A stretch of DNA of 64,000 nucleotides from Acholeplasmatales bacterium (lineage in GTDB: Bacteria; Bacillota_I; Bacilli_A; Acholeplasmatales; Acholeplasmataceae): NCBI GenBank assembly GCA_031284585.1, contig JAITXT010000009.1, positions 1 to 64,000 of the forward strand. Reading direction: 5' to 3'. Shown in pieces: positions 1 to 64,000 of this stretch (the stretch's first letter is position 1; every line of letters begins with the position of its first letter). A program made the position numbers and the translations under genes. A model generated the notes under the pieces. That model made no database searches. It saw nothing but the letters and a program-made list of their open reading frames with translations, and had not been told where the DNA came from.

Positions 1-3000
1 ATTTAACTTAAATTGTCCAGGAACAGTATTATTAGAGTCACTTAAAGTAATAGTTGATACCAAAGAAGAAGTATACAAAGTGCCAGTAGAAGAATAAGTA
101 GGATTTAAATCAAGTTCTATTCTACTTACCGATACGGAAATTAGAATAGATAAACTATCATTTGCTTTATATACCAATCTAAAGTAAGTATCTCCTCCTG
201 TGAATGCGTTTCTTCCAGTTTGATAAACAATATCAAAATCACTTAGGTTAGCAATACTGAAAGTTCCATGATTGTAGTTAGTATGTAATTCGATACCATC
301 TAGTTGAGCACTCTCAAACGCAAAATAAGAAGTCTTGTAAGGAAGTTGAGATAAAGTAAATTCAATAACATAAACTTCTTCACCCTTAATTCTAATCGTA
401 GCTCCAAAGGTTTCATAGTTATTTTGATCATCAGGAGTGAAAGTATAAGCATAGTTGACAGAACCTTTTCTAACAGTAGTAGCATCATCATCATAGGAGA
501 TAGTACCACTAGGTACATTAGGAGTAGATAAATAAGTTCTTAAATCAGGAAGTAAATCTCCCTCATATAAAGTTGGAAGATTAGTGAAATTGAAAGAGAA
601 ACTCTTCTTATCAACATTTAAAGTAACTCTAAATACAGATACTGGAAGAACATAGTTTGTGCTATCGCTTAAAGTAAATCTTGCGTCAAATTTATTACCT
701 ATTACACTAACATATGATGCAGGTAAGACCCAAGTAAAACTACCATAATCATTAGTAAATTCACTTAAACTAATACTAGATAAAAGCATAGTTGGGCTAT
801 ATTCAAATCTTGTTGAAATAATAGGAGTGCTAACTTGTCCTGTAATATCAAATTTTTGAATTACATAATTATACACAACTACAGTATCAAATTTATATAA
901 ATCAGCGTAACTAGAATCTAAAACTATTCTAACATAATAAGTTCCAGCATTAATTGGAGCATCACTAACATAAGATCCACCGCCAACACTATAACTAATA
1001 ACAAATGGAACACTGAAAGTATTAGAAATTTGAGCAGGTTTAGAACTTCCAGAATAAATTTCAGAACTCAAATTAGAGAATGTATAATCTGAGATAACTT
1101 GTTTCACAACGAAAGTAACATCAATCTCTTTAGTTGTATAATTAATAGTATCAGAACCAGTATATAATGCTCTATAAGTATTTTCACCTAATTGAATAGG
1201 AGTTACAACAGATAAGAATTCATACCCTTCTGGTAAAACTATATCAGTTAAACTTAGATCACTTTCCACTCTTAAATAAACTTCTGATAAAATAATATCA
1301 CTTACATTTGGCGTTAATTTATTAACAGTAACATCCAAAGTAGTGTAAACACCAAGATAAATAATTGTTACATAAGTATCTTCACCAGTGAAATAACTAG
1401 TTGCATTTTCATAAACTATACTAAGTAGGCTACTAGACACAATTTCAAAAGTTGAATCATTATAAATTACTTTAATTGATAAACCATTTCTATTGAAAAC
1501 ATCAAAACTATTATAAGTATCAACATATGAACTATTTTGTACTATACTAGAGATAGCTCTATCAACAATCGTTAAACTAATCTCGCCAGTTACAACTTGG
1601 TAATTAACTACATCATTTGGAGTAAACTTCCAAGTATATCTAGTGGTAGCACTAGATAAAATTTGTGGATCTAATTTAACAGTACCAAGAGAACTTTTAT
1701 CATTAGTTAATTCAATATCTTGAAGAGGAGTAGATGAATAAATAGTAGGTCCACTATAGGTTACATTAACCACTAAATTAATTTTAGTTACAACAACAAA
1801 TTCAGTAGTAGTACGAACAACTCCATTTTCTTCATATCTAATAGTAACATAAGTATCTGTTCCAACAAGAGAACTACCTACATTATAAACAATAGTTAAA
1901 TTACTGTAAGGAATAGTTTTTTCTTCACCATGATTGTATCTTGCTTTAACAATTAAACCAGCAGTATTAATAGTCTCAAAAGCTTTATAATTCACTGTGT
2001 TTAGATGTTTGTCAACATAAATGTCATGAAGAACTATTTCATTTCCAGAGATTAAAACACTATCATATACAGGAGAATAATTAGGATCACTAGGAATCCA
2101 TTTATAATCATATGAATTAGTTCCACTCTTAACTTTACTAGATGCTTCAATATAACTAAATGTACCAACAACATCAGTTGTTTGAACGACATAATTTCTT
2201 AAATTTGGTAAATTATCACCAACAAACAATTCTCCAAAGTCACTAAAAGTAAATGAATAAAGAACTGGATCAATATGTAATTCAATTGTAAACTCTGAAC
2301 CACTATAATAATAATTCTCTGTATCAACAAGTACATAACGTACTAAGTAATTTACTTGTGAAACAATCGGTTTTTCAGATAAATTAACCCAAACATAATA
2401 ACCGTAATCATCACTAAAATCACTTAAACTAATATTACTTAAAGTAATGTTATTTTGATAAGTTCTATGCTCAGAAAAACTAGGAGTAATTCCAGGATTT
2501 GGAGTATGTTCTTTTCTATTAATTGTAAATATTACATAAGTAGTAGTAAAAGTATATCTATCAGAATAAGAACTATTAAGTGCGATTCTTACATAATAAA
2601 CACCTGCATTAAGGGGAGTAGCAGATCCATAATTACTTTGAGTCTTGCTATAAGATAAATCAAAGGAAACAAGAGAATTTGTAATAGTAGGATACTGAGT
2701 TGAACCAGTATAAATTACCGAATTAGAGGTAAATTCATATGAGGAAATATTTGTCTTAGATACAGTAAATTGTTTTGTTATTTCAGCTAATCCTTGGAAC
2801 TCTTCATCTTCAGTATAAGAGACTTTTACACGGTATGTACCAGGTAGAAAATCATACGAAGATTCATCAAATGATACCCAACTTAAATTAACTAATTTTT
2901 CATAAACTGTAGTTAATAGTGCGTCAGTATCAGTAATAATACTAACAAAGTCTCCAATTTCATAAAGTGCATTATAATCTCTATTAGTAACATTAACACT

Positions 3001-6000
3001 TACGATAATAGGTATTTTATCAATAATTAATTCTGAATATGATTTTGTACCATCTCCACTATTAGAAGTTGCATATACAGCTAAGTAATAAGTAGTTCCA
3101 ACACTTAGTTCAAAAAGATTAAATACTACATAATTATTTGTAGTTAAAGTATATTCAAGCTCATCAAGACTACCAGGAGTTGTAGTCTCAAGACTATATT
3201 TAAATCCAGTAATCTGTGAACCATTACTAGCAAGAACACTAAGTTCAAATTTATATCCATCTGCTGAAATAATAGGACTTGATACAGTTACAGCTCCAGG
3301 AGGACTTACAACAACATCTAAATAAGTCGTTATATTTTCTATAAGACCCTTAGTATATTCAGTTACAGCTCTAATTGCAAAGTAATAATAATTTCCAGAC
3401 ACAAGACCAACACGGGTATAACTTGTAACATCACCAATATTTACCCAATCAAGATGATTAGAAGCAAATGATACTTCGTAGTAATCAACAGTTAAAAGAG
3501 TGTCAGGAGCAGTCCAACTATATGAAATAGATCCATTAGCATTTCCTGTACTAGAAAGATTAGTTACTTTAGGAGCAACTTCGTAAGCTTCAAATTTAGC
3601 ATATACATCAACGTTTTCATGAGTACCTTGAACAATAGAAGTAAATTCAGATTCAAAGAGTTGATCATTAAACCATCCCACAAATGAGTAACCATCTTTT
3701 GAAGGATCTTCTAGGGTAAATGTATCACTAAGAATATTAAATGTATAAGGATTAAGAACATTATTAACTCCACCATCTAAATAATAATTGATATTATAAT
3801 CAGTTAGTACCCATTTAGCCCATAAGACTAAATTACCTGTACTACCATGATAAACAACTTGAATCTTGTTTTTGTAATCTGAGGCTGTATACCAACCAAG
3901 GAATGTATATCCATCTTTAGTTGCATCTTCAAATTCAAACTCAGAACTTCTAATTGTATAATAATCAATATCACTGTTAGGATTAACAACATCATCTAAT
4001 ACTAATTCATAAGTTATACTATATTCAATTGGAAGATTTGCCATACTAACCAATGCGCTATATAAAATATTAGTCATTTGATCAAGACCAATAGATGCTT
4101 TTAATGCATTAACAGCATTAGCAAAAATTAAATCAAGTTCAATTTGAATATCAGTTTTTAAATCGAATTGTTCATAACCTTTATAAGTTGTTCCACCAAT
4201 AATAGTACCATTTCTCAATTTATCAATTGTTTCAACAAAATGAACTAAATCCAAATAAGTATTATATCTAAGTTGTGTGATATCTGAGATTGCACTTTCT
4301 AAATTCATGCCTAAAGCATCTCTTAACGTTTCAAACTTAGTAGTAGCTGTATCAAGTAATTCAAAATGTTCTTCCGTATAAATATCAAATTGCGATTTTA
4401 AAGGAAGTAGATCATAAGCATCTATAAATTCAGATGCATAACTAGGCCATACAGTAATTTCAAAGATTTCTGATCTATTTGAAGCGTTATCTTCTAATGC
4501 AATATAATATGTTCCACTTGGAAGATCTAGAGTCAAAGTACTTACTTGCCCAGTTGGAACTAACTCTTCATTAAATATTGTATCTCTATTGCTAGAAATA
4601 TAGTAACCATTAATTCTACTTCCACCAGCATCAGATAAATTATAAATAGTTCTAATTAAACTATTCGTAAATATAGTTCTACTATTTAAACTAATGACAG
4701 GAGCCTCTGTTTCAATGTTATCTACGACAACTAATTTTCTGTTTGAAATATTAGAAACACTATCCTTAGCAAATATGTAATAAGTACCAGCAGCACGATT
4801 GAAACTAAATTCCCCGTTCCATAATTGATCAATAGCTCCCGCATCCGGTACTTCAGGAGAAGTAAAGATACCAACATAGATGACAGGAGACTGTGAATCA
4901 GTAATCTGCATAACTATATCTTTGTTAACATTAGACCAACTAGCTCCATTAATTACGGTTGCTGAATTAATAATTGGAGCAACATTATCAATGAAACTCA
5001 CAACTAATGTTTCATACACTTCAGTTGAAGCACTATTAATAACATAAAAATTGTAACTATTATTTGAAGTTAATGAGAAAGTGGAAACAGCTGAATAAGT
5101 TCCCCCTTCACCTAATTTATATCTATAAATAACTCCATCAACTTCATTACTAACACTAACAGTAACTGTAACAGCTTTAGTTAAATCACTAGAATAATCA
5201 AGAGTGATACTAGGAGTAGATTTATCAATGTAAAGAACTTCAAAATAACTTATTGTAACGTTCCCTGCTTTATCAGTAACAGTCAAAACATAAGATCCAA
5301 GAGATAATTCTCCTAAAGAATAAGTTCCTGAAGTATCTATAGAAGTACTTTCAATAGTAACAGGACCTGATAATGTATAAGAATCAACATTAAGATCTGT
5401 AACATTAAATGAAACTTCTTTATCAACATTAGTCCAACTAGAATCATTAGTTATTTCTACTACAACAAAAGGATCAGTTGTATCAACTTTAGTAATAGCA
5501 AAAGATTGAACTACTTCATTACCTGCAATATCTACTACTCTAAACCAAATAACATCATAATCATCGGAAGAAATAACAACTCCAGGACCAGAATATTCTA
5601 AATTAATATCGTCTTCTGACCAACCATAGAAAATACTAAATTCATTGGCGTCACTTGCCGTAATAGTTATAGTCGATGTAGTAGCAAAAGTTCCTCCATC
5701 TATTGTTTCAGTGATTGTTCCAATTACTGGAGAAACAGAATCAATTTTAGGAATACTAATTGATTTATTAGTCTTGTTTTGAAGAAGATCCATAAAATGA
5801 ACATAATAAGTCACATTAGAAGTAGAATTATCGGTAATAAAATCATAAAATACTCCTTCTGTATGTCCTACAAGTAAATTACCATAGAAATCAGCAGTTT
5901 TATATTTAGTAGTATCTGAAGAGTTTGAAGAACTCGTATCGATATAATAACCTAACATACCATCTACATCAGATACAGTTATCGAAATCTTTCTTGATTT

Positions 6001-9000
6001 AGCATATTCATCCACAGTAGATAAAGAAACATTTAAAGATGTATTACTATTAACACTTGAACCAATATTTTCTATAATTGTTGACTTAGATAAACTTACA
6101 TTTCCAGCGTTATCAATAGCCCACAAATAAACAGTTCCAGCTCCAGCTATAGAAACAGTAGGAACAACATTTGGATTTTCCGATACTGGAACAGGAAGAT
6201 ATTGACTTTTTTCTAATGGTGCATTACCTTGAATAGTCGAAGTGTAACCATAAATACCACTCCCACCACCATCAGTAATACCGAAAGATGCAAAACCTTG
6301 TCCGCCAGTTAAGATACTTACAACAGGTGCGATATTATCAATTTTAGATTCATAATGAACGTATGGGGTTTCTGTTATATTAGCAGCTAAATCTTTAGCA
6401 TAGATATAGAAAATCCCGTTACCTGTAATATTAAAAGGTGAAGTAAATACTTCTAATCTTAATTCTTCAAGAGACATTTCACCGATTGCTACATAATATG
6501 TTAAATTAGTATTAGGTTCTGTGAAATTAAGAGTTCCAGATTTATTTTGATTTGACCATTCATTACTAATATTAATAATAGATTCTGAAGCAAATTCAGG
6601 GGAAACAGTATCTAACTTATCAATTTCAAAATTATGTACTTGAAGATTAAAAGTTGAAACGTTAGTATGAGCAACTATACCATAAGTTCCTTCTGTTAAA
6701 GCAATAGTTGTACTTTGAGTATCAAAATCTGGACCTTCCAATAAATAATTATCAAATCCCTCACCCATGACTAAATCATATGACACAACTTTTACACCAG
6801 GAATAGTTGAAAAGTAAACATTAACAGTTTTTGTTTCAGCACTTAACCAACCACTATTAAAAATAGTATTAACAACTGGTTCAGCATTAGTAATTATAAC
6901 ACCTAACTTCTTAACATTATTTCCATCACTTACATTTCCAGCTTTATCAGTAACTCTAACAAATATTGAGTAGTTTCCATTTCCAGAAACAACAAATGTA
7001 TAGTGCCCCGATTCATAGGTTATAGTTTCCCAATCATCAGCATTAAAACTATATTCAACTTTTGAAATATTACCAATTGTTGGGTCAGCATGTGAATCTT
7101 TTTCAGTTTGAAGTACATAATCACTTGTATTAATTTGAATAGTAACAGAACCGCTTGCGATATATTCATTTTCATCTAATAAAACCGCACCACTAATATC
7201 ATAAGTAGAAGTTGGTTTTACTTTATCAACAATGATATGAATAATACCAGGATTACCAATATTACCTGCTCTATCGATTTGTCTAATGTAGACCTCATTA
7301 TCTCCTAGTGCTGAAATATTAAGTAAAGAATCATAAGTAAAATAAGTAACACCTTTATCAAGACTATATTCTATTCTAATTACACCACTATCTTTCTTAG
7401 TAGCAAAACCAAGTTCTTCTACTTGAAGAAGAGCTATTTGAGCGTAATTATTAGTAGTATATCTACCTTCACTCAAATAGTTAGCATAAGAGATACTAGC
7501 ACTTGGAGCAGAAGGAGCAGTAGAGTCAAGTTGAGCTTGAATAATCAAAGAGAATTCATCGTTAAGAGAAGAAGAAATACCTAAAGTAGTTCTAGTAGCC
7601 CCATAAATTCTTACAATATCATTCATATTTTCAAGATAGAAATGGAAATCACTTCCATTACCATAAGGTACTATAGTTGCTGGACTATTGTTAATACGAT
7701 AAATCGTATCAGCAATCGTATCTGTAGTTTCATAATTAATAGTTCCATGAGAAATAATAATACGAACTAAACCATTAGTCCAACCAGTAACTTCAGTAAA
7801 TCTATAATAATATCTAGAATCTAAGAAGTCTCCTACAAATGTCGGATCACTATAAAAAACAAGAGCATTTAAATTAGCCACAGGAAGTGTACTACGATAA
7901 TCAAAAATAGCACTTGATTCTTTAAAAGGAACCCAAGAATTACTTTCTCCTGGAGTTTTACTAATCTCTATTAATTGAGCTTTCATAACAGGAGATGTAG
8001 GACGACTAGCTCTATAATTTTCAACAAGAAGATATTTTACAGTAAGTCTTTCAAGACCATCTTTAACGAAAGCAACATAATAAGCTTCATTTTCATCAAC
8101 TTGATAAGTTAATTCATCATTCCAGTTAGGAATAGCTGATTCAACAGCACCCAAACTATATACTTTAGCCCAACCATAACGAAGTCCTTTAATACCAAAT
8201 CCATCAGTTGCTCTTATTTCAAGTACAATATTATTAGTTAATACTACGGGATTACTACTAACAATATTAACTGTAGGAGCTGCACCATCTAGATTTATTT
8301 CTATCTCATTAACATCTGATGGCACTCCAGCTCTAGAAATAGTTCTAGCCTGAATATAATAAGTTCCTTCAACATTAGATTCTTGATCCCAAGCACTAAG
8401 GTTTAAATAATCAATAAATACATCTTCATCTTTTAATTTTGTCCATGAAGGATTTTCCCCTGAATAACGAATCTTTCTATATTCAAAATGATATCCATCA
8501 ATACCGATATTATTATCTTCAGCTGTAAAGAATACGGTTGCTTCATCAAGAGCCCAATTACCTTGATAATTTTTATCTAATTTAGGGGCTTTTGGTGCAG
8601 TTCCATCAATTACAACAATTATTTCAGCTGTATCACTAACAACTCCCCAAGAGTTGACAGATCTTACATATAAAGTATGTGTTTTATCGGCCACTAGTAC
8701 AAAGTAAGGGGTATTATCAGTAACAAAGAAATCACTTAATGGAACCCAAACTGGACTAATAAGGTTGGTTGCATATTCATATCTAGAAATAGTAGTATAT
8801 GAAGATGATGATAAAGTAGAAACATAAACATAAGTTTGAAGAGCATAATAACTCCTATTAATGTCATTTTCATTAATATCACTAATTTGCTCATAATTAA
8901 ATGTGGTTGTTCCACCTTGATCATCATAATAAGTCTTTATTGCACTACTTAAAACTGGAGATTCAGGTTTATCAGGTGTTTTAGTTACTGTTAAAGTGGT

Positions 9001-12000
9001 TGCTGCACTAAGTTCACCAAATACTGTAACGTTATAAAACTTTATTTCACCAGAAAAAGTAGTTTCTATTCTAGAAACACCTCTATCTAAATGAATAACA
9101 TCAACATGATCAGATGAACTTAAAGAATATGCATAATGAGAAAAATATTCAATTGGTGCGGTATGCAAATCTAAATATAATAAATCTTTATAAAAGATAT
9201 TAGAAGGTGCATTGTTATTAATATTTGAATTTATTTCACTAGATTCAAAAGTTGGTGAAGATGGAGGAACATGAGTTTGATGATTTGTAGGATATAAAGT
9301 TTTTTCAAATGTATACCAACCTAAATCTGCTGATAACCAGTAAATATCATCACTAGTTATACCAGGCAATCCAATCGTTTGGATATTATTTTTTAAAAAA
9401 CCAACTCTATCATTTACTCTTTTATCTAAAAGTAAAGTTGAAGCAATATTATTATTAGTTCCATCAACAGGGAATAATATCGCTAAAAAAGTTTGATAAT
9501 TACCAACACTTGAAGCATATTCATAAGTTGTTGTTCCATTTATGATTGCTCCAACAAAGATATAATTTGATATACTACCTGCGGTTGCAGTAACGATAGA
9601 AACTGTAGAATAATAACCACTTCTATAGGTAATAATGCCAGCAATACCTGCTGCACGTTTATTGGTCGCACTAGGAGTTACAACTCCTTTGTTAGCACAA
9701 GCATCGAAAGAAACATAATCTCCGCTTCCTACTATACCACCCGCTATTGTATTTGATACAGTAATAGTTCCATTATTAAAACAATCATAAAACTTTGTGT
9801 ATCTAGCTTGTGAAGAAAAACCAGCAGCATAAGAATTTTGAGAAACGATTGCTCCATTATTTGAAGAAGCAATTATTAATGTAGGATGTTCTGCAGTACC
9901 ATCAGTATTTCCAAATCCGGAAATATTATTTACACCTTCAACATTAATATTTACATTAACATTAATAATTGTAGAAGAAGTTGCTTTTCCAAATAGTCCA
10001 GCCGCATTATCACCACGACCAGGCATTCTTCCGCCTATATTTAAATTTTTAATGGTTGCTGCATTTAGATATCCAAATAATCCAGTTGGAGTATTTCGAT
10101 TCGTATGTATATTAGTAATCGAATAATTATGCCCATCAAAAGTACCACTAAATTTATTACTTTCTGTCTCACCTATAACAATAAAATTATTAGAAGGAAA
10201 TTCACTTTCTAGACTTAAATCAAGAGAGGTTCGTAAATGTACTGTTTTATATTCATAGTTTCTTCCTAAGTTAACACTTATTGCAAATTCATATAAATCA
10301 ACTACATCATTAATTTCCGTAACTTCTGCAGATTTAACAATATCAAACTCTTTTTCATCCTGAGGAACAGTAGGATTAACTTCTCTATTATATGTTCTTA
10401 AAGTCACATGACTTGATTCTGTAAATACCATACGAGAAGGAACTGACATTTCTGTTTCTACACCGTCACCAATTTGATAAGTTAACTTAGCAGTTGAAAA
10501 AGGAACAGAAACACTAATTGAACCAGTAGTTTTAAAATAATATTTTGGACTTGTAACTGCAGGATTAGAAAGTAAAATTGTCGCACTATCAAATGGTTTA
10601 TGTGAGATAGTAAAATCAGTAGATAATGCTGGATTAGCAAATCCTTCTAAATTAAACCAACTATTAAAATATGGAGTAAATTCTACGAATTCAGTTCTAA
10701 GTGCTTCCGCATTTGCGTTTAAAATATTTAAAAAAGCTGGACTTCCAAGATATTCACTATCACTAATACTTACAGCATCTCCAGCTTGAAATCCTACTTC
10801 TTGAGCAACTCTTTTTGTAATAGCCAAATATTGCGTCCATTCTATATTATACAAACTAACAAAAGTTCCCTCGGTTCCATTTGTGACTCCACCCAAATCT
10901 GATTGACCATCAATTTGGCTTTTTGAAATTCCATCTATTTTACCACCTACTACAGTCATACGGTAACAACCTAAAATATATTGTCCAAATCTGTCCCTAT
11001 GTTTAGTCCAGTTAGCAAATGCAGATTTTATACTAGCAGGATTCGTCGACCCAACATATGGATCAATTCTATACTCTCCACCATAATATGTATATACATT
11101 TTCAAGTCTAGAAGCGGCAGAACCATCATTACTAAAATTCATAATTGCAACTATTCCACCAGCTCTTGCTCCTAAACTATTTCCACGAGCTGAAATAATA
11201 GTACCATAGTTTACACAATTTTTTACAACAGCTGTACTATTCGCAACATCACCAATAATACCTCCAGCATGGTTACCCATAGCATCTACAGTACCATAAT
11301 TAACTGAGTTTAGAATAGTAACTTTATATCCATCATAAAGTCCACCTAATATTCCTCCAGCTCTATAAGTATAACCAAAAATATAACCTCTATTAACTGC
11401 CCCGATAATTGTAGTATTATTACCAGTTCCAAGTATTCCACCTTCTAACGTTTGACAATTCCAAAAATCAACGTCGGCCGTTAGATTATATAATAAACTA
11501 TTAAACGCTACTGATACAAATGCAGAATCACCCTGATTATTTTTTGTTAGACCCATCGATAAAGCATATGCCTCGCTTCGATTATAATTAGTTACATCAA
11601 AAAACTTTCCATATTTCGCTTCATTGAAATGATTTTCATAAAGTTTCCCAGAAGCATCTGTCATATCTACAGGAGCACGACCGCCTGATCTTCCGTCAAT
11701 TGTAACTGCTTCTTTTCCATCGATTAATTCATGTTTTCCGATTAAAGTTAAAGAAGAAATTACCGCTCCATCTAAGACACCAAATAAACCTGCTGCGCCT
11801 CCTCCATAAGTTGTTTCTGGTGCCGAATCGGCATTAAGATTTGGCTTGTAACCTCTTCCATAAATACCAGTAATAGTATGACTTAGACCATGAAAGATAC
11901 CGCCAAATTTAGAACCAGCAGTTCCCCTAAAAGAACCAATCTGATCGTAGTTGTAACTTCCTCTGAAACTTCCATAATTTTTTCCTGAAGCACCAAGGCC

Positions 12001-12381
12001 TGTATAATCAAGATCATTAAGTAAGTAAATAGCAACTCGGTTAGAATTTATACGGTTAGTTTTAAATGTCATCACATTATTAGCTTTTTGAGTCAATAAA
12101 CTTAAATTGGTCATGCCATTTATTGTTGTAATCTTATAAGCAGGTTCAAGAGACGCATTACCATTCATGCCATTTATTGTTGTTGTTGTTAAATCACCAA
12201 GATCAGGCAAAGAAGCAACATCAGAAGGTACACTTATACCATCAGTAATAGAATCATAAATTGTCGCAGCACTAAAATTAAGCTCGTTACCAAAAGTAGT
12301 AAAGACAGCTAAAAACAACAAAACAATATCAAAAAACAGTAATCCCTTTTTAAAAAAAGTGTTTGATTTAATTTGTGACAT
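1..12381 (-). CDS. Giant secreted multi-repeat surface protein, N-terminal 4127 residues (3' end beyond window)
   Basis: One uninterrupted minus-strand frame runs from an ATG at 12379-12381, preceded by GGAGGGG, to the left edge, so the C-terminus and any anchor are not visible. The N-terminus is a signal peptide (MSQIKSNTFFKKGLLF, then a hydrophobic stretch). Residues roughly 80-960 contain GLUG-like repeats (AGGIIGD, AGGIVGS, GLFGY patterns), typical of beta-helical surface proteins. Residues about 1130-2630 are many Ig/fibronectin-like modules with recurring D-x-AGN motifs (DKAGNV, DRAGNI, DIAGNE). A helical stretch near 2650-2780 is followed by two Listeria-Bacteroides (InlB-type) repeats (GYTFLGWYT near 2830, GYSFVGWFN near 2900). 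The rest is fn3, MBG-like and Big_3-like modules arranged in a super-repeat of about 550 residues. It probably acts in adhesion or as a surface scaffold, but the ligand is unknown. Architecture resembles the giant lipoprotein at 37359-47390. Confidence 0.88.
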   Translation of the reverse strand, partial: MSQIKSNTFFKKGLLFFDIVLLFLAVFTTFGNELNFSAATIYDSITDGISVPSDVASLPDLGDLTTTTINGMNGNASLEPAYKITTINGMTNLSLLTQKANNVMTFKTNRINSNRVAIYLLNDLDYTGLGASGKNYGSFRGSYNYDQIGSFRGTAGSKFGGIFHGLSHTITGIYGRGYKPNLNADSAPETTYGGGAAGLFGVLDGAVISSLTLIGKHELIDGKEAVTIDGRSGGRAPVDMTDASGKLYENHFNEAKYGKFFDVTNYNRSEAYALSMGLTKNNQGDSAFVSVAFNSLLYNLTADVDFWNCQTLEGGILGTGNNTTIIGAVNRGYIFGYTYRAGGILGGLYDGYKVTILNSVNYGTVDAMGNHAGGIIGDVANSTAVVKNCVNYGTIISARGNSLGARAGGIVAIMNFSNDGSAASRLENVYTYYGGEYRIDPYVGSTNPASIKSAFANWTKHRDRFGQYILGCYRMTVVGGKIDGISKSQIDGQSDLGGVTNGTEGTFVSLYNIEWTQYLAITKRVAQEVGFQAGDAVSISDSEYLGSPAFLNILNANAEALRTEFVEFTPYFNSWFNLEGFANPALSTDFTISHKPFDSATILLSNPAVTSPKYYFKTTGSISVSVPFSTAKLTYQIGDGVETEMSVPSRMVFTESSHVTLRTYNREVNPTVPQDEKEFDIVKSAEVTEINDVVDLYEFAISVNLGRNYEYKTVHLRTSLDLSLESEFPSNNFIVIGETESNKFSGTFDGHNYSITNIHTNRNTPTGLFGYLNAATIKNLNIGGRMPGRGDNAAGLFGKATSSTIINVNVNINVEGVNNISGFGNTDGTAEHPTLIIASSNNGAIVSQNSYAAGFSSQARYTKFYDCFNNGTITVSNTIAGGIVGSGDYVSFDACANKGVVTPSATNKRAAGIAGIITYRSGYYSTVSIVTATAGSISNYIFVGAIINGTTTYEYASSVGNYQTFLAILFPVDGTNNNIASTLLLDKRVNDRVGFLKNNIQTIGLPGITSDDIYWLSADLGWYTFEKTLYPTNHQTHVPPSSPTFESSEINSNINNNAPSNIFYKDLLYLDLHTAPIEYFSHYAYSLSSSDHVDVIHLDRGVSRIETTFSGEIKFYNVTVFGELSAATTLTVTKTPDKPESPVLSSAIKTYYDDQGGTTTFNYEQISDINENDINRSYYALQTYVYVSTLSSSSYTTISRYEYATNLISPVWVPLSDFFVTDNTPYFVLVADKTHTLYVRSVNSWGVVSDTAEIIVVIDGTAPKAPKLDKNYQGNWALDEATVFFTAEDNNIGIDGYHFEYRKIRYSGENPSWTKLKDEDVFIDYLNLSAWDQESNVEGTYYIQARTISRAGVPSDVNEIEINLDGAAPTVNIVSSNPVVLTNNIVLEIRATDGFGIKGLRYGWAKVYSLGAVESAIPNWNDELTYQVDENEAYYVAFVKDGLERLTVKYLLVENYRASRPTSPVMKAQLIEISKTPGESNSWVPFKESSAIFDYRSTLPVANLNALVFYSDPTFVGDFLDSRYYYRFTEVTGWTNGLVRIIISHGTINYETTDTIADTIYRINNSPATIVPYGNGSDFHFYLENMNDIVRIYGATRTTLGISSSLNDEFSLIIQAQLDSTAPSAPSASISYANYLSEGRYTTNNYAQIALLQVEELGFATKKDSGVIRIEYSLDKGVTYFTYDSLLNISALGDNEVYIRQIDRAGNIGNPGIIHIIVDKVKPTSTYDISGAVLLDENEYIASGSVTIQINTSDYVLQTEKDSHADPTIGNISKVEYSFNADDWETITYESGHYTFVVSGNGNYSIFVRVTDKAGNVSDGNNVKKLGVIITNAEPVVNTIFNSGWLSAETKTVNVYFSTIPGVKVVSYDLVMGEGFDNYLLEGPDFDTQSTTIALTEGTYGIVAHTNVSTFNLQVHNFEIDKLDTVSPEFASESIINISNEWSNQNKSGTLNFTEPNTNLTYYVAIGEMSLEELRLEVFTSPFNITGNGIFYIYAKDLAANITETPYVHYESKIDNIAPVVSILTGGQGFASFGITDGGGSGIYGYTSTIQGNAPLEKSQYLPVPVSENPNVVPTVSIAGAGTVYLWAIDNAGNVSLSKSTIIENIGSSVNSNTSLNVSLSTVDEYAKSRKISITVSDVDGMLGYYIDTSSSNSSDTTKYKTADFYGNLLVGHTEGVFYDFITDNSTSNVTYYVHFMDLLQNKTNKSISIPKIDSVSPVIGTITETIDGGTFATTSTITITASDANEFSIFYGWSEDDINLEYSGPGVVISSDDYDVIWFRVVDIAGNEVVQSFAITKVDTTDPFVVVEITNDSSWTNVDKEVSFNVTDLNVDSYTLSGPVTIESTSIDTSGTYSLGELSLGSYVLTVTDKAGNVTISYFEVLYIDKSTPSITLDYSSDLTKAVTVTVSVSNEVDGVIYRYKLGEGGTYSAVSTFSLTSNNSYNFYVINSASTEVYETLVVSFIDNVAPIINSATVINGASWSNVNKDIVMQITDSQSPVIYVGIFTSPEVPDAGAIDQLWNGEFSFNRAAGTYYIFAKDSVSNISNRKLVVVDNIETEAPVISLNSRTIFTNSLIRTIYNLSDAGGSRINGYYISSNRDTIFNEELVPTGQVSTLTLDLPSGTYYIALEDNASNRSEIFEITVWPSYASEFIDAYDLLPLKSQFDIYTEEHFELLDTATTKFETLRDALGMNLESAISDITQLRYNTYLDLVHFVETIDKLRNGTIIGGTTYKGYEQFDLKTDIQIELDLIFANAVNALKASIGLDQMTNILYSALVSMANLPIEYSITYELVLDDVVNPNSDIDYYTIRSSEFEFEDATKDGYTFLGWYTASDYKNKIQVVYHGSTGNLVLWAKWVLTDYNINYYLDGGVNNVLNPYTFNILSDTFTLEDPSKDGYSFVGWFNDQLFESEFTSIVQGTHENVDVYAKFEAYEVAPKVTNLSSTGNANGSISYSWTAPDTLLTVDYYEVSFASNHLDWVNIGDVTSYTRVGLVSGNYYYFAIRAVTEYTKGLIENITTYLDVVVSPPGAVTVSSPIISADGYKFELSVLASNGSQITGFKYSLETTTPGSLDELEYTLTTNNYVVFNLFELSVGTTYYLAVYATSNSGDGTKSYSELIIDKIPIIVSVNVTNRDYNALYEIGDFVSIITDTDALLTTVYEKLVNLSWVSFDESSYDFLPGTYRVKVSYTEDEEFQGLAEITKQFTVSKTNISSYEFTSNSVIYTGSTQYPTITNSLVSFDLSYSKTQSNYGSATPLNAGVYYVRIALNSSYSDRYTFTTTYVIFTINRKEHTPNPGITPSFSEHRTYQNNITLSNISLSDFSDDYGYYVWVNLSEKPIVSQVNYLVRYVLVDTENYYYSGSEFTIELHIDPVLYSFTFSDFGELFVGDNLPNLRNYVVQTTDVVGTFSYIEASSKVKSGTNSYDYKWIPSDPNYSPVYDSVLISGNEIVLHDIYVDKHLNTVNYKAFETINTAGLIVKARYNHGEEKTIPYSNLTIVYNVGSSLVGTDTYVTIRYEENGVVRTTTEFVVVTKINLVVNVTYSGPTIYSSTPLQDIELTNDKSSLGTVKLDPQILSSATTRYTWKFTPNDVVNYQVVTGEISLTIVDRAISSIVQNSSYVDTYNSFDVFNRNGLSIKVIYNDSTFEIVSSSLLSIVYENATSYFTGEDTYVTIIYLGVYTTLDVTVNKLTPNVSDIILSEVYLRVESDLSLTDIVLPEGYEFLSVVTPIQLGENTYRALYTGSDTINYTTKEIDVTFVVKQVISDYTFSNLSSEIYSGSSKPAQISNTFSVPFVISYSVGGGSYVSDAPINAGTYYVRIVLDSSYADLYKFDTVVVYNYVIQKFDITGQVSTPIISTRFEYSPTMLLSSISLSEFTNDYGSFTWVLPASYVSVIGNKFDARFTLSDSTNYVLPVSVFRVTLNVDKKSFSFNFTNLPTLYEGDLLPDLRTYLSTPNVPSGTISYDDDATTVRKGSVNYAYTFTPDDQNNYETFGATIRIKGEEVYVIEFTLSQLPYKTSYFAFESAQLDGIELHTNYNHGTFSIANLSDFDIVYQTGRNAFTGGDTYFRLVYKANDSLSILISVSVSRIELDLNPTYSSTGTLYTSSLVSTITLSDSNNTVPGQFKLN

Positions 12382-12436
12382 AAAATTCCCCTCCAAATGT
12401 TTAAATTTTATATTTATCCAAGTATCTAAATAATTG

Positions 12437-12452
12437 TTAGATTACAATCTAA
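12437..12452. promoter_or_regulatory. Inverted repeat upstream of the giant surface gene
   Basis: Two perfect 7-bp arms, TTAGATT and AATCTAA, are separated by 2 bp, 56 bp upstream of the giant gene's start. A dyad this short and close to the start could be a repressor site or a small hairpin in the leader. No regulator is visible nearby and no clean -35/-10 pair was found, so the role is inferred only from position. Confidence 0.35.
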
Positions 12453-12550
12453 TCTTTTAAACCTAACAGTTGTTTATATTTTATATCAAAACCTCAAATA
12501 AATAATATATTACTTTAAAAACTATAAAATCCCAAAATAAAATATATAAA

Positions 12551-12578
12551 AAAGGAGTTTCTTTACAGAAACTCCTTT
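12551..12578 (-). terminator. Intrinsic terminator after rpsU
   Basis: A 12-bp perfect stem (AAAGGAGTTTCT) with a 4-nt loop lies 4 bp past the rpsU stop. Read on the minus strand it is followed by a run of U residues (TTTTTTATATA). It closes the secG-rsmE-rpsU transcript and separates it from the giant surface gene downstream. Confidence 0.85.
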
Positions 12579-12582
12579 AAAA

Positions 12583-12756
12583 TTAATGTTTTTTAGATCT
12601 GTTTGCTCTAATTCTTTCACGTCTTGCTGCTCCAGGCTTCAAGAAATATTCTTTCTTTTTAACTTCAGCAAGTGTTCCTTCTCTGGAAACATCACGTTTC
12701 CATCTTTTTATAGAATCATCTAAAGACTCATTAGGTTTTACTATAGTTTTTGACAT
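12583..12756 (-). CDS. rpsU: 30S ribosomal protein bS21
   Basis: The 57-residue basic protein has the family's conserved core (VKPNESLDDSIKRWKRDVSR, then KPGAARRERIRAN), so the identification is firm. bS21 joins the 30S platform near the anti-Shine-Dalgarno end of 16S rRNA and helps initiation. The start is the ATG at 12754-12756 (MSKTIV), 6 nt after a perfect AGGAGGT. The in-frame GTG nine bases upstream overlaps that ribosome binding site and is unlikely to be used. It is the last gene of a minus-strand run after secG and rsmE and is followed by a strong terminator. Confidence 0.97.
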   Translation of the reverse strand: MSKTIVKPNESLDDSIKRWKRDVSREGTLAEVKKKEYFLKPGAARRERIRANRSKKH

Positions 12757-12834
12757 TATAATCACCTCCTAAAGTCAGATTTATATCTAATATTAACATT
12801 TTATTCAATATTAATATCTACTATAATAAATAAT

Positions 12835-13545
12835 TTATACTATTTTATTCTTAACGTTATTCAAGAACCATTCATTAATAATCGATAAAATAACGATATT
12901 TGCGAGTTGAGTAGGAAAAATCAAACTCCCCAAGGTAACTGATTTAGCACCTTTTTCTTTTAAGAACGCTCTTTCCGCGGAATTAATCCCACCTTCTGGA
13001 CCGATTATAACACCTATTCTATTATAGATATTATTCGAAGTCAAATAAGATGATACTACATTATCTTTTTCCTCTTCGTCTGCCATAATTAGTAAATCAA
13101 ACTGGGAATAATCTATTCTTTCAATAGTATCACTCACTGAATAGTAAGCAAGTGTATCTCTTCTTGAAAGTTCACAAGCTTCTTTAATAATTAACTTTGC
13201 TCTTTCATCTTTAATAGTTTTAGGATCGGCTTCACTTCTTTGCATCTTCACAAAGATTATATTACTTACTCCTAAATGGCTTGAAGTCTTAATAACATCT
13301 TCATATTTTTTCCCTTTTGGAAAACCTTGAATTAAAGTGATGTGAAGAGAGTCAACTTTTTCTAACATTTTAAGTTTAGAATATTTTATGTACTCTCCAA
13401 TCGAATCTATTGTGCAAATATTGCAAACACCATTACAGCAAACTACAATTTTATCACCTACCTTGCCACGCATTACTTGTGTGATTCGGTGATAATTTGA
13501 ACCAATTATCTTGTTGTTATCCTCTTCAACAAAATAACGTTGCAT
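12835..13545 (-). CDS. rsmE: 16S rRNA (uracil-1498-N3)-methyltransferase RsmE
   Basis: At 236 residues this has the RsmE length and layout: an N-terminal PUA-like domain (MQRYFVEEDN start, RGKVGDKIVVC) and a C-terminal SPOUT methyltransferase domain with the knot motif IGPEGGINSAE. RsmE methylates U1498 of 16S rRNA with S-adenosylmethionine. The second SAM-pocket motif, usually LGxRILRTETA, reads LGSLIFPTQLA here, so the conserved Arg and Glu are replaced. The fold call is secure, but activity could be altered. The gene starts 1 bp after the secG stop, so the two are probably co-transcribed. Confidence 0.9.
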   Translation of the reverse strand: MQRYFVEEDNNKIIGSNYHRITQVMRGKVGDKIVVCCNGVCNICTIDSIGEYIKYSKLKMLEKVDSLHITLIQGFPKGKKYEDVIKTSSHLGVSNIIFVKMQRSEADPKTIKDERAKLIIKEACELSRRDTLAYYSVSDTIERIDYSQFDLLIMADEEEKDNVVSSYLTSNNIYNRIGVIIGPEGGINSAERAFLKEKGAKSVTLGSLIFPTQLANIVILSIINEWFLNNVKNKIV

Positions 13546-13546
13546 A

Positions 13547-13777
13547 TTAAAGAGTTCTTAATAAATTAGCTATTACGCAAAAAACTACAAAAAGACTGCC
13601 AAAAAGAGCACTAGCAACCTTTACATATAATTCAAAACCACGAGATTTTTTATTTTTAAATAACTCACTTTTACTTCCACCAAATGCATCTTGAATATCA
13701 TCATCTGAATTTTGAAATAATACAGATACAACAAGTAATAAAGCACATATAGTAGATAACCAATCAAATACGTTCAT
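13547..13777 (-). CDS. secG: Preprotein translocase subunit SecG
   Basis: This 76-residue protein has two membrane segments: residues about 4-24 (WLSTICALLLVVSVLFQNS) and about 52-75 (VKVASALFGSLFVVFCVIAN). Between them is a polar loop containing DAFGGSKSELF, which matches the SecG consensus around the conserved GG. SecG supports the SecYE channel during export. An AGGAG lies just upstream of the ATG. It is the first gene of the secG-rsmE-rpsU run. The many exported proteins of this window would depend on this pathway. Confidence 0.9.
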   Translation of the reverse strand: MNVFDWLSTICALLLVVSVLFQNSDDDIQDAFGGSKSELFKNKKSRGFELYVKVASALFGSLFVVFCVIANLLRTL

Positions 13778-13887
13778 ATTTTCTCCTTATTAATAAAACT
13801 TATATTACATAAGCATTTATAATTATATCGAAATTTCTTTTTTTTTACTGAAATAAGAGAAAATCAAGTTTTTTTAGGTTTTCTATC

Positions 13888-15732
13888 TTATTCATCGCTA
13901 TATTTAGTTTCTATTTCTTTGATAAATTGACTTTTATAAAGATTATAGTATTCCTTTTTGTTTCTTAAGAGTTCTTCATGAGTTCCTTTTTCTTTTATTT
14001 CTCCCTTATCAAGAACTACAATTAAATCACAATTGATAATTGTAGAAAGTCTATGGGCAACAATAATTGAAGTTCTTCCACTAAATAATTTAGCAGTTGC
14101 TTTTTGAATTATCTCCTCGCTTAAAGAATCTATTGAAGAAGTTGCTTCATCAAAGACTAATATTCTAGGATTTGCAATTAAAGCTCTTGCGAAGGAAATT
14201 AGTTGTTTTTGTCCCATAGATAATCTATTTCCACCTTCTTGAACTTCTGTATTGTATCCATTCTCTAAAGAGGAAATCATTTCATCGATTCCAATCGATT
14301 TACAAACAGAAATTATTTCATCATCCGTCGCATTAAGATTTCCATAACGCATATTTTCGATAATTGTAGTTGAAAAAAGATGAGGTGTCTGTAATACATA
14401 TCCAAGTCTTTTATGTAGGAAATTTATACTTCTCTCTTTATAATCTACTCCATCAATTTTAATAACTCCACTAACTGGTTCATAAAAACGACATAAAAGA
14501 TTAACAATTGTACTTTTGCCACTTCCAGTATGACCTACAATAGCAACACTTGAATTTGCTTTAATATCTAAATTAAATTTATTAAGGACGATTTCATCTT
14601 CTTTATAATAAAAAGTAACATCATTAAAACTAATATCTCCTTTTATTTCTTCCCAATTTTCAAATTTAGGATTGAACAAATCACCATACTTAGAGACAAT
14701 TTCTTGTTTATCTTCAAGAATAACATCCGCATCTAGTAGTTGGGCTACTTTTTCAACACTTGCTTGAGTTGATTGTAATACTCCAAAGTAATCCGTTAAG
14801 CCGATTGTATAGTCCATCATTTTAATCATGTAATTAAGAAAAAGTGTCATAGTTCCTAAACTGAGACCAGTTCCAAATAGATTACTTAAAATTTGCTTTG
14901 AAGAATCTACTAGAATAACACTAAAGAAAAAATACCCAATAATCATGATAATTGCAGTTAATAAATTCGAGTGAATTGCTGCTTTAATTCCATAACTCTT
15001 TAAGTTTCTAGTTTCTTTACTAAATAATCTATAATTCTTATCTTCAATAACTAAACTTTTAGATGTCTTAGCACCAAGAAATGCTTCATTATATAAACCA
15101 GTAATAATAGAATTATATTTTTTAGTTTTTCTGCGATCACTTAAAATAATTTTTTTGAAAAGAAAAGCTACTAGGACCATTAAAGGGATAGATATTAAAG
15201 CTATTAAAGCTAATTTAACATTCAAGATAAACATTACAATTAAACAAAAAACAATTGTAAAGAGAAGAAGAATAAAATCAATGATTCCCCATGACAAGGT
15301 ATCAGAAATATTTCTAACATCAGATGTCATTCTTCCCATAATCCAACCATGTGGAGTTTTATCGTAATAACTAAAAGGAAGTTGTTGTAATTTTTTGAAA
15401 CAATCATTTCTGATATTAAAACTTATGTCAATAGCAACTCTTCCTCCAAATCTTAAGAAACACCAGACTGTGAATGCAGATAAGATACTACAAGATAATA
15501 GCAAGATAATAGCCATATTTAAAAAAGAATAATTTCCATGAACATAAATAGTATCAATAATATAACTATCAATTACTTGAAACATCGCATCAAAAATTGA
15601 AACAAAAACACAGCTAATAGCTGTAATTATGAGTTGTTTTTTACTTCTCATTAATATAGAGAATATTTTTTTCCAAGGAGTTAATCTAAGTTTATATTTT
15701 AAATCATTTTCTTCATCAAAATCAAAACCCAT
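13888..15732 (-). CDS. ABC exporter half-transporter with the catalytically competent NBD
   Basis: The 614-residue protein fuses an N-terminal exporter membrane domain (six predicted helices, residues about 30-330) to a C-terminal ATPase. It has Walker A GHTGSGKST, Q-loop VLQTPHLF, Walker B ILVFDEATSS with the catalytic Glu, and H-loop IIVAHRLST. Its signature motif is altered (RLSMGQKQ instead of LSGGQ). The partner gene at 15732-17573 has the complementary change, as in BmrC/BmrD, LmrC/LmrD and TM287/288 heterodimers. This subunit corresponds to BmrD/YheH. The upstream stop and this start overlap as TAATG, so the two are translationally coupled. Substrate is unknown; multidrug or lipid-like compounds are usual for the family. 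Confidence 0.93.
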   Translation of the reverse strand: MGFDFDEENDLKYKLRLTPWKKIFSILMRSKKQLIITAISCVFVSIFDAMFQVIDSYIIDTIYVHGNYSFLNMAIILLLSCSILSAFTVWCFLRFGGRVAIDISFNIRNDCFKKLQQLPFSYYDKTPHGWIMGRMTSDVRNISDTLSWGIIDFILLLFTIVFCLIVMFILNVKLALIALISIPLMVLVAFLFKKIILSDRRKTKKYNSIITGLYNEAFLGAKTSKSLVIEDKNYRLFSKETRNLKSYGIKAAIHSNLLTAIIMIIGYFFFSVILVDSSKQILSNLFGTGLSLGTMTLFLNYMIKMMDYTIGLTDYFGVLQSTQASVEKVAQLLDADVILEDKQEIVSKYGDLFNPKFENWEEIKGDISFNDVTFYYKEDEIVLNKFNLDIKANSSVAIVGHTGSGKSTIVNLLCRFYEPVSGVIKIDGVDYKERSINFLHKRLGYVLQTPHLFSTTIIENMRYGNLNATDDEIISVCKSIGIDEMISSLENGYNTEVQEGGNRLSMGQKQLISFARALIANPRILVFDEATSSIDSLSEEIIQKATAKLFSGRTSIIVAHRLSTIINCDLIVVLDKGEIKEKGTHEELLRNKKEYYNLYKSQFIKEIETKYSDE

Positions 15733-17573
15733 TATAGATCACCTCCTTTCTCTTCTAGTAATTCATCAAATTCTTTTTCAAGTTTTCCTTGAATTGCCCA
15801 TAAAGCACTATAAAGACCACCTCGAAGTATTAATTCATCATGAGTTCCTATATCTTGAATATTACCGTTATCAAGAACTATAATTTTATCTGCTTCTTTA
15901 GCAGTAGTTATTCTATGTGTTATTATTAAAGATGTTTTTTTCAGATTTTTACTTAAAATAGTTTGTCTTATTAGATAATCCGTACTAGTATCTACAGCAC
16001 TTAATGCGTCATCAAAGATAATAATAGGTCTTTTAGAAACAAGAATTCTTGCTATAGCAATTCTTTGTTTCTCACCCCCTGATAGTGATGTTCCCTTTTC
16101 ACCAACTAAAGTATCGTAACCTAAAACAAACTTTGATGTTTCTTCATGAAATTTCGCATCTACCGAAGCCCTAACTATTTCCTCCATAGTTAAATTCTCA
16201 TCTGTAATTCCAATATTTTCTTTAATCGTAGTTCCAAATAGAAAAGGATCTTGAAATACTACTCCAATATTCTTTCTTAAATAATGTTTCTCAATATCTC
16301 TGATATCTATTCCACCAATAGAAATTGTACCACCGCTAATTTCATACATTCTAAGAAGTAGATTTATAATAGTAGATTTCCCACATCCAGTTTTACCTAT
16401 AAAAGCCACAGTTTCATTTTTCTTTATTTTAAAAGAAATATTATTTATTAAATTAAGGGAAGAATCTTGATATGAAAACGAAACGTTTTTAAATTCAATA
16501 TCTCCGTCAATTGGAGGGGTTGTGGTCCCGTTAATAACATATTCATCTTTTGTTGAAAACAATTCTTGAAGTCTGGCTGCTGAGACAATTGCTCTAGTAT
16601 AAACAGTAATTAATCTACCTAAACTTTTAATAGGATAAATTAACATTCCTGCAATTGTTGTTGCTGTAATGACATCAAAAGCTGTAAGTGTTCCATTTTG
16701 AATAGAAATAGTCCCCACTATTACCAGTAATAAAAACTGTGAAGTTGAATAAATGTCTGTTAAAGGCCAAAACAAAGCCATTATATTGGTAGACCTAATA
16801 TCACTTTTTCGGTAGATAGAATTGTATTTAATCATCTTATTGATTTCATACTCTTCATTGCCAAATGCTTTTACAACTCTAACACCTTGAACATTTTCTT
16901 GAATTACATTAATCATCTTACTTTCGGTTTCTTCTATTTCTTCATCAATTTTAGTTACCTTAAGGAAATAAATAACTGAGGCAATTCCTACAGGAATACT
17001 TAGAAGAAGAAGACCAAAACAAATTGTTGGACTTATAAAATATAATTGATAACTACCAAAGATAATAGCTCCGAGTAATCTCACGAAATCTATTAATCTC
17101 ATAGCAAGAAAATCAGAAGTAGTTGAAACATCAGTAGTAACTCTTTGAATAAGATCACCAGTATCTACACTATTATGATAAGAAAAAGGAAGATCAATAA
17201 TATGTTTGTATAATTTGTTTCTACTATTTAAAGAAACTTGTTCTAGTAAATATTCTCTTCCAATAAATTCAAGAAATCTAACAAATACCCTGAAAACAAA
17301 AAAAGAAAATAAGAATAAAGAAACTAAATAAACAATACTATTTATATCTTCAATTGAATCAAAAAAATTCAAAAGAAATGCCGGTAAATTAATATTTCCA
17401 ATTTCTAAACCACTTGAATCAGTTCCTTCTATGAGGGAAAGCCTTTGTAAAACATATTGAGTTAGAAGTGGAAATGCACTATATAAAAATTGATTTACTA
17501 AAGTAAATGACATTACTAATACAATTAATATCCAACTTTTACCAATTAACGAAAATAGTGCTTTAGCTCTCAT
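15732..17573 (-). CDS. ABC exporter half-transporter with a degenerate Walker B
   Basis: The 613-residue protein has an exporter membrane domain (residues about 15-330) and an ATPase domain with Walker A GKTGCGKST, Q-loop VVFQDPFLF, a canonical signature SLSGGEKQR and H-loop IITHRIT. Walker B reads IIIFDDALSAVD, so the catalytic Glu is Asp. Together with the LSMGQ signature of its partner, this makes one consensus and one degenerate nucleotide site in the heterodimer, as known for BmrC/YheI-type subunits. Translation starts at an ATG preceded by AAAGGAG. It is the first gene of the pair. Confidence 0.93.
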   Translation of the reverse strand: MRAKALFSLIGKSWILIVLVMSFTLVNQFLYSAFPLLTQYVLQRLSLIEGTDSSGLEIGNINLPAFLLNFFDSIEDINSIVYLVSLFLFSFFVFRVFVRFLEFIGREYLLEQVSLNSRNKLYKHIIDLPFSYHNSVDTGDLIQRVTTDVSTTSDFLAMRLIDFVRLLGAIIFGSYQLYFISPTICFGLLLLSIPVGIASVIYFLKVTKIDEEIEETESKMINVIQENVQGVRVVKAFGNEEYEINKMIKYNSIYRKSDIRSTNIMALFWPLTDIYSTSQFLLLVIVGTISIQNGTLTAFDVITATTIAGMLIYPIKSLGRLITVYTRAIVSAARLQELFSTKDEYVINGTTTPPIDGDIEFKNVSFSYQDSSLNLINNISFKIKKNETVAFIGKTGCGKSTIINLLLRMYEISGGTISIGGIDIRDIEKHYLRKNIGVVFQDPFLFGTTIKENIGITDENLTMEEIVRASVDAKFHEETSKFVLGYDTLVGEKGTSLSGGEKQRIAIARILVSKRPIIIFDDALSAVDTSTDYLIRQTILSKNLKKTSLIITHRITTAKEADKIIVLDNGNIQDIGTHDELILRGGLYSALWAIQGKLEKEFDELLEEKGGDL

Positions 17574-17875
17574 AACTCTCCTTTTGCTTTAATAATTATA
17601 TCAAAAGTAACTCTAATTATTTAAAAAAAGAAAACCTCTAAAAAACGATAATATTTGAGAAAATGTATATTTTTTAGTATAAATTTTTAAAAATGAAGTA
17701 ATTGAGAGTTTATTTTTATATAAATTTTATTATAAGTTATATTTATTCAACACCACACTCCTGAAGTGGGTAAATCAAAAACAATAAAATCCATCAGAAA
17801 TTAGTTAAACCTATATTCTAAATTTAAATATATTCTTATTATTTACGATAAACTTCTAGTTAAATCAGTTTTTGA
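17574..17875. other. Gene-free stretch between the exporter pair and the decayed island
   Basis: No reading frame with coding character was found. The stretch holds the region upstream of the exporter pair and, at 17746-17765, one copy of the dispersed 20-bp repeat. It is very A+T-rich. Confidence 0.5.
17746..17765 (+). repeat. Dispersed 20-bp repeat, copy 1
   Basis: TTCAACACCACACTCCTGAA occurs here and, identically but inverted, at 58569-58588. A shorter related copy, CACCACACTCCTTAA, lies at 20439-20453. It marks the left end of the decayed accessory island. It may be a remnant mobile-element end, an insertion target, or a decayed coding motif. Confidence 0.6.
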
Positions 17876-17911
17876 CCATGCAAGATACCATACAAGAAAC
17901 CATACAAGATG
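17876..17911 (+). repeat. Three tandem 12-bp repeats
   Basis: Three consecutive 12-mers of the form CCATrCAAGAta lie just upstream of the promoter for the Fic stub. They could be iteron-like protein binding sites. Alternatively they are a remnant of a coding linker, since the 12-bp period is divisible by three and one frame reads MQDTIQETIQDE before a stop. Confidence 0.55.
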
Positions 17912-17921
17912 AGATTATATT

Positions 17922-17950
17922 TTGACATATATCTGTCAATTTGATATAAT
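17922..17950 (+). promoter_or_regulatory. Consensus sigma-70 promoter with overlapping dyad
   Basis: The -35 box TTGACA (17922-17927) and -10 box TATAAT (17945-17950) are perfect, with a 17-bp spacer. The -35 box is the left arm of an inverted repeat TTGACA-6 bp-TGTCAA (17922-17939), a plausible operator. An AGGAG ribosome binding site and the ATG of the Fic fragment follow. Confidence 0.75.
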
Positions 17951-17971
17951 TATTTTAAGGAGAAAACAAAA

Positions 17972-18223
17972 ATGTCATATATTCCATCTTTTACAATTAC
18001 TGATGAAATACTAGAATTAGCTATTGAAATAACAGAGATTATTGAGAGGATTAATCTATTAAATTCTTTAATTGTTTTACCGAAGCTAAGAAAAATAAAC
18101 TTAATTAAATCTATTCAATCCTCACTAGCAATAGAAAATAATTCTATGTCACAATCACAAACACAAGATATAATAAATGGAAAACTAGTAATTGGACCAT
18201 TTAATGAAAGTAGTTTAATTTAA
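17972..18223 (+). pseudogene. Fic family protein, N-terminal remnant
   Basis: The 83 residues match the N-terminal (Fic_N) region of Fic AMP-transferases: YIPSFTITDEILEL, then LRKINLIKSIQSSLAIENNS and IINGKLVIGP. Within it, S51-L-A-I-E55-N56 fits the inhibitory-helix motif [S/T]xxxE[G/N] that blocks the ATP site. The frame then stops, and no Fic core (HxFx[D/E]GNGRxxR) is found downstream. What remains is an inhibitory segment without a catalytic domain, so this is almost certainly a truncated gene. It still has a consensus promoter and an AAGGAG ribosome binding site. A small regulatory protein is possible but speculative. Confidence 0.75.
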
Positions 18224-18261
18224 TATATTAATTCTTCTAATTCTTATTATGAGAGATAGGT

Positions 18262-18670
18262 AATGAAGTTAAGTGTGTTGATGAACACCTAAAAAAAGTG
18301 AAATATTCAAATTTAAATGATGGCTTATCTTATATTGGTACTAAATATGTTCAATTTAATAATTCAATAGTATATAACAATGAAATCAAAATACCATTTG
18401 ATGAAGTTAAAAACTTTGAAATTGAACCAATTGGTTATTTTTTTATGCATCAGGAGAGGTTCAGCAGGGGAAAAAATATGCTGTTTTGCTCGAGGATTTA
18501 TAAATAATCCTTTTTTATATTATTTTTTACAGTCACCAATATTTATAGAAATATTTATAACAAATACAAACGGAATTATTGGATGTTTTTCAATAAAGAA
18601 AATAAAAGAAATGATTATTCCTATTCCTCCTTTTGATATTTATAATTTAAACAATCTAAACAGCGAATAA
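18262..18670 (+). pseudogene. Type I restriction specificity subunit (HsdS) remnant
   Basis: Two adjacent frames together read like one target-recognition domain of HsdS. Frame one (about 18262-18450) gives EHLKKVKYSNLNDGLSYIGTK and IPFDEVKNFEIEPIGYFFM. Frame two continues with RRGSAGEKICCF, FINNPFLYYFLQSPIF, NTNGIIG and SIKKIKEMIIPIPPFD, the usual TRD-to-conserved-helix transition. A frameshift near 18440-18460, a missing start, a shortened middle and lack of the second half mark it as a pseudogene. No hsdM or hsdR lies in the window. HsdS normally sets the DNA target of a type I restriction-modification complex. Confidence 0.68.
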
Positions 18671-18708
18671 AAGAAAAAAATAATTAAGCACTTTCATTAG
18701 ATCATCAC

Positions 18709-20056
18709 TCATTTTAGTATCTCCCAATAAATATTTTTTTGAGTTCCTGCTTTCTTGATGTAATTATACTTTTGTAAAATATTCAAACAACGATAAACAG
18801 TTTTCTCACTTTTGAATATTAATTCGGACATTTCAATATTCTTATAATGTGGATTTTTCTTTAATATTTCTAATACTTCAATTTCAGTATTGTTTAGCTC
18901 ATCTACTGGTGGAACTTTTGTAGTATCACTACCATATAGTATTTCTTTTCTATAAATATTAAAAGAAAAACCTTCGTGGTTATCAGCATAATCATATTTT
19001 ATTTTTGCATCATCGAATAAGGAAAATGCTCTTTTGAATCCAGTACCGAACGCTTCAATTTGTGAACACCTAAATAATATTTCAGAAATCTTAGGGTTTC
19101 TAAAAGAACAAGGAAAATTATTTTTTGAGAAAGTAATTGGTTCTATACCTCTAGGTAATTTTCCAGGGTTGTATATTGTTATTTTAGTTGGAAATATATC
19201 TATTTCGTGGTAGGTTGAAGATGTATGATATGAAGCATGAGCAAATGAATTAACAATAATTTCTCTAATTGCGTTAACTGGTATTTCAGACATATCAACT
19301 CTTCTTGTTGAATTTATCTCTGCTGCACATCCGATGTTTTTACAAATGAATTTATAAGATTCCTCAATACACTCAAAAATATTTCCATGAATTTGAACCA
19401 TATCGAGTATAGTTATTTTTTGTTCTGTAGCGAAAACACCCATTTTTAGCCAAATGGGTCCCTTGCTTGAAAATAATAAATTTCCAGCATTTGTTAAGTA
19501 ATCTCCATTTACAAGACCTAATTTAGATAACGCGGTTATTGAATTGATATAGTTTTCAGTAATTCTATTTTTTTTAAATCCTTCATTATAATTGTATTTA
19601 ATAATACAATCATTTACTTCGTTTATTTTAGTATTAGAAGATTCTAATTCCCATTTTTTATCTGTTGTATTTAAATCATTAAATAATTCGCTTAGTTGAG
19701 TCTGCGTCATTTCCCTTGTTTCATCACTTACACGAATATAATATTTACCACTAGTTGAATAAGGGACTTCTTGTCCACTAAATATTACCTGTATATATGA
19801 TAAGTTGTTTAATAGGGAAAGCATTAATTGAAAGGGCGGGTATTGGACGGATTCGTTCATATATTTTTGTTGAAATATCTCTTAGAGTCTTTTCACCAAT
19901 AATTTGACCATTAACATCTCCTTTATTTTTTACTCCAAAGTATAAAATACCATGTTTATGTTTGTTTAATATAGCTGCAATATCACGAAGTGCTTTATCT
20001 AATTCAGCCGTTGACTCCCTAAATTCTGTTATTTCATTTTCAAAACCTAAATTCAT
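18709..20056 (-). pseudogene. AlbA_2 / HATPase-type transcriptional regulator-like gene, frameshifted
   Basis: The N-terminal frame (19778-20056; ATG preceded by AAAGGAG) encodes an AlbA_2 (Schlafen AAA_4) domain: ENEITEFRESTAELDKAL, ILYFGVKNKGDVNGQ. A second frame (18709-19860) continues with KYYIRVSDETREM, then a GHKL-like ATPase region (IREIIVNSFAHASY, ITIYNPGKLP, GTGFKRAF) and a C-terminal winged helix (LIFKSEKTVYRCLNILQKYNYIKKAG). The switch lies near 19790-19800, where the first frame ends IIYTGNI and the second picks up QVIFSGQE. One indel therefore breaks an otherwise full-length COG2865-type gene of roughly 450 residues. Such genes often sit in defence or mobile islands. A sequencing error at this point cannot be excluded. 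Confidence 0.8.
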
Positions 20057-20114
20057 TAACTATACTCCTTTTCATTCTTCTTATATCATGTAAAATGTTT
20101 TTAGATAACATTTT

Positions 20115-20194
20115 GGACATTATTTCGGACAAAAAGGGCAAAAAGGACATTATTTTGGACAAAAAGGACAAAAAGGACATTATTTTGGACAAAA
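20115..20194. repeat. 30-bp tandem repeat, about 2.7 copies
   Basis: Units starting at 20115, 20145 and 20175 follow GGACATTATTTTGGACAAAA plus AGGACAAAAA, with only two differences between the first two copies. The array lies directly upstream of the AlbA_2-like gene, on the promoter side. The period is ten codons, so it could also be a decayed coding linker. One plus-strand frame from an ATG at about 20089 reads 37 residues of I/L/D/K-rich repeats. Confidence 0.8.
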
Positions 20195-20286
20195 GAAGCC
20201 CGATTTAAATTCTGTTGTAAGATACCCTTAGTGGAGGCAATTAATTATTTTTTTTCCCTCTTTTTAATATACTTAATTTTTAAATC

Positions 20287-20459
20287 TCACTTGAAAGTTT
20301 CCACTCTCAAGTATGAGTAATTCAAATTCAGATTGATTATTTTGTTTATTTGATTGAAATCGTTAGTTATTTCATCTGATCCAGACAATAAAGATGAATC
20401 GATTTTTCGTAAATGTTTCACTATTATATAATTCTCACCACCACACTCCTTAAGTCGGA
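20287..20459 (-). pseudogene. Short decayed reading frame, unrecognised
   Basis: On the minus strand a frame with normal-looking amino acid composition runs from about 20459 to a TGA at 20287-20289, with a possible GTG start at 20421. It contains ECGGENYIIVKHLRKIDS and SGSDEITNDFNQINKI. The ECGGEN part comes from the dispersed repeat copy at 20439-20453. The inverted copy at 58569 reads ECGVEN in the same phase. No family is recognised and there is no ribosome binding site, so I take it as a gene fragment. Confidence 0.35.
20439..20453 (+). repeat. Dispersed repeat, copy 2 (partial)
   Basis: CACCACACTCCTTAA matches CACCACACTCCTGAA of the copies at 17746 and 58569 with one mismatch. It has the same orientation as copy 1, and the two bracket the 2.7-kb set of broken accessory genes. 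Confidence 0.5.
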
Positions 20460-20472
20460 TTTAAACTATAAA

Positions 20473-20501
20473 TAGAAATTAAAAATTTAAAGTGCTATAA
20501 T
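20473..20501 (+). promoter_or_regulatory. Extended -10 promoter of the copper-type module
   Basis: TGCTATAAT (20493-20501) is an extended -10 box, with a weak -35 TAGAAA (20473-20478) at 17-bp spacing. The ATG follows 25 bp later behind an AGGGAGGG ribosome binding site. No operator dyad was seen. Confidence 0.5.
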
Positions 20502-20526
20502 ATTATTCATTAAGAGGGAGGGCTTA

Positions 20527-22137
20527 ATGCAAAATATTAATTTAAAAATTAAAAATATGACATGCTTAGCATGTGAAACAAAAATAGATAATAAATTAAA
20601 AAGTACTCCTGGTGTTTTGGAATGTAACGTAAGTTTTTCTAAAAATGCAGCAAGCCTTTCATTTGATGAAGAAATAATAAATACCAAAGATATTATTGGT
20701 CTAATTAATAGTATCGGCTATCATGCATCTTTAATTCTAGATCAAGATGAAAATATTAAAGAAATTTCTATTAAAGTATATGGAATGACAACCCTTGAAT
20801 GTGAAAAATTAATCAAAGAAAATCTTCTTGATTCTATTGGTATTAAGGAAGTAAAAGTTAATCTTCTTAAACTTAAAGTAGAAGTTGTTTATATTGATAA
20901 TCTTACAAGTATAGATAAGATTACTAAACTAATAGACGATTTAGGTTATGAGACAGGAGAAGTAAAAAAGATAGACACAACTCTAAAGCCTATCAATCCA
21001 TTCTTTAAAGTTCTAGGACTTTTAATAATTTTATTAATAAGTTATATAACTATTAGTACTCTAGGAATATTTGATTTCGTGAATATATTTCCAACCGCAG
21101 ATGCTTCAACAGGATATCTAATGTTATTCGTAATTGGACTTTTGACTTCTTTTCACTGTGTAGCAATGTGTGGAGGTATTAATATATCTGTTAATGTTAA
21201 TAAAGATACCAAAACAACTGAAAGTTGTACAAGTGATTGTAGTAACTGTAATAAAACATGTTCCAAAAATGGAAAGAAAAAAACATTTAAATCTAGTATT
21301 TTATATAATTTAGGTAGAGTTATTTCTTATACAGCAATTGGAGCTCTTGTTGGTGGTTTAGGTTCAATCTTATCTTTTTCTGATACTGCTAAAGGTATAG
21401 TAATGATAATAGCATCTATATTTATGATCATAATGGGCTTAAATATGTTTGGTTCTTTTTCATTTCTTAAAAAAATAACTCCCAGGTTACCAAAATCACT
21501 AAATAAATTAATTAATACAAAGAAATCAAATTCAAAATCAGAATTAATTGTCGGACTCTTAAATGGATTTATGCCATGTGGACCTTTAACGGCAATGCAA
21601 ATATATGCATTATCTACAGGAAGTATTTTTCTAGGCGCTTTATCCATGTTTTTATTCTCACTAGGAACTGTACCTTTGATGTTTTTACTAGGAATAGTTA
21701 GTTCTCATTTAACTACTAAATTCGCTAAAACTCTTACAACTGCAAGTGCTATTCTAGTTATGTTATTAGGCATGTTCATGCTATCTAACGGTACAACGCT
21801 TGCTGGAGTAAATTTCTTAAATTTTACAGATGATACAAATATCCTTGTAGCAATTTATGATGAGACCACTAATACCCAAACAATTTCCTTTGATTTAGAA
21901 ACAAATAAGTATAAATCATTTAAAGTAAAAAAAGGTATTCCTGTAATCCTTGAGATAAACGCCACAACTAGCAGTTTAACTAGTTGTAATAACGAACTAA
22001 GGATTAGCAAATTTAAAATATCTCAAACTTTAACCGTAGGAATCAACACATTATATTTCACTCCAACAGAATTAGGAACAATAAGTTATAGTTGTTGGAT
22101 GGGAATGATAAAAGCAAAAATAATAGTAATTAACTAG
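20527..22137 (+). CDS. HMA - TauE/SafE (DsbD-like) membrane - cupredoxin fusion, probable copper handling
   Basis: The 536-residue protein has four parts. Residues 1-70 are an HMA metal-binding domain with M-T-C-L-A-C. Residues about 78-146 are a second HMA fold that has lost the first cysteine (GMTTLEC). Residues about 155-425 are a membrane core of the COG2836 TauE/SafE-DsbD type, with paired half-repeats FHCVAMCGG and GFMPCGPLTAMQ and a Cys-rich loop (SCTSDCSNCNKTCSK). Residues about 430-536 are a cupredoxin-like domain ending SCWMGMIKAK. Related fusions in Bacillota are associated with copper or heavy-metal trafficking; the exact transport direction is not known. The next gene, 11 bp downstream, is a second cupredoxin, which supports a copper role. 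Confidence 0.82.
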   Translation: MQNINLKIKNMTCLACETKIDNKLKSTPGVLECNVSFSKNAASLSFDEEIINTKDIIGLINSIGYHASLILDQDENIKEISIKVYGMTTLECEKLIKENLLDSIGIKEVKVNLLKLKVEVVYIDNLTSIDKITKLIDDLGYETGEVKKIDTTLKPINPFFKVLGLLIILLISYITISTLGIFDFVNIFPTADASTGYLMLFVIGLLTSFHCVAMCGGINISVNVNKDTKTTESCTSDCSNCNKTCSKNGKKKTFKSSILYNLGRVISYTAIGALVGGLGSILSFSDTAKGIVMIIASIFMIIMGLNMFGSFSFLKKITPRLPKSLNKLINTKKSNSKSELIVGLLNGFMPCGPLTAMQIYALSTGSIFLGALSMFLFSLGTVPLMFLLGIVSSHLTTKFAKTLTTASAILVMLLGMFMLSNGTTLAGVNFLNFTDDTNILVAIYDETTNTQTISFDLETNKYKSFKVKKGIPVILEINATTSSLTSCNNELRISKFKISQTLTVGINTLYFTPTELGTISYSCWMGMIKAKIIVIN

Positions 22138-22148
22138 AAGGACATGAA

Positions 22149-22592
22149 ATGGCAAATCAAAAAACAATTGAAAGAATAAAAAGACAAGAAGAAATTGCAA
22201 AGCAGAAAGCTATAGAGAAAAAGATAAAAAGAAATAAAATTATTATAATTATGTCATCAACTCTCGGAGTCGTTTTATTAATTCTAACTTTAATTCTTGT
22301 TTTTTCTAATCCTACAAAAATAGATAGTGATGGAAATCAGATAGTCTCTACAACTATGACATTTCAAGGTTCTAAAGACATAACAGTTAAAGTAGGACAA
22401 CCAGTAAAGTGGACTATTAAAGGGGCTAATGCTGAACTTGGTTGTATGGATGGCGTAAAAAGCGATTTATTTAGTTTTAATGGTGTTTTTAGTAATAGAG
22501 AATCTACTGTTAGATTTACACCAAGAAGCAGAGGTACATATAGGGTAACTTGTTCACATGGCAATGAGGTTTGCATCATAAAAGTAGTTTAA
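22149..22592 (+). CDS. Membrane-anchored cupredoxin-domain protein
   Basis: This 147-residue protein has a highly charged N-terminus (residues 1-32), one membrane helix (about 33-55, IIIIMSSTLGVVLLILTLIL) and an external cupredoxin-like domain (about 65-147). It is rich in beta strands, with ELGCMDG and a C-terminal TCSHGNEVC that offers Cys and His copper ligands. It starts 11 bp after the HMA-TauE-cupredoxin gene with an AGAAGGA ribosome binding site, so the two form one operon. It may receive or buffer copper outside the membrane; that is inference from domain and neighbour. Confidence 0.75.
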   Translation: MANQKTIERIKRQEEIAKQKAIEKKIKRNKIIIIMSSTLGVVLLILTLILVFSNPTKIDSDGNQIVSTTMTFQGSKDITVKVGQPVKWTIKGANAELGCMDGVKSDLFSFNGVFSNRESTVRFTPRSRGTYRVTCSHGNEVCIIKVV

Positions 22593-22625
22593 ATTATACT
22601 TTTAATCCAAAAAATATAAATTATT

Positions 22626-23828
22626 TTACTTAGTTTTAACTTGATTAACCATTTGATTTATTCTATCTAATGTTTTCTTATCAAAATTTGATAAAGCAAC
22701 TCCATTAAAAGGATCACTTTCTGAATTAAGAGGATAGTATCTATTGTTTGCATAACTCCAGTTATCTAACCATTCTTTATCCTCGGTATAATCACAAAGA
22801 CCTAAACTTTCAGCTAATTCAGGATTAATTATCCAATTATATGCTTCAAGTACTGGTGTGCAATAACCTACAGTAGAAGCATTTTCATATGCATTATAAG
22901 GATTTAAAAAGAAATTAATAAATTCATGTGCAAGATCGACATGTCTTGCTTTCTTCGGTATTACAAAAGCATCCATGAATGCAATAGCGTCTTCTGGAAT
23001 AACAATATCGAAAGATATTTCATCAATACTTTTACCTTCATCTAATTCCATATATAACATATCTAGCATATCTCCAGTCCAAGTATATCCTAATTCAAGA
23101 TTTGATGAAATAATATTTTTCTTTAAAGTATCAAAACCCCATTCAAAAATATTAGAATTAATTAAAAGATTTTGAACATCTTTAATTAAATTATTTCCAC
23201 TAGTTGGTAATTCATTTAAATCATCTTTACCAAGTGCTTGTAGACCAGCAGAATAAATAAATCTTGGAGAATCATATATTCCAATTCTAGTACCTTGAGG
23301 TAAAATAGAAGGATTAAAGAAATTTTGAGCTGCAGTTTTTGGATCACTTATTATCTCTTCTAAACCTTTTTTATTTTTATCATACATAATTCCAAACGTA
23401 CCCCAAAAATAAGGAACACAGAAGTCAACGGGATCTTTAACTCCAGATTTTGTAGTCTGAGGAGACAAAGAATCTAAAATCGTATTAACACCTGGAACTA
23501 AATAACTTTTATTATAAAATGGTAACTTAGAAAAGTCAATTTCTTGTAATAAATCATTTTGAACCATTTTTTCTATCATATAATCAGAAGGAATAACTAA
23601 ATCATAGACAGTCGTTCCATTTTTGACACGTGAATAAAAAAGTTCATTAGAATCAGTCGTGCTCATGTTTACAACTACATTAAATTCATTTTCAAACTTT
23701 TCTAATAAATCAGGATTGATATATTCTCCCCAATTAAGTAAAAGCAAAGTATCTTTCATAGAATTGCACGATGATAAAATAGTGCTCAAAACAATTAAAA
23801 TTAATATGATTATTTTTTTGTTTTTCAT
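22626..23828 (-). CDS. potD: Spermidine/putrescine ABC transporter substrate-binding lipoprotein
   Basis: This 400-residue lipoprotein has a signal peptide with a lipobox (LSSC, Cys21) and the PotD family pattern: LLLNWGEYINPDLLEKFE, VVNMSTTDSNEL, YDLVIPSDYMI, YFWGTFGIMYD and DAFVIPKKARHVDLAHEFINF. PotD binds polyamines outside the cell and delivers them to PotBC. Its start overlaps the potC stop by 4 bp (ATGA). It is the last gene of the potABCD operon and converges with the cupredoxin gene. Confidence 0.95.
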   Translation of the reverse strand: MKNKKIIILILIVLSTILSSCNSMKDTLLLLNWGEYINPDLLEKFENEFNVVVNMSTTDSNELFYSRVKNGTTVYDLVIPSDYMIEKMVQNDLLQEIDFSKLPFYNKSYLVPGVNTILDSLSPQTTKSGVKDPVDFCVPYFWGTFGIMYDKNKKGLEEIISDPKTAAQNFFNPSILPQGTRIGIYDSPRFIYSAGLQALGKDDLNELPTSGNNLIKDVQNLLINSNIFEWGFDTLKKNIISSNLELGYTWTGDMLDMLYMELDEGKSIDEISFDIVIPEDAIAFMDAFVIPKKARHVDLAHEFINFFLNPYNAYENASTVGYCTPVLEAYNWIINPELAESLGLCDYTEDKEWLDNWSYANNRYYPLNSESDPFNGVALSNFDKKTLDRINQMVNQVKTK

Positions 23829-24673
23829 TTAGATTTACCTCTATTCATTAAGAATCTTGATGTTATAATCAACATTAAAGTAACTATTAAAAGCAAAGTA
23901 GAAAAAGCATAAACACTTGGTGTTAAACTACGTCTACCTATAGATGAATATATCCAGATTGATAAATTATCAAATCCATTACCAGTAGTATAGTAAGAAA
24001 TAACAAAATCATCAACGCTTACAGTGAATGCTAATAGAGCTCCTGAAAAGATAGACGAACTTATTGCAGGTATAATTACTTTTTTAATAGCTCTAAATGG
24101 TTTAACTCCAAGATCTAAGGCAGCATCTATTAAATTCTTATCAATTTCCTTTAACTTAGGTAATACACTTAAAATAACATAAGGAAGTGTAAAGAATAAA
24201 TGCGCTAGAATCATTGTTGTAGGTCCAAATAAATAAGGGAAAACTGGAAGTAACAAAGAGAAAACTAACATAAGAGAAATACCTGTAACCATATCAGCGT
24301 TAAGAAGAGGTATATTATTTAATAATATCATTATTTGTTTTGATTTTTTAGATAATGAAAATATACCAATAGCAATTAAAGTACCTAAAATAGTAGATAA
24401 AGAAACGGAAACTAAACTTACTATTAGCGTATTAAAAATCGCATTTCGAAGAGTCCTTTCCTTAAACATTTCAAGATACCATTTAAAAGTAAATCCACCG
24501 AATTGTTGAGTATTAACAGATGAATTAAATGATTGTAATGCAATCATGATTGTTGATGCATAAATTAGAACAATTGTTAAAGCTACTAATACATAAGCAA
24601 TAATTTTAAGCGCCTTTCTTAATCTTCTAGTATCTTTATATCCATAATCTTTTATATTTGCAATTTCGGTCAT
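23825..24673 (-). CDS. potC: Spermidine/putrescine ABC transporter permease PotC
   Basis: The 282-residue inner-membrane permease has about six helices and the binding-protein-dependent EAA-type loop (DAALDLGVKPFRAIKKVIIPAI), which docks on the ATPase PotA. Family-typical features are FNSSVNTQQFGGFTFKWY near the start and SVDDFVISYYTTG. The gene overlaps potB by 4 bp upstream and potD by 4 bp downstream, which implies coupled translation. It forms the channel with PotB. Confidence 0.95.
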   Translation of the reverse strand: MTEIANIKDYGYKDTRRLRKALKIIAYVLVALTIVLIYASTIMIALQSFNSSVNTQQFGGFTFKWYLEMFKERTLRNAIFNTLIVSLVSVSLSTILGTLIAIGIFSLSKKSKQIMILLNNIPLLNADMVTGISLMLVFSLLLPVFPYLFGPTTMILAHLFFTLPYVILSVLPKLKEIDKNLIDAALDLGVKPFRAIKKVIIPAISSSIFSGALLAFTVSVDDFVISYYTTGNGFDNLSIWIYSSIGRRSLTPSVYAFSTLLLIVTLMLIITSRFLMNRGKSK

Positions 24674-25491
24674 AATAAAGTTTCTCCTTCCTTATCAGTT
24701 TTATTAAGTAAAATTAAAGATACCATAATAAAAATTAATAAGATAATCGATAATAGGGAACCAAAATTATAGTTCATATTTCTAAAAGATTGTTCTATAA
24801 TATTTCCAACTAATAATTTATCTCCTTTTCCAAGTATCTGGGGAATCGCAAATCCACTTAATGCTGGCAAAAAGACCATTATCGAACCACTAACAATCCC
24901 TTTTAAACTTAAAGGAAATGTAACTTTGAAAAATGTTTTAAATTCTGGAAGACCTAAATCAAGACTTGCTTCCTCATATGATTTGTCTATTTTTTCTAAG
25001 GCTGTATATATCGGCAAAATCATGAAAGGTAGATATGTAACTACCATTCCTAAAATAATAGCAAATCCAGTACCATTAGCATTTATTCCTGTAATTCCTA
25101 GTAAACTAGTAATAATATTATTTGTTTCAAGCAAACTACCAACTGCTTGAATTCGAAGTAATAAATTACTCCACATGGGAAGAACAAAAATAATAATTAC
25201 AAGAAATTTATTTTTGATTCTTGATTTATAGATTACAAAAGCTGCTAAATATCCTAAAATAATACAAAAGATAGTTGCTGTAATACTATAGAATAGTGAA
25301 TTAAGAATAGAAATCATAGTAGAAGAATCAAAAAATAATTCAAAAGCAAAAAGAGAAATAACAGCACCATCAAGAGTTAAGCCTTCAGACTCCATAAATA
25401 TTAATACTGTCATTATCAATATCGGGAAGAATGCAAGCAAGATTAACCAAACAAGATATGGAATGGATAAAACTTTATATGCTTTGTTCAT
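24670..25491 (-). CDS. potB: Spermidine/putrescine ABC transporter permease PotB
   Basis: The 273-residue permease has about six helices. Its EAA loop is EEASLDLGLPEFKTFFKVTFPLS, followed by SGFAIPQILGKGDKLLVGNIIEQSF, both characteristic of PotB. It overlaps the 3' end of potA by 17 bp and potC by 4 bp, so the operon is tightly packed. It pairs with PotC as the membrane channel. Confidence 0.95.
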   Translation of the reverse strand: MNKAYKVLSIPYLVWLILLAFFPILIMTVLIFMESEGLTLDGAVISLFAFELFFDSSTMISILNSLFYSITATIFCIILGYLAAFVIYKSRIKNKFLVIIIFVLPMWSNLLLRIQAVGSLLETNNIITSLLGITGINANGTGFAIILGMVVTYLPFMILPIYTALEKIDKSYEEASLDLGLPEFKTFFKVTFPLSLKGIVSGSIMVFLPALSGFAIPQILGKGDKLLVGNIIEQSFRNMNYNFGSLLSIILLIFIMVSLILLNKTDKEGETLL

Positions 25492-26599
25492 TGCTAGTTG
25501 AAATCTCCTCTGATTTCATTAAATGGATTTCGTACGGGTCAACTTTTAATCCAATCTCTTCATTTATTTCGTAACTTTCGTAAGAGTTAACTTCAATTGT
25601 TAATCCATTTACATCTACTTCAAGTTCATTATGTACTCCTTTAAAGATTACAGATTTCACGATACCAACAATACTTGCTTTATCTATTTCAACAACATCC
25701 CAGTCTTCTGGTCTAATTACAACATTAACACTTTCACCTGGGTCAAAGGTATAACCAACACATTTAAAATTAACACTTAAAAAATTAACTAAATTTTTAT
25801 CAATATAAGTTCCAGGGAATATATTACTTTCTCCTACGAATTTAGCAACATATTTATTAATAGGTTCATTATATATTTTTCTATTAGTACCTTCTTGAAC
25901 AATTATTCCTTCTTTCATAACGACAATTCTATCGCTCATAGTCATAGCTTCTTCTTGATCATGAGTTACAAATATAAAAGTAATACCAAGTTTTCTTTGC
26001 ATTTCTTTTAATTCATATTGCATATTTTGTCTTAATTTTAAATCAAGAGCGGATAACGGTTCATCTAAAAGTAAAATTCTAGGTCTATTAATAATAGCTC
26101 TAGCTAGTGCAACACGTTGTTGTTGACCACCTGACATTTGATCTATTTTTCTATTTTCAAAACCTACTAAACCTACCAATCTTAAAGCATATCTTGCTTC
26201 TTCTTCAATTCGTTCTTTTATTATCTTTCGATAACCTTTTACTTTATCAATTTCAAATTTTTTTAATAAATAATCTAGTGGTCTATTATTCAATCCAAAA
26301 GATACATTTCCGATCACATTTAAATGTGGAAAAAGAGCATATCTTTGAAAAACTGTATTAATAGGTCTAGCATATGGCGGTAAATCATTGATTACTTTAC
26401 CGTCAATAATTATTTCGCCTGAATCAGGAGTTTCAAAACCCCCTATCATTCTAAGAGTGGTTGTTTTTCCACAACCAGATGGTCCTAAAAGTGTTACGAA
26501 TTCATTTTCATAAATAGTTAAATCTATTGAATCTACTACTTTCTCACCATCAAATGTTTTTGATACTTGTCTTAATTGAATTATTGGTTTACTTCCCAC
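25475..26599 (-). CDS. potA: Spermidine/putrescine ABC transporter ATPase PotA
   Basis: The 374-residue ATPase has Walker A GPSGCGKTT, Q-loop VFQRYALFPHL, signature MSGGQQQR, Walker B LLLDEPLSALD and H-loop FVTHDQEE. A C-terminal TOBE-like domain (residues about 250-360, NVVIRPEDWDVV) follows. Translation probably starts at GTG (26597-26599), 11 bp after AAAGGAG; the ATG closer to that site is out of frame. There is a small insertion (residues about 105-125, FEIDKVKGYRKIIKERIEEE) between the Q-loop and the signature. First gene of the operon. Confidence 0.95.
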   Translation of the reverse strand: MGSKPIIQLRQVSKTFDGEKVVDSIDLTIYENEFVTLLGPSGCGKTTTLRMIGGFETPDSGEIIIDGKVINDLPPYARPINTVFQRYALFPHLNVIGNVSFGLNNRPLDYLLKKFEIDKVKGYRKIIKERIEEEARYALRLVGLVGFENRKIDQMSGGQQQRVALARAIINRPRILLLDEPLSALDLKLRQNMQYELKEMQRKLGITFIFVTHDQEEAMTMSDRIVVMKEGIIVQEGTNRKIYNEPINKYVAKFVGESNIFPGTYIDKNLVNFLSVNFKCVGYTFDPGESVNVVIRPEDWDVVEIDKASIVGIVKSVIFKGVHNELEVDVNGLTIEVNSYESYEINEEIGLKVDPYEIHLMKSEEISTSNEQSI

Positions 26600-26629
26600 G
26601 TCGTTATCATCTCCTTTAAAAACGCATAT

Positions 26630-26660
26630 ATTATATTACTATTTTTAAATAAAATGTAAA
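26630..26660 (-). promoter_or_regulatory. Possible promoter of the pot operon
   Basis: On the minus strand TATAAT (26630-26635) sits 19 bp downstream of TTTACA (26655-26660), about 30 bp before the potA start. The spacer is longer than ideal, so the -35 call is weak. Confidence 0.4.
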
Positions 26661-26895
26661 AATGTACTTATAAAAATAATAATTTTTCTTTTAGTAAAAT
26701 AATACGCTAATTTTAATTAAATATTAACTAAAAATTTTAAAAAAATTAAAATTTCTAACCATTTTGAACGCAATTTCTCTTATTTTGCATTTTCTACCAA
26801 AACAATAAATAAATATGGTAATATTAGGTATAGATTATTATTTTCTTCTCTTCATGTTTAGGGATCAAATTTAATTTATAACTAAAACATTTAAT

Positions 26896-26936
26896 AAAAA
26901 ACGGTGAGCTTACTTTTTAACATCACCGTTTTTTTT
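26896..26936 (+). terminator. Intrinsic terminator in the potA / 27000 divergent gap
   Basis: A stem AAAAAACGGTGA / TCACCGTTTTTT with a 15-nt loop is followed by more T residues, an intrinsic terminator read on the plus strand. No plus-strand gene lies before it, because potA runs the other way. It could end a small RNA, act as an attenuator for the gene at 27000, or stop antisense transcripts. The rest of the 26600-26999 gap shows nothing coding. Confidence 0.65.
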
Positions 26937-26999
26937 ATAAATAATTTGAAATCTTCTATACTTCTTTAGAAAATAATATCTTAAAAAAGGAGATAAATT

Positions 27000-28583
27000 A
27001 TGAAAATAATTAAGTTTAGAAAGAAAACAATATTTGAAGAGTATAATCTTGATACTTCAGCAACCATTCATGAAATCAAGAAAAAAATTAATATTAAAAT
27101 TAATAAGGAAGTAGAACAGAAGACAGAAAATAATTTCAAAATAGATGAGCTTATTTTTTTAGAAGAACTTTTTACTAAGCAAGAAATAAATATTAGCCAA
27201 AAAATTGAAGAATATTTTAAAGATCGGAAATCTTTTGAAGCAACCCCAAAAGAAATGGTAAGTTTACTACTTTCCTTTATAATAAATTTCGAAAATTCAT
27301 CTCTTTTTTTAGATAAAAAAATACTTGGTCTTTTTTCTTATTTGATCAACTATTTAAATTATATTGATCCGTCAATATATTATCATTATACGGATGAAAA
27401 ACATGAACTATTTACATTATTTGTTAAAAGCATCCTTGAAGAATTAAATCCTATTATTAATAGTATCGTTTCTACAATGAGTTGGGATATTCTTAATTTT
27501 TTATATCAAGACTTCTTAGAGTTAGATGATACATACATCAAAGAGACTATTTTAGATTCACTTTATAATGCCCTTAGTCTTACTATAACTTTCTACTTTA
27601 AATTTGATAGAAAAAATAACCATAGTAATTTCCAAAATTTAATAATGACTATTATAACTTTACCAGATATTTTAAAGATACCTAGAATAAACTCTGCCCT
27701 AGATGATTTCCTAGCAACTTTTAAATTAATTGGAAATGACAACAAAATATTCTTTATTTTAAATTTAGAGCAAATAGTTACTTTATTTCCTGGAGATGCA
27801 AAGAAATTTGAATTTTTAGGAAATATCTTCAATACAATTTTCTTAGAAGTACTAACTCCAAATTTATTAATTGATTATCCACTAGAAGTAATTCAAAAAA
27901 TATTTATTAATATATCTATGAATCTAAATCCCAAATATAAAAATTACTTAAAAATAAAAAGTTTTTTAGCAGTTGTGAAAAACTTCATTGACTTAGATGA
28001 TAGTCATTTAAAACAGTATTTTCTATCAGTAGAAACTTTAAAGAAAAAAGAATTTGGAAATTCCGAAGTTACAAAACTTTCTCTTATTTACTACAAGATA
28101 ACTGATGATTATGAATTCAGAAATTTGTTTTATAACAATATCGTTTATTTTACAGATTTTATTAGTCGAAAAAAGGAAATGATGGCCATGAAAGATAGAA
28201 CAACTATTATAATTAATGATCTTATCTCTAAAACTAATTCATACGTTTCTTATGGCGGTTTTATCAATAGATATTCTGAGTTTGTTTTATCTCCAAAAAA
28301 ACTTGATAAATACATCAAAGATTTTTATGGACTTGTTCTTCTAGATAATACTCTTATTGATCATTTTAATTTACTCATTGTTTCTTTCAAAGACTATCTT
28401 AAACTAGCTAATACATTCAACACAAAACTAAAAGAAAAAATAGTAGAAGATTTTTACAGCTACCTGTATATTGATTGGATAAATAAATATTATAAAAAAG
28501 AATATGTTGATACTACTAAATATAATTACCAAGAAAGTGTTTCTAAAAAAGAAGTTGAAACAATACAAAAGTATTTAGCTTAG
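27000..28583 (+). CDS. Uncharacterised alpha-helical cytoplasmic protein
   Basis: The 527-residue protein starts at an ATG behind AAAAGGAG and ends in KKEVETIQKYLA. It has no signal peptide or clear membrane helix. The sequence is rich in Leu, Ile, Phe, Lys and Asp with regularly spaced amphipathic helices, which suggests a helical-repeat or HEAT-like solenoid. The first about 50 residues are strongly charged. No catalytic motif or family is recognised. It stands alone between the divergent pot operon and a gene-poor region, behind a terminator hairpin that might attenuate it. Confidence 0.75.
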   Translation: MKIIKFRKKTIFEEYNLDTSATIHEIKKKINIKINKEVEQKTENNFKIDELIFLEELFTKQEINISQKIEEYFKDRKSFEATPKEMVSLLLSFIINFENSSLFLDKKILGLFSYLINYLNYIDPSIYYHYTDEKHELFTLFVKSILEELNPIINSIVSTMSWDILNFLYQDFLELDDTYIKETILDSLYNALSLTITFYFKFDRKNNHSNFQNLIMTIITLPDILKIPRINSALDDFLATFKLIGNDNKIFFILNLEQIVTLFPGDAKKFEFLGNIFNTIFLEVLTPNLLIDYPLEVIQKIFINISMNLNPKYKNYLKIKSFLAVVKNFIDLDDSHLKQYFLSVETLKKKEFGNSEVTKLSLIYYKITDDYEFRNLFYNNIVYFTDFISRKKEMMAMKDRTTIIINDLISKTNSYVSYGGFINRYSEFVLSPKKLDKYIKDFYGLVLLDNTLIDHFNLLIVSFKDYLKLANTFNTKLKEKIVEDFYSYLYIDWINKYYKKEYVDTTKYNYQESVSKKEVETIQKYLA

Positions 28584-28744
28584 AATAATGAAAATAACGA
28601 ATTTCATTTCCAAACAAAAAATTAAATCAATATATCTAATTGACTTCTATAAACAGATAATAAAATACTAAATATTTGTAATCTTTAGAAAATAATTTTA
28701 TGTTTTATAACATTTTACTTTAATTTATAATTTTGTTTCCTATT

Positions 28745-28981
28745 ATTCGAAGGTGGAGACCAGATAAGAGTGTATTTCTAGATATTTGGGAAATAATAAT
28801 CTATATTATTGCTTCTTTAAGTGTTATTATTTATACTTTATTTACATATTTTGTGAAAACAAAATTTTAGTTTTCAAATAAGCTTCGTTTTATTTTATAC
28901 TGGATATTAACCTGTGTGATATTCCTATTTTCTAGTTATTTTGCCTTTTTTATTTGGACGTTTGAGGGATATTATCCATAA
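28745..28981 (+). pseudogene. Decayed duplicate of the small membrane protein at 29622
   Basis: The frame reads RRWRPDKSVF, IIYTLFTYFVKTKF, a TAG stop, then FSNKLRFILYWILT and FEGYYP, which aligns with residues about 35-109 of the intact protein at 29622-29951. There is no start codon or first membrane helix, and one internal stop lies at the middle loop. It is the dead copy of a tandem duplication. Confidence 0.8.
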
Positions 28982-29112
28982 TTTATTGAAGATGTAACGT
29001 ATATATTATTACTTTGAATTCAGAAAAATGAGAAATATGAATGAGAAATACGCCTCTTTTAATTTACTGATGATTGTTTGTCTTATATATAATTACTGAT
29101 GAAAATCGGGTT

Positions 29113-29438
29113 AAAAGTATATGATAACATTGTATCCACCATTTATTAACTATTATCAAAATATCATATATTTTTATTTCATATTTGTAAAATAATCATT
29201 CCCGTTTTTTATTATAAATAACCATTTTTTCGCTTTAGTAAGCGGTTCTATCAACTAAATAAGGCTCATGTTTTAGGTAAGATTTTTATTCCTTACTTAT
29301 ATCTTATATTCTTTTTACTCTCTTCCTTTTCAACAAGAATTGCTATTTTTAATTCTATTTTATTCATGAAATTAAACCTTCTATAAAAATAAAAAAAATG
29401 CGATAAAATTGTTATTTTTAAAAATGTTATTATTTTTT
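29113..29438. other. Gene-free spacer between the two duplicated units
   Basis: No supported gene. A 24-codon minus-strand frame at 29293-29367 (MNKIELKIAILVEKEESKK) has a GAAGG nine bases upstream and could be a fragment, but is too short to call. Confidence 0.4.
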
Positions 29439-29621
29439 TATAACATTTTACTTTTAATTATAATTTTGTGATATAACAATAATTGTAGTGAAATGGTTTG
29501 TTGAAATAAACAAGGAAGTATAATTTATCATTTGAATAAATCTTTTTAAAAAAAATTATAACTATTATTGCTTTGTGATTATTTTATTGTTAAATATGAT
29601 TATAGGGGGTTTTATTAGGTA

Positions 29622-29951
29622 ATGGAAGATAAGTTTATGTTATCAAAAAAAAAAAAAATAGTTGTTATAAGTGTTTCTTCAGTATTCTTATTGTTCTTAT
29701 TTTTTTCTTTTATTTTGTTTCGTGTCATAAGAAGATGGGGGTCACGTGGATTATTTAGTGTTTCTGAAATTACTGTCTATATACTTCTTTCCGTAATTGT
29801 TATAATTTATACTTTATTTATATATTTTGTGAAAATGAAATCTAAATTAACAAAAAAAATATTTTTGATTTTGTATTGGGTAATGACAGTTGGATTATTT
29901 CTTCTTTCAAGTTATTGGGCCCGCTTGATGTCGGCTTTTGAAGGATATTAA
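29622..29951 (+). CDS. Small three-helix membrane protein with an A14 tract
   Basis: This 109-residue protein has three predicted membrane helices (about residues 13-33, 47-69, 79-99) and short charged loops (KKKK near residue 9, RRWGSRG, KMKSKLTKK). AGGGGG lies upstream of the ATG. Codons 8-13 contain an uninterrupted run of 14 adenines (29645-29658). Slippage there would frameshift the protein, so expression may vary between cells. A decayed duplicate lies 970 bp upstream. A 13-bp stem terminator follows. No family recognised. Confidence 0.7.
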   Translation: MEDKFMLSKKKKIVVISVSSVFLLFLFFSFILFRVIRRWGSRGLFSVSEITVYILLSVIVIIYTLFIYFVKMKSKLTKKIFLILYWVMTVGLFLLSSYWARLMSAFEGY

Positions 29952-29994
29952 GTTGTTTTTTATTTAAAAATTAATTATCAATATGGATTTAGAC

Positions 29995-30032
29995 AAAAGA
30001 GACATATAAATTAAAAATATGTCTCTTTTAAT
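29995..30032 (+). terminator. Terminator after the small membrane protein gene
   Basis: The arms AAAAGAGACATAT (29995-30007) and ATATGTCTCTTTT (30017-30029) form a perfect 13-bp stem with a 9-nt loop and a U-rich 3' side. It ends the transcript of the gene at 29622. A degraded version of this element is present in the first duplicated unit near 29050. Confidence 0.8.
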
Positions 30033-30148
30033 TTACTTATAATTGTTTGTCCTATATATGATTACTGGTGAAAATCAGGTTAAAAGTATATAATAATATT
30101 TGATATCCATTTACCTTTCTCATATATTACATATATTTCAGATAACCT

Positions 30149-30442
30149 TTATATACAATCTATGCTTGATAATGTTTTTAGTAAGTCCAAACTTTTCAAC
30201 TTATAATATACTCTTGAATACACTATCATCTCAATTTGTGCTATATATCTTATACCAAATAAATTTAAAGTATCATAAATTCTTTTTACTTTATCACCTA
30301 GTAAACTCTTTTCTAACTTATGTAAATTATATTCTTATTCACCTGAGTATAACTTATTAGTATAGTTATTCTTTTGAATTTCTTCATTAAATAAATATTT
30401 AAATACATCGTATCTTTTTTCATTTGTAGTCTTCACACTCAT
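30149..30442 (-). pseudogene. Decayed reading frame with one internal stop, unrecognised
   Basis: On the minus strand an ATG at 30440-30442 opens a 97-codon frame with normal composition: MSVKTTNEKRYDVFKYLFNE, one TAA at codon 36, then LEKSLLGDKVKRIYDTL and LKSLDLLKTLSSIDCI. Charged and hydrophobic residues alternate as in a real protein, unlike the hydrophobic plus-strand frame opposite it. No family is recognised and there is no obvious ribosome binding site. I infer an inactivated gene. Confidence 0.4.
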
Positions 30443-31121
30443 AACATTTTATCAAATATATTAATTTTTTTGATTACTATAAATAAAAATAACTAGATCT
30501 CTTTGATTATAGAAGTACTAAATCTATCAATAATAAATGTTATTTAAAGGAGCTTTGAAACATTAATACTTCCAAAAAAGCCAATAAAATTATCTTTTAT
30601 TTTAATAATAAAATTATTTCTATACTACCTGTTAAATAAAAAAAGGATTCATTATAATAAGTAAAGTATAATTTAAAGCTTACAAAGAACAGAAAGTTCT
30701 TAAAAAATTAATCCTAAAATTTTGAATTCAATTAGTGAACATACATATATTTTAAAGAACTAATTTATATGAAAATAGTTTCATATAATAAGTGATCTAC
30801 TTTAAAAACCATAATAAAATCCAAGTACAAAGCAAAAAAGAAAGTTAAAAAAATATAGATTTCTCTTTATTATAATAAGCCTTATTTAATTAAACAATCC
30901 GCATTCTAACGCGATAATTCGGTCATTATTTATTTTTTTCTTACATATTTTTAAATATAAAACTCTGAAATATCTTATTATTAGTTATTTTTAACCAGAA
31001 CCTCCTAATAATTTTATATATTTTGTATTATGTCGATGGTTTAACTTTTTTTTAGATAAAAAGTCAAAAAGAGCATCAACAGGCGATCAGCCTAAAAAAT
31101 TCATTAATAAAATTGAAGGAT
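30443..31121. other. Gene-poor stretch with one perfect inverted repeat
   Basis: No coding frame of convincing composition was found on either strand. A perfect hairpin TATATGAAA-ATAG-TTTCATATA lies at 30766-30787, with no T tract after it. A short fragment near 30680 reads AYKEQKVLKKLILKF and may be gene debris. Confidence 0.45.
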
Positions 31122-34100
31122 TTAAAAAATTGTGTCTAGTTCAAATTTGCTAATTTCAATAAGCCCATTATTTATTAAATATTTCTGCAACTCATAATTA
31201 ATTGAAGATTCAGATGAATACATCAAAAAATTAAAATCTTCTTTCCCAGCCGCATATAGAAGATTAGCATATAGTGATGAAGTAGAAGTAGTAATAGAAC
31301 TTAAGTCCTCTAATGATATATTAAACCTTTTTAAATCACTACCTAGTTGAGTATCATTTATTTCTATTACTGAATAATTTTTACCACCTCCATAAAAAAC
31401 TATTCCTCCGTGAGTAATGAATGTTTTCTGCACATTGTCGTAAATAAGAATTTTCTCAAATTCACTCAATTTTATTTTGATACTCTCAGATGACATCTGA
31501 TATCTAATTTCATCTTCTCTAAACATATAAATATCTAACAACAATTGCTTAATATCAAATTTAAAATATTCAAATATTTTAGGATCAGTAACTCCAGGGA
31601 AAATCTCTATTAAAGTTCTAGAATCAATAAGTTCAATTGGTTTGAAATCATAAAATTTATTAGACCCATTAAAAGTAAGAAGTGCAGCATAAGAAGTACC
31701 TGCGATGTTATTCCAAGGAAGCATTTCCATTTCATAGATATTTTGGATTCTATGACCATCAAGAAATGGACCGCTAAATTTAGATTCAACTCCTATACAA
31801 AATAATCCACTACTCATAAAAACATTGTCTGTGAATATTACTTTAGTTTTCATATATTTATCAACAAAATAATCATCTCGAAGATTTTGAACATTGAAGG
31901 GTTGATTATTATTTAAATAGGGCATACTATTTTCATCTAGTAAATAAGGAGATGCCTCTATAAATTTATTGTCTAAACTTGAATCTTTATCCACTTCTCC
32001 TATTTTATAAGCATTAGCACCAACCTTAACTATAAACTCTCTTGAATTACTCAAAACATTCGAAATAAGATTTACTTCAATCATAGAGTCTAAATCACTA
32101 TTTGTATGAAAAGATTCAGTATAGTAGTGTTCTCTTTCCTCACCAAATATTCGTAATACTGTTCTTCCAAAGCCTACTCGAGAATTAACTAAATATACTT
32201 TATCCTCCATTATTGAAAGAGTTGTTCCCACATAGTTAAGTTCGTTAATATCAAAAGTTGGGAGAGAATTCTTTTCTATGTCATACGAATACAATTCTAA
32301 GTTATCTAGTATTACTCCTTCAGTTCTAACTAAAAAAGACATATTATCTTCAGCTTTTACAGCAACCAATGAACCTAAAGCAACCATATCAAGAGGACCT
32401 TTAAATAAACTATTCTGCACATTTAATCTATTTAATAAATAAGATATGAAATGAGTATTTATCTTCTTCCCATTTCCAAAGACATCATTTTTAAATTCAA
32501 CTAAATAATGTAGAATAGCTTCCCTGGAAGTGTTTTTATAAAATGTTTGATCCGCAGTTTCGGTAATTATATTATTTTTATAACTATCACGAAGTTTAGA
32601 AGCATTATCATTCGTGATACTATATTTAATCAAAGATTCTTCATTGTAATCAAAATAACTTTCACCTAAGTAGATATTTTCCTGAATCACTAATTTTTCA
32701 CCTAAATTACTAGCCTTTAATAAATCTTTTTCACTATATACATTTATTCCATCAACTAATCTAATCTTAAAAGATGCACTTATAGGATTTCCAAGTAAAA
32801 TTGAATCTTTATCATAAGCCTTTACTTCAAGAAGACCTGTTCCATTTACTTTTAAATAAATATTATTTCCTGATTCTCTAATCTCTCCAATCCCAGTATC
32901 ACTAACTGAAAAAGTAATTTTATCAAAATCAACCAAATAATTATTATTATAAAGACTCCCGTCAAGATAATAATATACTTCACATTTTAAACCATCAACA
33001 TATCTATATTTCGCAAAAGCCATTAAAGATTCAATTCCTAACGAAAATGAATTTTCAATAAATAGTAAATTTGGATACGGATTAAGGACTGTTATTTCAA
33101 ATTGAAGTACACCAAGTTCTTCTAGTTCAGAAAAAGAATTAAAAGAGTAAATGTAGGCATAAGCAATAAAGGTTCCTTCTCTTATAAACATATATTTATT
33201 ACTTCCTACTTCTAGTGTATATAGTGAAGGAAAATCAAATATATAAATTAAATCAAGTAATAGAGACTCACTATGACTCTCTAAAGTATATAGATATGCA
33301 TTTTTAGATAAAGAGACAATCATCTCGCCTTTAATATATAAATCTAAACTATCAAAAGTCTTATAACTTATATTAATGCTAGAAAACAAGATATCTTCAT
33401 CTAACAAAGAATTATTTAATCTAAACATAATTGTAAAATTATCATTAATATTATCTTTTAGGATCACTATTAAGTCAAAATAAATTCTTCTCTTACCAGA
33501 TTCGAGAAGAGATAAAGATAAAATATTTATTAAATATGATTCTACCCAAACATTATCTTTCATGATAATAGGTTCATTTAAATCAAGATTAATACTCTCA
33601 TCCACAAATCCAGTTAACTTAAAATCTTTTTTACCCATTAGTAAAGGAACTTGAATATTTTCTAGACCTTCTAGTACAATACCAGATAAACTTTGATTTC
33701 CATGTATAGTAAGGCTAAATTCCTTTTTAATGGTCTTAATCCCATTTAAAAGTGTAATCTTGACTTCTACCACCCCGTTAGATAAAGCTCTTGATTTCCC
33801 GCTATTTTCATCTACTTTTAAAATATTTTGATTAGAAGATTCAAAAAGAAAATTTCCTCTAGTATTAGTAGGCGTAGTATTAACTTTAATAAAAAATACA
33901 TCTCCCATCTTAAGATTTGAGAATTTTAATTCTTGATCATTTAAATCAAATAAATTTATTGAATCAATTTGAAGAGGGAACGAAGAAAAGACTTCCACTA
34001 ATACTCTTTCTTTAAAAGATTGAACTGAAACCTCTATATATATTACTCCAGGAGAAATTGGTGTTAATTTATAAACTCTTTTTGTATCACTACTTGACTT

Positions 34101-34418
34101 TAATTCTTCTATTTTAATTACATTAGTAGAATCACTCATATCTAATTCATTATAGTTATGAAAGGAAAAGCTTGGGTTAATGTTTTCTTTTTTAACAGAT
34201 GTAGGAGCAACTTCTAACTCTAAAAAAATATCTTTCTGAAAGAGATCTCCCAAATCAAAAGAATGCATTTTTTTGTAATTATTAGAATCTTTAATATCTA
34301 ATTTTATGGAAGAAATAGGTGTATCAATTATGATACCTGCAATATTAGATACTGAAGTAATAGTAAACAAAAAAATAAGTGGTAAAGACAAAATCAAAAT
34401 TAATAATTTTTTCTTCAT
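31122..34418 (-). CDS. Large exported Ig-like (Big_2) protein, last gene of the surface operon
   Basis: The 1098-residue protein begins with a signal peptide (MKKKLLILILSLPLIFLF, cleavage after about residue 26) but has no lipobox. Near residues 150-235 a Big_2-type Ig-like domain is visible: SINLFDLNDQELKFSNL, SSNQNILKVDENSGKSRALS, GVVEVKI. The rest is beta-rich, with a central region (about 570-900) resembling beta-helix ladder sequence and no enzyme motif. No C-terminal membrane helix is evident. It overlaps the ABC-2 permease gene upstream by 4 bp, so it is translated with the exporter. A secreted or surface partner of the giant lipoprotein is the best inference. Confidence 0.82.
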   Translation of the reverse strand: MKKKLLILILSLPLIFLFTITSVSNIAGIIIDTPISSIKLDIKDSNNYKKMHSFDLGDLFQKDIFLELEVAPTSVKKENINPSFSFHNYNELDMSDSTNVIKIEELKSSSDTKRVYKLTPISPGVIYIEVSVQSFKERVLVEVFSSFPLQIDSINLFDLNDQELKFSNLKMGDVFFIKVNTTPTNTRGNFLFESSNQNILKVDENSGKSRALSNGVVEVKITLLNGIKTIKKEFSLTIHGNQSLSGIVLEGLENIQVPLLMGKKDFKLTGFVDESINLDLNEPIIMKDNVWVESYLINILSLSLLESGKRRIYFDLIVILKDNINDNFTIMFRLNNSLLDEDILFSSINISYKTFDSLDLYIKGEMIVSLSKNAYLYTLESHSESLLLDLIYIFDFPSLYTLEVGSNKYMFIREGTFIAYAYIYSFNSFSELEELGVLQFEITVLNPYPNLLFIENSFSLGIESLMAFAKYRYVDGLKCEVYYYLDGSLYNNNYLVDFDKITFSVSDTGIGEIRESGNNIYLKVNGTGLLEVKAYDKDSILLGNPISASFKIRLVDGINVYSEKDLLKASNLGEKLVIQENIYLGESYFDYNEESLIKYSITNDNASKLRDSYKNNIITETADQTFYKNTSREAILHYLVEFKNDVFGNGKKINTHFISYLLNRLNVQNSLFKGPLDMVALGSLVAVKAEDNMSFLVRTEGVILDNLELYSYDIEKNSLPTFDINELNYVGTTLSIMEDKVYLVNSRVGFGRTVLRIFGEEREHYYTESFHTNSDLDSMIEVNLISNVLSNSREFIVKVGANAYKIGEVDKDSSLDNKFIEASPYLLDENSMPYLNNNQPFNVQNLRDDYFVDKYMKTKVIFTDNVFMSSGLFCIGVESKFSGPFLDGHRIQNIYEMEMLPWNNIAGTSYAALLTFNGSNKFYDFKPIELIDSRTLIEIFPGVTDPKIFEYFKFDIKQLLLDIYMFREDEIRYQMSSESIKIKLSEFEKILIYDNVQKTFITHGGIVFYGGGKNYSVIEINDTQLGSDLKRFNISLEDLSSITTSTSSLYANLLYAAGKEDFNFLMYSSESSINYELQKYLINNGLIEISKFELDTIF

Positions 34419-36070
34419 AAATAAACCTCCATTACGTTTTTTTCTAAATTCTTTCTAATGATAAAAAAACTAACTATAGAAAGAGTTAAAGTCACTAAAA
34501 TGAGAACAATATGTGGCAAAATTAAAGCAATTACTTCTCCAAAGAAATAAATACCCAAAACTTTTAAAAACACTAATAGAATTCCTAAAATAATCGAGAT
34601 AAGAAGAGACATGAAAATAATAAAAGAAATATTGTTATTAGATTCACTAATTTCAAAATAATTGTTCTTACTAATAAGCGGTCTCATTAAATCTAGTTTA
34701 GTTGATAATAGAATTTGAGCAATTGAAAAAAGAATTGACCCAATAAATATAATTAAAGATTCAAAAAAAGAGATCCCAATAAAGAAATAGACTATTGATG
34801 TAATAAAAAGACTAACAAGAGAAATAATTGATGAAAATATAACCTTTGAGTAAATAAGATCAGTAAATTTAATAGGCATGGCTTTAAGTTCTAAAAACAT
34901 AAGTGAATCCCGTGAGACGTTTGTCGCAGAAAAAGTATTCGTCAAGCTTGAAAATAAAATGCTTGAAAATACAGCAATTTCAAATTTAAGATCTAGAGAT
35001 ATTATTTTGATCACTATTTGAGAAGAAATAGTAACCATCGTGTAACAAATAAGAGGTACTATTAATCCAATCACAAAATATTGGAATGAATAATTAGTAC
35101 TTCTGTAAACATTAATAAATTCCTTTTTTAGAAGGGTATGATATGTGTTTTTTTCTTTATATTCTTTTCTATTTTTTTTACTAAAATTAACTACTTTATC
35201 TTGATATATTTTCTTAAAAATTAAATTTAAAATAAAAAGGGATAAAAAAATTAAGAGAATGATATTAAGAAAAATAATTAAAAAATTTAAAAAAATATTG
35301 ATAGAAAAAATAATTAAAGACATATCCTTAAAGAGAAAAATGATATCAATAAATCTTCTAATTTTATTAACAAGTTCTAAATCAAAAAAGAAAATAAAAT
35401 CTCCACTTGTAAGGTATATTCCTACAAGATCAAGAATCTTTGAATATAAAAAGAAAAAAATACCAACTATAATTGTCAAAATTATTAATCTAAATAAATG
35501 ATAATTAGCTAGTTTTCTCCTAATATAACTATAAATTAAAGATACTATTATACCAGTAAGTAATGAAAATGTAGAAACTATAAATATCATCAAAACTAAA
35601 AGCAAAAAAAAGAGAAATGGGTTAACTAAGCCATTTATTAATGTATATATAATTAAGCCTTGAGGAATAATTAAGAGAAAAGTCATAAATAATATTTGTA
35701 AAAAAATGAAAAATAATTTGCTAATAAAAAAAGTTTTTAAATTTATTGGTAGAGGAATCATTACCAAGAAATCAGTACTATTTACTATTTTTTTAAAAAT
35801 CATTTCCATAGTCTGAAATGCTTCTAAGATATAAACTAAAAAGAAAATAATAGAAAGTAGTTCAATAGCCCTATCAATAAATTCATGTCCTAAATAGGAG
35901 ACTTTTATATATTCATTGATAAACTGAAAACTACCAAAAAGAAAAAATGAAAAGAGAAAAAAACTTAAAAATAAAGTAATGCTACTTCCTAATAGATCTT
36001 TCTTTTTATCTTTCCGACTAAAATTAAATCTTATTTCAAATTTCAAAAAATAAATAAATGCTCTCATCAA
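34415..36070 (-). CDS. ABC-2 type membrane permease
   Basis: The 551-residue protein has about twelve hydrophobic helices in two sets (residues about 25-270 and 310-545), with a charged loop near 285-310 (KKNRKEYKEKNTYHTLLKKEF). This fits the two-bundle ABC-2 exporter permeases. The next gene upstream encodes an ABC ATPase and overlaps it by 4 bp. Together they would form an exporter or a mechanotransmission-type ABC complex. Substrate is unknown; the operon partners are surface lipoproteins. Confidence 0.85.
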   Translation of the reverse strand: MMRAFIYFLKFEIRFNFSRKDKKKDLLGSSITLFLSFFLFSFFLFGSFQFINEYIKVSYLGHEFIDRAIELLSIIFFLVYILEAFQTMEMIFKKIVNSTDFLVMIPLPINLKTFFISKLFFIFLQILFMTFLLIIPQGLIIYTLINGLVNPFLFFLLLVLMIFIVSTFSLLTGIIVSLIYSYIRRKLANYHLFRLIILTIIVGIFFFLYSKILDLVGIYLTSGDFIFFFDLELVNKIRRFIDIIFLFKDMSLIIFSINIFLNFLIIFLNIILLIFLSLFILNLIFKKIYQDKVVNFSKKNRKEYKEKNTYHTLLKKEFINVYRSTNYSFQYFVIGLIVPLICYTMVTISSQIVIKIISLDLKFEIAVFSSILFSSLTNTFSATNVSRDSLMFLELKAMPIKFTDLIYSKVIFSSIISLVSLFITSIVYFFIGISFFESLIIFIGSILFSIAQILLSTKLDLMRPLISKNNYFEISESNNNISFIIFMSLLISIILGILLVFLKVLGIYFFGEVIALILPHIVLILVTLTLSIVSFFIIRKNLEKNVMEVYL

Positions 36071-36783
36071 ATATCTCTTTTTCCACGGTTAAAAAATAAA
36101 TCAATTTCACTAAATTTATCAGTACCTATTACTTCTTTAACTATAGATCCATTTTCAATTAAAATTACTCGATCGCAAATTTTAGAGACCATTTCAAGAT
36201 TATGACTAGAGAAGAGAATAGAATTTCCTTCGTTTTTATAATTCATAATAAATGTGATTAATTTTTGAAAGATTTCAGGATCTAATCCATTAGTAGGTTC
36301 ATCTAAAATCCAAAATTTAGGCTTATGAATAAGGGATGCCATTATTGATATTTTTTGTTTCATCCCATGTGAATAAAATAAGATTGGTGATTCTAAACTA
36401 GATCCTAGATTAAATATATTTTCAAGCTTTTCAAATTCGTTTAAAAAATCATTTTTAGAAACCTTAAAAATATTTGCAATAAATTTTAAATATTCATAAC
36501 CAGTCATTTTCTCAAAAGTAAGATGATTGTCAGAAACATATCCTATCTCTTTCTTAAACATAATAGGATTATCTAATAAATCAATATCATCTAATAGAAT
36601 TCTACCACTATCAAAATTAAGGATACCTACTATTGATTTAATAATAGTGCTCTTTCCCGCACCATTATGACCGAGTAATCCAACTATTTCTTTCTCGTGA
36701 ACAGAAAAACTTATATTATCTACGACATATGGTCCATCTTTAGTATATTTCTTCTTATATTTATCGATAATTAATTTACACAT
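36067..36783 (-). CDS. ABC transporter ATPase (CcmA/drug-exporter type)
   Basis: The 238-residue ATPase has Walker A GHNGAGKST, Q-loop GYVSDNHLTFE, signature FYSHGMKQK, Walker B WILDEPTNGLDP and H-loop LFSSHNLE, as in ABC-2 systems. The Q-loop carries Asp (VSDNH) where Gln or Glu is usual. It overlaps the permease gene by 4 bp (ATGA) and follows the small lipoprotein gene by 2 bp. It energises the 551-residue permease. Confidence 0.93.
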   Translation of the reverse strand: MCKLIIDKYKKKYTKDGPYVVDNISFSVHEKEIVGLLGHNGAGKSTIIKSIVGILNFDSGRILLDDIDLLDNPIMFKKEIGYVSDNHLTFEKMTGYEYLKFIANIFKVSKNDFLNEFEKLENIFNLGSSLESPILFYSHGMKQKISIMASLIHKPKFWILDEPTNGLDPEIFQKLITFIMNYKNEGNSILFSSHNLEMVSKICDRVILIENGSIVKEVIGTDKFSEIDLFFNRGKRDI

Positions 36784-36785
36784 TT

Positions 36786-37349
36786 TTAATCCTTTTTATG
36801 CTGTATATAAATATCTATTTTCCCAAGAAGCCCATTTAAAGTTAAAAACTCAATGGTTCCTGAAGAAAAAGTATTTCTATCAATCAAAAAATAAACAATA
36901 AAATCACTTCCTTTTAATTGATTATTAAAAACCTTACCCGTTTTATCATCTTTAAGATGCCCTCTTAGTTCTACTACGCTATCTTTACTTATTAAATATT
37001 CTGTAAAACTATCTTTTTCAAAATCAAGAGAAAGAATGTAAGACGAACAATCTAATAGGTTATATTCATTTTCCTCTACACTATATTTAGTCATACTTGG
37101 AATTTCATTTAAAGTCTTCCTAGATTCTTCTATTTTAAAATAGTTATCATTTTGAGTAGTTATTTTATAGGAAACTGAAGATACTAGGCCTCCATCATCA
37201 AAAAAAGCATAATTAATCTCATAAGTATAGAAAAATATATCACTTGAGAATGTTTCAAGAAAGATTCCAAAATTAGATTTACAACCAATTAAAAACAAAG
37301 AAACAAGAGGAATTATTACTGTAATTAATATATTTTTAAGCTTTTTCAT
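36786..37349 (-). CDS. Small lipoprotein of the surface operon
   Basis: The 187-residue protein has a signal peptide and lipobox (LIGC, Cys23) and a beta-rich mature part of about 165 residues with no recognised family (SVSYKITTQNDNYFKIEES, GTIEFLTLNGLLGKIDIYI). Its layout recalls outer-face lipoproteins of about 180 residues that bind or shield a membrane complex. It lies 9 bp after the giant lipoprotein gene and 2 bp before the ABC ATPase, so it is part of the same operon. Function unknown. Confidence 0.75.
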   Translation of the reverse strand: MKKLKNILITVIIPLVSLFLIGCKSNFGIFLETFSSDIFFYTYEINYAFFDDGGLVSSVSYKITTQNDNYFKIEESRKTLNEIPSMTKYSVEENEYNLLDCSSYILSLDFEKDSFTEYLISKDSVVELRGHLKDDKTGKVFNNQLKGSDFIVYFLIDRNTFSSGTIEFLTLNGLLGKIDIYIQHKKD

Positions 37350-37358
37350 AATGACTCC

Positions 37359-40300
37359 CTAAATAATAATGAAAATTTTTTTAATAAATATTTTCACAAA
37401 TAATGAAAATAAAAACATCAATTCAATCGAAACTTTTGAAATACCTATTAGAGAACTAACGTATCCTAATGATTCACTTATAACACTTTCAACATAAGCA
37501 TTATAATTCAAAACAATAATATCAAGTTTATCAAGATATTCTACTAATTTTTCACTTCTTAATAAATCACTAGTACCATACAAAATTCTATATATTTCAT
37601 TGATTTTGGAAAAAGATTCACTATTAATACTTGAATAATTAATAAATAAATCTATATCAGAATAAAAAGTATCATAATCAAGAGTTTTAATAAATATTAC
37701 TTTATCACTTGAAGGAAGATAATTAGCGGTTTCTTTATAACGAATATAAACAGGATAACTAGTTCCATTTACCAAACCGCCTAACTTCCTATTCTCACTA
37801 TATTCTGTAGTACTTTCTAACCTAAATTCATAAATATCATTTAAATCAACTGAAAATTCATGATAATCGACTAGAAAACTAGAAAGACCAACATTAATAG
37901 GTTTTTTATTTTCTCCTTTTAAAACTTCAAAATTAAACGTAAATTCTCCGCAACCATTCAGATCATCCACAATTATTTTAATCGTATATATACCTGCATT
38001 AAGTATTATTTCTTTTTCAAGATAATAAGAGAAACTTAGACCACTTGCAAAATATATCTCAAAATTATTAAAGGGTAATCCATTATAATAAGTAGTTTGA
38101 TTAATAATTTCTATTTGATTACTAACATCTAGTTTCTCAACCATACACTCAAATACTCTTTCTAAAACTTTAGAACCACTATTATCTACTAAATGATATT
38201 TTAGATAATTGTCATTATCAATTGATACTTTTACAAGATAATTGCCTGCATCTCTAATAAAATCTACACTTTTGCTATCTTTAAATACTAAAATACTAAA
38301 AATACCTTGGATATCACTATCATAAGTAAAAATTAAATCTTTAATAGTTCCGTCATATCTAAAATTAGTCTCTTCCAAACCAACTAAAATTCTTTTAGAT
38401 GTAAAAGTATATGACCCATAATTAATTTCTTCTACATAATCAATCTCATAATTTGAATTAGAAAATAAACTAAAAAAATCTATCACAATTTTAGAAGGAA
38501 GATATGATGTTTCATTTACAATTAACTTTAAATCTAAACAATAACTATCTGGAATATTATTCGTGATATCAATATCATCTCTATTAACTAATCTATATGT
38601 TAGTACGTCTAATTCATCCCATTCTGATATCTTATCATCAATTATTACTTTAATATAATAAGGTATCACATTGATAGATAAAGTTTCATTCGTAAGATTA
38701 TAAAAGTAATTATTAGAATTAATTCCTAAAATTGAAATTATATATTGACCAACATTTAAAATATTAAGATTTGAGAATAAAACTTCTATTTTATCTTCAC
38801 CTACTAATCCTGAAATATTATAATTAAATTCATACAACGAACCCGAATAAGTGATATCAATATTTGAATCCATGAAATTAATCATAATTTCTTTTTTATT
38901 AATTACAAGAACTCCATTAACAAAAGATACTAGATAATTTGGATTATAATAACTCGCCATGATTTCATAAACTCCTGCATTTTTTGGAGAAGAAGGAGTA
39001 TAAAGATTAATATTTAACTCATCTCCTTCTAAAATTCCATCCGTTTGAAAAGAATTATTATTTAGAAGTGGTACTTCTCCTGAATAAGTAAATGTTTGTT
39101 TGTTCAAATTGATAGTAATTTGTTTTGGTTTAATTACATATGTTCCAAAAATAATATCTTTTATATAGTAATTAGCTGAACTGTTTAAAGTACCTTTAAT
39201 AATATAAGATCCAATATCATTTCCTTCTTCTCTATAAGTCGAAAAATCAAGTATGTCGGAAGAAATAATATTTAAAACATTATATGAAAAACTAGTTTGA
39301 ATAGTTCCATAAATAACTTCATAACTTTCTATTTGAATAGTAACTTCCCTTTTTTCAATAACAAAGCTTGAAAATATTTCCAATTGTAGATAATTTGTTC
39401 CGCTAACTATGGCTTTAACTTCACATATTCCAGCATATATTGGACTACCAGACAAAACATAATAGGAAACATTTAATTCGTCATTATATAGAGAAATTAT
39501 TGTATTAACTCCAATTGAATGAACTTTTTTATCATATACAAATACTTTATTTTGTTCTAAGTAAACATTAGTTATTTCGCTTTTATATATTATATAATTA
39601 AAAGTTGATTCTCCAACATATAAGTAATTATTCAAACTTGTCCCGCCCATTCCTAAAACTTTAAGAAGATAATTAGAAGCATTAATATTCGTCTCATTTT
39701 CAAGATGTAAATAGAGATCATCACCTTCAATTAGACCAATTAGTTCATAAGATATCTTCTTTTCTTCTTTATTATAAATCATGTTTTCTGGTATTATAAA
39801 TCTAGCCATTATATTTCTTTTAGAGATTGTTAAAGTCATTTCCCTAAATTCATTAATTAATAATATATTAAGACTATCATATAAAAAATTCACGGATACG
39901 TAATAAATACCTGCATCAACATAACTATTTATGCATGAGTAACTAACTTGAATGTAATTGGGAACATCCCCTTCTAAGGAGACACTTTTTGGTGTTCCAT
40001 CATAAGTAAATACTTTACTAGAAAAAGTAAATATACTTGTATCGAATACAAATTTTTCGATAATAATTTCTTTTGAAAATTCACTATATTTTAGGAAACC
40101 ATCACTTGAAACACTTACTTTAAATCGGTACAATCCCGTGTCACTAACCTTAGTTAAAGTGATACTATCTTCATTTGAAATTAGTTCATTGTTAAAATAA
40201 ATGAAATACTCGACTGGTAACAAGTGATTACTAGACAAATTAATTGTCAAAGTATCAAAATAAGTAATATTAGTAATTAGTTCTATTCCGTCATTAATTA

Positions 40301-43300
40301 TTAAATCAGGAATAATTAAATCATATTTACCATAGATACTTAAATCAAAAGATGGAGTGAAAAGAGAATCTATTTTTTCATCAAAATTATTAAAATATCC
40401 CACAAAATCAAAACCTATTTTAGGGTTATGTATATTCAAATCTACTAATTCTTCATATTTATAAGATGTTTCTTTGAAAAATAAATTATCTAAGTAATAA
40501 GTAACTTTATAAGTATTTCTAATGTAATAAACTTTTAAACTCATATTATCTGAATTTAATAAAATAGAAGTAACATTGTTAACATTAGTATCATCATAAG
40601 TAAAACCATCAAATTCTCTAACTGTCTTAGTAGTAATAATACTATTTTCCTCCGCTAATAAATGAGTTGTGCTACATAATTCATATGAATTATCATTAAG
40701 AGCTTCTAAATAATAATTTATTTGATAATTTAAATAAAATATTTCAGTAAAGATAACTTCAATATTAATATCACTTTCAACTTGATAATTAATAAGTGAA
40801 TCAAAATACTCATTATTAAAAATTATATTACCTAACTTAAATCCCTCAAATGGATTAATTTCTATGCTTAAATAATCGAAATGGTTAATTGTGCCTGTTG
40901 AAAAAATATCTCCATTGATTCTAATTAAAACATCACCTAGCATCTCACTATATGTTAGTTTTATCTCGTAATTTTTAATTTCCCATTTCGCATAAACTTC
41001 TAAATTTACGTAATAATTTATAGTCGAAAGAATCTCTTTACTAAAACTTTCATCAAGAAACCAGCCAATAAAATTATAACCAAGTTTTTCGGGAGTAAAA
41101 AACATATATTCATTCAAAACATTATAAGTATTTAGTCCAAATCCTGACCCGTCATCTAAATGATAAATAATATTATAATCAATCACAGAATAGATAGCAT
41201 AAACATAAATATCACTTTTAATATCAAATATTTCATAAGTATCAAACACTGCACTATAACCCACTCTTGCAAGAGGTTCTATATTTAAGACAAAACTACT
41301 TGCATATAAGACATCAAAACTTATTGAACCAGAATCATCTATTACATAGACTTTAAGCTGAATTAAATTAACTATAAGATCGTTTTTATATAAGATATTG
41401 TAATTAGTTTTATCATTTGGAATAAACATAATTGAGATAATATTTTCTCCAATTTCAAAATTTAATTCATCAATAAATTTAAAAACTCCATAATTATTAA
41501 TTTCATTCCAATTCTGATTAATCGATTCTCCTACATAATAATATATACTTGTAGGCCAAGTAATATTAAGATTTGCTTTATCTATTAAAAGATGGGTTTC
41601 TATATCATCTAATAGATAATTACAAGATATAAATTTGGCTTTAATATCATAAATACCAGAATTAATAAATGAAATAGTCCTAAATACATTAGAAGGAGTT
41701 TCATAAGTTTTTCCTCCATCATAACTGAAAGCTACTAAAATAGAATTATCTAATAAGATATCTTGATTATAGATTGATAAACTATGAGGTAGACCGTCAT
41801 ATACAAGATATTCCTCTCCTTCAAATCTAGCATCAATGTTTGCCTTATTGATATCAAGTTCATATTCATTATTTATTAAATAGTAATTATTTGTGCTAAC
41901 AATTAAATTACTTTCAATATAATAAACTCCAGCATCTTTTAAATTATTAGCACCAGTTACATATAACTTAATATCATTTCCAAAAAGTATTATTTTTGCT
42001 TCTAGTTCATGAATTACATCTTTATGATATTCAATTTCTAAATAATTATTATTAGAATAAGGATTTTTGTCAATACTCCAAAGTACTTCCACAAAAATTG
42101 GTTTAATAATAAGATAAGTTTCTAAGATTAAAATTGTATTATCATCATCTAACCTATAATTTGAAGTATTATTTAATTCATAAAAAACTTTAATATTATA
42201 ATTACAAACATCAATACTACCTAATTCCCCGGAGGAAGCTAAAATATTATTAATAGTTGAATATTTATAAGTAAAATATGAAGGTAAATTAATAAGATTG
42301 ATCTCATGATAATTATTATCATATGATACTTCTACTGGCATTATATTATAACTATCATCATAGATAACTTTTTTATTAATTATAATTTCAAAAAATAATT
42401 CAATTTCAAAAATATTATCTGAACCAATACTAAAATAATTATCAAAGTAGTATATAGTTAGGATAACTCTATAATATCCACTGCTACTAACATCTACAAA
42501 AGACATAGAAGAAAGAGTATTCCCTAAAATAGGTTCATAAGTATTCATATTTTTCTTGTACCAAAAATAGTTTATAGAATATATATTATTATAAGAAAGA
42601 AAATCATTTCGATTAGAAAGTTCTATATTATCTCTCACATAAATACTAGCCAATTTTTCATCAAAAGTCTTTTCTAAAACTCCTTCTTCAAATAGATAAT
42701 CACTACTTTCTAGATGAACATCAATATCTTTAAAGATAAATTTTGCATACAAATTAATATCTCCAAATGTTCCCTTGCTTAAAAACTCTATACTTTCAAA
42801 AAAGAAAGGATCAGTATACCAACCCAAAAAGAGAAAACCTTTTTTATCTAAAAATTGATATAAATAGAAAGAATCACTACTCACTTGATAGATAGTTGGA
42901 AATAAACTGCTCCCCGCCCAAAAATAACTTAGGTAATCGTCAAAGAAGTGATAAGTAATAGTATAATCAACTGTTAAAGTTTCAATGAAATAATAAGTAA
43001 TATCTACATCCTCAGGAAGATATAAATATTTAGATATACTTTCAATCACACCAGTTGAATCAACTTCTTCCCCAGAAAATGAATTAATTCTAAATGTTGA
43101 TTTATACCCATTCATAGGAAAAATAGCTAATCTAAACAATTCTTTATTATCAAAAGTAGTTCCATCCATTTCATAAGTTTCTCTTGAAATACCTTCTAAA
43201 TTAGCATTAGGTCCAATTATTACTTTACCTCCACTAATAAATCCATAGATTGCTCCCCCAAATGTTCCATTAATAGTGAGAGTTCCTCCTAAAAATATTT

Positions 43301-46300
43301 TTGCGACCCCGCGATCTATGGGATATTTATAGGTGCCAATATTCTCATTTATATAAGAAAGAGAAATAAGAGTTCCTGTTTCATTAATAATTAGTTCCGC
43401 GTCCTCATAAATATAGAGTTTCGCTCCAGGTAATAATTTTAAACCATGATTAATCTTATATACTCCACTATGAAGATTAATAACCATATCTCCATCAATA
43501 GGGTATAAGTAATTTTTAGTTGAAGCACTAAAACCACTAATTACTAAATCTCCACCAATCTCTTCCGCTCCTCCATAAATATCAATTATTGAAGAAACAA
43601 TCAAAAAAGACATATTTCCATAAGCAGGAATAGATCCTCTTTTAGTTTCTTTTGAAATTACAGCATAACCATTATTTTCCTCATCTAATTTAAATAAACC
43701 TTTTACTTCATCAAACTGGGAAAAACGTGTTCGGCTATAAATTCCACCAGCAAAAGCTTTTACTATTCCGTAATAATTGGCTTTTGCTTCTACTTTTATA
43801 CATGTAAGAATTCCAATCATTGAGTATTCAAGATAGGGAAATACTCCTAAAAAGAATACTTTGGATGCAAGAGTACCTCCTCTCCAATTAACCATAATGA
43901 AAGTTTCTCCTAAACTTGAAAGAGCTTTTGCGGTTACTAGACCAGTATTTAGATTTCCTTTCTCAATAAGCCCAAAAACCTCTAATACTCCGCCTTCTAA
44001 GATAACTATCTCTCCATCTAAAATTACTCTTGAATATGGACCTGAAATATCTTGCGGAGCATTTGTAGTTGCACGTCTTCCTGTAACTCCATTTATATAC
44101 ATAGTTCCGTAAATATTAAGTTTATATCCATTTGGAATTGTTAGAGTTAAATATAGGAGAGGAATATCTAAAATAGCTTCTGAATCTTTATTAAATCCAT
44201 TTCTTAAAATTCCTGTTTTATCATTTTTATCATAAGGTATGAGAAAAGTTCTACCACTTGGTAATACTAAATCTGAATCTAGAGTGTAATTATTAATTAA
44301 AATAATTGTGTCTCCTTCATTAGATGAATTAAAAGCATCATCTAAAGTAAGAAAACTATTTAGTCTTATGATAGCAACACTATCCCAACTTCCAGTAACT
44401 ACTTCGATAGTCACATCTCTTGTAAGAGTAAATGACATTTCCTCCCCTAAATATTCTAAATATATACTTTCTCCAATCAAACGAAATCCTAAAATAATGT
44501 ATCCTTCTTTAGGGGTTGCTGCTACATGGATGAAGGAACCTCCGAAATACATATTACCTGGAATTATCATATTTGAGCCATTAACGACAGATAAATCATA
44601 GTAATTAGAACTATTATCAAAATATACATATGACTCACTAGTAAGTATAGAAAACCCTGCAAAATAAATAGCATTCAGATTATAATTTTCATTACTATTT
44701 GAACTACCTAATCTTAAGTACCCTATGTAAAAATCATAATAACCCATGTCTAGTTGGATAACAATATCTTTCCAATTTTGATCTCCTTTCAATTCGCTAA
44801 AATGAATTTTATTCGGTTCTGGAAATAAAGCATTAGTATAAATTATTTTATCAAAAAATAAATTTGAAGTTGGATAACTAGGAATTGAACTAGTAGATAA
44901 ATCTGGTAACTCAGATCCTATATAAAGAGTTCCTCTACTCACATGAGTTGATATTTTAAAGGAAAATGTAAAAAAAGCTGAACTTTCAAGGATTTCTATT
45001 GATACATGAATTCCTTGAAAATCTCTACTATCTTGATGGTTTTCAAATCCTCCACTTTTATATACTGTCATCCCAGAATAACTAACATCTTTTACAAAGG
45101 GATTTATTTGATCATTTACTACATTTATCAAACTAGTACTTTCTTCTAATACTAAACCATCTAAAGATACATCATAAAAAATAGTAATGCTATGATAACT
45201 ACTATAATGATTATCTTGATAAGATAAAAAATAGAATATTTCTCCTTTAGAAATAATAATAGGGATAGCATCACTAGTAGGTATTCCATCATAAATGATA
45301 ACTAGATTATTATTTGAATCATATTTATATATTTTTATATTAGCATTAGTATAAGAATCTCCTAGATATATTCCTAATAAGGTTACTGAAGAAGAAACTG
45401 TTATTTCACTTATTGAATTTAACTCGGTTATTTCACCGTCTGCATAAAGCGCTATTGTTGGTAAAAATGATCTAGGATAAACAAAAAAGGTAATATCAAT
45501 ATCGGAGTAGACATTAGTAATTGAAAACTCAAAGGTATCTGGAGTTTTATTTGCTAAAGGATTATTTATATCTCCTTCCATAATAATATTCTTGATATTA
45601 TCATATACTAGGCATACTGCTAGTTCACTTTGATTATTCATATTAAAATCAATAGTAAATGTGACGCTATCATTCATAGTGGCACTTTGAGCACTACTAG
45701 TTAAACTAACTAAACCACCATAGGTATCATTTAAATTAGAGAGAACACTAAACTCTCTTTTTTCTCTAAATCTTAAATTAGATAAATAAATTGCATCATC
45801 ATATATTGTAAAAGAAGTACTAGAATGATAAGTTTTATACGATATCCTAAAGTGATAACTTCCACTATGCTCTAAAAATATTTTAAACTCACTCCAAGGA
45901 ATATTGGAGTTATCAATATTTTCTGTGTTATAAATTATTTCCTCATTTAAAAAAATCACCATATAACAATATGCATTAGAACTACTATTATCATTCTTAA
46001 CTCCACTTACTTTATAGTTAAAAGAAAAAAGTCCTGGTTTCTCTATCTCTAAAAAAATATTTAAGTTTGATTCATTTGTACCTCTTACCAAATCTTCCAT
46101 TTTATTTGTGGAACTATAAATTGCTTTACTAGGATCAAGAATACCATCAAGGCTTACGTTATCATTAATTACAAATGGATAATCTAGGGAATTAATAACG
46201 TGAATTACATCTAGTGAATCACTGTTAACTAGTAAATCAAGAGATAAGTAATTATAAAAGATAAATTCTACACTTTCATAAAATAAATCATTTTCTTCCA

Positions 46301-47390
46301 TGTTTGAAAAAGAAGTTATTAAAACTGAATGTGCGCCATAGGTAAGAGACAAAGAAAACTCATCCAAAGAAATATCATTTAATAAAATACCATCAAGATA
46401 AATAAGAATAGAATAATTGTTAGAGAAATTTAAAGTATCAATATTAAAATTAAATGTAATTAAATCATCTACTTGATTTAGATAATTAGTAAATTGAAAG
46501 AAAGATAACAAATTATAATTTTCATCAAATACTTTTATTTCTGGTAATTTAATTTTCAATTTAAAAATAGCTATAAATTGATACTCAATTGAACTAATGC
46601 TTATTTCTGGCACTTCAAGACTCAATTCCTTTGTTCCATCACCATAAAACCAAGAATCTACATTTTTAATCCCAACAAATGCATATTCTTCTAGATTATT
46701 ATTAATAACATTAAAAAATACTTTTGAATCAATTATTTCTCCCGTTAAACTTCCCATTAAGATATTATTACTACTATATGTTGCATTAATTGATCCAAAA
46801 AAGAAATCAAAGACATGAAATTCTGAATAAGAAATAATACTAGCTCCTTTAAAAGAAGCAGAAAGACTAATGCTATGAGTAAAATCTCCTGTAACTAGAA
46901 AACTAATATTTTCAAAATGAGGAGTATTATTACCAACAGGCAGAAAATTAAACCCATAATCTGAACTTGAAATATCATTTTCAAATGAAGAATAATTTAA
47001 ATCAATAGGTTCTCCATCAAGAACTACTTTAATTTTACCAAATAGCGATGTATTTGTACTAGCAAATTTATACCTAAATCTAAAAGTAATATTTCCGCTA
47101 CCATTAAAATGTCCTTCTCCAAAAGTTAAAATTGAAGGATTATTATTAAATCTTTTTCCAAGTGAATAAGAATCATTTACATTTATGGAATTATCAGTCC
47201 ATGTAATGTTGCTAACTTTATCAAAGTTATTAGTGGCTCCAGTCCAATCAATTGTCTCGTTCTCATCTATATAACTAAAACTATTAGAAGTATCAATTGC
47301 TAAATTTGCTAAATTGTTTGAACAACTTTCTAAAAATATTACTAGAAATATTATTAAAAATAATATTATTTTTCCTCTTTTTTCTATCAT
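37359..47390 (-). CDS. Giant 3343-residue surface lipoprotein with C-terminal membrane helix
   Basis: The ATG follows AAAGAGGGATT. The N-terminus is a lipoprotein signal with a lipobox (FLESC, Cys23). Residues about 30-1000 are beta-sandwich-like repeats. Residues about 1010-1450 look like a right-handed beta-helix (GGVLEVFG, INGTFGGAIYG, GGKVIIG). Listeria-Bacteroides (InlB-type) repeats follow: GFLFLGWYTD (about 1523), GYNFIGWFLD (about 2110), GFDFVGYFN (about 2332). MBG-like modules fill about 2470-3030 (FTYDGTPKSVSLEG, DAGIYYVSV). A helical segment ends in a hydrophobic C-terminal helix (IELMFLFSLFVKIFIKKIFIII). With lipid at one end and a helix at the other, both ends may be held in the membrane. 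It heads the five-gene operon. Confidence 0.9.
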   Translation of the reverse strand: MIEKRGKIILFLIIFLVIFLESCSNNLANLAIDTSNSFSYIDENETIDWTGATNNFDKVSNITWTDNSINVNDSYSLGKRFNNNPSILTFGEGHFNGSGNITFRFRYKFASTNTSLFGKIKVVLDGEPIDLNYSSFENDISSSDYGFNFLPVGNNTPHFENISFLVTGDFTHSISLSASFKGASIISYSEFHVFDFFFGSINATYSSNNILMGSLTGEIIDSKVFFNVINNNLEEYAFVGIKNVDSWFYGDGTKELSLEVPEISISSIEYQFIAIFKLKIKLPEIKVFDENYNLLSFFQFTNYLNQVDDLITFNFNIDTLNFSNNYSILIYLDGILLNDISLDEFSLSLTYGAHSVLITSFSNMEENDLFYESVEFIFYNYLSLDLLVNSDSLDVIHVINSLDYPFVINDNVSLDGILDPSKAIYSSTNKMEDLVRGTNESNLNIFLEIEKPGLFSFNYKVSGVKNDNSSSNAYCYMVIFLNEEIIYNTENIDNSNIPWSEFKIFLEHSGSYHFRISYKTYHSSTSFTIYDDAIYLSNLRFREKREFSVLSNLNDTYGGLVSLTSSAQSATMNDSVTFTIDFNMNNQSELAVCLVYDNIKNIIMEGDINNPLANKTPDTFEFSITNVYSDIDITFFVYPRSFLPTIALYADGEITELNSISEITVSSSVTLLGIYLGDSYTNANIKIYKYDSNNNLVIIYDGIPTSDAIPIIISKGEIFYFLSYQDNHYSSYHSITIFYDVSLDGLVLEESTSLINVVNDQINPFVKDVSYSGMTVYKSGGFENHQDSRDFQGIHVSIEILESSAFFTFSFKISTHVSRGTLYIGSELPDLSTSSIPSYPTSNLFFDKIIYTNALFPEPNKIHFSELKGDQNWKDIVIQLDMGYYDFYIGYLRLGSSNSNENYNLNAIYFAGFSILTSESYVYFDNSSNYYDLSVVNGSNMIIPGNMYFGGSFIHVAATPKEGYIILGFRLIGESIYLEYLGEEMSFTLTRDVTIEVVTGSWDSVAIIRLNSFLTLDDAFNSSNEGDTIILINNYTLDSDLVLPSGRTFLIPYDKNDKTGILRNGFNKDSEAILDIPLLYLTLTIPNGYKLNIYGTMYINGVTGRRATTNAPQDISGPYSRVILDGEIVILEGGVLEVFGLIEKGNLNTGLVTAKALSSLGETFIMVNWRGGTLASKVFFLGVFPYLEYSMIGILTCIKVEAKANYYGIVKAFAGGIYSRTRFSQFDEVKGLFKLDEENNGYAVISKETKRGSIPAYGNMSFLIVSSIIDIYGGAEEIGGDLVISGFSASTKNYLYPIDGDMVINLHSGVYKINHGLKLLPGAKLYIYEDAELIINETGTLISLSYINENIGTYKYPIDRGVAKIFLGGTLTINGTFGGAIYGFISGGKVIIGPNANLEGISRETYEMDGTTFDNKELFRLAIFPMNGYKSTFRINSFSGEEVDSTGVIESISKYLYLPEDVDITYYFIETLTVDYTITYHFFDDYLSYFWAGSSLFPTIYQVSSDSFYLYQFLDKKGFLFLGWYTDPFFFESIEFLSKGTFGDINLYAKFIFKDIDVHLESSDYLFEEGVLEKTFDEKLASIYVRDNIELSNRNDFLSYNNIYSINYFWYKKNMNTYEPILGNTLSSMSFVDVSSSGYYRVILTIYYFDNYFSIGSDNIFEIELFFEIIINKKVIYDDSYNIMPVEVSYDNNYHEINLINLPSYFTYKYSTINNILASSGELGSIDVCNYNIKVFYELNNTSNYRLDDDNTILILETYLIIKPIFVEVLWSIDKNPYSNNNYLEIEYHKDVIHELEAKIILFGNDIKLYVTGANNLKDAGVYYIESNLIVSTNNYYLINNEYELDINKANIDARFEGEEYLVYDGLPHSLSIYNQDILLDNSILVAFSYDGGKTYETPSNVFRTISFINSGIYDIKAKFISCNYLLDDIETHLLIDKANLNITWPTSIYYYVGESINQNWNEINNYGVFKFIDELNFEIGENIISIMFIPNDKTNYNILYKNDLIVNLIQLKVYVIDDSGSISFDVLYASSFVLNIEPLARVGYSAVFDTYEIFDIKSDIYVYAIYSVIDYNIIYHLDDGSGFGLNTYNVLNEYMFFTPEKLGYNFIGWFLDESFSKEILSTINYYVNLEVYAKWEIKNYEIKLTYSEMLGDVLIRINGDIFSTGTINHFDYLSIEINPFEGFKLGNIIFNNEYFDSLINYQVESDINIEVIFTEIFYLNYQINYYLEALNDNSYELCSTTHLLAEENSIITTKTVREFDGFTYDDTNVNNVTSILLNSDNMSLKVYYIRNTYKVTYYLDNLFFKETSYKYEELVDLNIHNPKIGFDFVGYFNNFDEKIDSLFTPSFDLSIYGKYDLIIPDLIINDGIELITNITYFDTLTINLSSNHLLPVEYFIYFNNELISNEDSITLTKVSDTGLYRFKVSVSSDGFLKYSEFSKEIIIEKFVFDTSIFTFSSKVFTYDGTPKSVSLEGDVPNYIQVSYSCINSYVDAGIYYVSVNFLYDSLNILLINEFREMTLTISKRNIMARFIIPENMIYNKEEKKISYELIGLIEGDDLYLHLENETNINASNYLLKVLGMGGTSLNNYLYVGESTFNYIIYKSEITNVYLEQNKVFVYDKKVHSIGVNTIISLYNDELNVSYYVLSGSPIYAGICEVKAIVSGTNYLQLEIFSSFVIEKREVTIQIESYEVIYGTIQTSFSYNVLNIISSDILDFSTYREEGNDIGSYIIKGTLNSSANYYIKDIIFGTYVIKPKQITINLNKQTFTYSGEVPLLNNNSFQTDGILEGDELNINLYTPSSPKNAGVYEIMASYYNPNYLVSFVNGVLVINKKEIMINFMDSNIDITYSGSLYEFNYNISGLVGEDKIEVLFSNLNILNVGQYIISILGINSNNYFYNLTNETLSINVIPYYIKVIIDDKISEWDELDVLTYRLVNRDDIDITNNIPDSYCLDLKLIVNETSYLPSKIVIDFFSLFSNSNYEIDYVEEINYGSYTFTSKRILVGLEETNFRYDGTIKDLIFTYDSDIQGIFSILVFKDSKSVDFIRDAGNYLVKVSIDNDNYLKYHLVDNSGSKVLERVFECMVEKLDVSNQIEIINQTTYYNGLPFNNFEIYFASGLSFSYYLEKEIILNAGIYTIKIIVDDLNGCGEFTFNFEVLKGENKKPINVGLSSFLVDYHEFSVDLNDIYEFRLESTTEYSENRKLGGLVNGTSYPVYIRYKETANYLPSSDKVIFIKTLDYDTFYSDIDLFINYSSINSESFSKINEIYRILYGTSDLLRSEKLVEYLDKLDIIVLNYNAYVESVISESLGYVSSLIGISKVSIELMFLFSLFVKIFIKKIFIII

Positions 47391-47460
47391 AATCCCTCTT
47401 TTTAGATCAATTTACACCATTTTTAGTGAAAATTATGAATTTTTACTCAAAATTCAACCT

Positions 47461-47490
47461 ATTATACTAAAAAGATTTTTTATTTATAAA
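47461..47490 (-). promoter_or_regulatory. Probable promoter of the surface operon
   Basis: On the minus strand TATAAT (47461-47466) lies 18 bp downstream of TTTATA (47485-47490), 71 bp before the giant lipoprotein start. The -10 box is perfect and the -35 weak. No terminator was seen after the upstream dus gene, so read-through is also possible. Confidence 0.45.
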
Positions 47491-47568
47491 CAAAAAAAGT
47501 AAGTCTTAATATTAGATACTAAATTAGTAAATAATTTATGTATTTTACTGCAAATATTCTTTTTGTAA

Positions 47569-48528
47569 TTAAAAATTATCAATTTGCTTTAATATCTCGT
47601 AAAATTCTAATTCATTTTTCATTAAAGTCAATTCTATCTTTATTTTTTTAGAGTCCTTAATCCCTTTGAAATACATCGGAGCAATTCCTTTTAATTCTCT
47701 AATTGCTACTAGTTCACCTTTTAAATCTTTAAGTAAAGAGTAATGTTTTTTTAAGATATCTACAATTTCACCCGTTGAATGTTTAGCAATTATTTTTTTA
47801 TCTAAATATAATTCTAGATCTCTAAAGATAAATGGATTTCCAATAGCTCCCCGACCTATCATTACTAAATCACAACCAGTTTCTAACATTTTATTTAATG
47901 TATCTACATCTACTACATCGCCGTTCCCAATAACAGGAATTGAAACACTATCTTTCACTTTTTTAATTGTTTCATAGTCTACTTCCCCGCTATAACCAGC
48001 AGCTCTTGTTCTACCATGAATAGTTATACCGCTTGCACCTGCCTTTTCAATCAATTTTGCGACTTCTACAGCATTAATGTTGTTACTATCCCACCCAGTC
48101 CTAATCTTGCAAGTAACTGGCTTAGAAACGTTAGAAACAATTGCTTTAACAATTTCATATATTTTAAGAGGATTTTTAAGTAATCTTGATCCTGCTTCAC
48201 TTTTAATAGCAACTTTAGGAACAGGACACCCCATATTAATATCAATTATATCGGCACTCGTAAATTTATCGATATAAATGGCGGCACTTATAAGCGAATC
48301 TAAATCACTTCCAAAAATTTGAATTGCAAAAGGATGCTCTATTTCTTCGCTATATAAAAGTTCCTTAGTTTTTTCTCCATTATAGATTAGTCCTTTATCA
48401 CTAACCATCTCAGAAAAAGTAAGAGCTGCTCCATATTCAATATTTAATTTTCTGAAAGCAAAATTTGAGATTCCAGCAAGTGGCGCTAGTACAAATTTAG
48501 ATTTTATTTCTACATTTCCTATCTTCAT
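47569..48528 (-). CDS. dusB: tRNA-dihydrouridine synthase (DusB-like)
   Basis: The 319-residue FMN enzyme reduces uridine to dihydrouridine in tRNA D-loops. It has the N-terminal FMN site (KFVLAPLAGISNFAFRKL), the catalytic cysteine motif DINMGCPVPKV, GSRLLKNP, the KIRTGWD loop, the TIHGRTRAAGYSG motif and PVIGNGDV/MIGRGAIGNP for phosphate binding. Length and motifs fit Dus; assignment to the DusB subgroup is by overall resemblance only. It stands alone between tRNA-Leu and the surface operon. Confidence 0.9.
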   Translation of the reverse strand: MKIGNVEIKSKFVLAPLAGISNFAFRKLNIEYGAALTFSEMVSDKGLIYNGEKTKELLYSEEIEHPFAIQIFGSDLDSLISAAIYIDKFTSADIIDINMGCPVPKVAIKSEAGSRLLKNPLKIYEIVKAIVSNVSKPVTCKIRTGWDSNNINAVEVAKLIEKAGASGITIHGRTRAAGYSGEVDYETIKKVKDSVSIPVIGNGDVVDVDTLNKMLETGCDLVMIGRGAIGNPFIFRDLELYLDKKIIAKHSTGEIVDILKKHYSLLKDLKGELVAIRELKGIAPMYFKGIKDSKKIKIELTLMKNELEFYEILKQIDNF

Positions 48529-48680
48529 ACCTTAATATTTTAATATTTTTCGTAAAAAAAATATCAATAAATACCTTAAATGCTTTTTCTAGATGGAGTA
48601 AATATACCTTAGAAAAATAAATAATTTAAAATAGTTCTTTTTTTATCAAAAAAAAGTAAAAAAAGATATAATATACGTAC

Positions 48681-48762
48681 GCGGGTATGGCGAAATTGGC
48701 AGACGCACTAGACTTAGGATCTAGCGCCTTACGGCGTGCAGGTTCGACTCCTGTTACCCGCA
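48681..48762 (+). tRNA. tRNA-Leu (anticodon UAG)
   Basis: The acceptor arms GCGGGTA / TACCCGC pair fully, the anticodon stem CTAGA/TCTAG frames the loop CTTAGGA with anticodon TAG, and a long variable arm (CGCC-TTAC-GGCG) identifies a class II tRNA. The T-arm holds GGTTCGACTCC. The 3' CCA is not encoded, since CATT follows the discriminator A. A TATAAT box lies at 48667-48672. Confidence 0.96.
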
Positions 48763-48817
48763 CATTACTAATTATTTAACTTAAAGAAGTTATATTTATA
48801 AAAATAGATATTAAATT

Positions 48818-48842
48818 AAAAAAAAGAGTTGAACTCTTTTTT
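48818..48842. terminator. Bidirectional terminator between tRNA-Leu and the GH13 gene
   Basis: The arms AAAAAAGAG and CTCTTTTTT with a short TTGAA loop lie between the plus-strand tRNA and the minus-strand GH13 stop. T tracts are present on both strands, so it can end both transcripts. Confidence 0.75.
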
Positions 48843-48854
48843 CTTTTTAACTTA

Positions 48855-50117
48855 TTAAATTATTATTATAATTGGTTTTTTATAAGAAGTAATTTTATTT
48901 TCTACTATTCTAAAAGTATCCTCTTCAAGTAAATTGAAATACTTGCCATCAGGAATATTAATATCTATAATATCCTCCTGATAAATATTAAAAATTCCAA
49001 CTATCTTTTGACTAGCATAACTATACGATAAGACTGGACAAGAAGAATATTTTTCTACTTGAAATACTCCTAAAGAAAAGAAATCTTTTTTATGAATTAA
49101 TGATAGTTTACTAATAAAGGAAGAAATATCATTTTTATAATCATAATCAATTAAGTCAAGTTCAAACAAACTTGGAGTTTTTTTATTAGAAAACTCTTCG
49201 CCAGCATAAATTAGTGAGATACCTCTTAAAAAGAACTGGAGAGAAAGATAATTTAAAAATTCAAGTTCTGTTTTAACACGACTTCTTAACCTTACCATAT
49301 CATGATTTTCAAAACTTCTTAACTTGACATAATTAGCAGGATATATAGATTCTTGATTGTTAACTTCTAAAAGCCATTTTTTTAGATTAGTTTTTGAATC
49401 AAATATTCCTTCAAAAAATTCTCTTATATCATAATCATAACAACAATCAAAAACTGTATAAAGTTCACTATCTGATAATCCTGTGAAACCTCTATCTCTT
49501 AAGTTCTTAATAAAGTATTTATCCACTGATTCCGCTAAAAATATGTTATCATGTTTTATTTTTGATACTTCTTTTCTAGCTTTTTCATAAAAAGATAATG
49601 GTACTAGAGCCGCTACATCAAATCTAAAACCATCTACTATCCTAATCCAATATTTTAAAACATCAATAAAATAATCCACTACTTTAGGATTACTATAATC
49701 TAAATCTAGGACATCTGACCAATCATCAACTTTTCTTGGTAATTCTTTTAAATAGAAATCTAAATTTTTATCCCTTAATATAGAATCACAGGAACTGTGA
49801 TTAAAAACCATATCCATGATGATTTTAATTCCTTTTTCATGCGCACTTTTAACTAAATTTTCTAAATCATCTAAAGTACCTAAATTTTTATCAATTGAAT
49901 AGTAATCAAAGACTGAATAAGGAGATCCTAGATTTCCCTTTCTAGCTATTAGACCAATTTTATGAATAGGAAGTAAATGAATTATATCAACTCCAAGGTT
50001 CTTTATTCTATCTAAGTCTTTCCTAATTCCTTCAAGATTAGAAGTATTACTATATTGTCTAGGAAAAACTTGATAAATTACTTTATTTCGGAGTGATACA
50101 TCTGTGTAACTAGCCAT
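48855..50117 (-). CDS. GH13 family alpha-glucan hydrolase (alpha-amylase type)
   Basis: The 420-residue cytoplasmic enzyme (no signal peptide) has the four GH13 regions: DMVFNHSS, DGFRFDVAAL with the nucleophile Asp, IFLAES with the acid/base Glu, and SFENHD with the transition-state Asp. The N-terminus, VIYQVFPRQYSNTSNLEGIRKDLDRI, fits the maltogenic amylase/glucosidase branch. The C-terminal beta domain is short. It lies 6 bp after glycogen phosphorylase and probably trims alpha-glucans or maltodextrins with it. Linkage specificity cannot be decided from the sequence. Confidence 0.9.
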   Translation of the reverse strand: MASYTDVSLRNKVIYQVFPRQYSNTSNLEGIRKDLDRIKNLGVDIIHLLPIHKIGLIARKGNLGSPYSVFDYYSIDKNLGTLDDLENLVKSAHEKGIKIIMDMVFNHSSCDSILRDKNLDFYLKELPRKVDDWSDVLDLDYSNPKVVDYFIDVLKYWIRIVDGFRFDVAALVPLSFYEKARKEVSKIKHDNIFLAESVDKYFIKNLRDRGFTGLSDSELYTVFDCCYDYDIREFFEGIFDSKTNLKKWLLEVNNQESIYPANYVKLRSFENHDMVRLRSRVKTELEFLNYLSLQFFLRGISLIYAGEEFSNKKTPSLFELDLIDYDYKNDISSFISKLSLIHKKDFFSLGVFQVEKYSSCPVLSYSYASQKIVGIFNIYQEDIIDINIPDGKYFNLLEEDTFRIVENKITSYKKPIIIII

Positions 50118-50123
50118 TAGTAA

Positions 50124-52532
50124 TTACCCTTTATTAATTTCCTTGGGAGTAAGATTCCAGATATCTTTATTATATTCTGAAATAGTTCTATCACTTGAAA
50201 AGAAAGCACTCTTACCAATATTTGTTACTACTTTACTAAACCAAAGAGTCTTATTTTTATATAAAATATTTGCTCTTTCATGAGCATTAACATAAGAATC
50301 AAAATCTTTTAAAACTAAAAAATAGTCTCTATTTAAAAGGTTCTCTTTTAAATCAATAAATTCAATATTATTGGAAGTAATTGTTTCAAAACTATCTATT
50401 GCATCTTTAATTCTATCATCTTGATTATATAATTCATAAGGATGATAACTATTTGATTCATATAATTCTTCAACTTCTTTGCTTAAAAGACCAAATAAGA
50501 AAATATTATTTTGTCCTACTTGTTCAGCAATCTCAACATTCGCTCCATCAAGAGTACCAATTGTTAGGGCGCCGTTCGCCATAAATTTCATATTACCTGT
50601 TCCGCTTGCCTCTTTGGTAGCCGTAGATATTTGTTCTGATATATCAGCAGCTGGAACTAATAACTCAGCATAGGAAACATTATAATTTTCAATAAATACA
50701 ACTTTTAAATATTTTTTAGTTACAGGATCATCATTTATTTTACTAGCAACTGAATTTATAAGTTGAATAATCTTTTTTGCAATATAGTAACTTGGAGCAG
50801 CTTTCGCTCCAAAAATGAAACTATGAGGATAAAAATTTTCTCTAAATAAAGGATCATCTTTAAGTTTCTTGTATAAGTAAATAATATGTAGAATATTTAA
50901 AAGTTGTCTCTTATATTCATGTAGTCTTTTAACTTGAACATCAAAAATAGAATCAACATCTAATTCTACTCCTTCTTTTTCTTTAATTACTTTCGCTAAA
51001 GCAATTTTCTTTCCTCTTTTAACTTCACTTAATTGATACAAAAACTTATTATCTTCTTTGAATTCTAATATTTTTTCAATTTTACTATAATCATCTTTCC
51101 ATTCTGGTCCAATATATTTATCAATTAAATTTACAAGTTCCCCGTTAGCAAGAATAATCCATCTACGATGAGTAATTCCATTAGTTTTATTATTAAACTT
51201 ATTAGGGTATAAAATATTAAACTCACGAAGTTCTTTTTCTTTTAAAATATTTGTATGTAATTTTGCGACCCCATTAACACTAAAAGAACAAGCGATAGCA
51301 ATGTTTGCCATTCTAACATTCTTTTTAGTAATAATTTGTAATTTATATCTCTCGTCATCATTAAATCTAGAATCCGAAGAAATAACCTCATTTAGTCTCG
51401 AATTTAATTCTAAAACAATTTCATAAATTCTAGGTAATAATAAACTAAAAAGTCTTATTTCCCACTTCTCAAGCGCTTCACTTAAAATGGTATGATTTGT
51501 ATAGGCACAAGTCTTATTAACAATCTCTAAAGCATCATCAAAAGAAAAACCTTCTTCATCAATCAAGATACGAAGTAATTCTAAAATAATTAAGACTGGA
51601 TGCGTATCATTAATTTGAAAAACATAATATTGTGGCAAATCTTTTAAATCTCTTTTAAGTCTTTTATGTTCTCTAATTACATTCTTAATTCCCGCAGAAC
51701 TGAAAAAATACTCTTGTTTTAGACGTAATAACTTACCGTAATCAGTAGAATCATCTGGATAAAGTTGATTACTTATTTGTGAAGTTTCTCTAATATAACT
51801 ATCATCAATATTCTCTTGAAGTTCACTTACTTCGGATTTCCAAAGTCTTAATTTATTTACTACATTATTCCTATTACCAAAAATTAAAACATCATAAGGT
51901 ACCGCTTTAACCCAAGTTTCTCTCTTTAAAACATTATCTTCAACTTGTCCAAAAAAAGAAATATCAATAGAATCCATATCTATTCTCTCTTCCCAAACAA
52001 AAGGCTTATCTAACCAATTTTCCGCAAATTCAACTTGCTTATTATTAATAATTTTTTGAACAAAGAAACCTTTTGAATATCTAATTGAATTACCATATAA
52101 AGGTAATCCAAGTGAGGCACTTGAATCTAGGAAGCATGCAGCAAGCCGCCCTAGACCACCATTACCTAGACCTGCATCACTTTCGCAATCTTCTACTTCA
52201 TTAATATCAATCCCTAAATCAATAAAGGCACTTTTAACTACATTATAGAACCCTAAATTATACAAATTACTAGTTGTAAGTCTACCAATCAAAAATTCCA
52301 TCGAAAAATAAATACACTTTTTCGAATTGCTCTCAAGCATATATTTATCATTCCTATTTTTTATATCAACAATTTCATTATTAATTAGATATGTTAAAGC
52401 CACATATCTTTCATAGGAAGTAGATCCAATTGAAGTTCTACCAAATAAATTCATGAGTACTTTTTCAAATGTCTTTTTAAATTCTTCTTTACTTCTGAAA
52501 GTACCTCTTTTTCCGTTTGTCTCTTTATTCAT
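50124..52532 (-). CDS. glgP: Glycogen/maltodextrin phosphorylase
   Basis: The 802-residue enzyme releases glucose-1-phosphate from alpha-1,4-glucans. It has family landmarks CIYFSMEFLIGR, DAGLGNGGLGRLAACFLDS, QINDTHPVLIILE, TNGITHRRWI, VQVKRLHEYKRQLLNIL and the PLP-binding EASGTGNMKFMANGAL, with the PLP lysine near residue 647. Length matches the bacterial family. It overlaps the preceding exported-protein gene by 8 bp and precedes the GH13 gene by 6 bp, forming a glucan-breakdown operon. No glycogen synthase is in the window, so the substrate may be imported maltodextrin. Confidence 0.96.
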   Translation of the reverse strand: MNKETNGKRGTFRSKEEFKKTFEKVLMNLFGRTSIGSTSYERYVALTYLINNEIVDIKNRNDKYMLESNSKKCIYFSMEFLIGRLTTSNLYNLGFYNVVKSAFIDLGIDINEVEDCESDAGLGNGGLGRLAACFLDSSASLGLPLYGNSIRYSKGFFVQKIINNKQVEFAENWLDKPFVWEERIDMDSIDISFFGQVEDNVLKRETWVKAVPYDVLIFGNRNNVVNKLRLWKSEVSELQENIDDSYIRETSQISNQLYPDDSTDYGKLLRLKQEYFFSSAGIKNVIREHKRLKRDLKDLPQYYVFQINDTHPVLIILELLRILIDEEGFSFDDALEIVNKTCAYTNHTILSEALEKWEIRLFSLLLPRIYEIVLELNSRLNEVISSDSRFNDDERYKLQIITKKNVRMANIAIACSFSVNGVAKLHTNILKEKELREFNILYPNKFNNKTNGITHRRWIILANGELVNLIDKYIGPEWKDDYSKIEKILEFKEDNKFLYQLSEVKRGKKIALAKVIKEKEGVELDVDSIFDVQVKRLHEYKRQLLNILHIIYLYKKLKDDPLFRENFYPHSFIFGAKAAPSYYIAKKIIQLINSVASKINDDPVTKKYLKVVFIENYNVSYAELLVPAADISEQISTATKEASGTGNMKFMANGALTIGTLDGANVEIAEQVGQNNIFLFGLLSKEVEELYESNSYHPYELYNQDDRIKDAIDSFETITSNNIEFIDLKENLLNRDYFLVLKDFDSYVNAHERANILYKNKTLWFSKVVTNIGKSAFFSSDRTISEYNKDIWNLTPKEINKG

Positions 52533-54183
52533 TGCCGTAATTCAAGAAGTTATCAAGGAATATACCATTTTCTTCTAAAGCTCCCACTAGAATATTATAA
52601 ATTTGAAGACCAGTATCAATGTCTACATTGTAAATAAGCTCATTAAACAATTCAATCGCTTCATTTATTTCAATTTGATCAAGTGAATTAATAATTGTAT
52701 CTACAGAATCGTAAAAAAGAGATAATGAATCATCATTTAAAATTAATTCCAAACCATGTAAAATAGAATTTTCAATTAATTCAGTAATCGCACTTGGATT
52801 AATATTAACAAAAATATATAATTTTGAATTTTTAACAATAAAACTTCCAAAAGAAAGAGCATCTTGACCAATTAATTCATCGATACTTGAAAAAATAAAT
52901 TTAGAACCCTTTATGAAATCATTTGATTCACCAAATAGAGATAGAAGATAAGATATTTCTTCTTGCCCAATAACAAAGTCGTTATTAGTTATTTCAAATA
53001 TTTCTATTTCTAAATCAGTATGTTCACCATTTGGAACGAAATTAATGGTTGCTGATAAGGAGAAAACAGAAGTAAATATTTTGGTGATATCATTAGTATC
53101 ATAAATAGAAATTTCTAAATAAATATTTACCTTATCATCTACAAACTTAAGAACTGGAAGTTCTACTCTAAAATTATAACTAGAATAAATATTAAATTCA
53201 ATCAAAGGACTATCTGCATCTTTATCATTTAATATATAATTTGCTATTAAACCAGAGATTTCATCACTATCTATCGTGATGAATGGACTTTTAGATTCAT
53301 GTAGGAAACTAGTGAAGATAGTAGCTGATTTAGCAATTATTAAATTCTTAAATGAATCTTCTGATATAACTCCACTTTTTACTGGATATTCTTTGTTTTT
53401 AAGTAACTTTCCAAGAGCCATTCCTAAATGAATATCAGAATCTATTCCTAAATTGACAAATTCATTTGATAATAAAATATTTAAAAAGTGTTTTATGTTA
53501 TTATCTAAATCCATTTTTTCTAACAACTTATTAACATAAATAGTTCCTGTTTTAGTTTCACTATCAAAATGTCCAAAGTCATCTAAAAAATCATTTAATA
53601 AATCTTGAACAGATAAATCACTATTGAAAATATGAAGGAAAAAATCAGCTGTTTTAATATTCTTAAAAGGTAATTTTCCTATTTTTACGGAATCAAAATA
53701 AACTTTTAAAAAAGTCTCGCTTTCTTCATATACTAGTTCAAAACCAAAAGAAAAAGAGACAACAGTTTCTACTTTTATACCAACTACTTCATAAGATAAT
53801 CCAGCTTCAACTATTAATAAATCACCTTTAAACTGAACCCATGCACCTTTAAAGATAAGTCCATTTAAATTAAAAACTGTATCACTAGTATTATTAATAT
53901 AGTCCTCATTATTTTGTTCTAAGGCAATTGGATTAAGTAAATATTCTTTAATCACATTATTTATTTCTTTAGATTCAACACTAATTGCTAAAATTGAATC
54001 TTCAGTTGTATTTGTTAATAGACTATCAAAAGCATTACTAATGATATCGTTAAAAGTAGATAATCCTAAATTATATTCATCAGTCGGAACGTTAGGTTTT
54101 GCGGTTAACAAAACAAAAAGTGTAAGTACACTGATTACTGCAAATAAAACTAAAAAAACGATAAATTTAAATAATTTTTTCAT
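52525..54183 (-). CDS. Exported or membrane-anchored protein of unknown function
   Basis: The 552-residue protein has one N-terminal membrane segment (residues about 5-28, FIVFLVLFAVISVLTLFVLL) and a large external part with two similar halves rich in beta strands. FLKVYFDSVKIGKLPF and FRVELPVLKFVDDKVNIYLEISI recall DUF2140/YpmS-like lipid-binding-type proteins, but only weakly. No enzyme motif is seen. It overlaps glgP by 8 bp and is the first gene of that operon, which suggests co-expression with glucan breakdown rather than proven shared function. Confidence 0.65.
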   Translation of the reverse strand: MKKLFKFIVFLVLFAVISVLTLFVLLTAKPNVPTDEYNLGLSTFNDIISNAFDSLLTNTTEDSILAISVESKEINNVIKEYLLNPIALEQNNEDYINNTSDTVFNLNGLIFKGAWVQFKGDLLIVEAGLSYEVVGIKVETVVSFSFGFELVYEESETFLKVYFDSVKIGKLPFKNIKTADFFLHIFNSDLSVQDLLNDFLDDFGHFDSETKTGTIYVNKLLEKMDLDNNIKHFLNILLSNEFVNLGIDSDIHLGMALGKLLKNKEYPVKSGVISEDSFKNLIIAKSATIFTSFLHESKSPFITIDSDEISGLIANYILNDKDADSPLIEFNIYSSYNFRVELPVLKFVDDKVNIYLEISIYDTNDITKIFTSVFSLSATINFVPNGEHTDLEIEIFEITNNDFVIGQEEISYLLSLFGESNDFIKGSKFIFSSIDELIGQDALSFGSFIVKNSKLYIFVNINPSAITELIENSILHGLELILNDDSLSLFYDSVDTIINSLDQIEINEAIELFNELIYNVDIDTGLQIYNILVGALEENGIFLDNFLNYGNE

Positions 54184-54312
54184 AATTTTCTCCCTCTATA
54201 ATTCTTTACTTATATTAAACTTATAACTTTTAAATTAACAAATATTTAAAGTTCACTATAATTATATGATAATTAACAAATAATTATAAAATTCTATTAA
54301 TAATTACTAAGG

Positions 54313-55776
54313 TTAATTAATAATTATTTCTGAACAGAGCGTACTAAACCATTTTTTAGAATTAGAGATCGAATCTGCTTTATTTGCTAAATTAGGAACA
54401 ATACTATATATTTTTGAAATATTTAAGTTTTCTAATTCAGAATTTGATAAATTAAGCTCATTAACTCCGCAAAGTAAAATAATTTTAGCCGGCTTTTTAG
54501 TAATATTAATAATTCCGTTAATTACTTTCCCTTGTAATGAATAAGAATCAATTGTTCCCTCACCGGAGATTATATAATGATAACTTGATAGACTCTTTGG
54601 AAGTCCACTCCAAGAAATAATAGTTTCTATTCCACTTAAATAGTTACCTTTCAAAAATGAATAAATAGCATAACCAACTCCACCAGCTGCTCCACTTCCT
54701 ATTGATGAGGAAAAGTCTTTCTTCGTAGTCCTTTTAACTAATTCATTAATGCTATTAAATAAAAAATTATAATTTTCAATTTCTTCTTTTTTAATCCCTT
54801 TTTGTAAACCATAACAAGTGGTTGCTCCAAGATTACCTAGTAAAGGATTAGTTACATCAGAAAGAAAAGTTATTTTTATAGCTTTAAGTGTTTGTTTTAA
54901 AGAAGAAAAATCAATTCTTTTAATAGATAAGAATTTTTTAGGAGAAATTCTTTCAAGTTCAAGTCCTTTTTCATCAAAGAATTTAACACCTAGTGCTTCA
55001 AGCATTCCCATCCCACAATCATTTGTTCCACTTCCACCAATTCCAATAAATAGATTTTTATAACCTTTATCGATTGCTGCCTTTATTGTTTCCCCTAATC
55101 CATAAGTAGATAAATTAAGAGGATTTCTTTTTTCAGGATTGACAAGATTTAATCCACATGATTTTGCCATTTCGATATAAGCATTTTTATTTTTTAGACT
55201 TCCTAAAAAATATGAATTAATAATTTTAAAAGTAGGATCATAAACTTTTAATCTAATTTTTTCTAATTTAAATAAGTCTTCTATTGAATCTAGAAAACCT
55301 TCTCCACCATCAGAAACTAATCTTGAATCGACATAATAACCTCGACTTGTCATTTCTTTTTTCAAAAGATTTCCTACCTCTTTTGAACTAAGAGTTCCTT
55401 TAAAGGAATCTAAAACAGCTAAAATTCGGTAGTATTTATGAAACATATATCTATTTGTTGTATTAATAGAATCTAGACTGGCTGGGTTGTTAAGTTGAGT
55501 TAAATCATTTACATAATAAAGTAATGCTTGAGCAGCAATTAATTTTTCATATAAATCAACTAAAATTTTATTATCAATTTTATCTCCAAAAACTAAAATT
55601 ACAATTCTAGAAGACGATTCTTGAAGTATATAAGATAAAGATTCTAAATTTCTAGTCGCTATGTTATAAAAAACATATGACTTGGCCTGAAATTTAATTA
55701 AAGCATTATTAACAAATTTCTTATCTTCTACTAATTCATCACGATTAGTTATAAATGTTAAAACTCTTTCAATCAT
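54313..55776 (-). CDS. Glycerate 2-kinase (GlxK type) with an extra N-terminal domain
   Basis: Residues about 116-487 are a complete glycerate kinase of the GlxK/GarK family: LDSFKGTLSSKEVG, SDGGEGFLDSIEDL, GIGGSGTNDCGMGMLEALG, LSDVTNPLLG, GSGAAGGVGYAI and SGEGTIDSYSLQGKV. It phosphorylates D-glycerate. The first about 115 residues are not part of that family: MIERVLTFITNRDELVEDKK then about 95 residues with alternating helix and strand (SRIVILVFGDKIDNKI). They have no recognised motif. The gene starts immediately after the YitT-like gene, in the metG-yitT-kinase operon. Confidence 0.85.
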   Translation of the reverse strand: MIERVLTFITNRDELVEDKKFVNNALIKFQAKSYVFYNIATRNLESLSYILQESSSRIVILVFGDKIDNKILVDLYEKLIAAQALLYYVNDLTQLNNPASLDSINTTNRYMFHKYYRILAVLDSFKGTLSSKEVGNLLKKEMTSRGYYVDSRLVSDGGEGFLDSIEDLFKLEKIRLKVYDPTFKIINSYFLGSLKNKNAYIEMAKSCGLNLVNPEKRNPLNLSTYGLGETIKAAIDKGYKNLFIGIGGSGTNDCGMGMLEALGVKFFDEKGLELERISPKKFLSIKRIDFSSLKQTLKAIKITFLSDVTNPLLGNLGATTCYGLQKGIKKEEIENYNFLFNSINELVKRTTKKDFSSSIGSGAAGGVGYAIYSFLKGNYLSGIETIISWSGLPKSLSSYHYIISGEGTIDSYSLQGKVINGIINITKKPAKIILLCGVNELNLSNSELENLNISKIYSIVPNLANKADSISNSKKWFSTLCSEIIIN

Positions 55777-56727
55777 TTACGCCACTGGCCTTTTAAAGAA
55801 ATTACCCTGAATTGAACTAACAGGACTAGATATAATAAAAGCATTTGGATCTATTTCTTTGATTTTTTTAGATACTCTGTGAAGTTCAAAAGCATTTATA
55901 ACAATGTATAGCATAGTATGAGTTTTCTTTGAAAACGCCCCAATTGCCGGAAGCATTGTAACACCTCGCACTACTTTATTCATTATATATTCAGAAATTT
56001 CTTCAGGTTTATCGGTAATTATTTGAATTGCTAAATAATTATAGGCTGTATGAATTTTATCACAAGTTAATGTTGAAACAATAATTCTTATGATTGTATA
56101 TGAAACTACAACTCCACCGACAGCGATTGCTCCTTTAAATTCATGTCCATTAACTAAAAAACCACCTATTAAAGCAATACCAACATTAATAACAAGAGAA
56201 ATATATCCAACTGAAACATGTTTTTTAAAGGAAATTAGTTGAGAGATTATATCAAAACCTCCTGTAGACATTCCTTTTTTTAATGCCCATGAAGCACCAA
56301 TTCCTGTTAATAGTCCTCCTAGTACCGCACACGCAAGAGCATGTTCAGGTGCATTAAGACCAAGATTCACAATTGGAAGAAAACCTAAAACATAAGATTG
56401 TATTAATACCGAAATGATTGAATAGATCATAAATCTTTTTGAAACACCAAATAGACCCAAAATAAAAATAGGAATATTTAAACCAATTACAATAATAGAT
56501 AATACCCAAGTTGGAGGAACAACATTAAAATAGACAAGTATGAAGTCTCTTATTAACTGCGCAATACCTGTGACACCTCCAGAGTAAATAGGTACTGTAC
56601 TTGCTTCTAAAAAGTAAGCTACACCAATTCCATAGATGATTGTAGATACTACCAAAACTAAAAATCTCTTGGTTTCTTCTTTGATAGATATATTTTTTTT
56701 CTCTAAAAAAAGTTCAAATTTAGACAT
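55777..56727 (-). CDS. YitT family membrane protein
   Basis: The 316-residue protein has about five membrane helices (residues about 25-210) and a C-terminal soluble DUF2179-type domain (about 215-300, GAFSKKTHTMLYIVINAFELHRV). VPIYSGGVTGIAQLI and MSTGGFDIISQLISF match the family's paired GG(V/F)-T/D motifs. Function in the family is unproven; transport is suspected. It overlaps metG by 8 bp and abuts the glycerate kinase. Confidence 0.9.
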   Translation of the reverse strand: MSKFELFLEKKNISIKEETKRFLVLVVSTIIYGIGVAYFLEASTVPIYSGGVTGIAQLIRDFILVYFNVVPPTWVLSIIVIGLNIPIFILGLFGVSKRFMIYSIISVLIQSYVLGFLPIVNLGLNAPEHALACAVLGGLLTGIGASWALKKGMSTGGFDIISQLISFKKHVSVGYISLVINVGIALIGGFLVNGHEFKGAIAVGGVVVSYTIIRIIVSTLTCDKIHTAYNYLAIQIITDKPEEISEYIMNKVVRGVTMLPAIGAFSKKTHTMLYIVINAFELHRVSKKIKEIDPNAFIISSPVSSIQGNFFKRPVA

Positions 56728-58276
56728 TCTCTTCTATCTCTTTTATTTTCTTTTCTAAATCAAATCTTTCAAAAATTGCATGTCCAATATCAAGTTTTAC
56801 TCCTTCAATTAATCCAAAAGTAGAAAGAGATTCAAAACTCGTATTAGAAACTTTAATGGCATCTAATATCTTCAAGCTTGAAGAAGGAATAAAAGGTTGT
56901 AAAAGAATTCCAATGAAACGAATAGATTCTATCAACGTATAAAGAACATGTTTTAATCTTTCAGTATTAGTTTCTTTATATAAAGTCCAAGGAGCATTTA
57001 AATCAATATATTTATTACAGTCTCTAGCAAAATTAACTATTTCATCTAAAGCAAGAGATACATTTAATTTATCAAAATGACTTCTTATTTTAGGTAATAA
57101 TTGAATTGCTTCCTCACTCAAGTTAATAGGTGATAATTCAGGTAATAAAACTTTGTAAAGTGTTCCTCCCTGATACTTATTAACCATTCCAATAGTTCTG
57201 TTTACTAGATTACCTAGAGTATTTGATAAATCAGAGTTATTTCTTTCCACTATTAATTCATAAGTAAGATTTCCATCTTGAGCGAAAGGAATATCATGAA
57301 GACAATAATATCTAACAACGTCAACTCCAAATAATTTAACTAATTCATCAGTATATTTTACGTTTCCAGTAGACTTACTCATTTTTTCTTTATTAAATAG
57401 AATCCATGGATGACCGAAAACTTGCTTAGGTAATTCAAGTCCTAGAGCCATTAAAATTATAGGCCAGTAAATTGTATGAAATCTAACAATATCTTTACCT
57501 ACAAGATGAACATCTGCAGGCCAAAAATCTTTAAATTTCTTGTTTAGTGGAAGATTAGGATTATAACCAAGACCAGTAATATAATTTGATAGAGCATCTA
57601 TCCATACATAAATTACATGATCTGAATTTAGAATTGGAACTCCCCACTTAAAAGAAGATCTTGAAACAGATAGATCAGGAAGCTTATCTTTTAAGAAATT
57701 ATTTAGCATTTCATTTTTTCTAGATTCAGGTTGAATAAAAAGAGGATTTTTATTTATATAATCGATTAATCGATCCTGATATTTACTTAATCTAAAAAAA
57801 TATGTTTCCTCTTCTGTCCAAATTGGAATATCTCCACCAGGACACTTTCCATCTACTAAATCTTTTTCAAAAACAAAAGCTTCTTCAGAAATTGAGTAAT
57901 ATCCTTGATATTTTCCAAGATAAATATCATCGTTTTCAAGTAATTTATTGAAAATTGCTTGCACACTTTCTTCATGAAATACATCTGTTGTTCTTACAAA
58001 ATTATCGTAAGAAATATCAATAGAATCATAAATTGTTCTAATTAATGTAGATACTTCATCTACGTACTCTTTAGGTTTAATACCCTTTATCTTAGCTTTA
58101 TTTTCAATTTTCTGACCATGTTCATCGGTTCCTGTTTGAAAATATACATTATGTCCATCTAATCTTTTAAATCTAGCAATAGCGTCAGCTAAAATTATCT
58201 CATAGACGTTTCCAATGTGAGGGGATTGTGAACTGTATGCAATTGCTGTTGAAATATAAAAATTCTTATTTACCAC
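56720..58276 (-). CDS. metG: Methionyl-tRNA synthetase
   Basis: The enzyme charges tRNA-Met. Rossmann core motifs are FYISTAIAYSSQSPHIGNVYE (HIGH variant HIGN), QTGTDEHGQKIENKA, a single-Cys zinc-knuckle remnant DGKCPGG, and KEKMSKSTGNV. The anticodon-binding helical domain follows from about residue 360. There is no C-terminal tRNA-binding domain. I prefer a GTG start at 58274-58276 (MVNKNFYIS-like N-terminus), 8 bp after GAGG. The in-frame ATGs at 58282 and 58294 are too close to, or before, that site. First gene of the metG-yitT-glycerate kinase operon. Confidence 0.93.
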   Translation of the reverse strand: MVNKNFYISTAIAYSSQSPHIGNVYEIILADAIARFKRLDGHNVYFQTGTDEHGQKIENKAKIKGIKPKEYVDEVSTLIRTIYDSIDISYDNFVRTTDVFHEESVQAIFNKLLENDDIYLGKYQGYYSISEEAFVFEKDLVDGKCPGGDIPIWTEEETYFFRLSKYQDRLIDYINKNPLFIQPESRKNEMLNNFLKDKLPDLSVSRSSFKWGVPILNSDHVIYVWIDALSNYITGLGYNPNLPLNKKFKDFWPADVHLVGKDIVRFHTIYWPIILMALGLELPKQVFGHPWILFNKEKMSKSTGNVKYTDELVKLFGVDVVRYYCLHDIPFAQDGNLTYELIVERNNSDLSNTLGNLVNRTIGMVNKYQGGTLYKVLLPELSPINLSEEAIQLLPKIRSHFDKLNVSLALDEIVNFARDCNKYIDLNAPWTLYKETNTERLKHVLYTLIESIRFIGILLQPFIPSSSLKILDAIKVSNTSFESLSTFGLIEGVKLDIGHAIFERFDLEKKIKEIEENV

Positions 58277-58568
58277 TCTCATAACCTCTTTCATATCATC
58301 TAATATTATACATTTTTATAAGAAATTTTTCTTATTTAAAATCTTTTATTTAATTCCCTCTTTCTTAAAAAGAATGATACTTAACTTATCGGTAAATTAA
58401 AATTTAATTGTTAGTTTTAAATATGTGTTTCCTAAATATTCGGACTGCAAAATAATCCAAATTATAGATAGATATTTCTATTTATTATCTATCAATATCT
58501 TTTTTATTTTAACAAATCTATAATTTTTACGAAGTTATATTCAATTGCATAACCAAAATCTCCTCTAG

Positions 58569-58588
58569 TTCAGGAGTGTGGTGTTGAA
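58569..58588 (-). repeat. Dispersed 20-bp repeat, copy 3
   Basis: The reverse complement TTCAACACCACACTCCTGAA is identical over 20 bp to copy 1 at 17746-17765, 41 kb away; the flanks are unrelated. CTCCT (58561-58565 region) and AGGAG also form a small hairpin next to it. Confidence 0.6.
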
Positions 58589-58774
58589 AATGTTCACTAT
58601 GTAAATTTAATTCAAATGATTTTAAAAATATTAAATAGGAATTTATTAATAAATAATTACTAGAAAATTGTTTTCTTATAAAAAAATAATAAAATTGCTT
58701 AAATAAAGAAATAATAACTAAAAAAGTGACAAAAAAATTAAAAAAACTTCTAATAATTTTTATTTAAAATTTAA

Positions 58775-58783
58775 TGATATAAT
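58775..58783 (+). promoter_or_regulatory. Extended -10 promoter of the tmk operon
   Basis: TGATATAAT (58775-58783) is an extended -10 element. The -35 region is A+T-rich without a match, and the leader would be only about 10 nt. AGGGG precedes the tmk ATG. Confidence 0.45.
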
Positions 58784-58800
58784 GATAAGGGGTCAAGAAA

Positions 58801-59412
58801 ATGTTTATAACTTTTGAAGGTGGAGAAGGAAGTGGGAAGACAACTCTCATTGCCAACATAAAAAGAATATTATTTGAGAAAGGATTTGATTGCATTACAA
58901 CCAGAGAACCAGGTGGTTCTTTTGTTGCGGAAGCAATACGCACTGTCGTATTAGATCCTATTTATAAAGGTGTATCTAAATATACTGAAGCTCTTCTTTA
59001 TGCTGCCAGCAGAGCTCAACATTTAGATGACGTAATTATTCCAGCTCTTAAAGAAAACAAAATTGTTATATGTGATAGATTTTTAGATTCATCTCTTGCT
59101 TATCAAGCATATGGAAGAGATTTAGGGATTGATTTTGTTCTTGCTGTTAATACATATGCACTAAAATATATACCGGATCTAACTTTTTATATCGATATAG
59201 CCCCTGAAATTGGACTTGAAAGAATAAAAACTCGCTCCAAGAAAGATAGACTTGATAATGAAGCAAATACTTTTCATACAAAAGTCAGAGAAGGATATTT
59301 AAAACTAGTAGATTTATATACTGAAAGAATCATTAAAATTGATGGAAAACTTCCAATAGTAGAAATAGAAGAAATAATAATGAAGAAATTAGAAGAAAAG
59401 TTATGGAATTAA
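58801..59412 (+). CDS. tmk: Thymidylate kinase
   Basis: The 203-residue kinase phosphorylates dTMP to dTDP. It has P-loop FEGGEGSGKTT, TREPGG for dTMP binding, DRFLDSSLAYQAYGRDLG and a lid RIKTRSKKDRLDNE. First gene of the tmk-holB-ricT-trmN6-rsmI operon; holB starts within its last codons (10-bp overlap). Confidence 0.96.
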   Translation: MFITFEGGEGSGKTTLIANIKRILFEKGFDCITTREPGGSFVAEAIRTVVLDPIYKGVSKYTEALLYAASRAQHLDDVIIPALKENKIVICDRFLDSSLAYQAYGRDLGIDFVLAVNTYALKYIPDLTFYIDIAPEIGLERIKTRSKKDRLDNEANTFHTKVREGYLKLVDLYTERIIKIDGKLPIVEIEEIIMKKLEEKLWN

Positions 59413-60326
59413 TCGAAAGATTTGAATTATTAAAGAAAAATGGTAGACTTTCTCATTTATATCTCTTAAACGGAGAAATAATCGAAGATTTAGAAGATAC
59501 GGCATTTAAAATAATATCCGTTGTTTATGGAAGAGAACTTCCTCAAGGAAGAACTCTTAATGACGAAGAAATGCCAATTAATATAAGACTTATTAGACCA
59601 GCAGGTAATGTAATAAAAAAAGAACAGATTATCGAATTAGAAAAAGAATATATGTCACATGCTTTTATCGATACATTACCTAGAATATTTGTCTTATCAG
59701 GAATAGATAAGATTTCTGTATCAGCTGCTAATTCACTTCTAAAGTTTTTAGAAGAACCAAATAACGATATCTACGGTTTCTTGCTTACAACTAATTTAGA
59801 TTCAGTTCTTCCTACTATTAAAAGTAGATCACAAATTTTAAATATTAAAACCGTAATCGAAGAAGATTTATATCAAAATTTAATAAATTTAAATTTCGAA
59901 GAAGAAAAAGCATCAATAGTTGCTAATATATTTTCTAATAACAAAGAATCTGGAATCCTTGTTTTAAATGATGTTGATTTTAATTATGCATTTGATATCT
60001 TCAAACTTATCAAGAATGAGTTTGTAAATGGAAAAAATGACTTTGTTTATTTAAAATATCTTCATAAAATTTCCTTAAACTATAAATCTTATGACTATTT
60101 ACTCACTATGTTATTCACGTATTTTAATGATATTATCTTCCTAAAAAAGGGTATTAACGTTAAATTATACACATATTTTGAAGAATATAAGGGAATAATC
60201 AACCAAAAAATAAAAAACATTGTAAAATATAATGAGTGTATTACTAATAACTGTAATCTGATTGCTAGCAGCGCTAACATCGATTTACTTTTTACAGCAT
60301 TTTTAATACAATTAGGAGAAATCTAA
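59403..60326 (+). CDS. holB: DNA polymerase III delta' subunit
   Basis: The 307-residue clamp-loader subunit has RLSHLYLLNG at the N-terminus, RIFVLSGIDKISVSAANSLLKFLEEP and TIKSRSQIL, the delta'-type core. Walker A is absent and the zinc-binding cysteines are missing, as expected for a reduced non-hydrolysing delta'. Its start lies inside tmk. The Bacillus genes yaaQ and yaaR, which usually sit between, are missing. Confidence 0.88.
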   Translation: MELIERFELLKKNGRLSHLYLLNGEIIEDLEDTAFKIISVVYGRELPQGRTLNDEEMPINIRLIRPAGNVIKKEQIIELEKEYMSHAFIDTLPRIFVLSGIDKISVSAANSLLKFLEEPNNDIYGFLLTTNLDSVLPTIKSRSQILNIKTVIEEDLYQNLINLNFEEEKASIVANIFSNNKESGILVLNDVDFNYAFDIFKLIKNEFVNGKNDFVYLKYLHKISLNYKSYDYLLTMLFTYFNDIIFLKKGINVKLYTYFEEYKGIINQKIKNIVKYNECITNNCNLIASSANIDLLFTAFLIQLGEI

Positions 60327-60330
60327 TATA

Positions 60331-61119
60331 ATGACAAATTTATGTATAGTTAGTTTACTAAGCACGCCAAAATCATATACTTATAAATCAGGAAACTTTA
60401 ATCTATCAGTTTTAGATTACGTGGTTGTTGAAACAATACTCGGGTATGAACTTGGTAAAATCACAAAAATTTATAGTATGGAAGATAATCAAATAACTGA
60501 GGAAGTTAAGGGAATTATTAGATTAGCTGATGCCAAAGATATCAGTGAATATGATTTAAATGTATCTCTAGAACAAGAAATTGTTCCAGTTGTGAAAAGT
60601 TTATGTTCAAATAATAATCTTGATATTAAAATACTAAGAGCAAATTATTCACTAGACAGAAGAAAATTAATGATATTTTTTGAATCAGAAGAAAGAGTAG
60701 ATTTTAGAAGCCTTGTTAAAGACATCAACGATAGATACCACACTAGAATTGAACTAAGACAAATTGGATCAAGAGATAGTGCCAAAATAATTGGTGGTAT
60801 TGGTCAATGTGGTTTAATTTTTTGTTGCCAGAGATTTTTAAAAGAGTTTGATGTTGTTTCAATTAAAATGGCAAAAAACCAAAATATGTCTCTTAATCCT
60901 CAAAAAATTAGTGGTAATTGCGGAAAACTTTTATGTTGCATTAAATACGAAGATGAATTATATACAGCTCTTAAAAAAGAACTACCGCAAATTGGTACGA
61001 AAGTAAATTACGATAAAACAATTTACGAAATAATTGAGACTAATATTTTTGAAAAAAGATTAAAATTACGAAATCAAAATGGCGGTATTGTTTGGATAGA
61101 TAGTTCAGAAATAAAATGA
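60331..61119 (+). CDS. ricT: RicT / PSP1-domain regulator
   Basis: The 262-residue protein has the PSP1 fold and the Cys-rich RicT motifs GQCGLIFCC and GNCGKLLCCIKYE, plus RVDFRSLVKDIN and RIELRQIGSRD. In Bacillus RicT forms an iron-sulfur complex with RicA and RicF that acts with RNase Y. It starts 4 bp after holB. The stop is TGA, overlapping the next ATG (ATGA), good evidence that UGA is not read as tryptophan. Confidence 0.93.
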   Translation: MTNLCIVSLLSTPKSYTYKSGNFNLSVLDYVVVETILGYELGKITKIYSMEDNQITEEVKGIIRLADAKDISEYDLNVSLEQEIVPVVKSLCSNNNLDIKILRANYSLDRRKLMIFFESEERVDFRSLVKDINDRYHTRIELRQIGSRDSAKIIGGIGQCGLIFCCQRFLKEFDVVSIKMAKNQNMSLNPQKISGNCGKLLCCIKYEDELYTALKKELPQIGTKVNYDKTIYEIIETNIFEKRLKLRNQNGGIVWIDSSEIK

Positions 61120-61832
61120 AAAATCTTTTAGGTACTCCATTTAATATTGAGGGTCAAGATGCCTTTAATCTAGACACGATTATTTTGGCTGATTTTACTA
61201 AGTTACCTAGAAATACAAAAACTATTTTAGATTTTGGGACTGGTGCAGGAGCTTTAATGTTTTATCTTTCTTTAAAGAATAAGACAAGCAAAATAATAGG
61301 AATTGAAATTCAAGAAAAAAGAGCTCTCCTAGCTAAAGAAAATATTATTCATAATCATTTAGAAGATAGATTAAGTGTCTTAAATGAAGACATTAGAAAT
61401 ATTAAATTTGAAGAAGTAGATTTTATTATCTGTAACCCTCCTTTTTTCAAATATCAAATAGATTCAAATATTTCTAAATTTGAAGAACAACAAATAGCAA
61501 GACATGAAATTTATTTAACTTTAGAAGACGTTATTAAAAAAATAAGTGAATGTTTAAAATGTAAAGGGCAATTTAGTATTATTCATAGACCTAGTAGATT
61601 AGAGGAAATATTAAGACTTTTTGCAAAATATAATCTCGTATTAAAACGTCTTAAATTTGTCTATCCTAAGAGAAGAGGGGAGGCAAATCATTTATTAATC
61701 CAAGGTGGAAAAGGTTATGAACTTGGTTTAATTATTGAACCACCTTTGTTTGTTTATGAAAATGATACAACTCATACAGAAGAGATGACTAGTATCTATA
61801 AAGGAAGAAGTTATAGTGAAGATTCAAAATAG
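61116..61832 (+). CDS. tRNA1(Val) adenine-N6 methyltransferase-like (TrmN6/YabB)
   Basis: The 238-residue methyltransferase has the SAM motif LDFGTGAGALMFYL, acidic IGIEIQEK and the adenine-N6 catalytic motif ICNPPFFK. Its place between ricT and rsmI matches yabB of Bacillus, whose E. coli homologue methylates A37 of tRNA-Val. The target here is inferred. It overlaps ricT by 4 bp and rsmI by 17 bp. Confidence 0.88.
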   Translation: MKNLLGTPFNIEGQDAFNLDTIILADFTKLPRNTKTILDFGTGAGALMFYLSLKNKTSKIIGIEIQEKRALLAKENIIHNHLEDRLSVLNEDIRNIKFEEVDFIICNPPFFKYQIDSNISKFEEQQIARHEIYLTLEDVIKKISECLKCKGQFSIIHRPSRLEEILRLFAKYNLVLKRLKFVYPKRRGEANHLLIQGGKGYELGLIIEPPLFVYENDTTHTEEMTSIYKGRSYSEDSK

Positions 61833-62655
61833 TTTTAAAAATAATTCTAAAACTCTATATGTCGTTTCAACTCCAATTGGAAATCTAGAAGATATTACCA
61901 TTAGAGCAATAGATATTTTAAAGAAAGTAGATATAATACTTTGTGAAGATACTAGAACATCTATTAATCTTTTAAATAAATATGAAATAAAAAATAAATT
62001 AATTAGTTACCATGATCATAATAAAGAATTTAAAACTGATTACATTTTAAAATTATTAGATGAAGGAAATGATATAGCATTAATTTCAGATGCTGGAACT
62101 CCGCTAATTTGTGATCCTGGATATGAATTAGTAAAACTATTAATCTTAAAAGAATATAATGTCGTTTCTATACCTGGGGCCTCATCTATTTTAGCGTCTC
62201 TTACTGCATCAGGTCTCATATCTCATCCCTTTACATTTATCGGTTTTCTACCTAAAAAAATAACTGAAACTAAAACTCTTCTTACAAACTATGAAAAAAG
62301 ATCCGAAACATTAATCTTTTTTGATTCACCACTTAGAATCAAAAAAGATATGACTATTCTAAAAGAAATATATATTAATAGAGATATTGTTTTAGCTCGT
62401 GAACTAACTAAAATTTTTGAAACAATTTATCATTTTAATACTAGTGAAAATTTTATAGATCTATTAGAAGAGCGCGGTGAATATGTAGTAATAATATCTG
62501 GAAAAAAAGAATTGTTAGTCCCAATAGATACTGAACTAAAAAGGCTTTATAATGCAAAATTATTGGATAACGATAAACTCAAAGAATTAGCAAAAATATA
62601 TTCAATCAAGAAAAATGAATTATATAAAAAAGTTCTTGAATTAAAGAATAACTAA
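61816..62655 (+). CDS. rsmI: 16S rRNA (cytidine-1402-2'-O)-methyltransferase RsmI
   Basis: The 279-residue protein has the tetrapyrrole-methylase-like fold: TLYVVSTPIGNLEDITIRA, LCEDTRTSINLL, ALISDAGTPLICDPGYELV, PGASSILASLTASGL. It 2'-O-methylates C1402 of 16S rRNA. It starts at a GTG (61816-61818), about 6 bp after AAGGAAG, inside the end of trmN6. Last gene of the operon, 6 bp from the convergent RNHCP gene. Confidence 0.95.
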   Translation: MKIQNSFKNNSKTLYVVSTPIGNLEDITIRAIDILKKVDIILCEDTRTSINLLNKYEIKNKLISYHDHNKEFKTDYILKLLDEGNDIALISDAGTPLICDPGYELVKLLILKEYNVVSIPGASSILASLTASGLISHPFTFIGFLPKKITETKTLLTNYEKRSETLIFFDSPLRIKKDMTILKEIYINRDIVLARELTKIFETIYHFNTSENFIDLLEERGEYVVIISGKKELLVPIDTELKRLYNAKLLDNDKLKELAKIYSIKKNELYKKVLELKNN

Positions 62656-62661
62656 AAAATA

Positions 62662-62970
62662 CTATTTATAACCAAGTAACGATAACTCAATAATTTTTTC
62701 TTGATTATCATCATTTGCTACGATATTTTTTTTAAGAGTTTTGCATTTAACGCATCGGTAAACTATTTGAGTTTTACTACTTTTATAATCAATTCCAATT
62801 GGTTCTAACATTCCCAAACAATCACAACTCCTATCTCCTGGATTATTATCAATATGAATTGAATATAAGCAAAAAGGACAGTGATCTCTACTTGTATATC
62901 CAAGGACTTCTACTTCTTTCCCACAATTAGAACATATAAATTTTGTATCATTTTTAAGAAATTTCTTCAT
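62662..62970 (-). CDS. RNHCP-domain zinc protein
   Basis: The 102-residue protein matches the RNHCP family: FICSNCGKEVEVLG, SRDHCPFCLYSIHIDNNPGDRSCDC, and a second pair YRCVKCKTLKK. Four CxxC-like sites suggest two zinc ribbons. The family motif is usually RNHCP; here it is RDHCP. Its function is unknown, and nucleic-acid binding is likely from the ribbons. It overlaps truA by 17 bp, so the two are probably co-translated. Confidence 0.9.
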   Translation of the reverse strand: MKKFLKNDTKFICSNCGKEVEVLGYTSRDHCPFCLYSIHIDNNPGDRSCDCLGMLEPIGIDYKSSKTQIVYRCVKCKTLKKNIVANDDNQEKIIELSLLGYK

Positions 62971-63709
62971 TTAACTTTATATCCTCTTCTTTATATATCA
63001 CATCTACTAGATAAAGTCCACTTGAACTCGCCACATAACCTTCTTTATGCTTGGTAAGTAGCACTTCATTAATTAATTTTTTATCTTTTGTTCCCCTACC
63101 TACTTCTATAATTAAACCCATTATTATCCGTATCATATGTCGCAAAAAACTCCTACCATAAAAATAAAACGAATAACTATTTATATCCTCAACTATTTCA
63201 ATTTTATCAATCGTTCTAACTGTATTAGATTCTAGTTTATTCTTCTTACAATATCCCAGATAATCATGAGTACCTTCAAGACATCTAATTTCATCTTTTA
63301 CTAATTCTACTTTAAAATCTTTAACGTAATTTTCAAACCTAGTAGTAAAAGCGCTAGAAGGCTTTTTTGCAATTACATACTTATAAATTTTATAATCCAC
63401 ACTATGTCTTGCGTGAAAAAAAGAATTAACTTTTAAAACTCTTTTAATCCTAATATCATTATTTAATCTCAAATTTAGAGAAGTAGTCCAGATCTCACTA
63501 CTTAAGTCTAATGTACTATCAAAATGAAAAGCTTGATTTAAGGCATGAACCCCTTTATCTGTTCTACCAGCAACACTTATTTTAGTTTCAATCATTGTCA
63601 TAAGTAAAATTGCTCTTTCAATTTGATATTCAATCGTATCTTTATTTTCTTGCTTTTGGAAACCAGAGTAACTAGTTCCATCATATTCTACAAAACCAAG
63701 ATATCTCAT
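62954..63709 (-). CDS. truA: tRNA pseudouridine(38-40) synthase TruA
   Basis: The 251-residue enzyme makes pseudouridine at tRNA positions 38-40. It has YDGTSYSGFQKQEN, the catalytic motif AGRTDKGVHALNQAFHFD (Asp in GRTDKGVHA), and FYFYGRSFLRHMIRIIMG. It overlaps the ecfT end by 4 bp and RNHCP by 17 bp, matching the common ecfT-truA gene order. Confidence 0.96.
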   Translation of the reverse strand: MRYLGFVEYDGTSYSGFQKQENKDTIEYQIERAILLMTMIETKISVAGRTDKGVHALNQAFHFDSTLDLSSEIWTTSLNLRLNNDIRIKRVLKVNSFFHARHSVDYKIYKYVIAKKPSSAFTTRFENYVKDFKVELVKDEIRCLEGTHDYLGYCKKNKLESNTVRTIDKIEIVEDINSYSFYFYGRSFLRHMIRIIMGLIIEVGRGTKDKKLINEVLLTKHKEGYVASSSGLYLVDVIYKEEDIKLNEEIS

Positions 63710-64000
63710 AAAAAAATGAAAAAGATTGCTGCAGCTAAGACAATAAGCGAAATGCTAATTGAAAAAATATCTTTAATCTTGATTTTATATCTATCAATAG
63801 AAGTTCTTTTACCGCCAATCACATATCCACGCACTTCCATGGCCATTGATAAATCGTCAGCTCTTTGAAAACTAATTATAAACATAGGTACTAGTAGTGA
63901 TATAATTTGAACTATTTTATCTTTTATATTTCCTTCTTTGAAATCAGAACCTCTAGATGCTTGAGCACTCATTATTTTACCAGCCTCTTCAAGTAAAGTA
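63706..64000 (-). CDS. ecfT: ECF transporter T component EcfT, C-terminal part (5' end beyond window)
   Basis: The visible 98 codons continue open to the right edge: EEAGKIMSAQASRGSDF, then PMFIISFQRADDLSMAMEVRGY and a C-terminal membrane helix. The pair QASRG and EVRGY corresponds to the two Ala-Arg-Gly coupling motifs of EcfT that contact the ATPases. EcfT joins vitamin- or metal-specific S components to EcfA. It precedes truA with a 4-bp overlap. The ecfA genes probably lie just upstream, outside the window. Confidence 0.9.
   Translation of the reverse strand, partial: TLLEEAGKIMSAQASRGSDFKEGNIKDKIVQIISLLVPMFIISFQRADDLSMAMEVRGYVIGGKRTSIDRYKIKIKDIFSISISLIVLAAAIFFIFL

Follow-up and report, generated by a model that had tools for sequence, protein, structure and literature searches.

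Conserved ABC-2 transporter cassettes with a membrane-anchored Ig-like partner, usually beside large surface proteins, in Acholeplasma-like bacteria

Related systems

ABC-2 exporters usually carry lipids, polysaccharides, drugs or peptides. In the NosDFY(L) system, which serves the assembly of nitrous oxide reductase, an ABC-2 pair acts together with a lipoprotein and with an extracytoplasmic protein that is dedicated to it. The cassette described here also has an ABC-2 pair with an extracytoplasmic partner, and NosY is a weak fold match to its permease; nevertheless, this partner, which we call TM-Ig (a single-pass protein that combines a membrane helix at its N-terminus with an Ig-like domain and is encoded directly 3' of the permease), has no match to NosD, denitrification genes are absent from the context, and the proposed clients are giant proteins. 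The GldA-GldF-GldG system of gliding Bacteroidota is likewise an ABC-2 system linked to surface machinery, but the ATPase studied here reaches 156 of the 402.6 bits that the GldA cut-off requires, and this label was rejected. The PF16949 permeases of Bacillota share the fused two-half architecture and match part of our permease branch, whereas the cassette permeases form a branch of their own, in which TM-Ig is an obligate neighbour. The MBG, Flg_new and Big repeats of Gram-positive giant adhesins also occur in the cassette giants, but the cassette clade lacks sortase, would rely on a lipid or membrane anchor and co-encodes an ABC-2 pair.

LhaT (YpjA) of Bacillus subtilis is a lipoprotein N-acetyltransferase which belongs to the ATGY superfamily together with TMEM164; it acts at the outer face and takes the acetyl group from a lipid-borne donor, whose flippase is not known in Bacillus (PMC12345273). 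One of the two cassette types, type A, resembles it in having a membrane acyltransferase domain of the TMEM164 superfamily (PF14808) beside lipoproteins, its proposed clients. Nevertheless, LhaT stands alone as a six-helix protein (DUF1405) with no dedicated ABC pair, and the cassette that we started from has no such domain. We found no description of the cassette in the open-access literature on YwaF, ATGY, NosDFY, PF16949 and the giant surface proteins of wall-less bacteria, and its novelty is provisional because this literature and the family libraries are what was covered.

The five-gene block

The window, that is, the whole stretch of 64,000 nucleotides analysed here, is part of contig C29 of an Acholeplasmatales genome (1.23 Mb, 77% complete). 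Five genes follow one another on its minus strand, encoding a giant surface protein of 3343 aa (37359..47390), a small lipoprotein of 187 aa (36786..37349), an ABC ATPase of 238 aa (36067..36783), an ABC-2 permease of 550-551 aa (34415..36070) and a long form of TM-Ig of 1098 aa (31122..34418), with intergenic distances in this order of +9, +2, -4 and -4 bp. All of these open reading frames, as well as their common direction and spacing, agree with a sequence-only reading of the window, which had proposed an ABC exporter locked in one transcript with giant surface proteins. The permease may start at TTG 36070 or at ATG 36067, the latter choice giving a 1-bp overlap with the ATPase stop (TGATG). 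The two 4-bp overlaps, between ATPase and permease and between permease and TM-Ig, are compatible with translational coupling. A scan of the minus strand found no terminator-like site between the five genes; its three sites, compared to 3.4 in shuffled sequences, comprise two within the giant open reading frame and a hairpin at 30899..30914, about 200 bp past the last gene. A promoter-like site at 47461..47490 on the same strand, 71 bp 5' of the giant's start, is also at chance level. Because both scans remain at chance level, we consider a single transcript likely and no firmer than that.

The sequence-only reading took both surface proteins as lipoproteins, which holds for the 187-aa protein, with its canonical lipobox (IGC), but is uncertain for the giant, whose atypical lipobox (L-E-S-C, Cys 23, with Glu at -2) fails the strict motif, unlike those of the large lipoproteins of most relatives. 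The giant, the proposed client of this locus, has a signal peptide, three MBG_2 domains (at about 2680-3000), two Flg_new domains and a hydrophobic C-terminal stretch at about 3313-3343. Pectate_lyase_5 matches only 4 of 13 large surface proteins. The small lipoprotein is an orphan, with no convincing relative among 160 genomes of the order, and falls outside the conserved core. Family profile searches assigned no significant named domain to it, to the permease or to the 1098-aa protein. The latter had been called Big_2-type; Pfam shows no Big_2 in it and matches Ig weakly, at an E of 1e-3 that falls short of the cut-off, and 9 of its 22 aligned relatives match Big_2. Its AlphaFold model, built from two sequences, reached a pLDDT of 28 and was set aside.

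The same genome encodes further giants. An open reading frame of 6610 aa, Flg_new-rich and larger than that of the window, occurs on another contig (C7:86635-91542), and an exported protein with Flg_new repeats, at least 4132 aa long, occupies positions 1-12396 of the window on the minus strand, where it runs off the window start with no cassette ABC pair adjoining.

The ATPase matches PF00005 (ABC_tran) above cut-off (E 1.5e-28, 100 bits). It is similar to drrA and to the ATPases of lantibiotic and PSM exporters, as would be expected if the pair were a peptide exporter or a self-protection pump of the lantibiotic, PSM or drug type. We regard this as very improbable, given scores far below the curated cut-offs for drrA (167 versus 312) and PmtC (121 versus 375), neither of which was retained as a label; moreover, a precursor-peptide gene was not noticed, and such a pump would explain neither an Ig-like subunit nor the TMEM164 fusions of related cassettes. 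The labels PmtA and LptB were also dropped on curated cut-offs.

The permease had been read as a 12-helix ABC-2 protein, and its AlphaFold model (mean pLDDT 83) indeed has twelve long helices, arranged as two fused six-helix halves. PF16949 (ABC_tran_2) is matched by 7 of the 16 branch permeases (best E 3.4e-10); the window permease, although of this branch, has no Pfam match. Its best PDB match, over the full length, is a mycobacterial efflux pump (probability 0.99, but a weak E of 0.054), and NosY and Wzm are among the other weak fold matches, so that the model weakly resembles ABC-2 exporters.

The conserved core and its two types

Relatives were found with the permease as query and their neighbourhoods inspected, and a profile search of contigs used the ATPase alignment. 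The block is real and unusual, but what relatives conserve is not the same set as the five listed genes, and it extends past this genome. This conserved set consists of an ATPase gene, or a larger gene with the ATPase at its end, followed by a PF16949-type 12-helix permease and by TM-Ig. Because the 187-aa lipoprotein is an orphan, the order of all five genes, whose conservation had been suggested as a check, is specific to this genome, and relatives keep the three-gene core instead. Across 52 loci, the gap between permease and TM-Ig is -8 to +36 bp, bar one mis-called start, and TM-Ig is 133-2093 aa long. As a rule, the cassette also includes large lipoproteins or other surface proteins, encoded before the ATPase in the window and in genomes G016 and G034 and after TM-Ig elsewhere, with a constant order of permease and TM-Ig. 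This fixed place of TM-Ig, while that of the giant varies, suggests that TM-Ig is a subunit and the giant a client.

These two genes of the core are also inherited together. In a tree of 62 permeases, a single branch (93/64; 94% of bootstraps) separates the 35 with a TM-Ig neighbour from the others. Its support is good, not decisive; shuffled labels require 18.9 changes on average. The window permease clusters with five relatives at 100/100. Related ABC pairs without surface-protein partners, which would speak against the proposed association, were seen only outside this branch, where 24 PF16949-type pairs have none. The association with exported surface proteins thus stands across many genera and families, but its lipoprotein part is not universal, since a strict lipobox protein is found at 41 of the 52 loci and is lacking at 11. 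The invariant partner of the ABC pair is the Ig-like membrane-anchored protein.

These observations bear on an alternative explanation, in which the pair would be an ordinary ABC-2 exporter of a lipid, a glycan or another small product, co-regulated with adhesins, and the giant a neighbour rather than a client. Such cargo is typical of ABC-2 exporters, and the related PF16949 pairs without surface partners would fit well, as would the giants without cassettes in the same genome. Indeed, only two cassette permeases were found in this genome, and its Flg_new giants outside any cassette in view include proteins of 6610, 4302 and about 4140 aa, which also counts against the client relation. We nevertheless find this explanation rather unlikely, as the coupling to TM-Ig is invariant, large surface proteins recur across families, and biosynthesis genes do not recur among the cassettes inspected.

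A profile of the TM-Ig N-terminus, built from 35 training loci including the window, was applied to held-out permease loci of further families within the class, where it matched the gene immediately 3' of 17 out of 18 permeases, the 18th being N-masked there; this count excludes one locus already in the training set, and one fetched region gave no permease open reading frame. Short and long TM-Ig N-termini align in hhalign with an E of 1.5e-8, which weakens to 2e-4 (probability 44%) without the membrane helix, indicating that much of the signal lies in this helix. The two forms thus appear to be related, a homology resting partly on the membrane helix. The long forms, that of the window included, share a conserved C-terminal domain (E 3e-53 between two subgroups).

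Two other arrangements were observed. The closest permease relatives of the window have a divergent pair beside the cassette, consisting of a large membrane protein with multiple helices (743-959 aa) and of an ABC ATPase (L029:14476-17932, L030:12246-15691, L031:11156-14700, L131:1861-5449 and L132:2779-5716). A further, lower-scoring cassette form occurs at loci L133, L136, L138, L139, L140, L165, L166 and L172, and also at L069. At L133, the ABC pair lies beside a SipW-like signal peptidase (identified by eye), TasA-like signal peptides, an AAA_5 protein and a DUF2357 protein, and several other loci of this form have upstream genes of similar sizes.

The 52 loci separate into two types. Type A (27 loci) has a TMEM164-family (PF14808) domain fused to the ATPase or encoded beside the ABC genes, and a short TM-Ig of 133-336 aa, with one exception of 1644 aa. 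A strict lipoprotein is present in the operon at 25 of these 27 loci, the remaining two being a contig end and the 1644-aa exception. Type B (25 loci) has no linked TMEM164 and a long TM-Ig of 576-2093 aa, with a strict lipoprotein at 16 loci; the difference between the types (p 0.017) overstates the independent evidence, because the linked loci mostly belong to one clade and the association of lipoproteins with TMEM164 reflects few independent events. The window cassette lacks the PF14808 domain and is of type B. The second cassette of the same genome (contig C21, L044:4370-18039) is of type A and encodes a 722-aa TMEM164-ATPase fusion, a 541-aa permease, a 155-aa TM-Ig and a 3088-aa lipoprotein with 14 Flg_new domains. 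A transfer of the long TM-Ig domain to the lipoprotein was considered and dropped, since hhalign gave no link between the C-terminal domain of the window TM-Ig and the C-termini of type A lipoproteins.

One Cys and one His are invariant in all 15 linked TMEM164 domains compared. The fractions of Lys and Arg in the loops (0.29, 0.31 and 0.22 on one side, 0.03-0.07 on the other) give a clear topology, which predicts both residues at the outer face, where they may be catalytic. In this 1.2 Mb genome, seven TMEM164-family domains were counted (contigs C7, C9, C11, C17, C21 and C29), and up to ten in a relative, which is a striking expansion of the family. Some are unlinked and nothing connects them to the window cassette; in relatives of the window type, the surroundings of unlinked TMEM164 genes contain no cassette genes.

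The recurrent TMEM164 domain points to lipid chemistry rather than force transmission. The sequence-only reading had raised force transmission, of which a NosDFY-type mechanical machine would be a concrete version: nothing would be exported, and ATP hydrolysis would move TM-Ig, which would fold, load or release the giant. An extracellular partner fixed next to the permease, large extracellular regions that are Ig-like or beta-rich, and the weak fold matches of the permease to NosY and Wzm would all be in line with such a machine. We judge it distinctly unlikely, because the best permease fold match has an E no better than 0.05, no NosD or beta-helix Pfam family is matched in 22 TM-Ig proteins, and the TMEM164 fusions are left unexplained.

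Anchoring of giant proteins without a wall

Of the 41 genomes searched, 37 lack MraY (PF00953), among them 27 of the 30 good ones, and sortase was found in none. The window genome has two copies of Lgt. Genome G012, from the same family, contains a contig stretch that is identical at every base to one listed by NCBI under Acholeplasma sp. AS08sgBPME_359. The simplest reading of these gene contents is that the clade mostly lacks a peptidoglycan wall, in which case lipid or membrane helices would have to hold its surface proteins. To our knowledge, wall-less bacteria cannot use sortase, which raises the question of how they anchor and mature surface proteins of thousands of residues.

The explanation that we tentatively prefer, at somewhat less than even confidence, is that the window block represents one version of a conserved machine which matures or anchors surface proteins through ABC-2 lipid handling. 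The analysis establishes gene content, gene order, co-inheritance and motifs; beyond these, we infer that a full transporter is assembled from the fused permease and the ATPase, probably two copies of the latter, with TM-Ig anchored beside the permease as its extracellular subunit. The large protein of the same operon would be the client, crossing by Sec and being lipidated by Lgt where a lipobox is present, and the transporter would spend ATP to supply or move a lipid for the client's anchor, leading to display on the wall-less cell. In type A, the outward-facing TMEM164-family acyltransferase domain would acylate the client lipoprotein with the lipid supplied by the permease. In type B, as in the window, TMEM164 is absent and the long TM-Ig would bring its own conserved extracellular domain. 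The absence of TMEM164 from the window cassette, the atypical lipobox of its giant and the 11 loci without a strict lipoprotein count against this lipid-based machine.

A more specific version, which we hold to be possible yet doubtful, is that the lipid supplied by an ABC-2 transporter is passed to an acyltransferase domain and an Ig-like subunit of the same transporter, which would acylate and erect a dedicated giant lipoprotein. This would represent an undescribed class of envelope machines in wall-less Acholeplasma-like bacteria and related gut Bacillota, achieving adhesin anchoring without sortase or wall.

We place the cassette among ABC-2 systems as a variant, and there is a genuine possibility that it is a novel kind of surface-assembly machine. 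A transporter branch always found beside a membrane-anchored Ig-like protein, and in most cases also beside a surface lipoprotein of very large size, is suggestive of a so far undescribed machine for finishing or positioning these giants. The cassette is thus a concrete, conserved candidate for anchoring or maturing giant surface proteins in cells without a wall, and the fusions of TMEM164 to ABC ATPases, if the acylation hypothesis is true, would bring ABC-2 transport and acylation on the outer side of the membrane together in one system.
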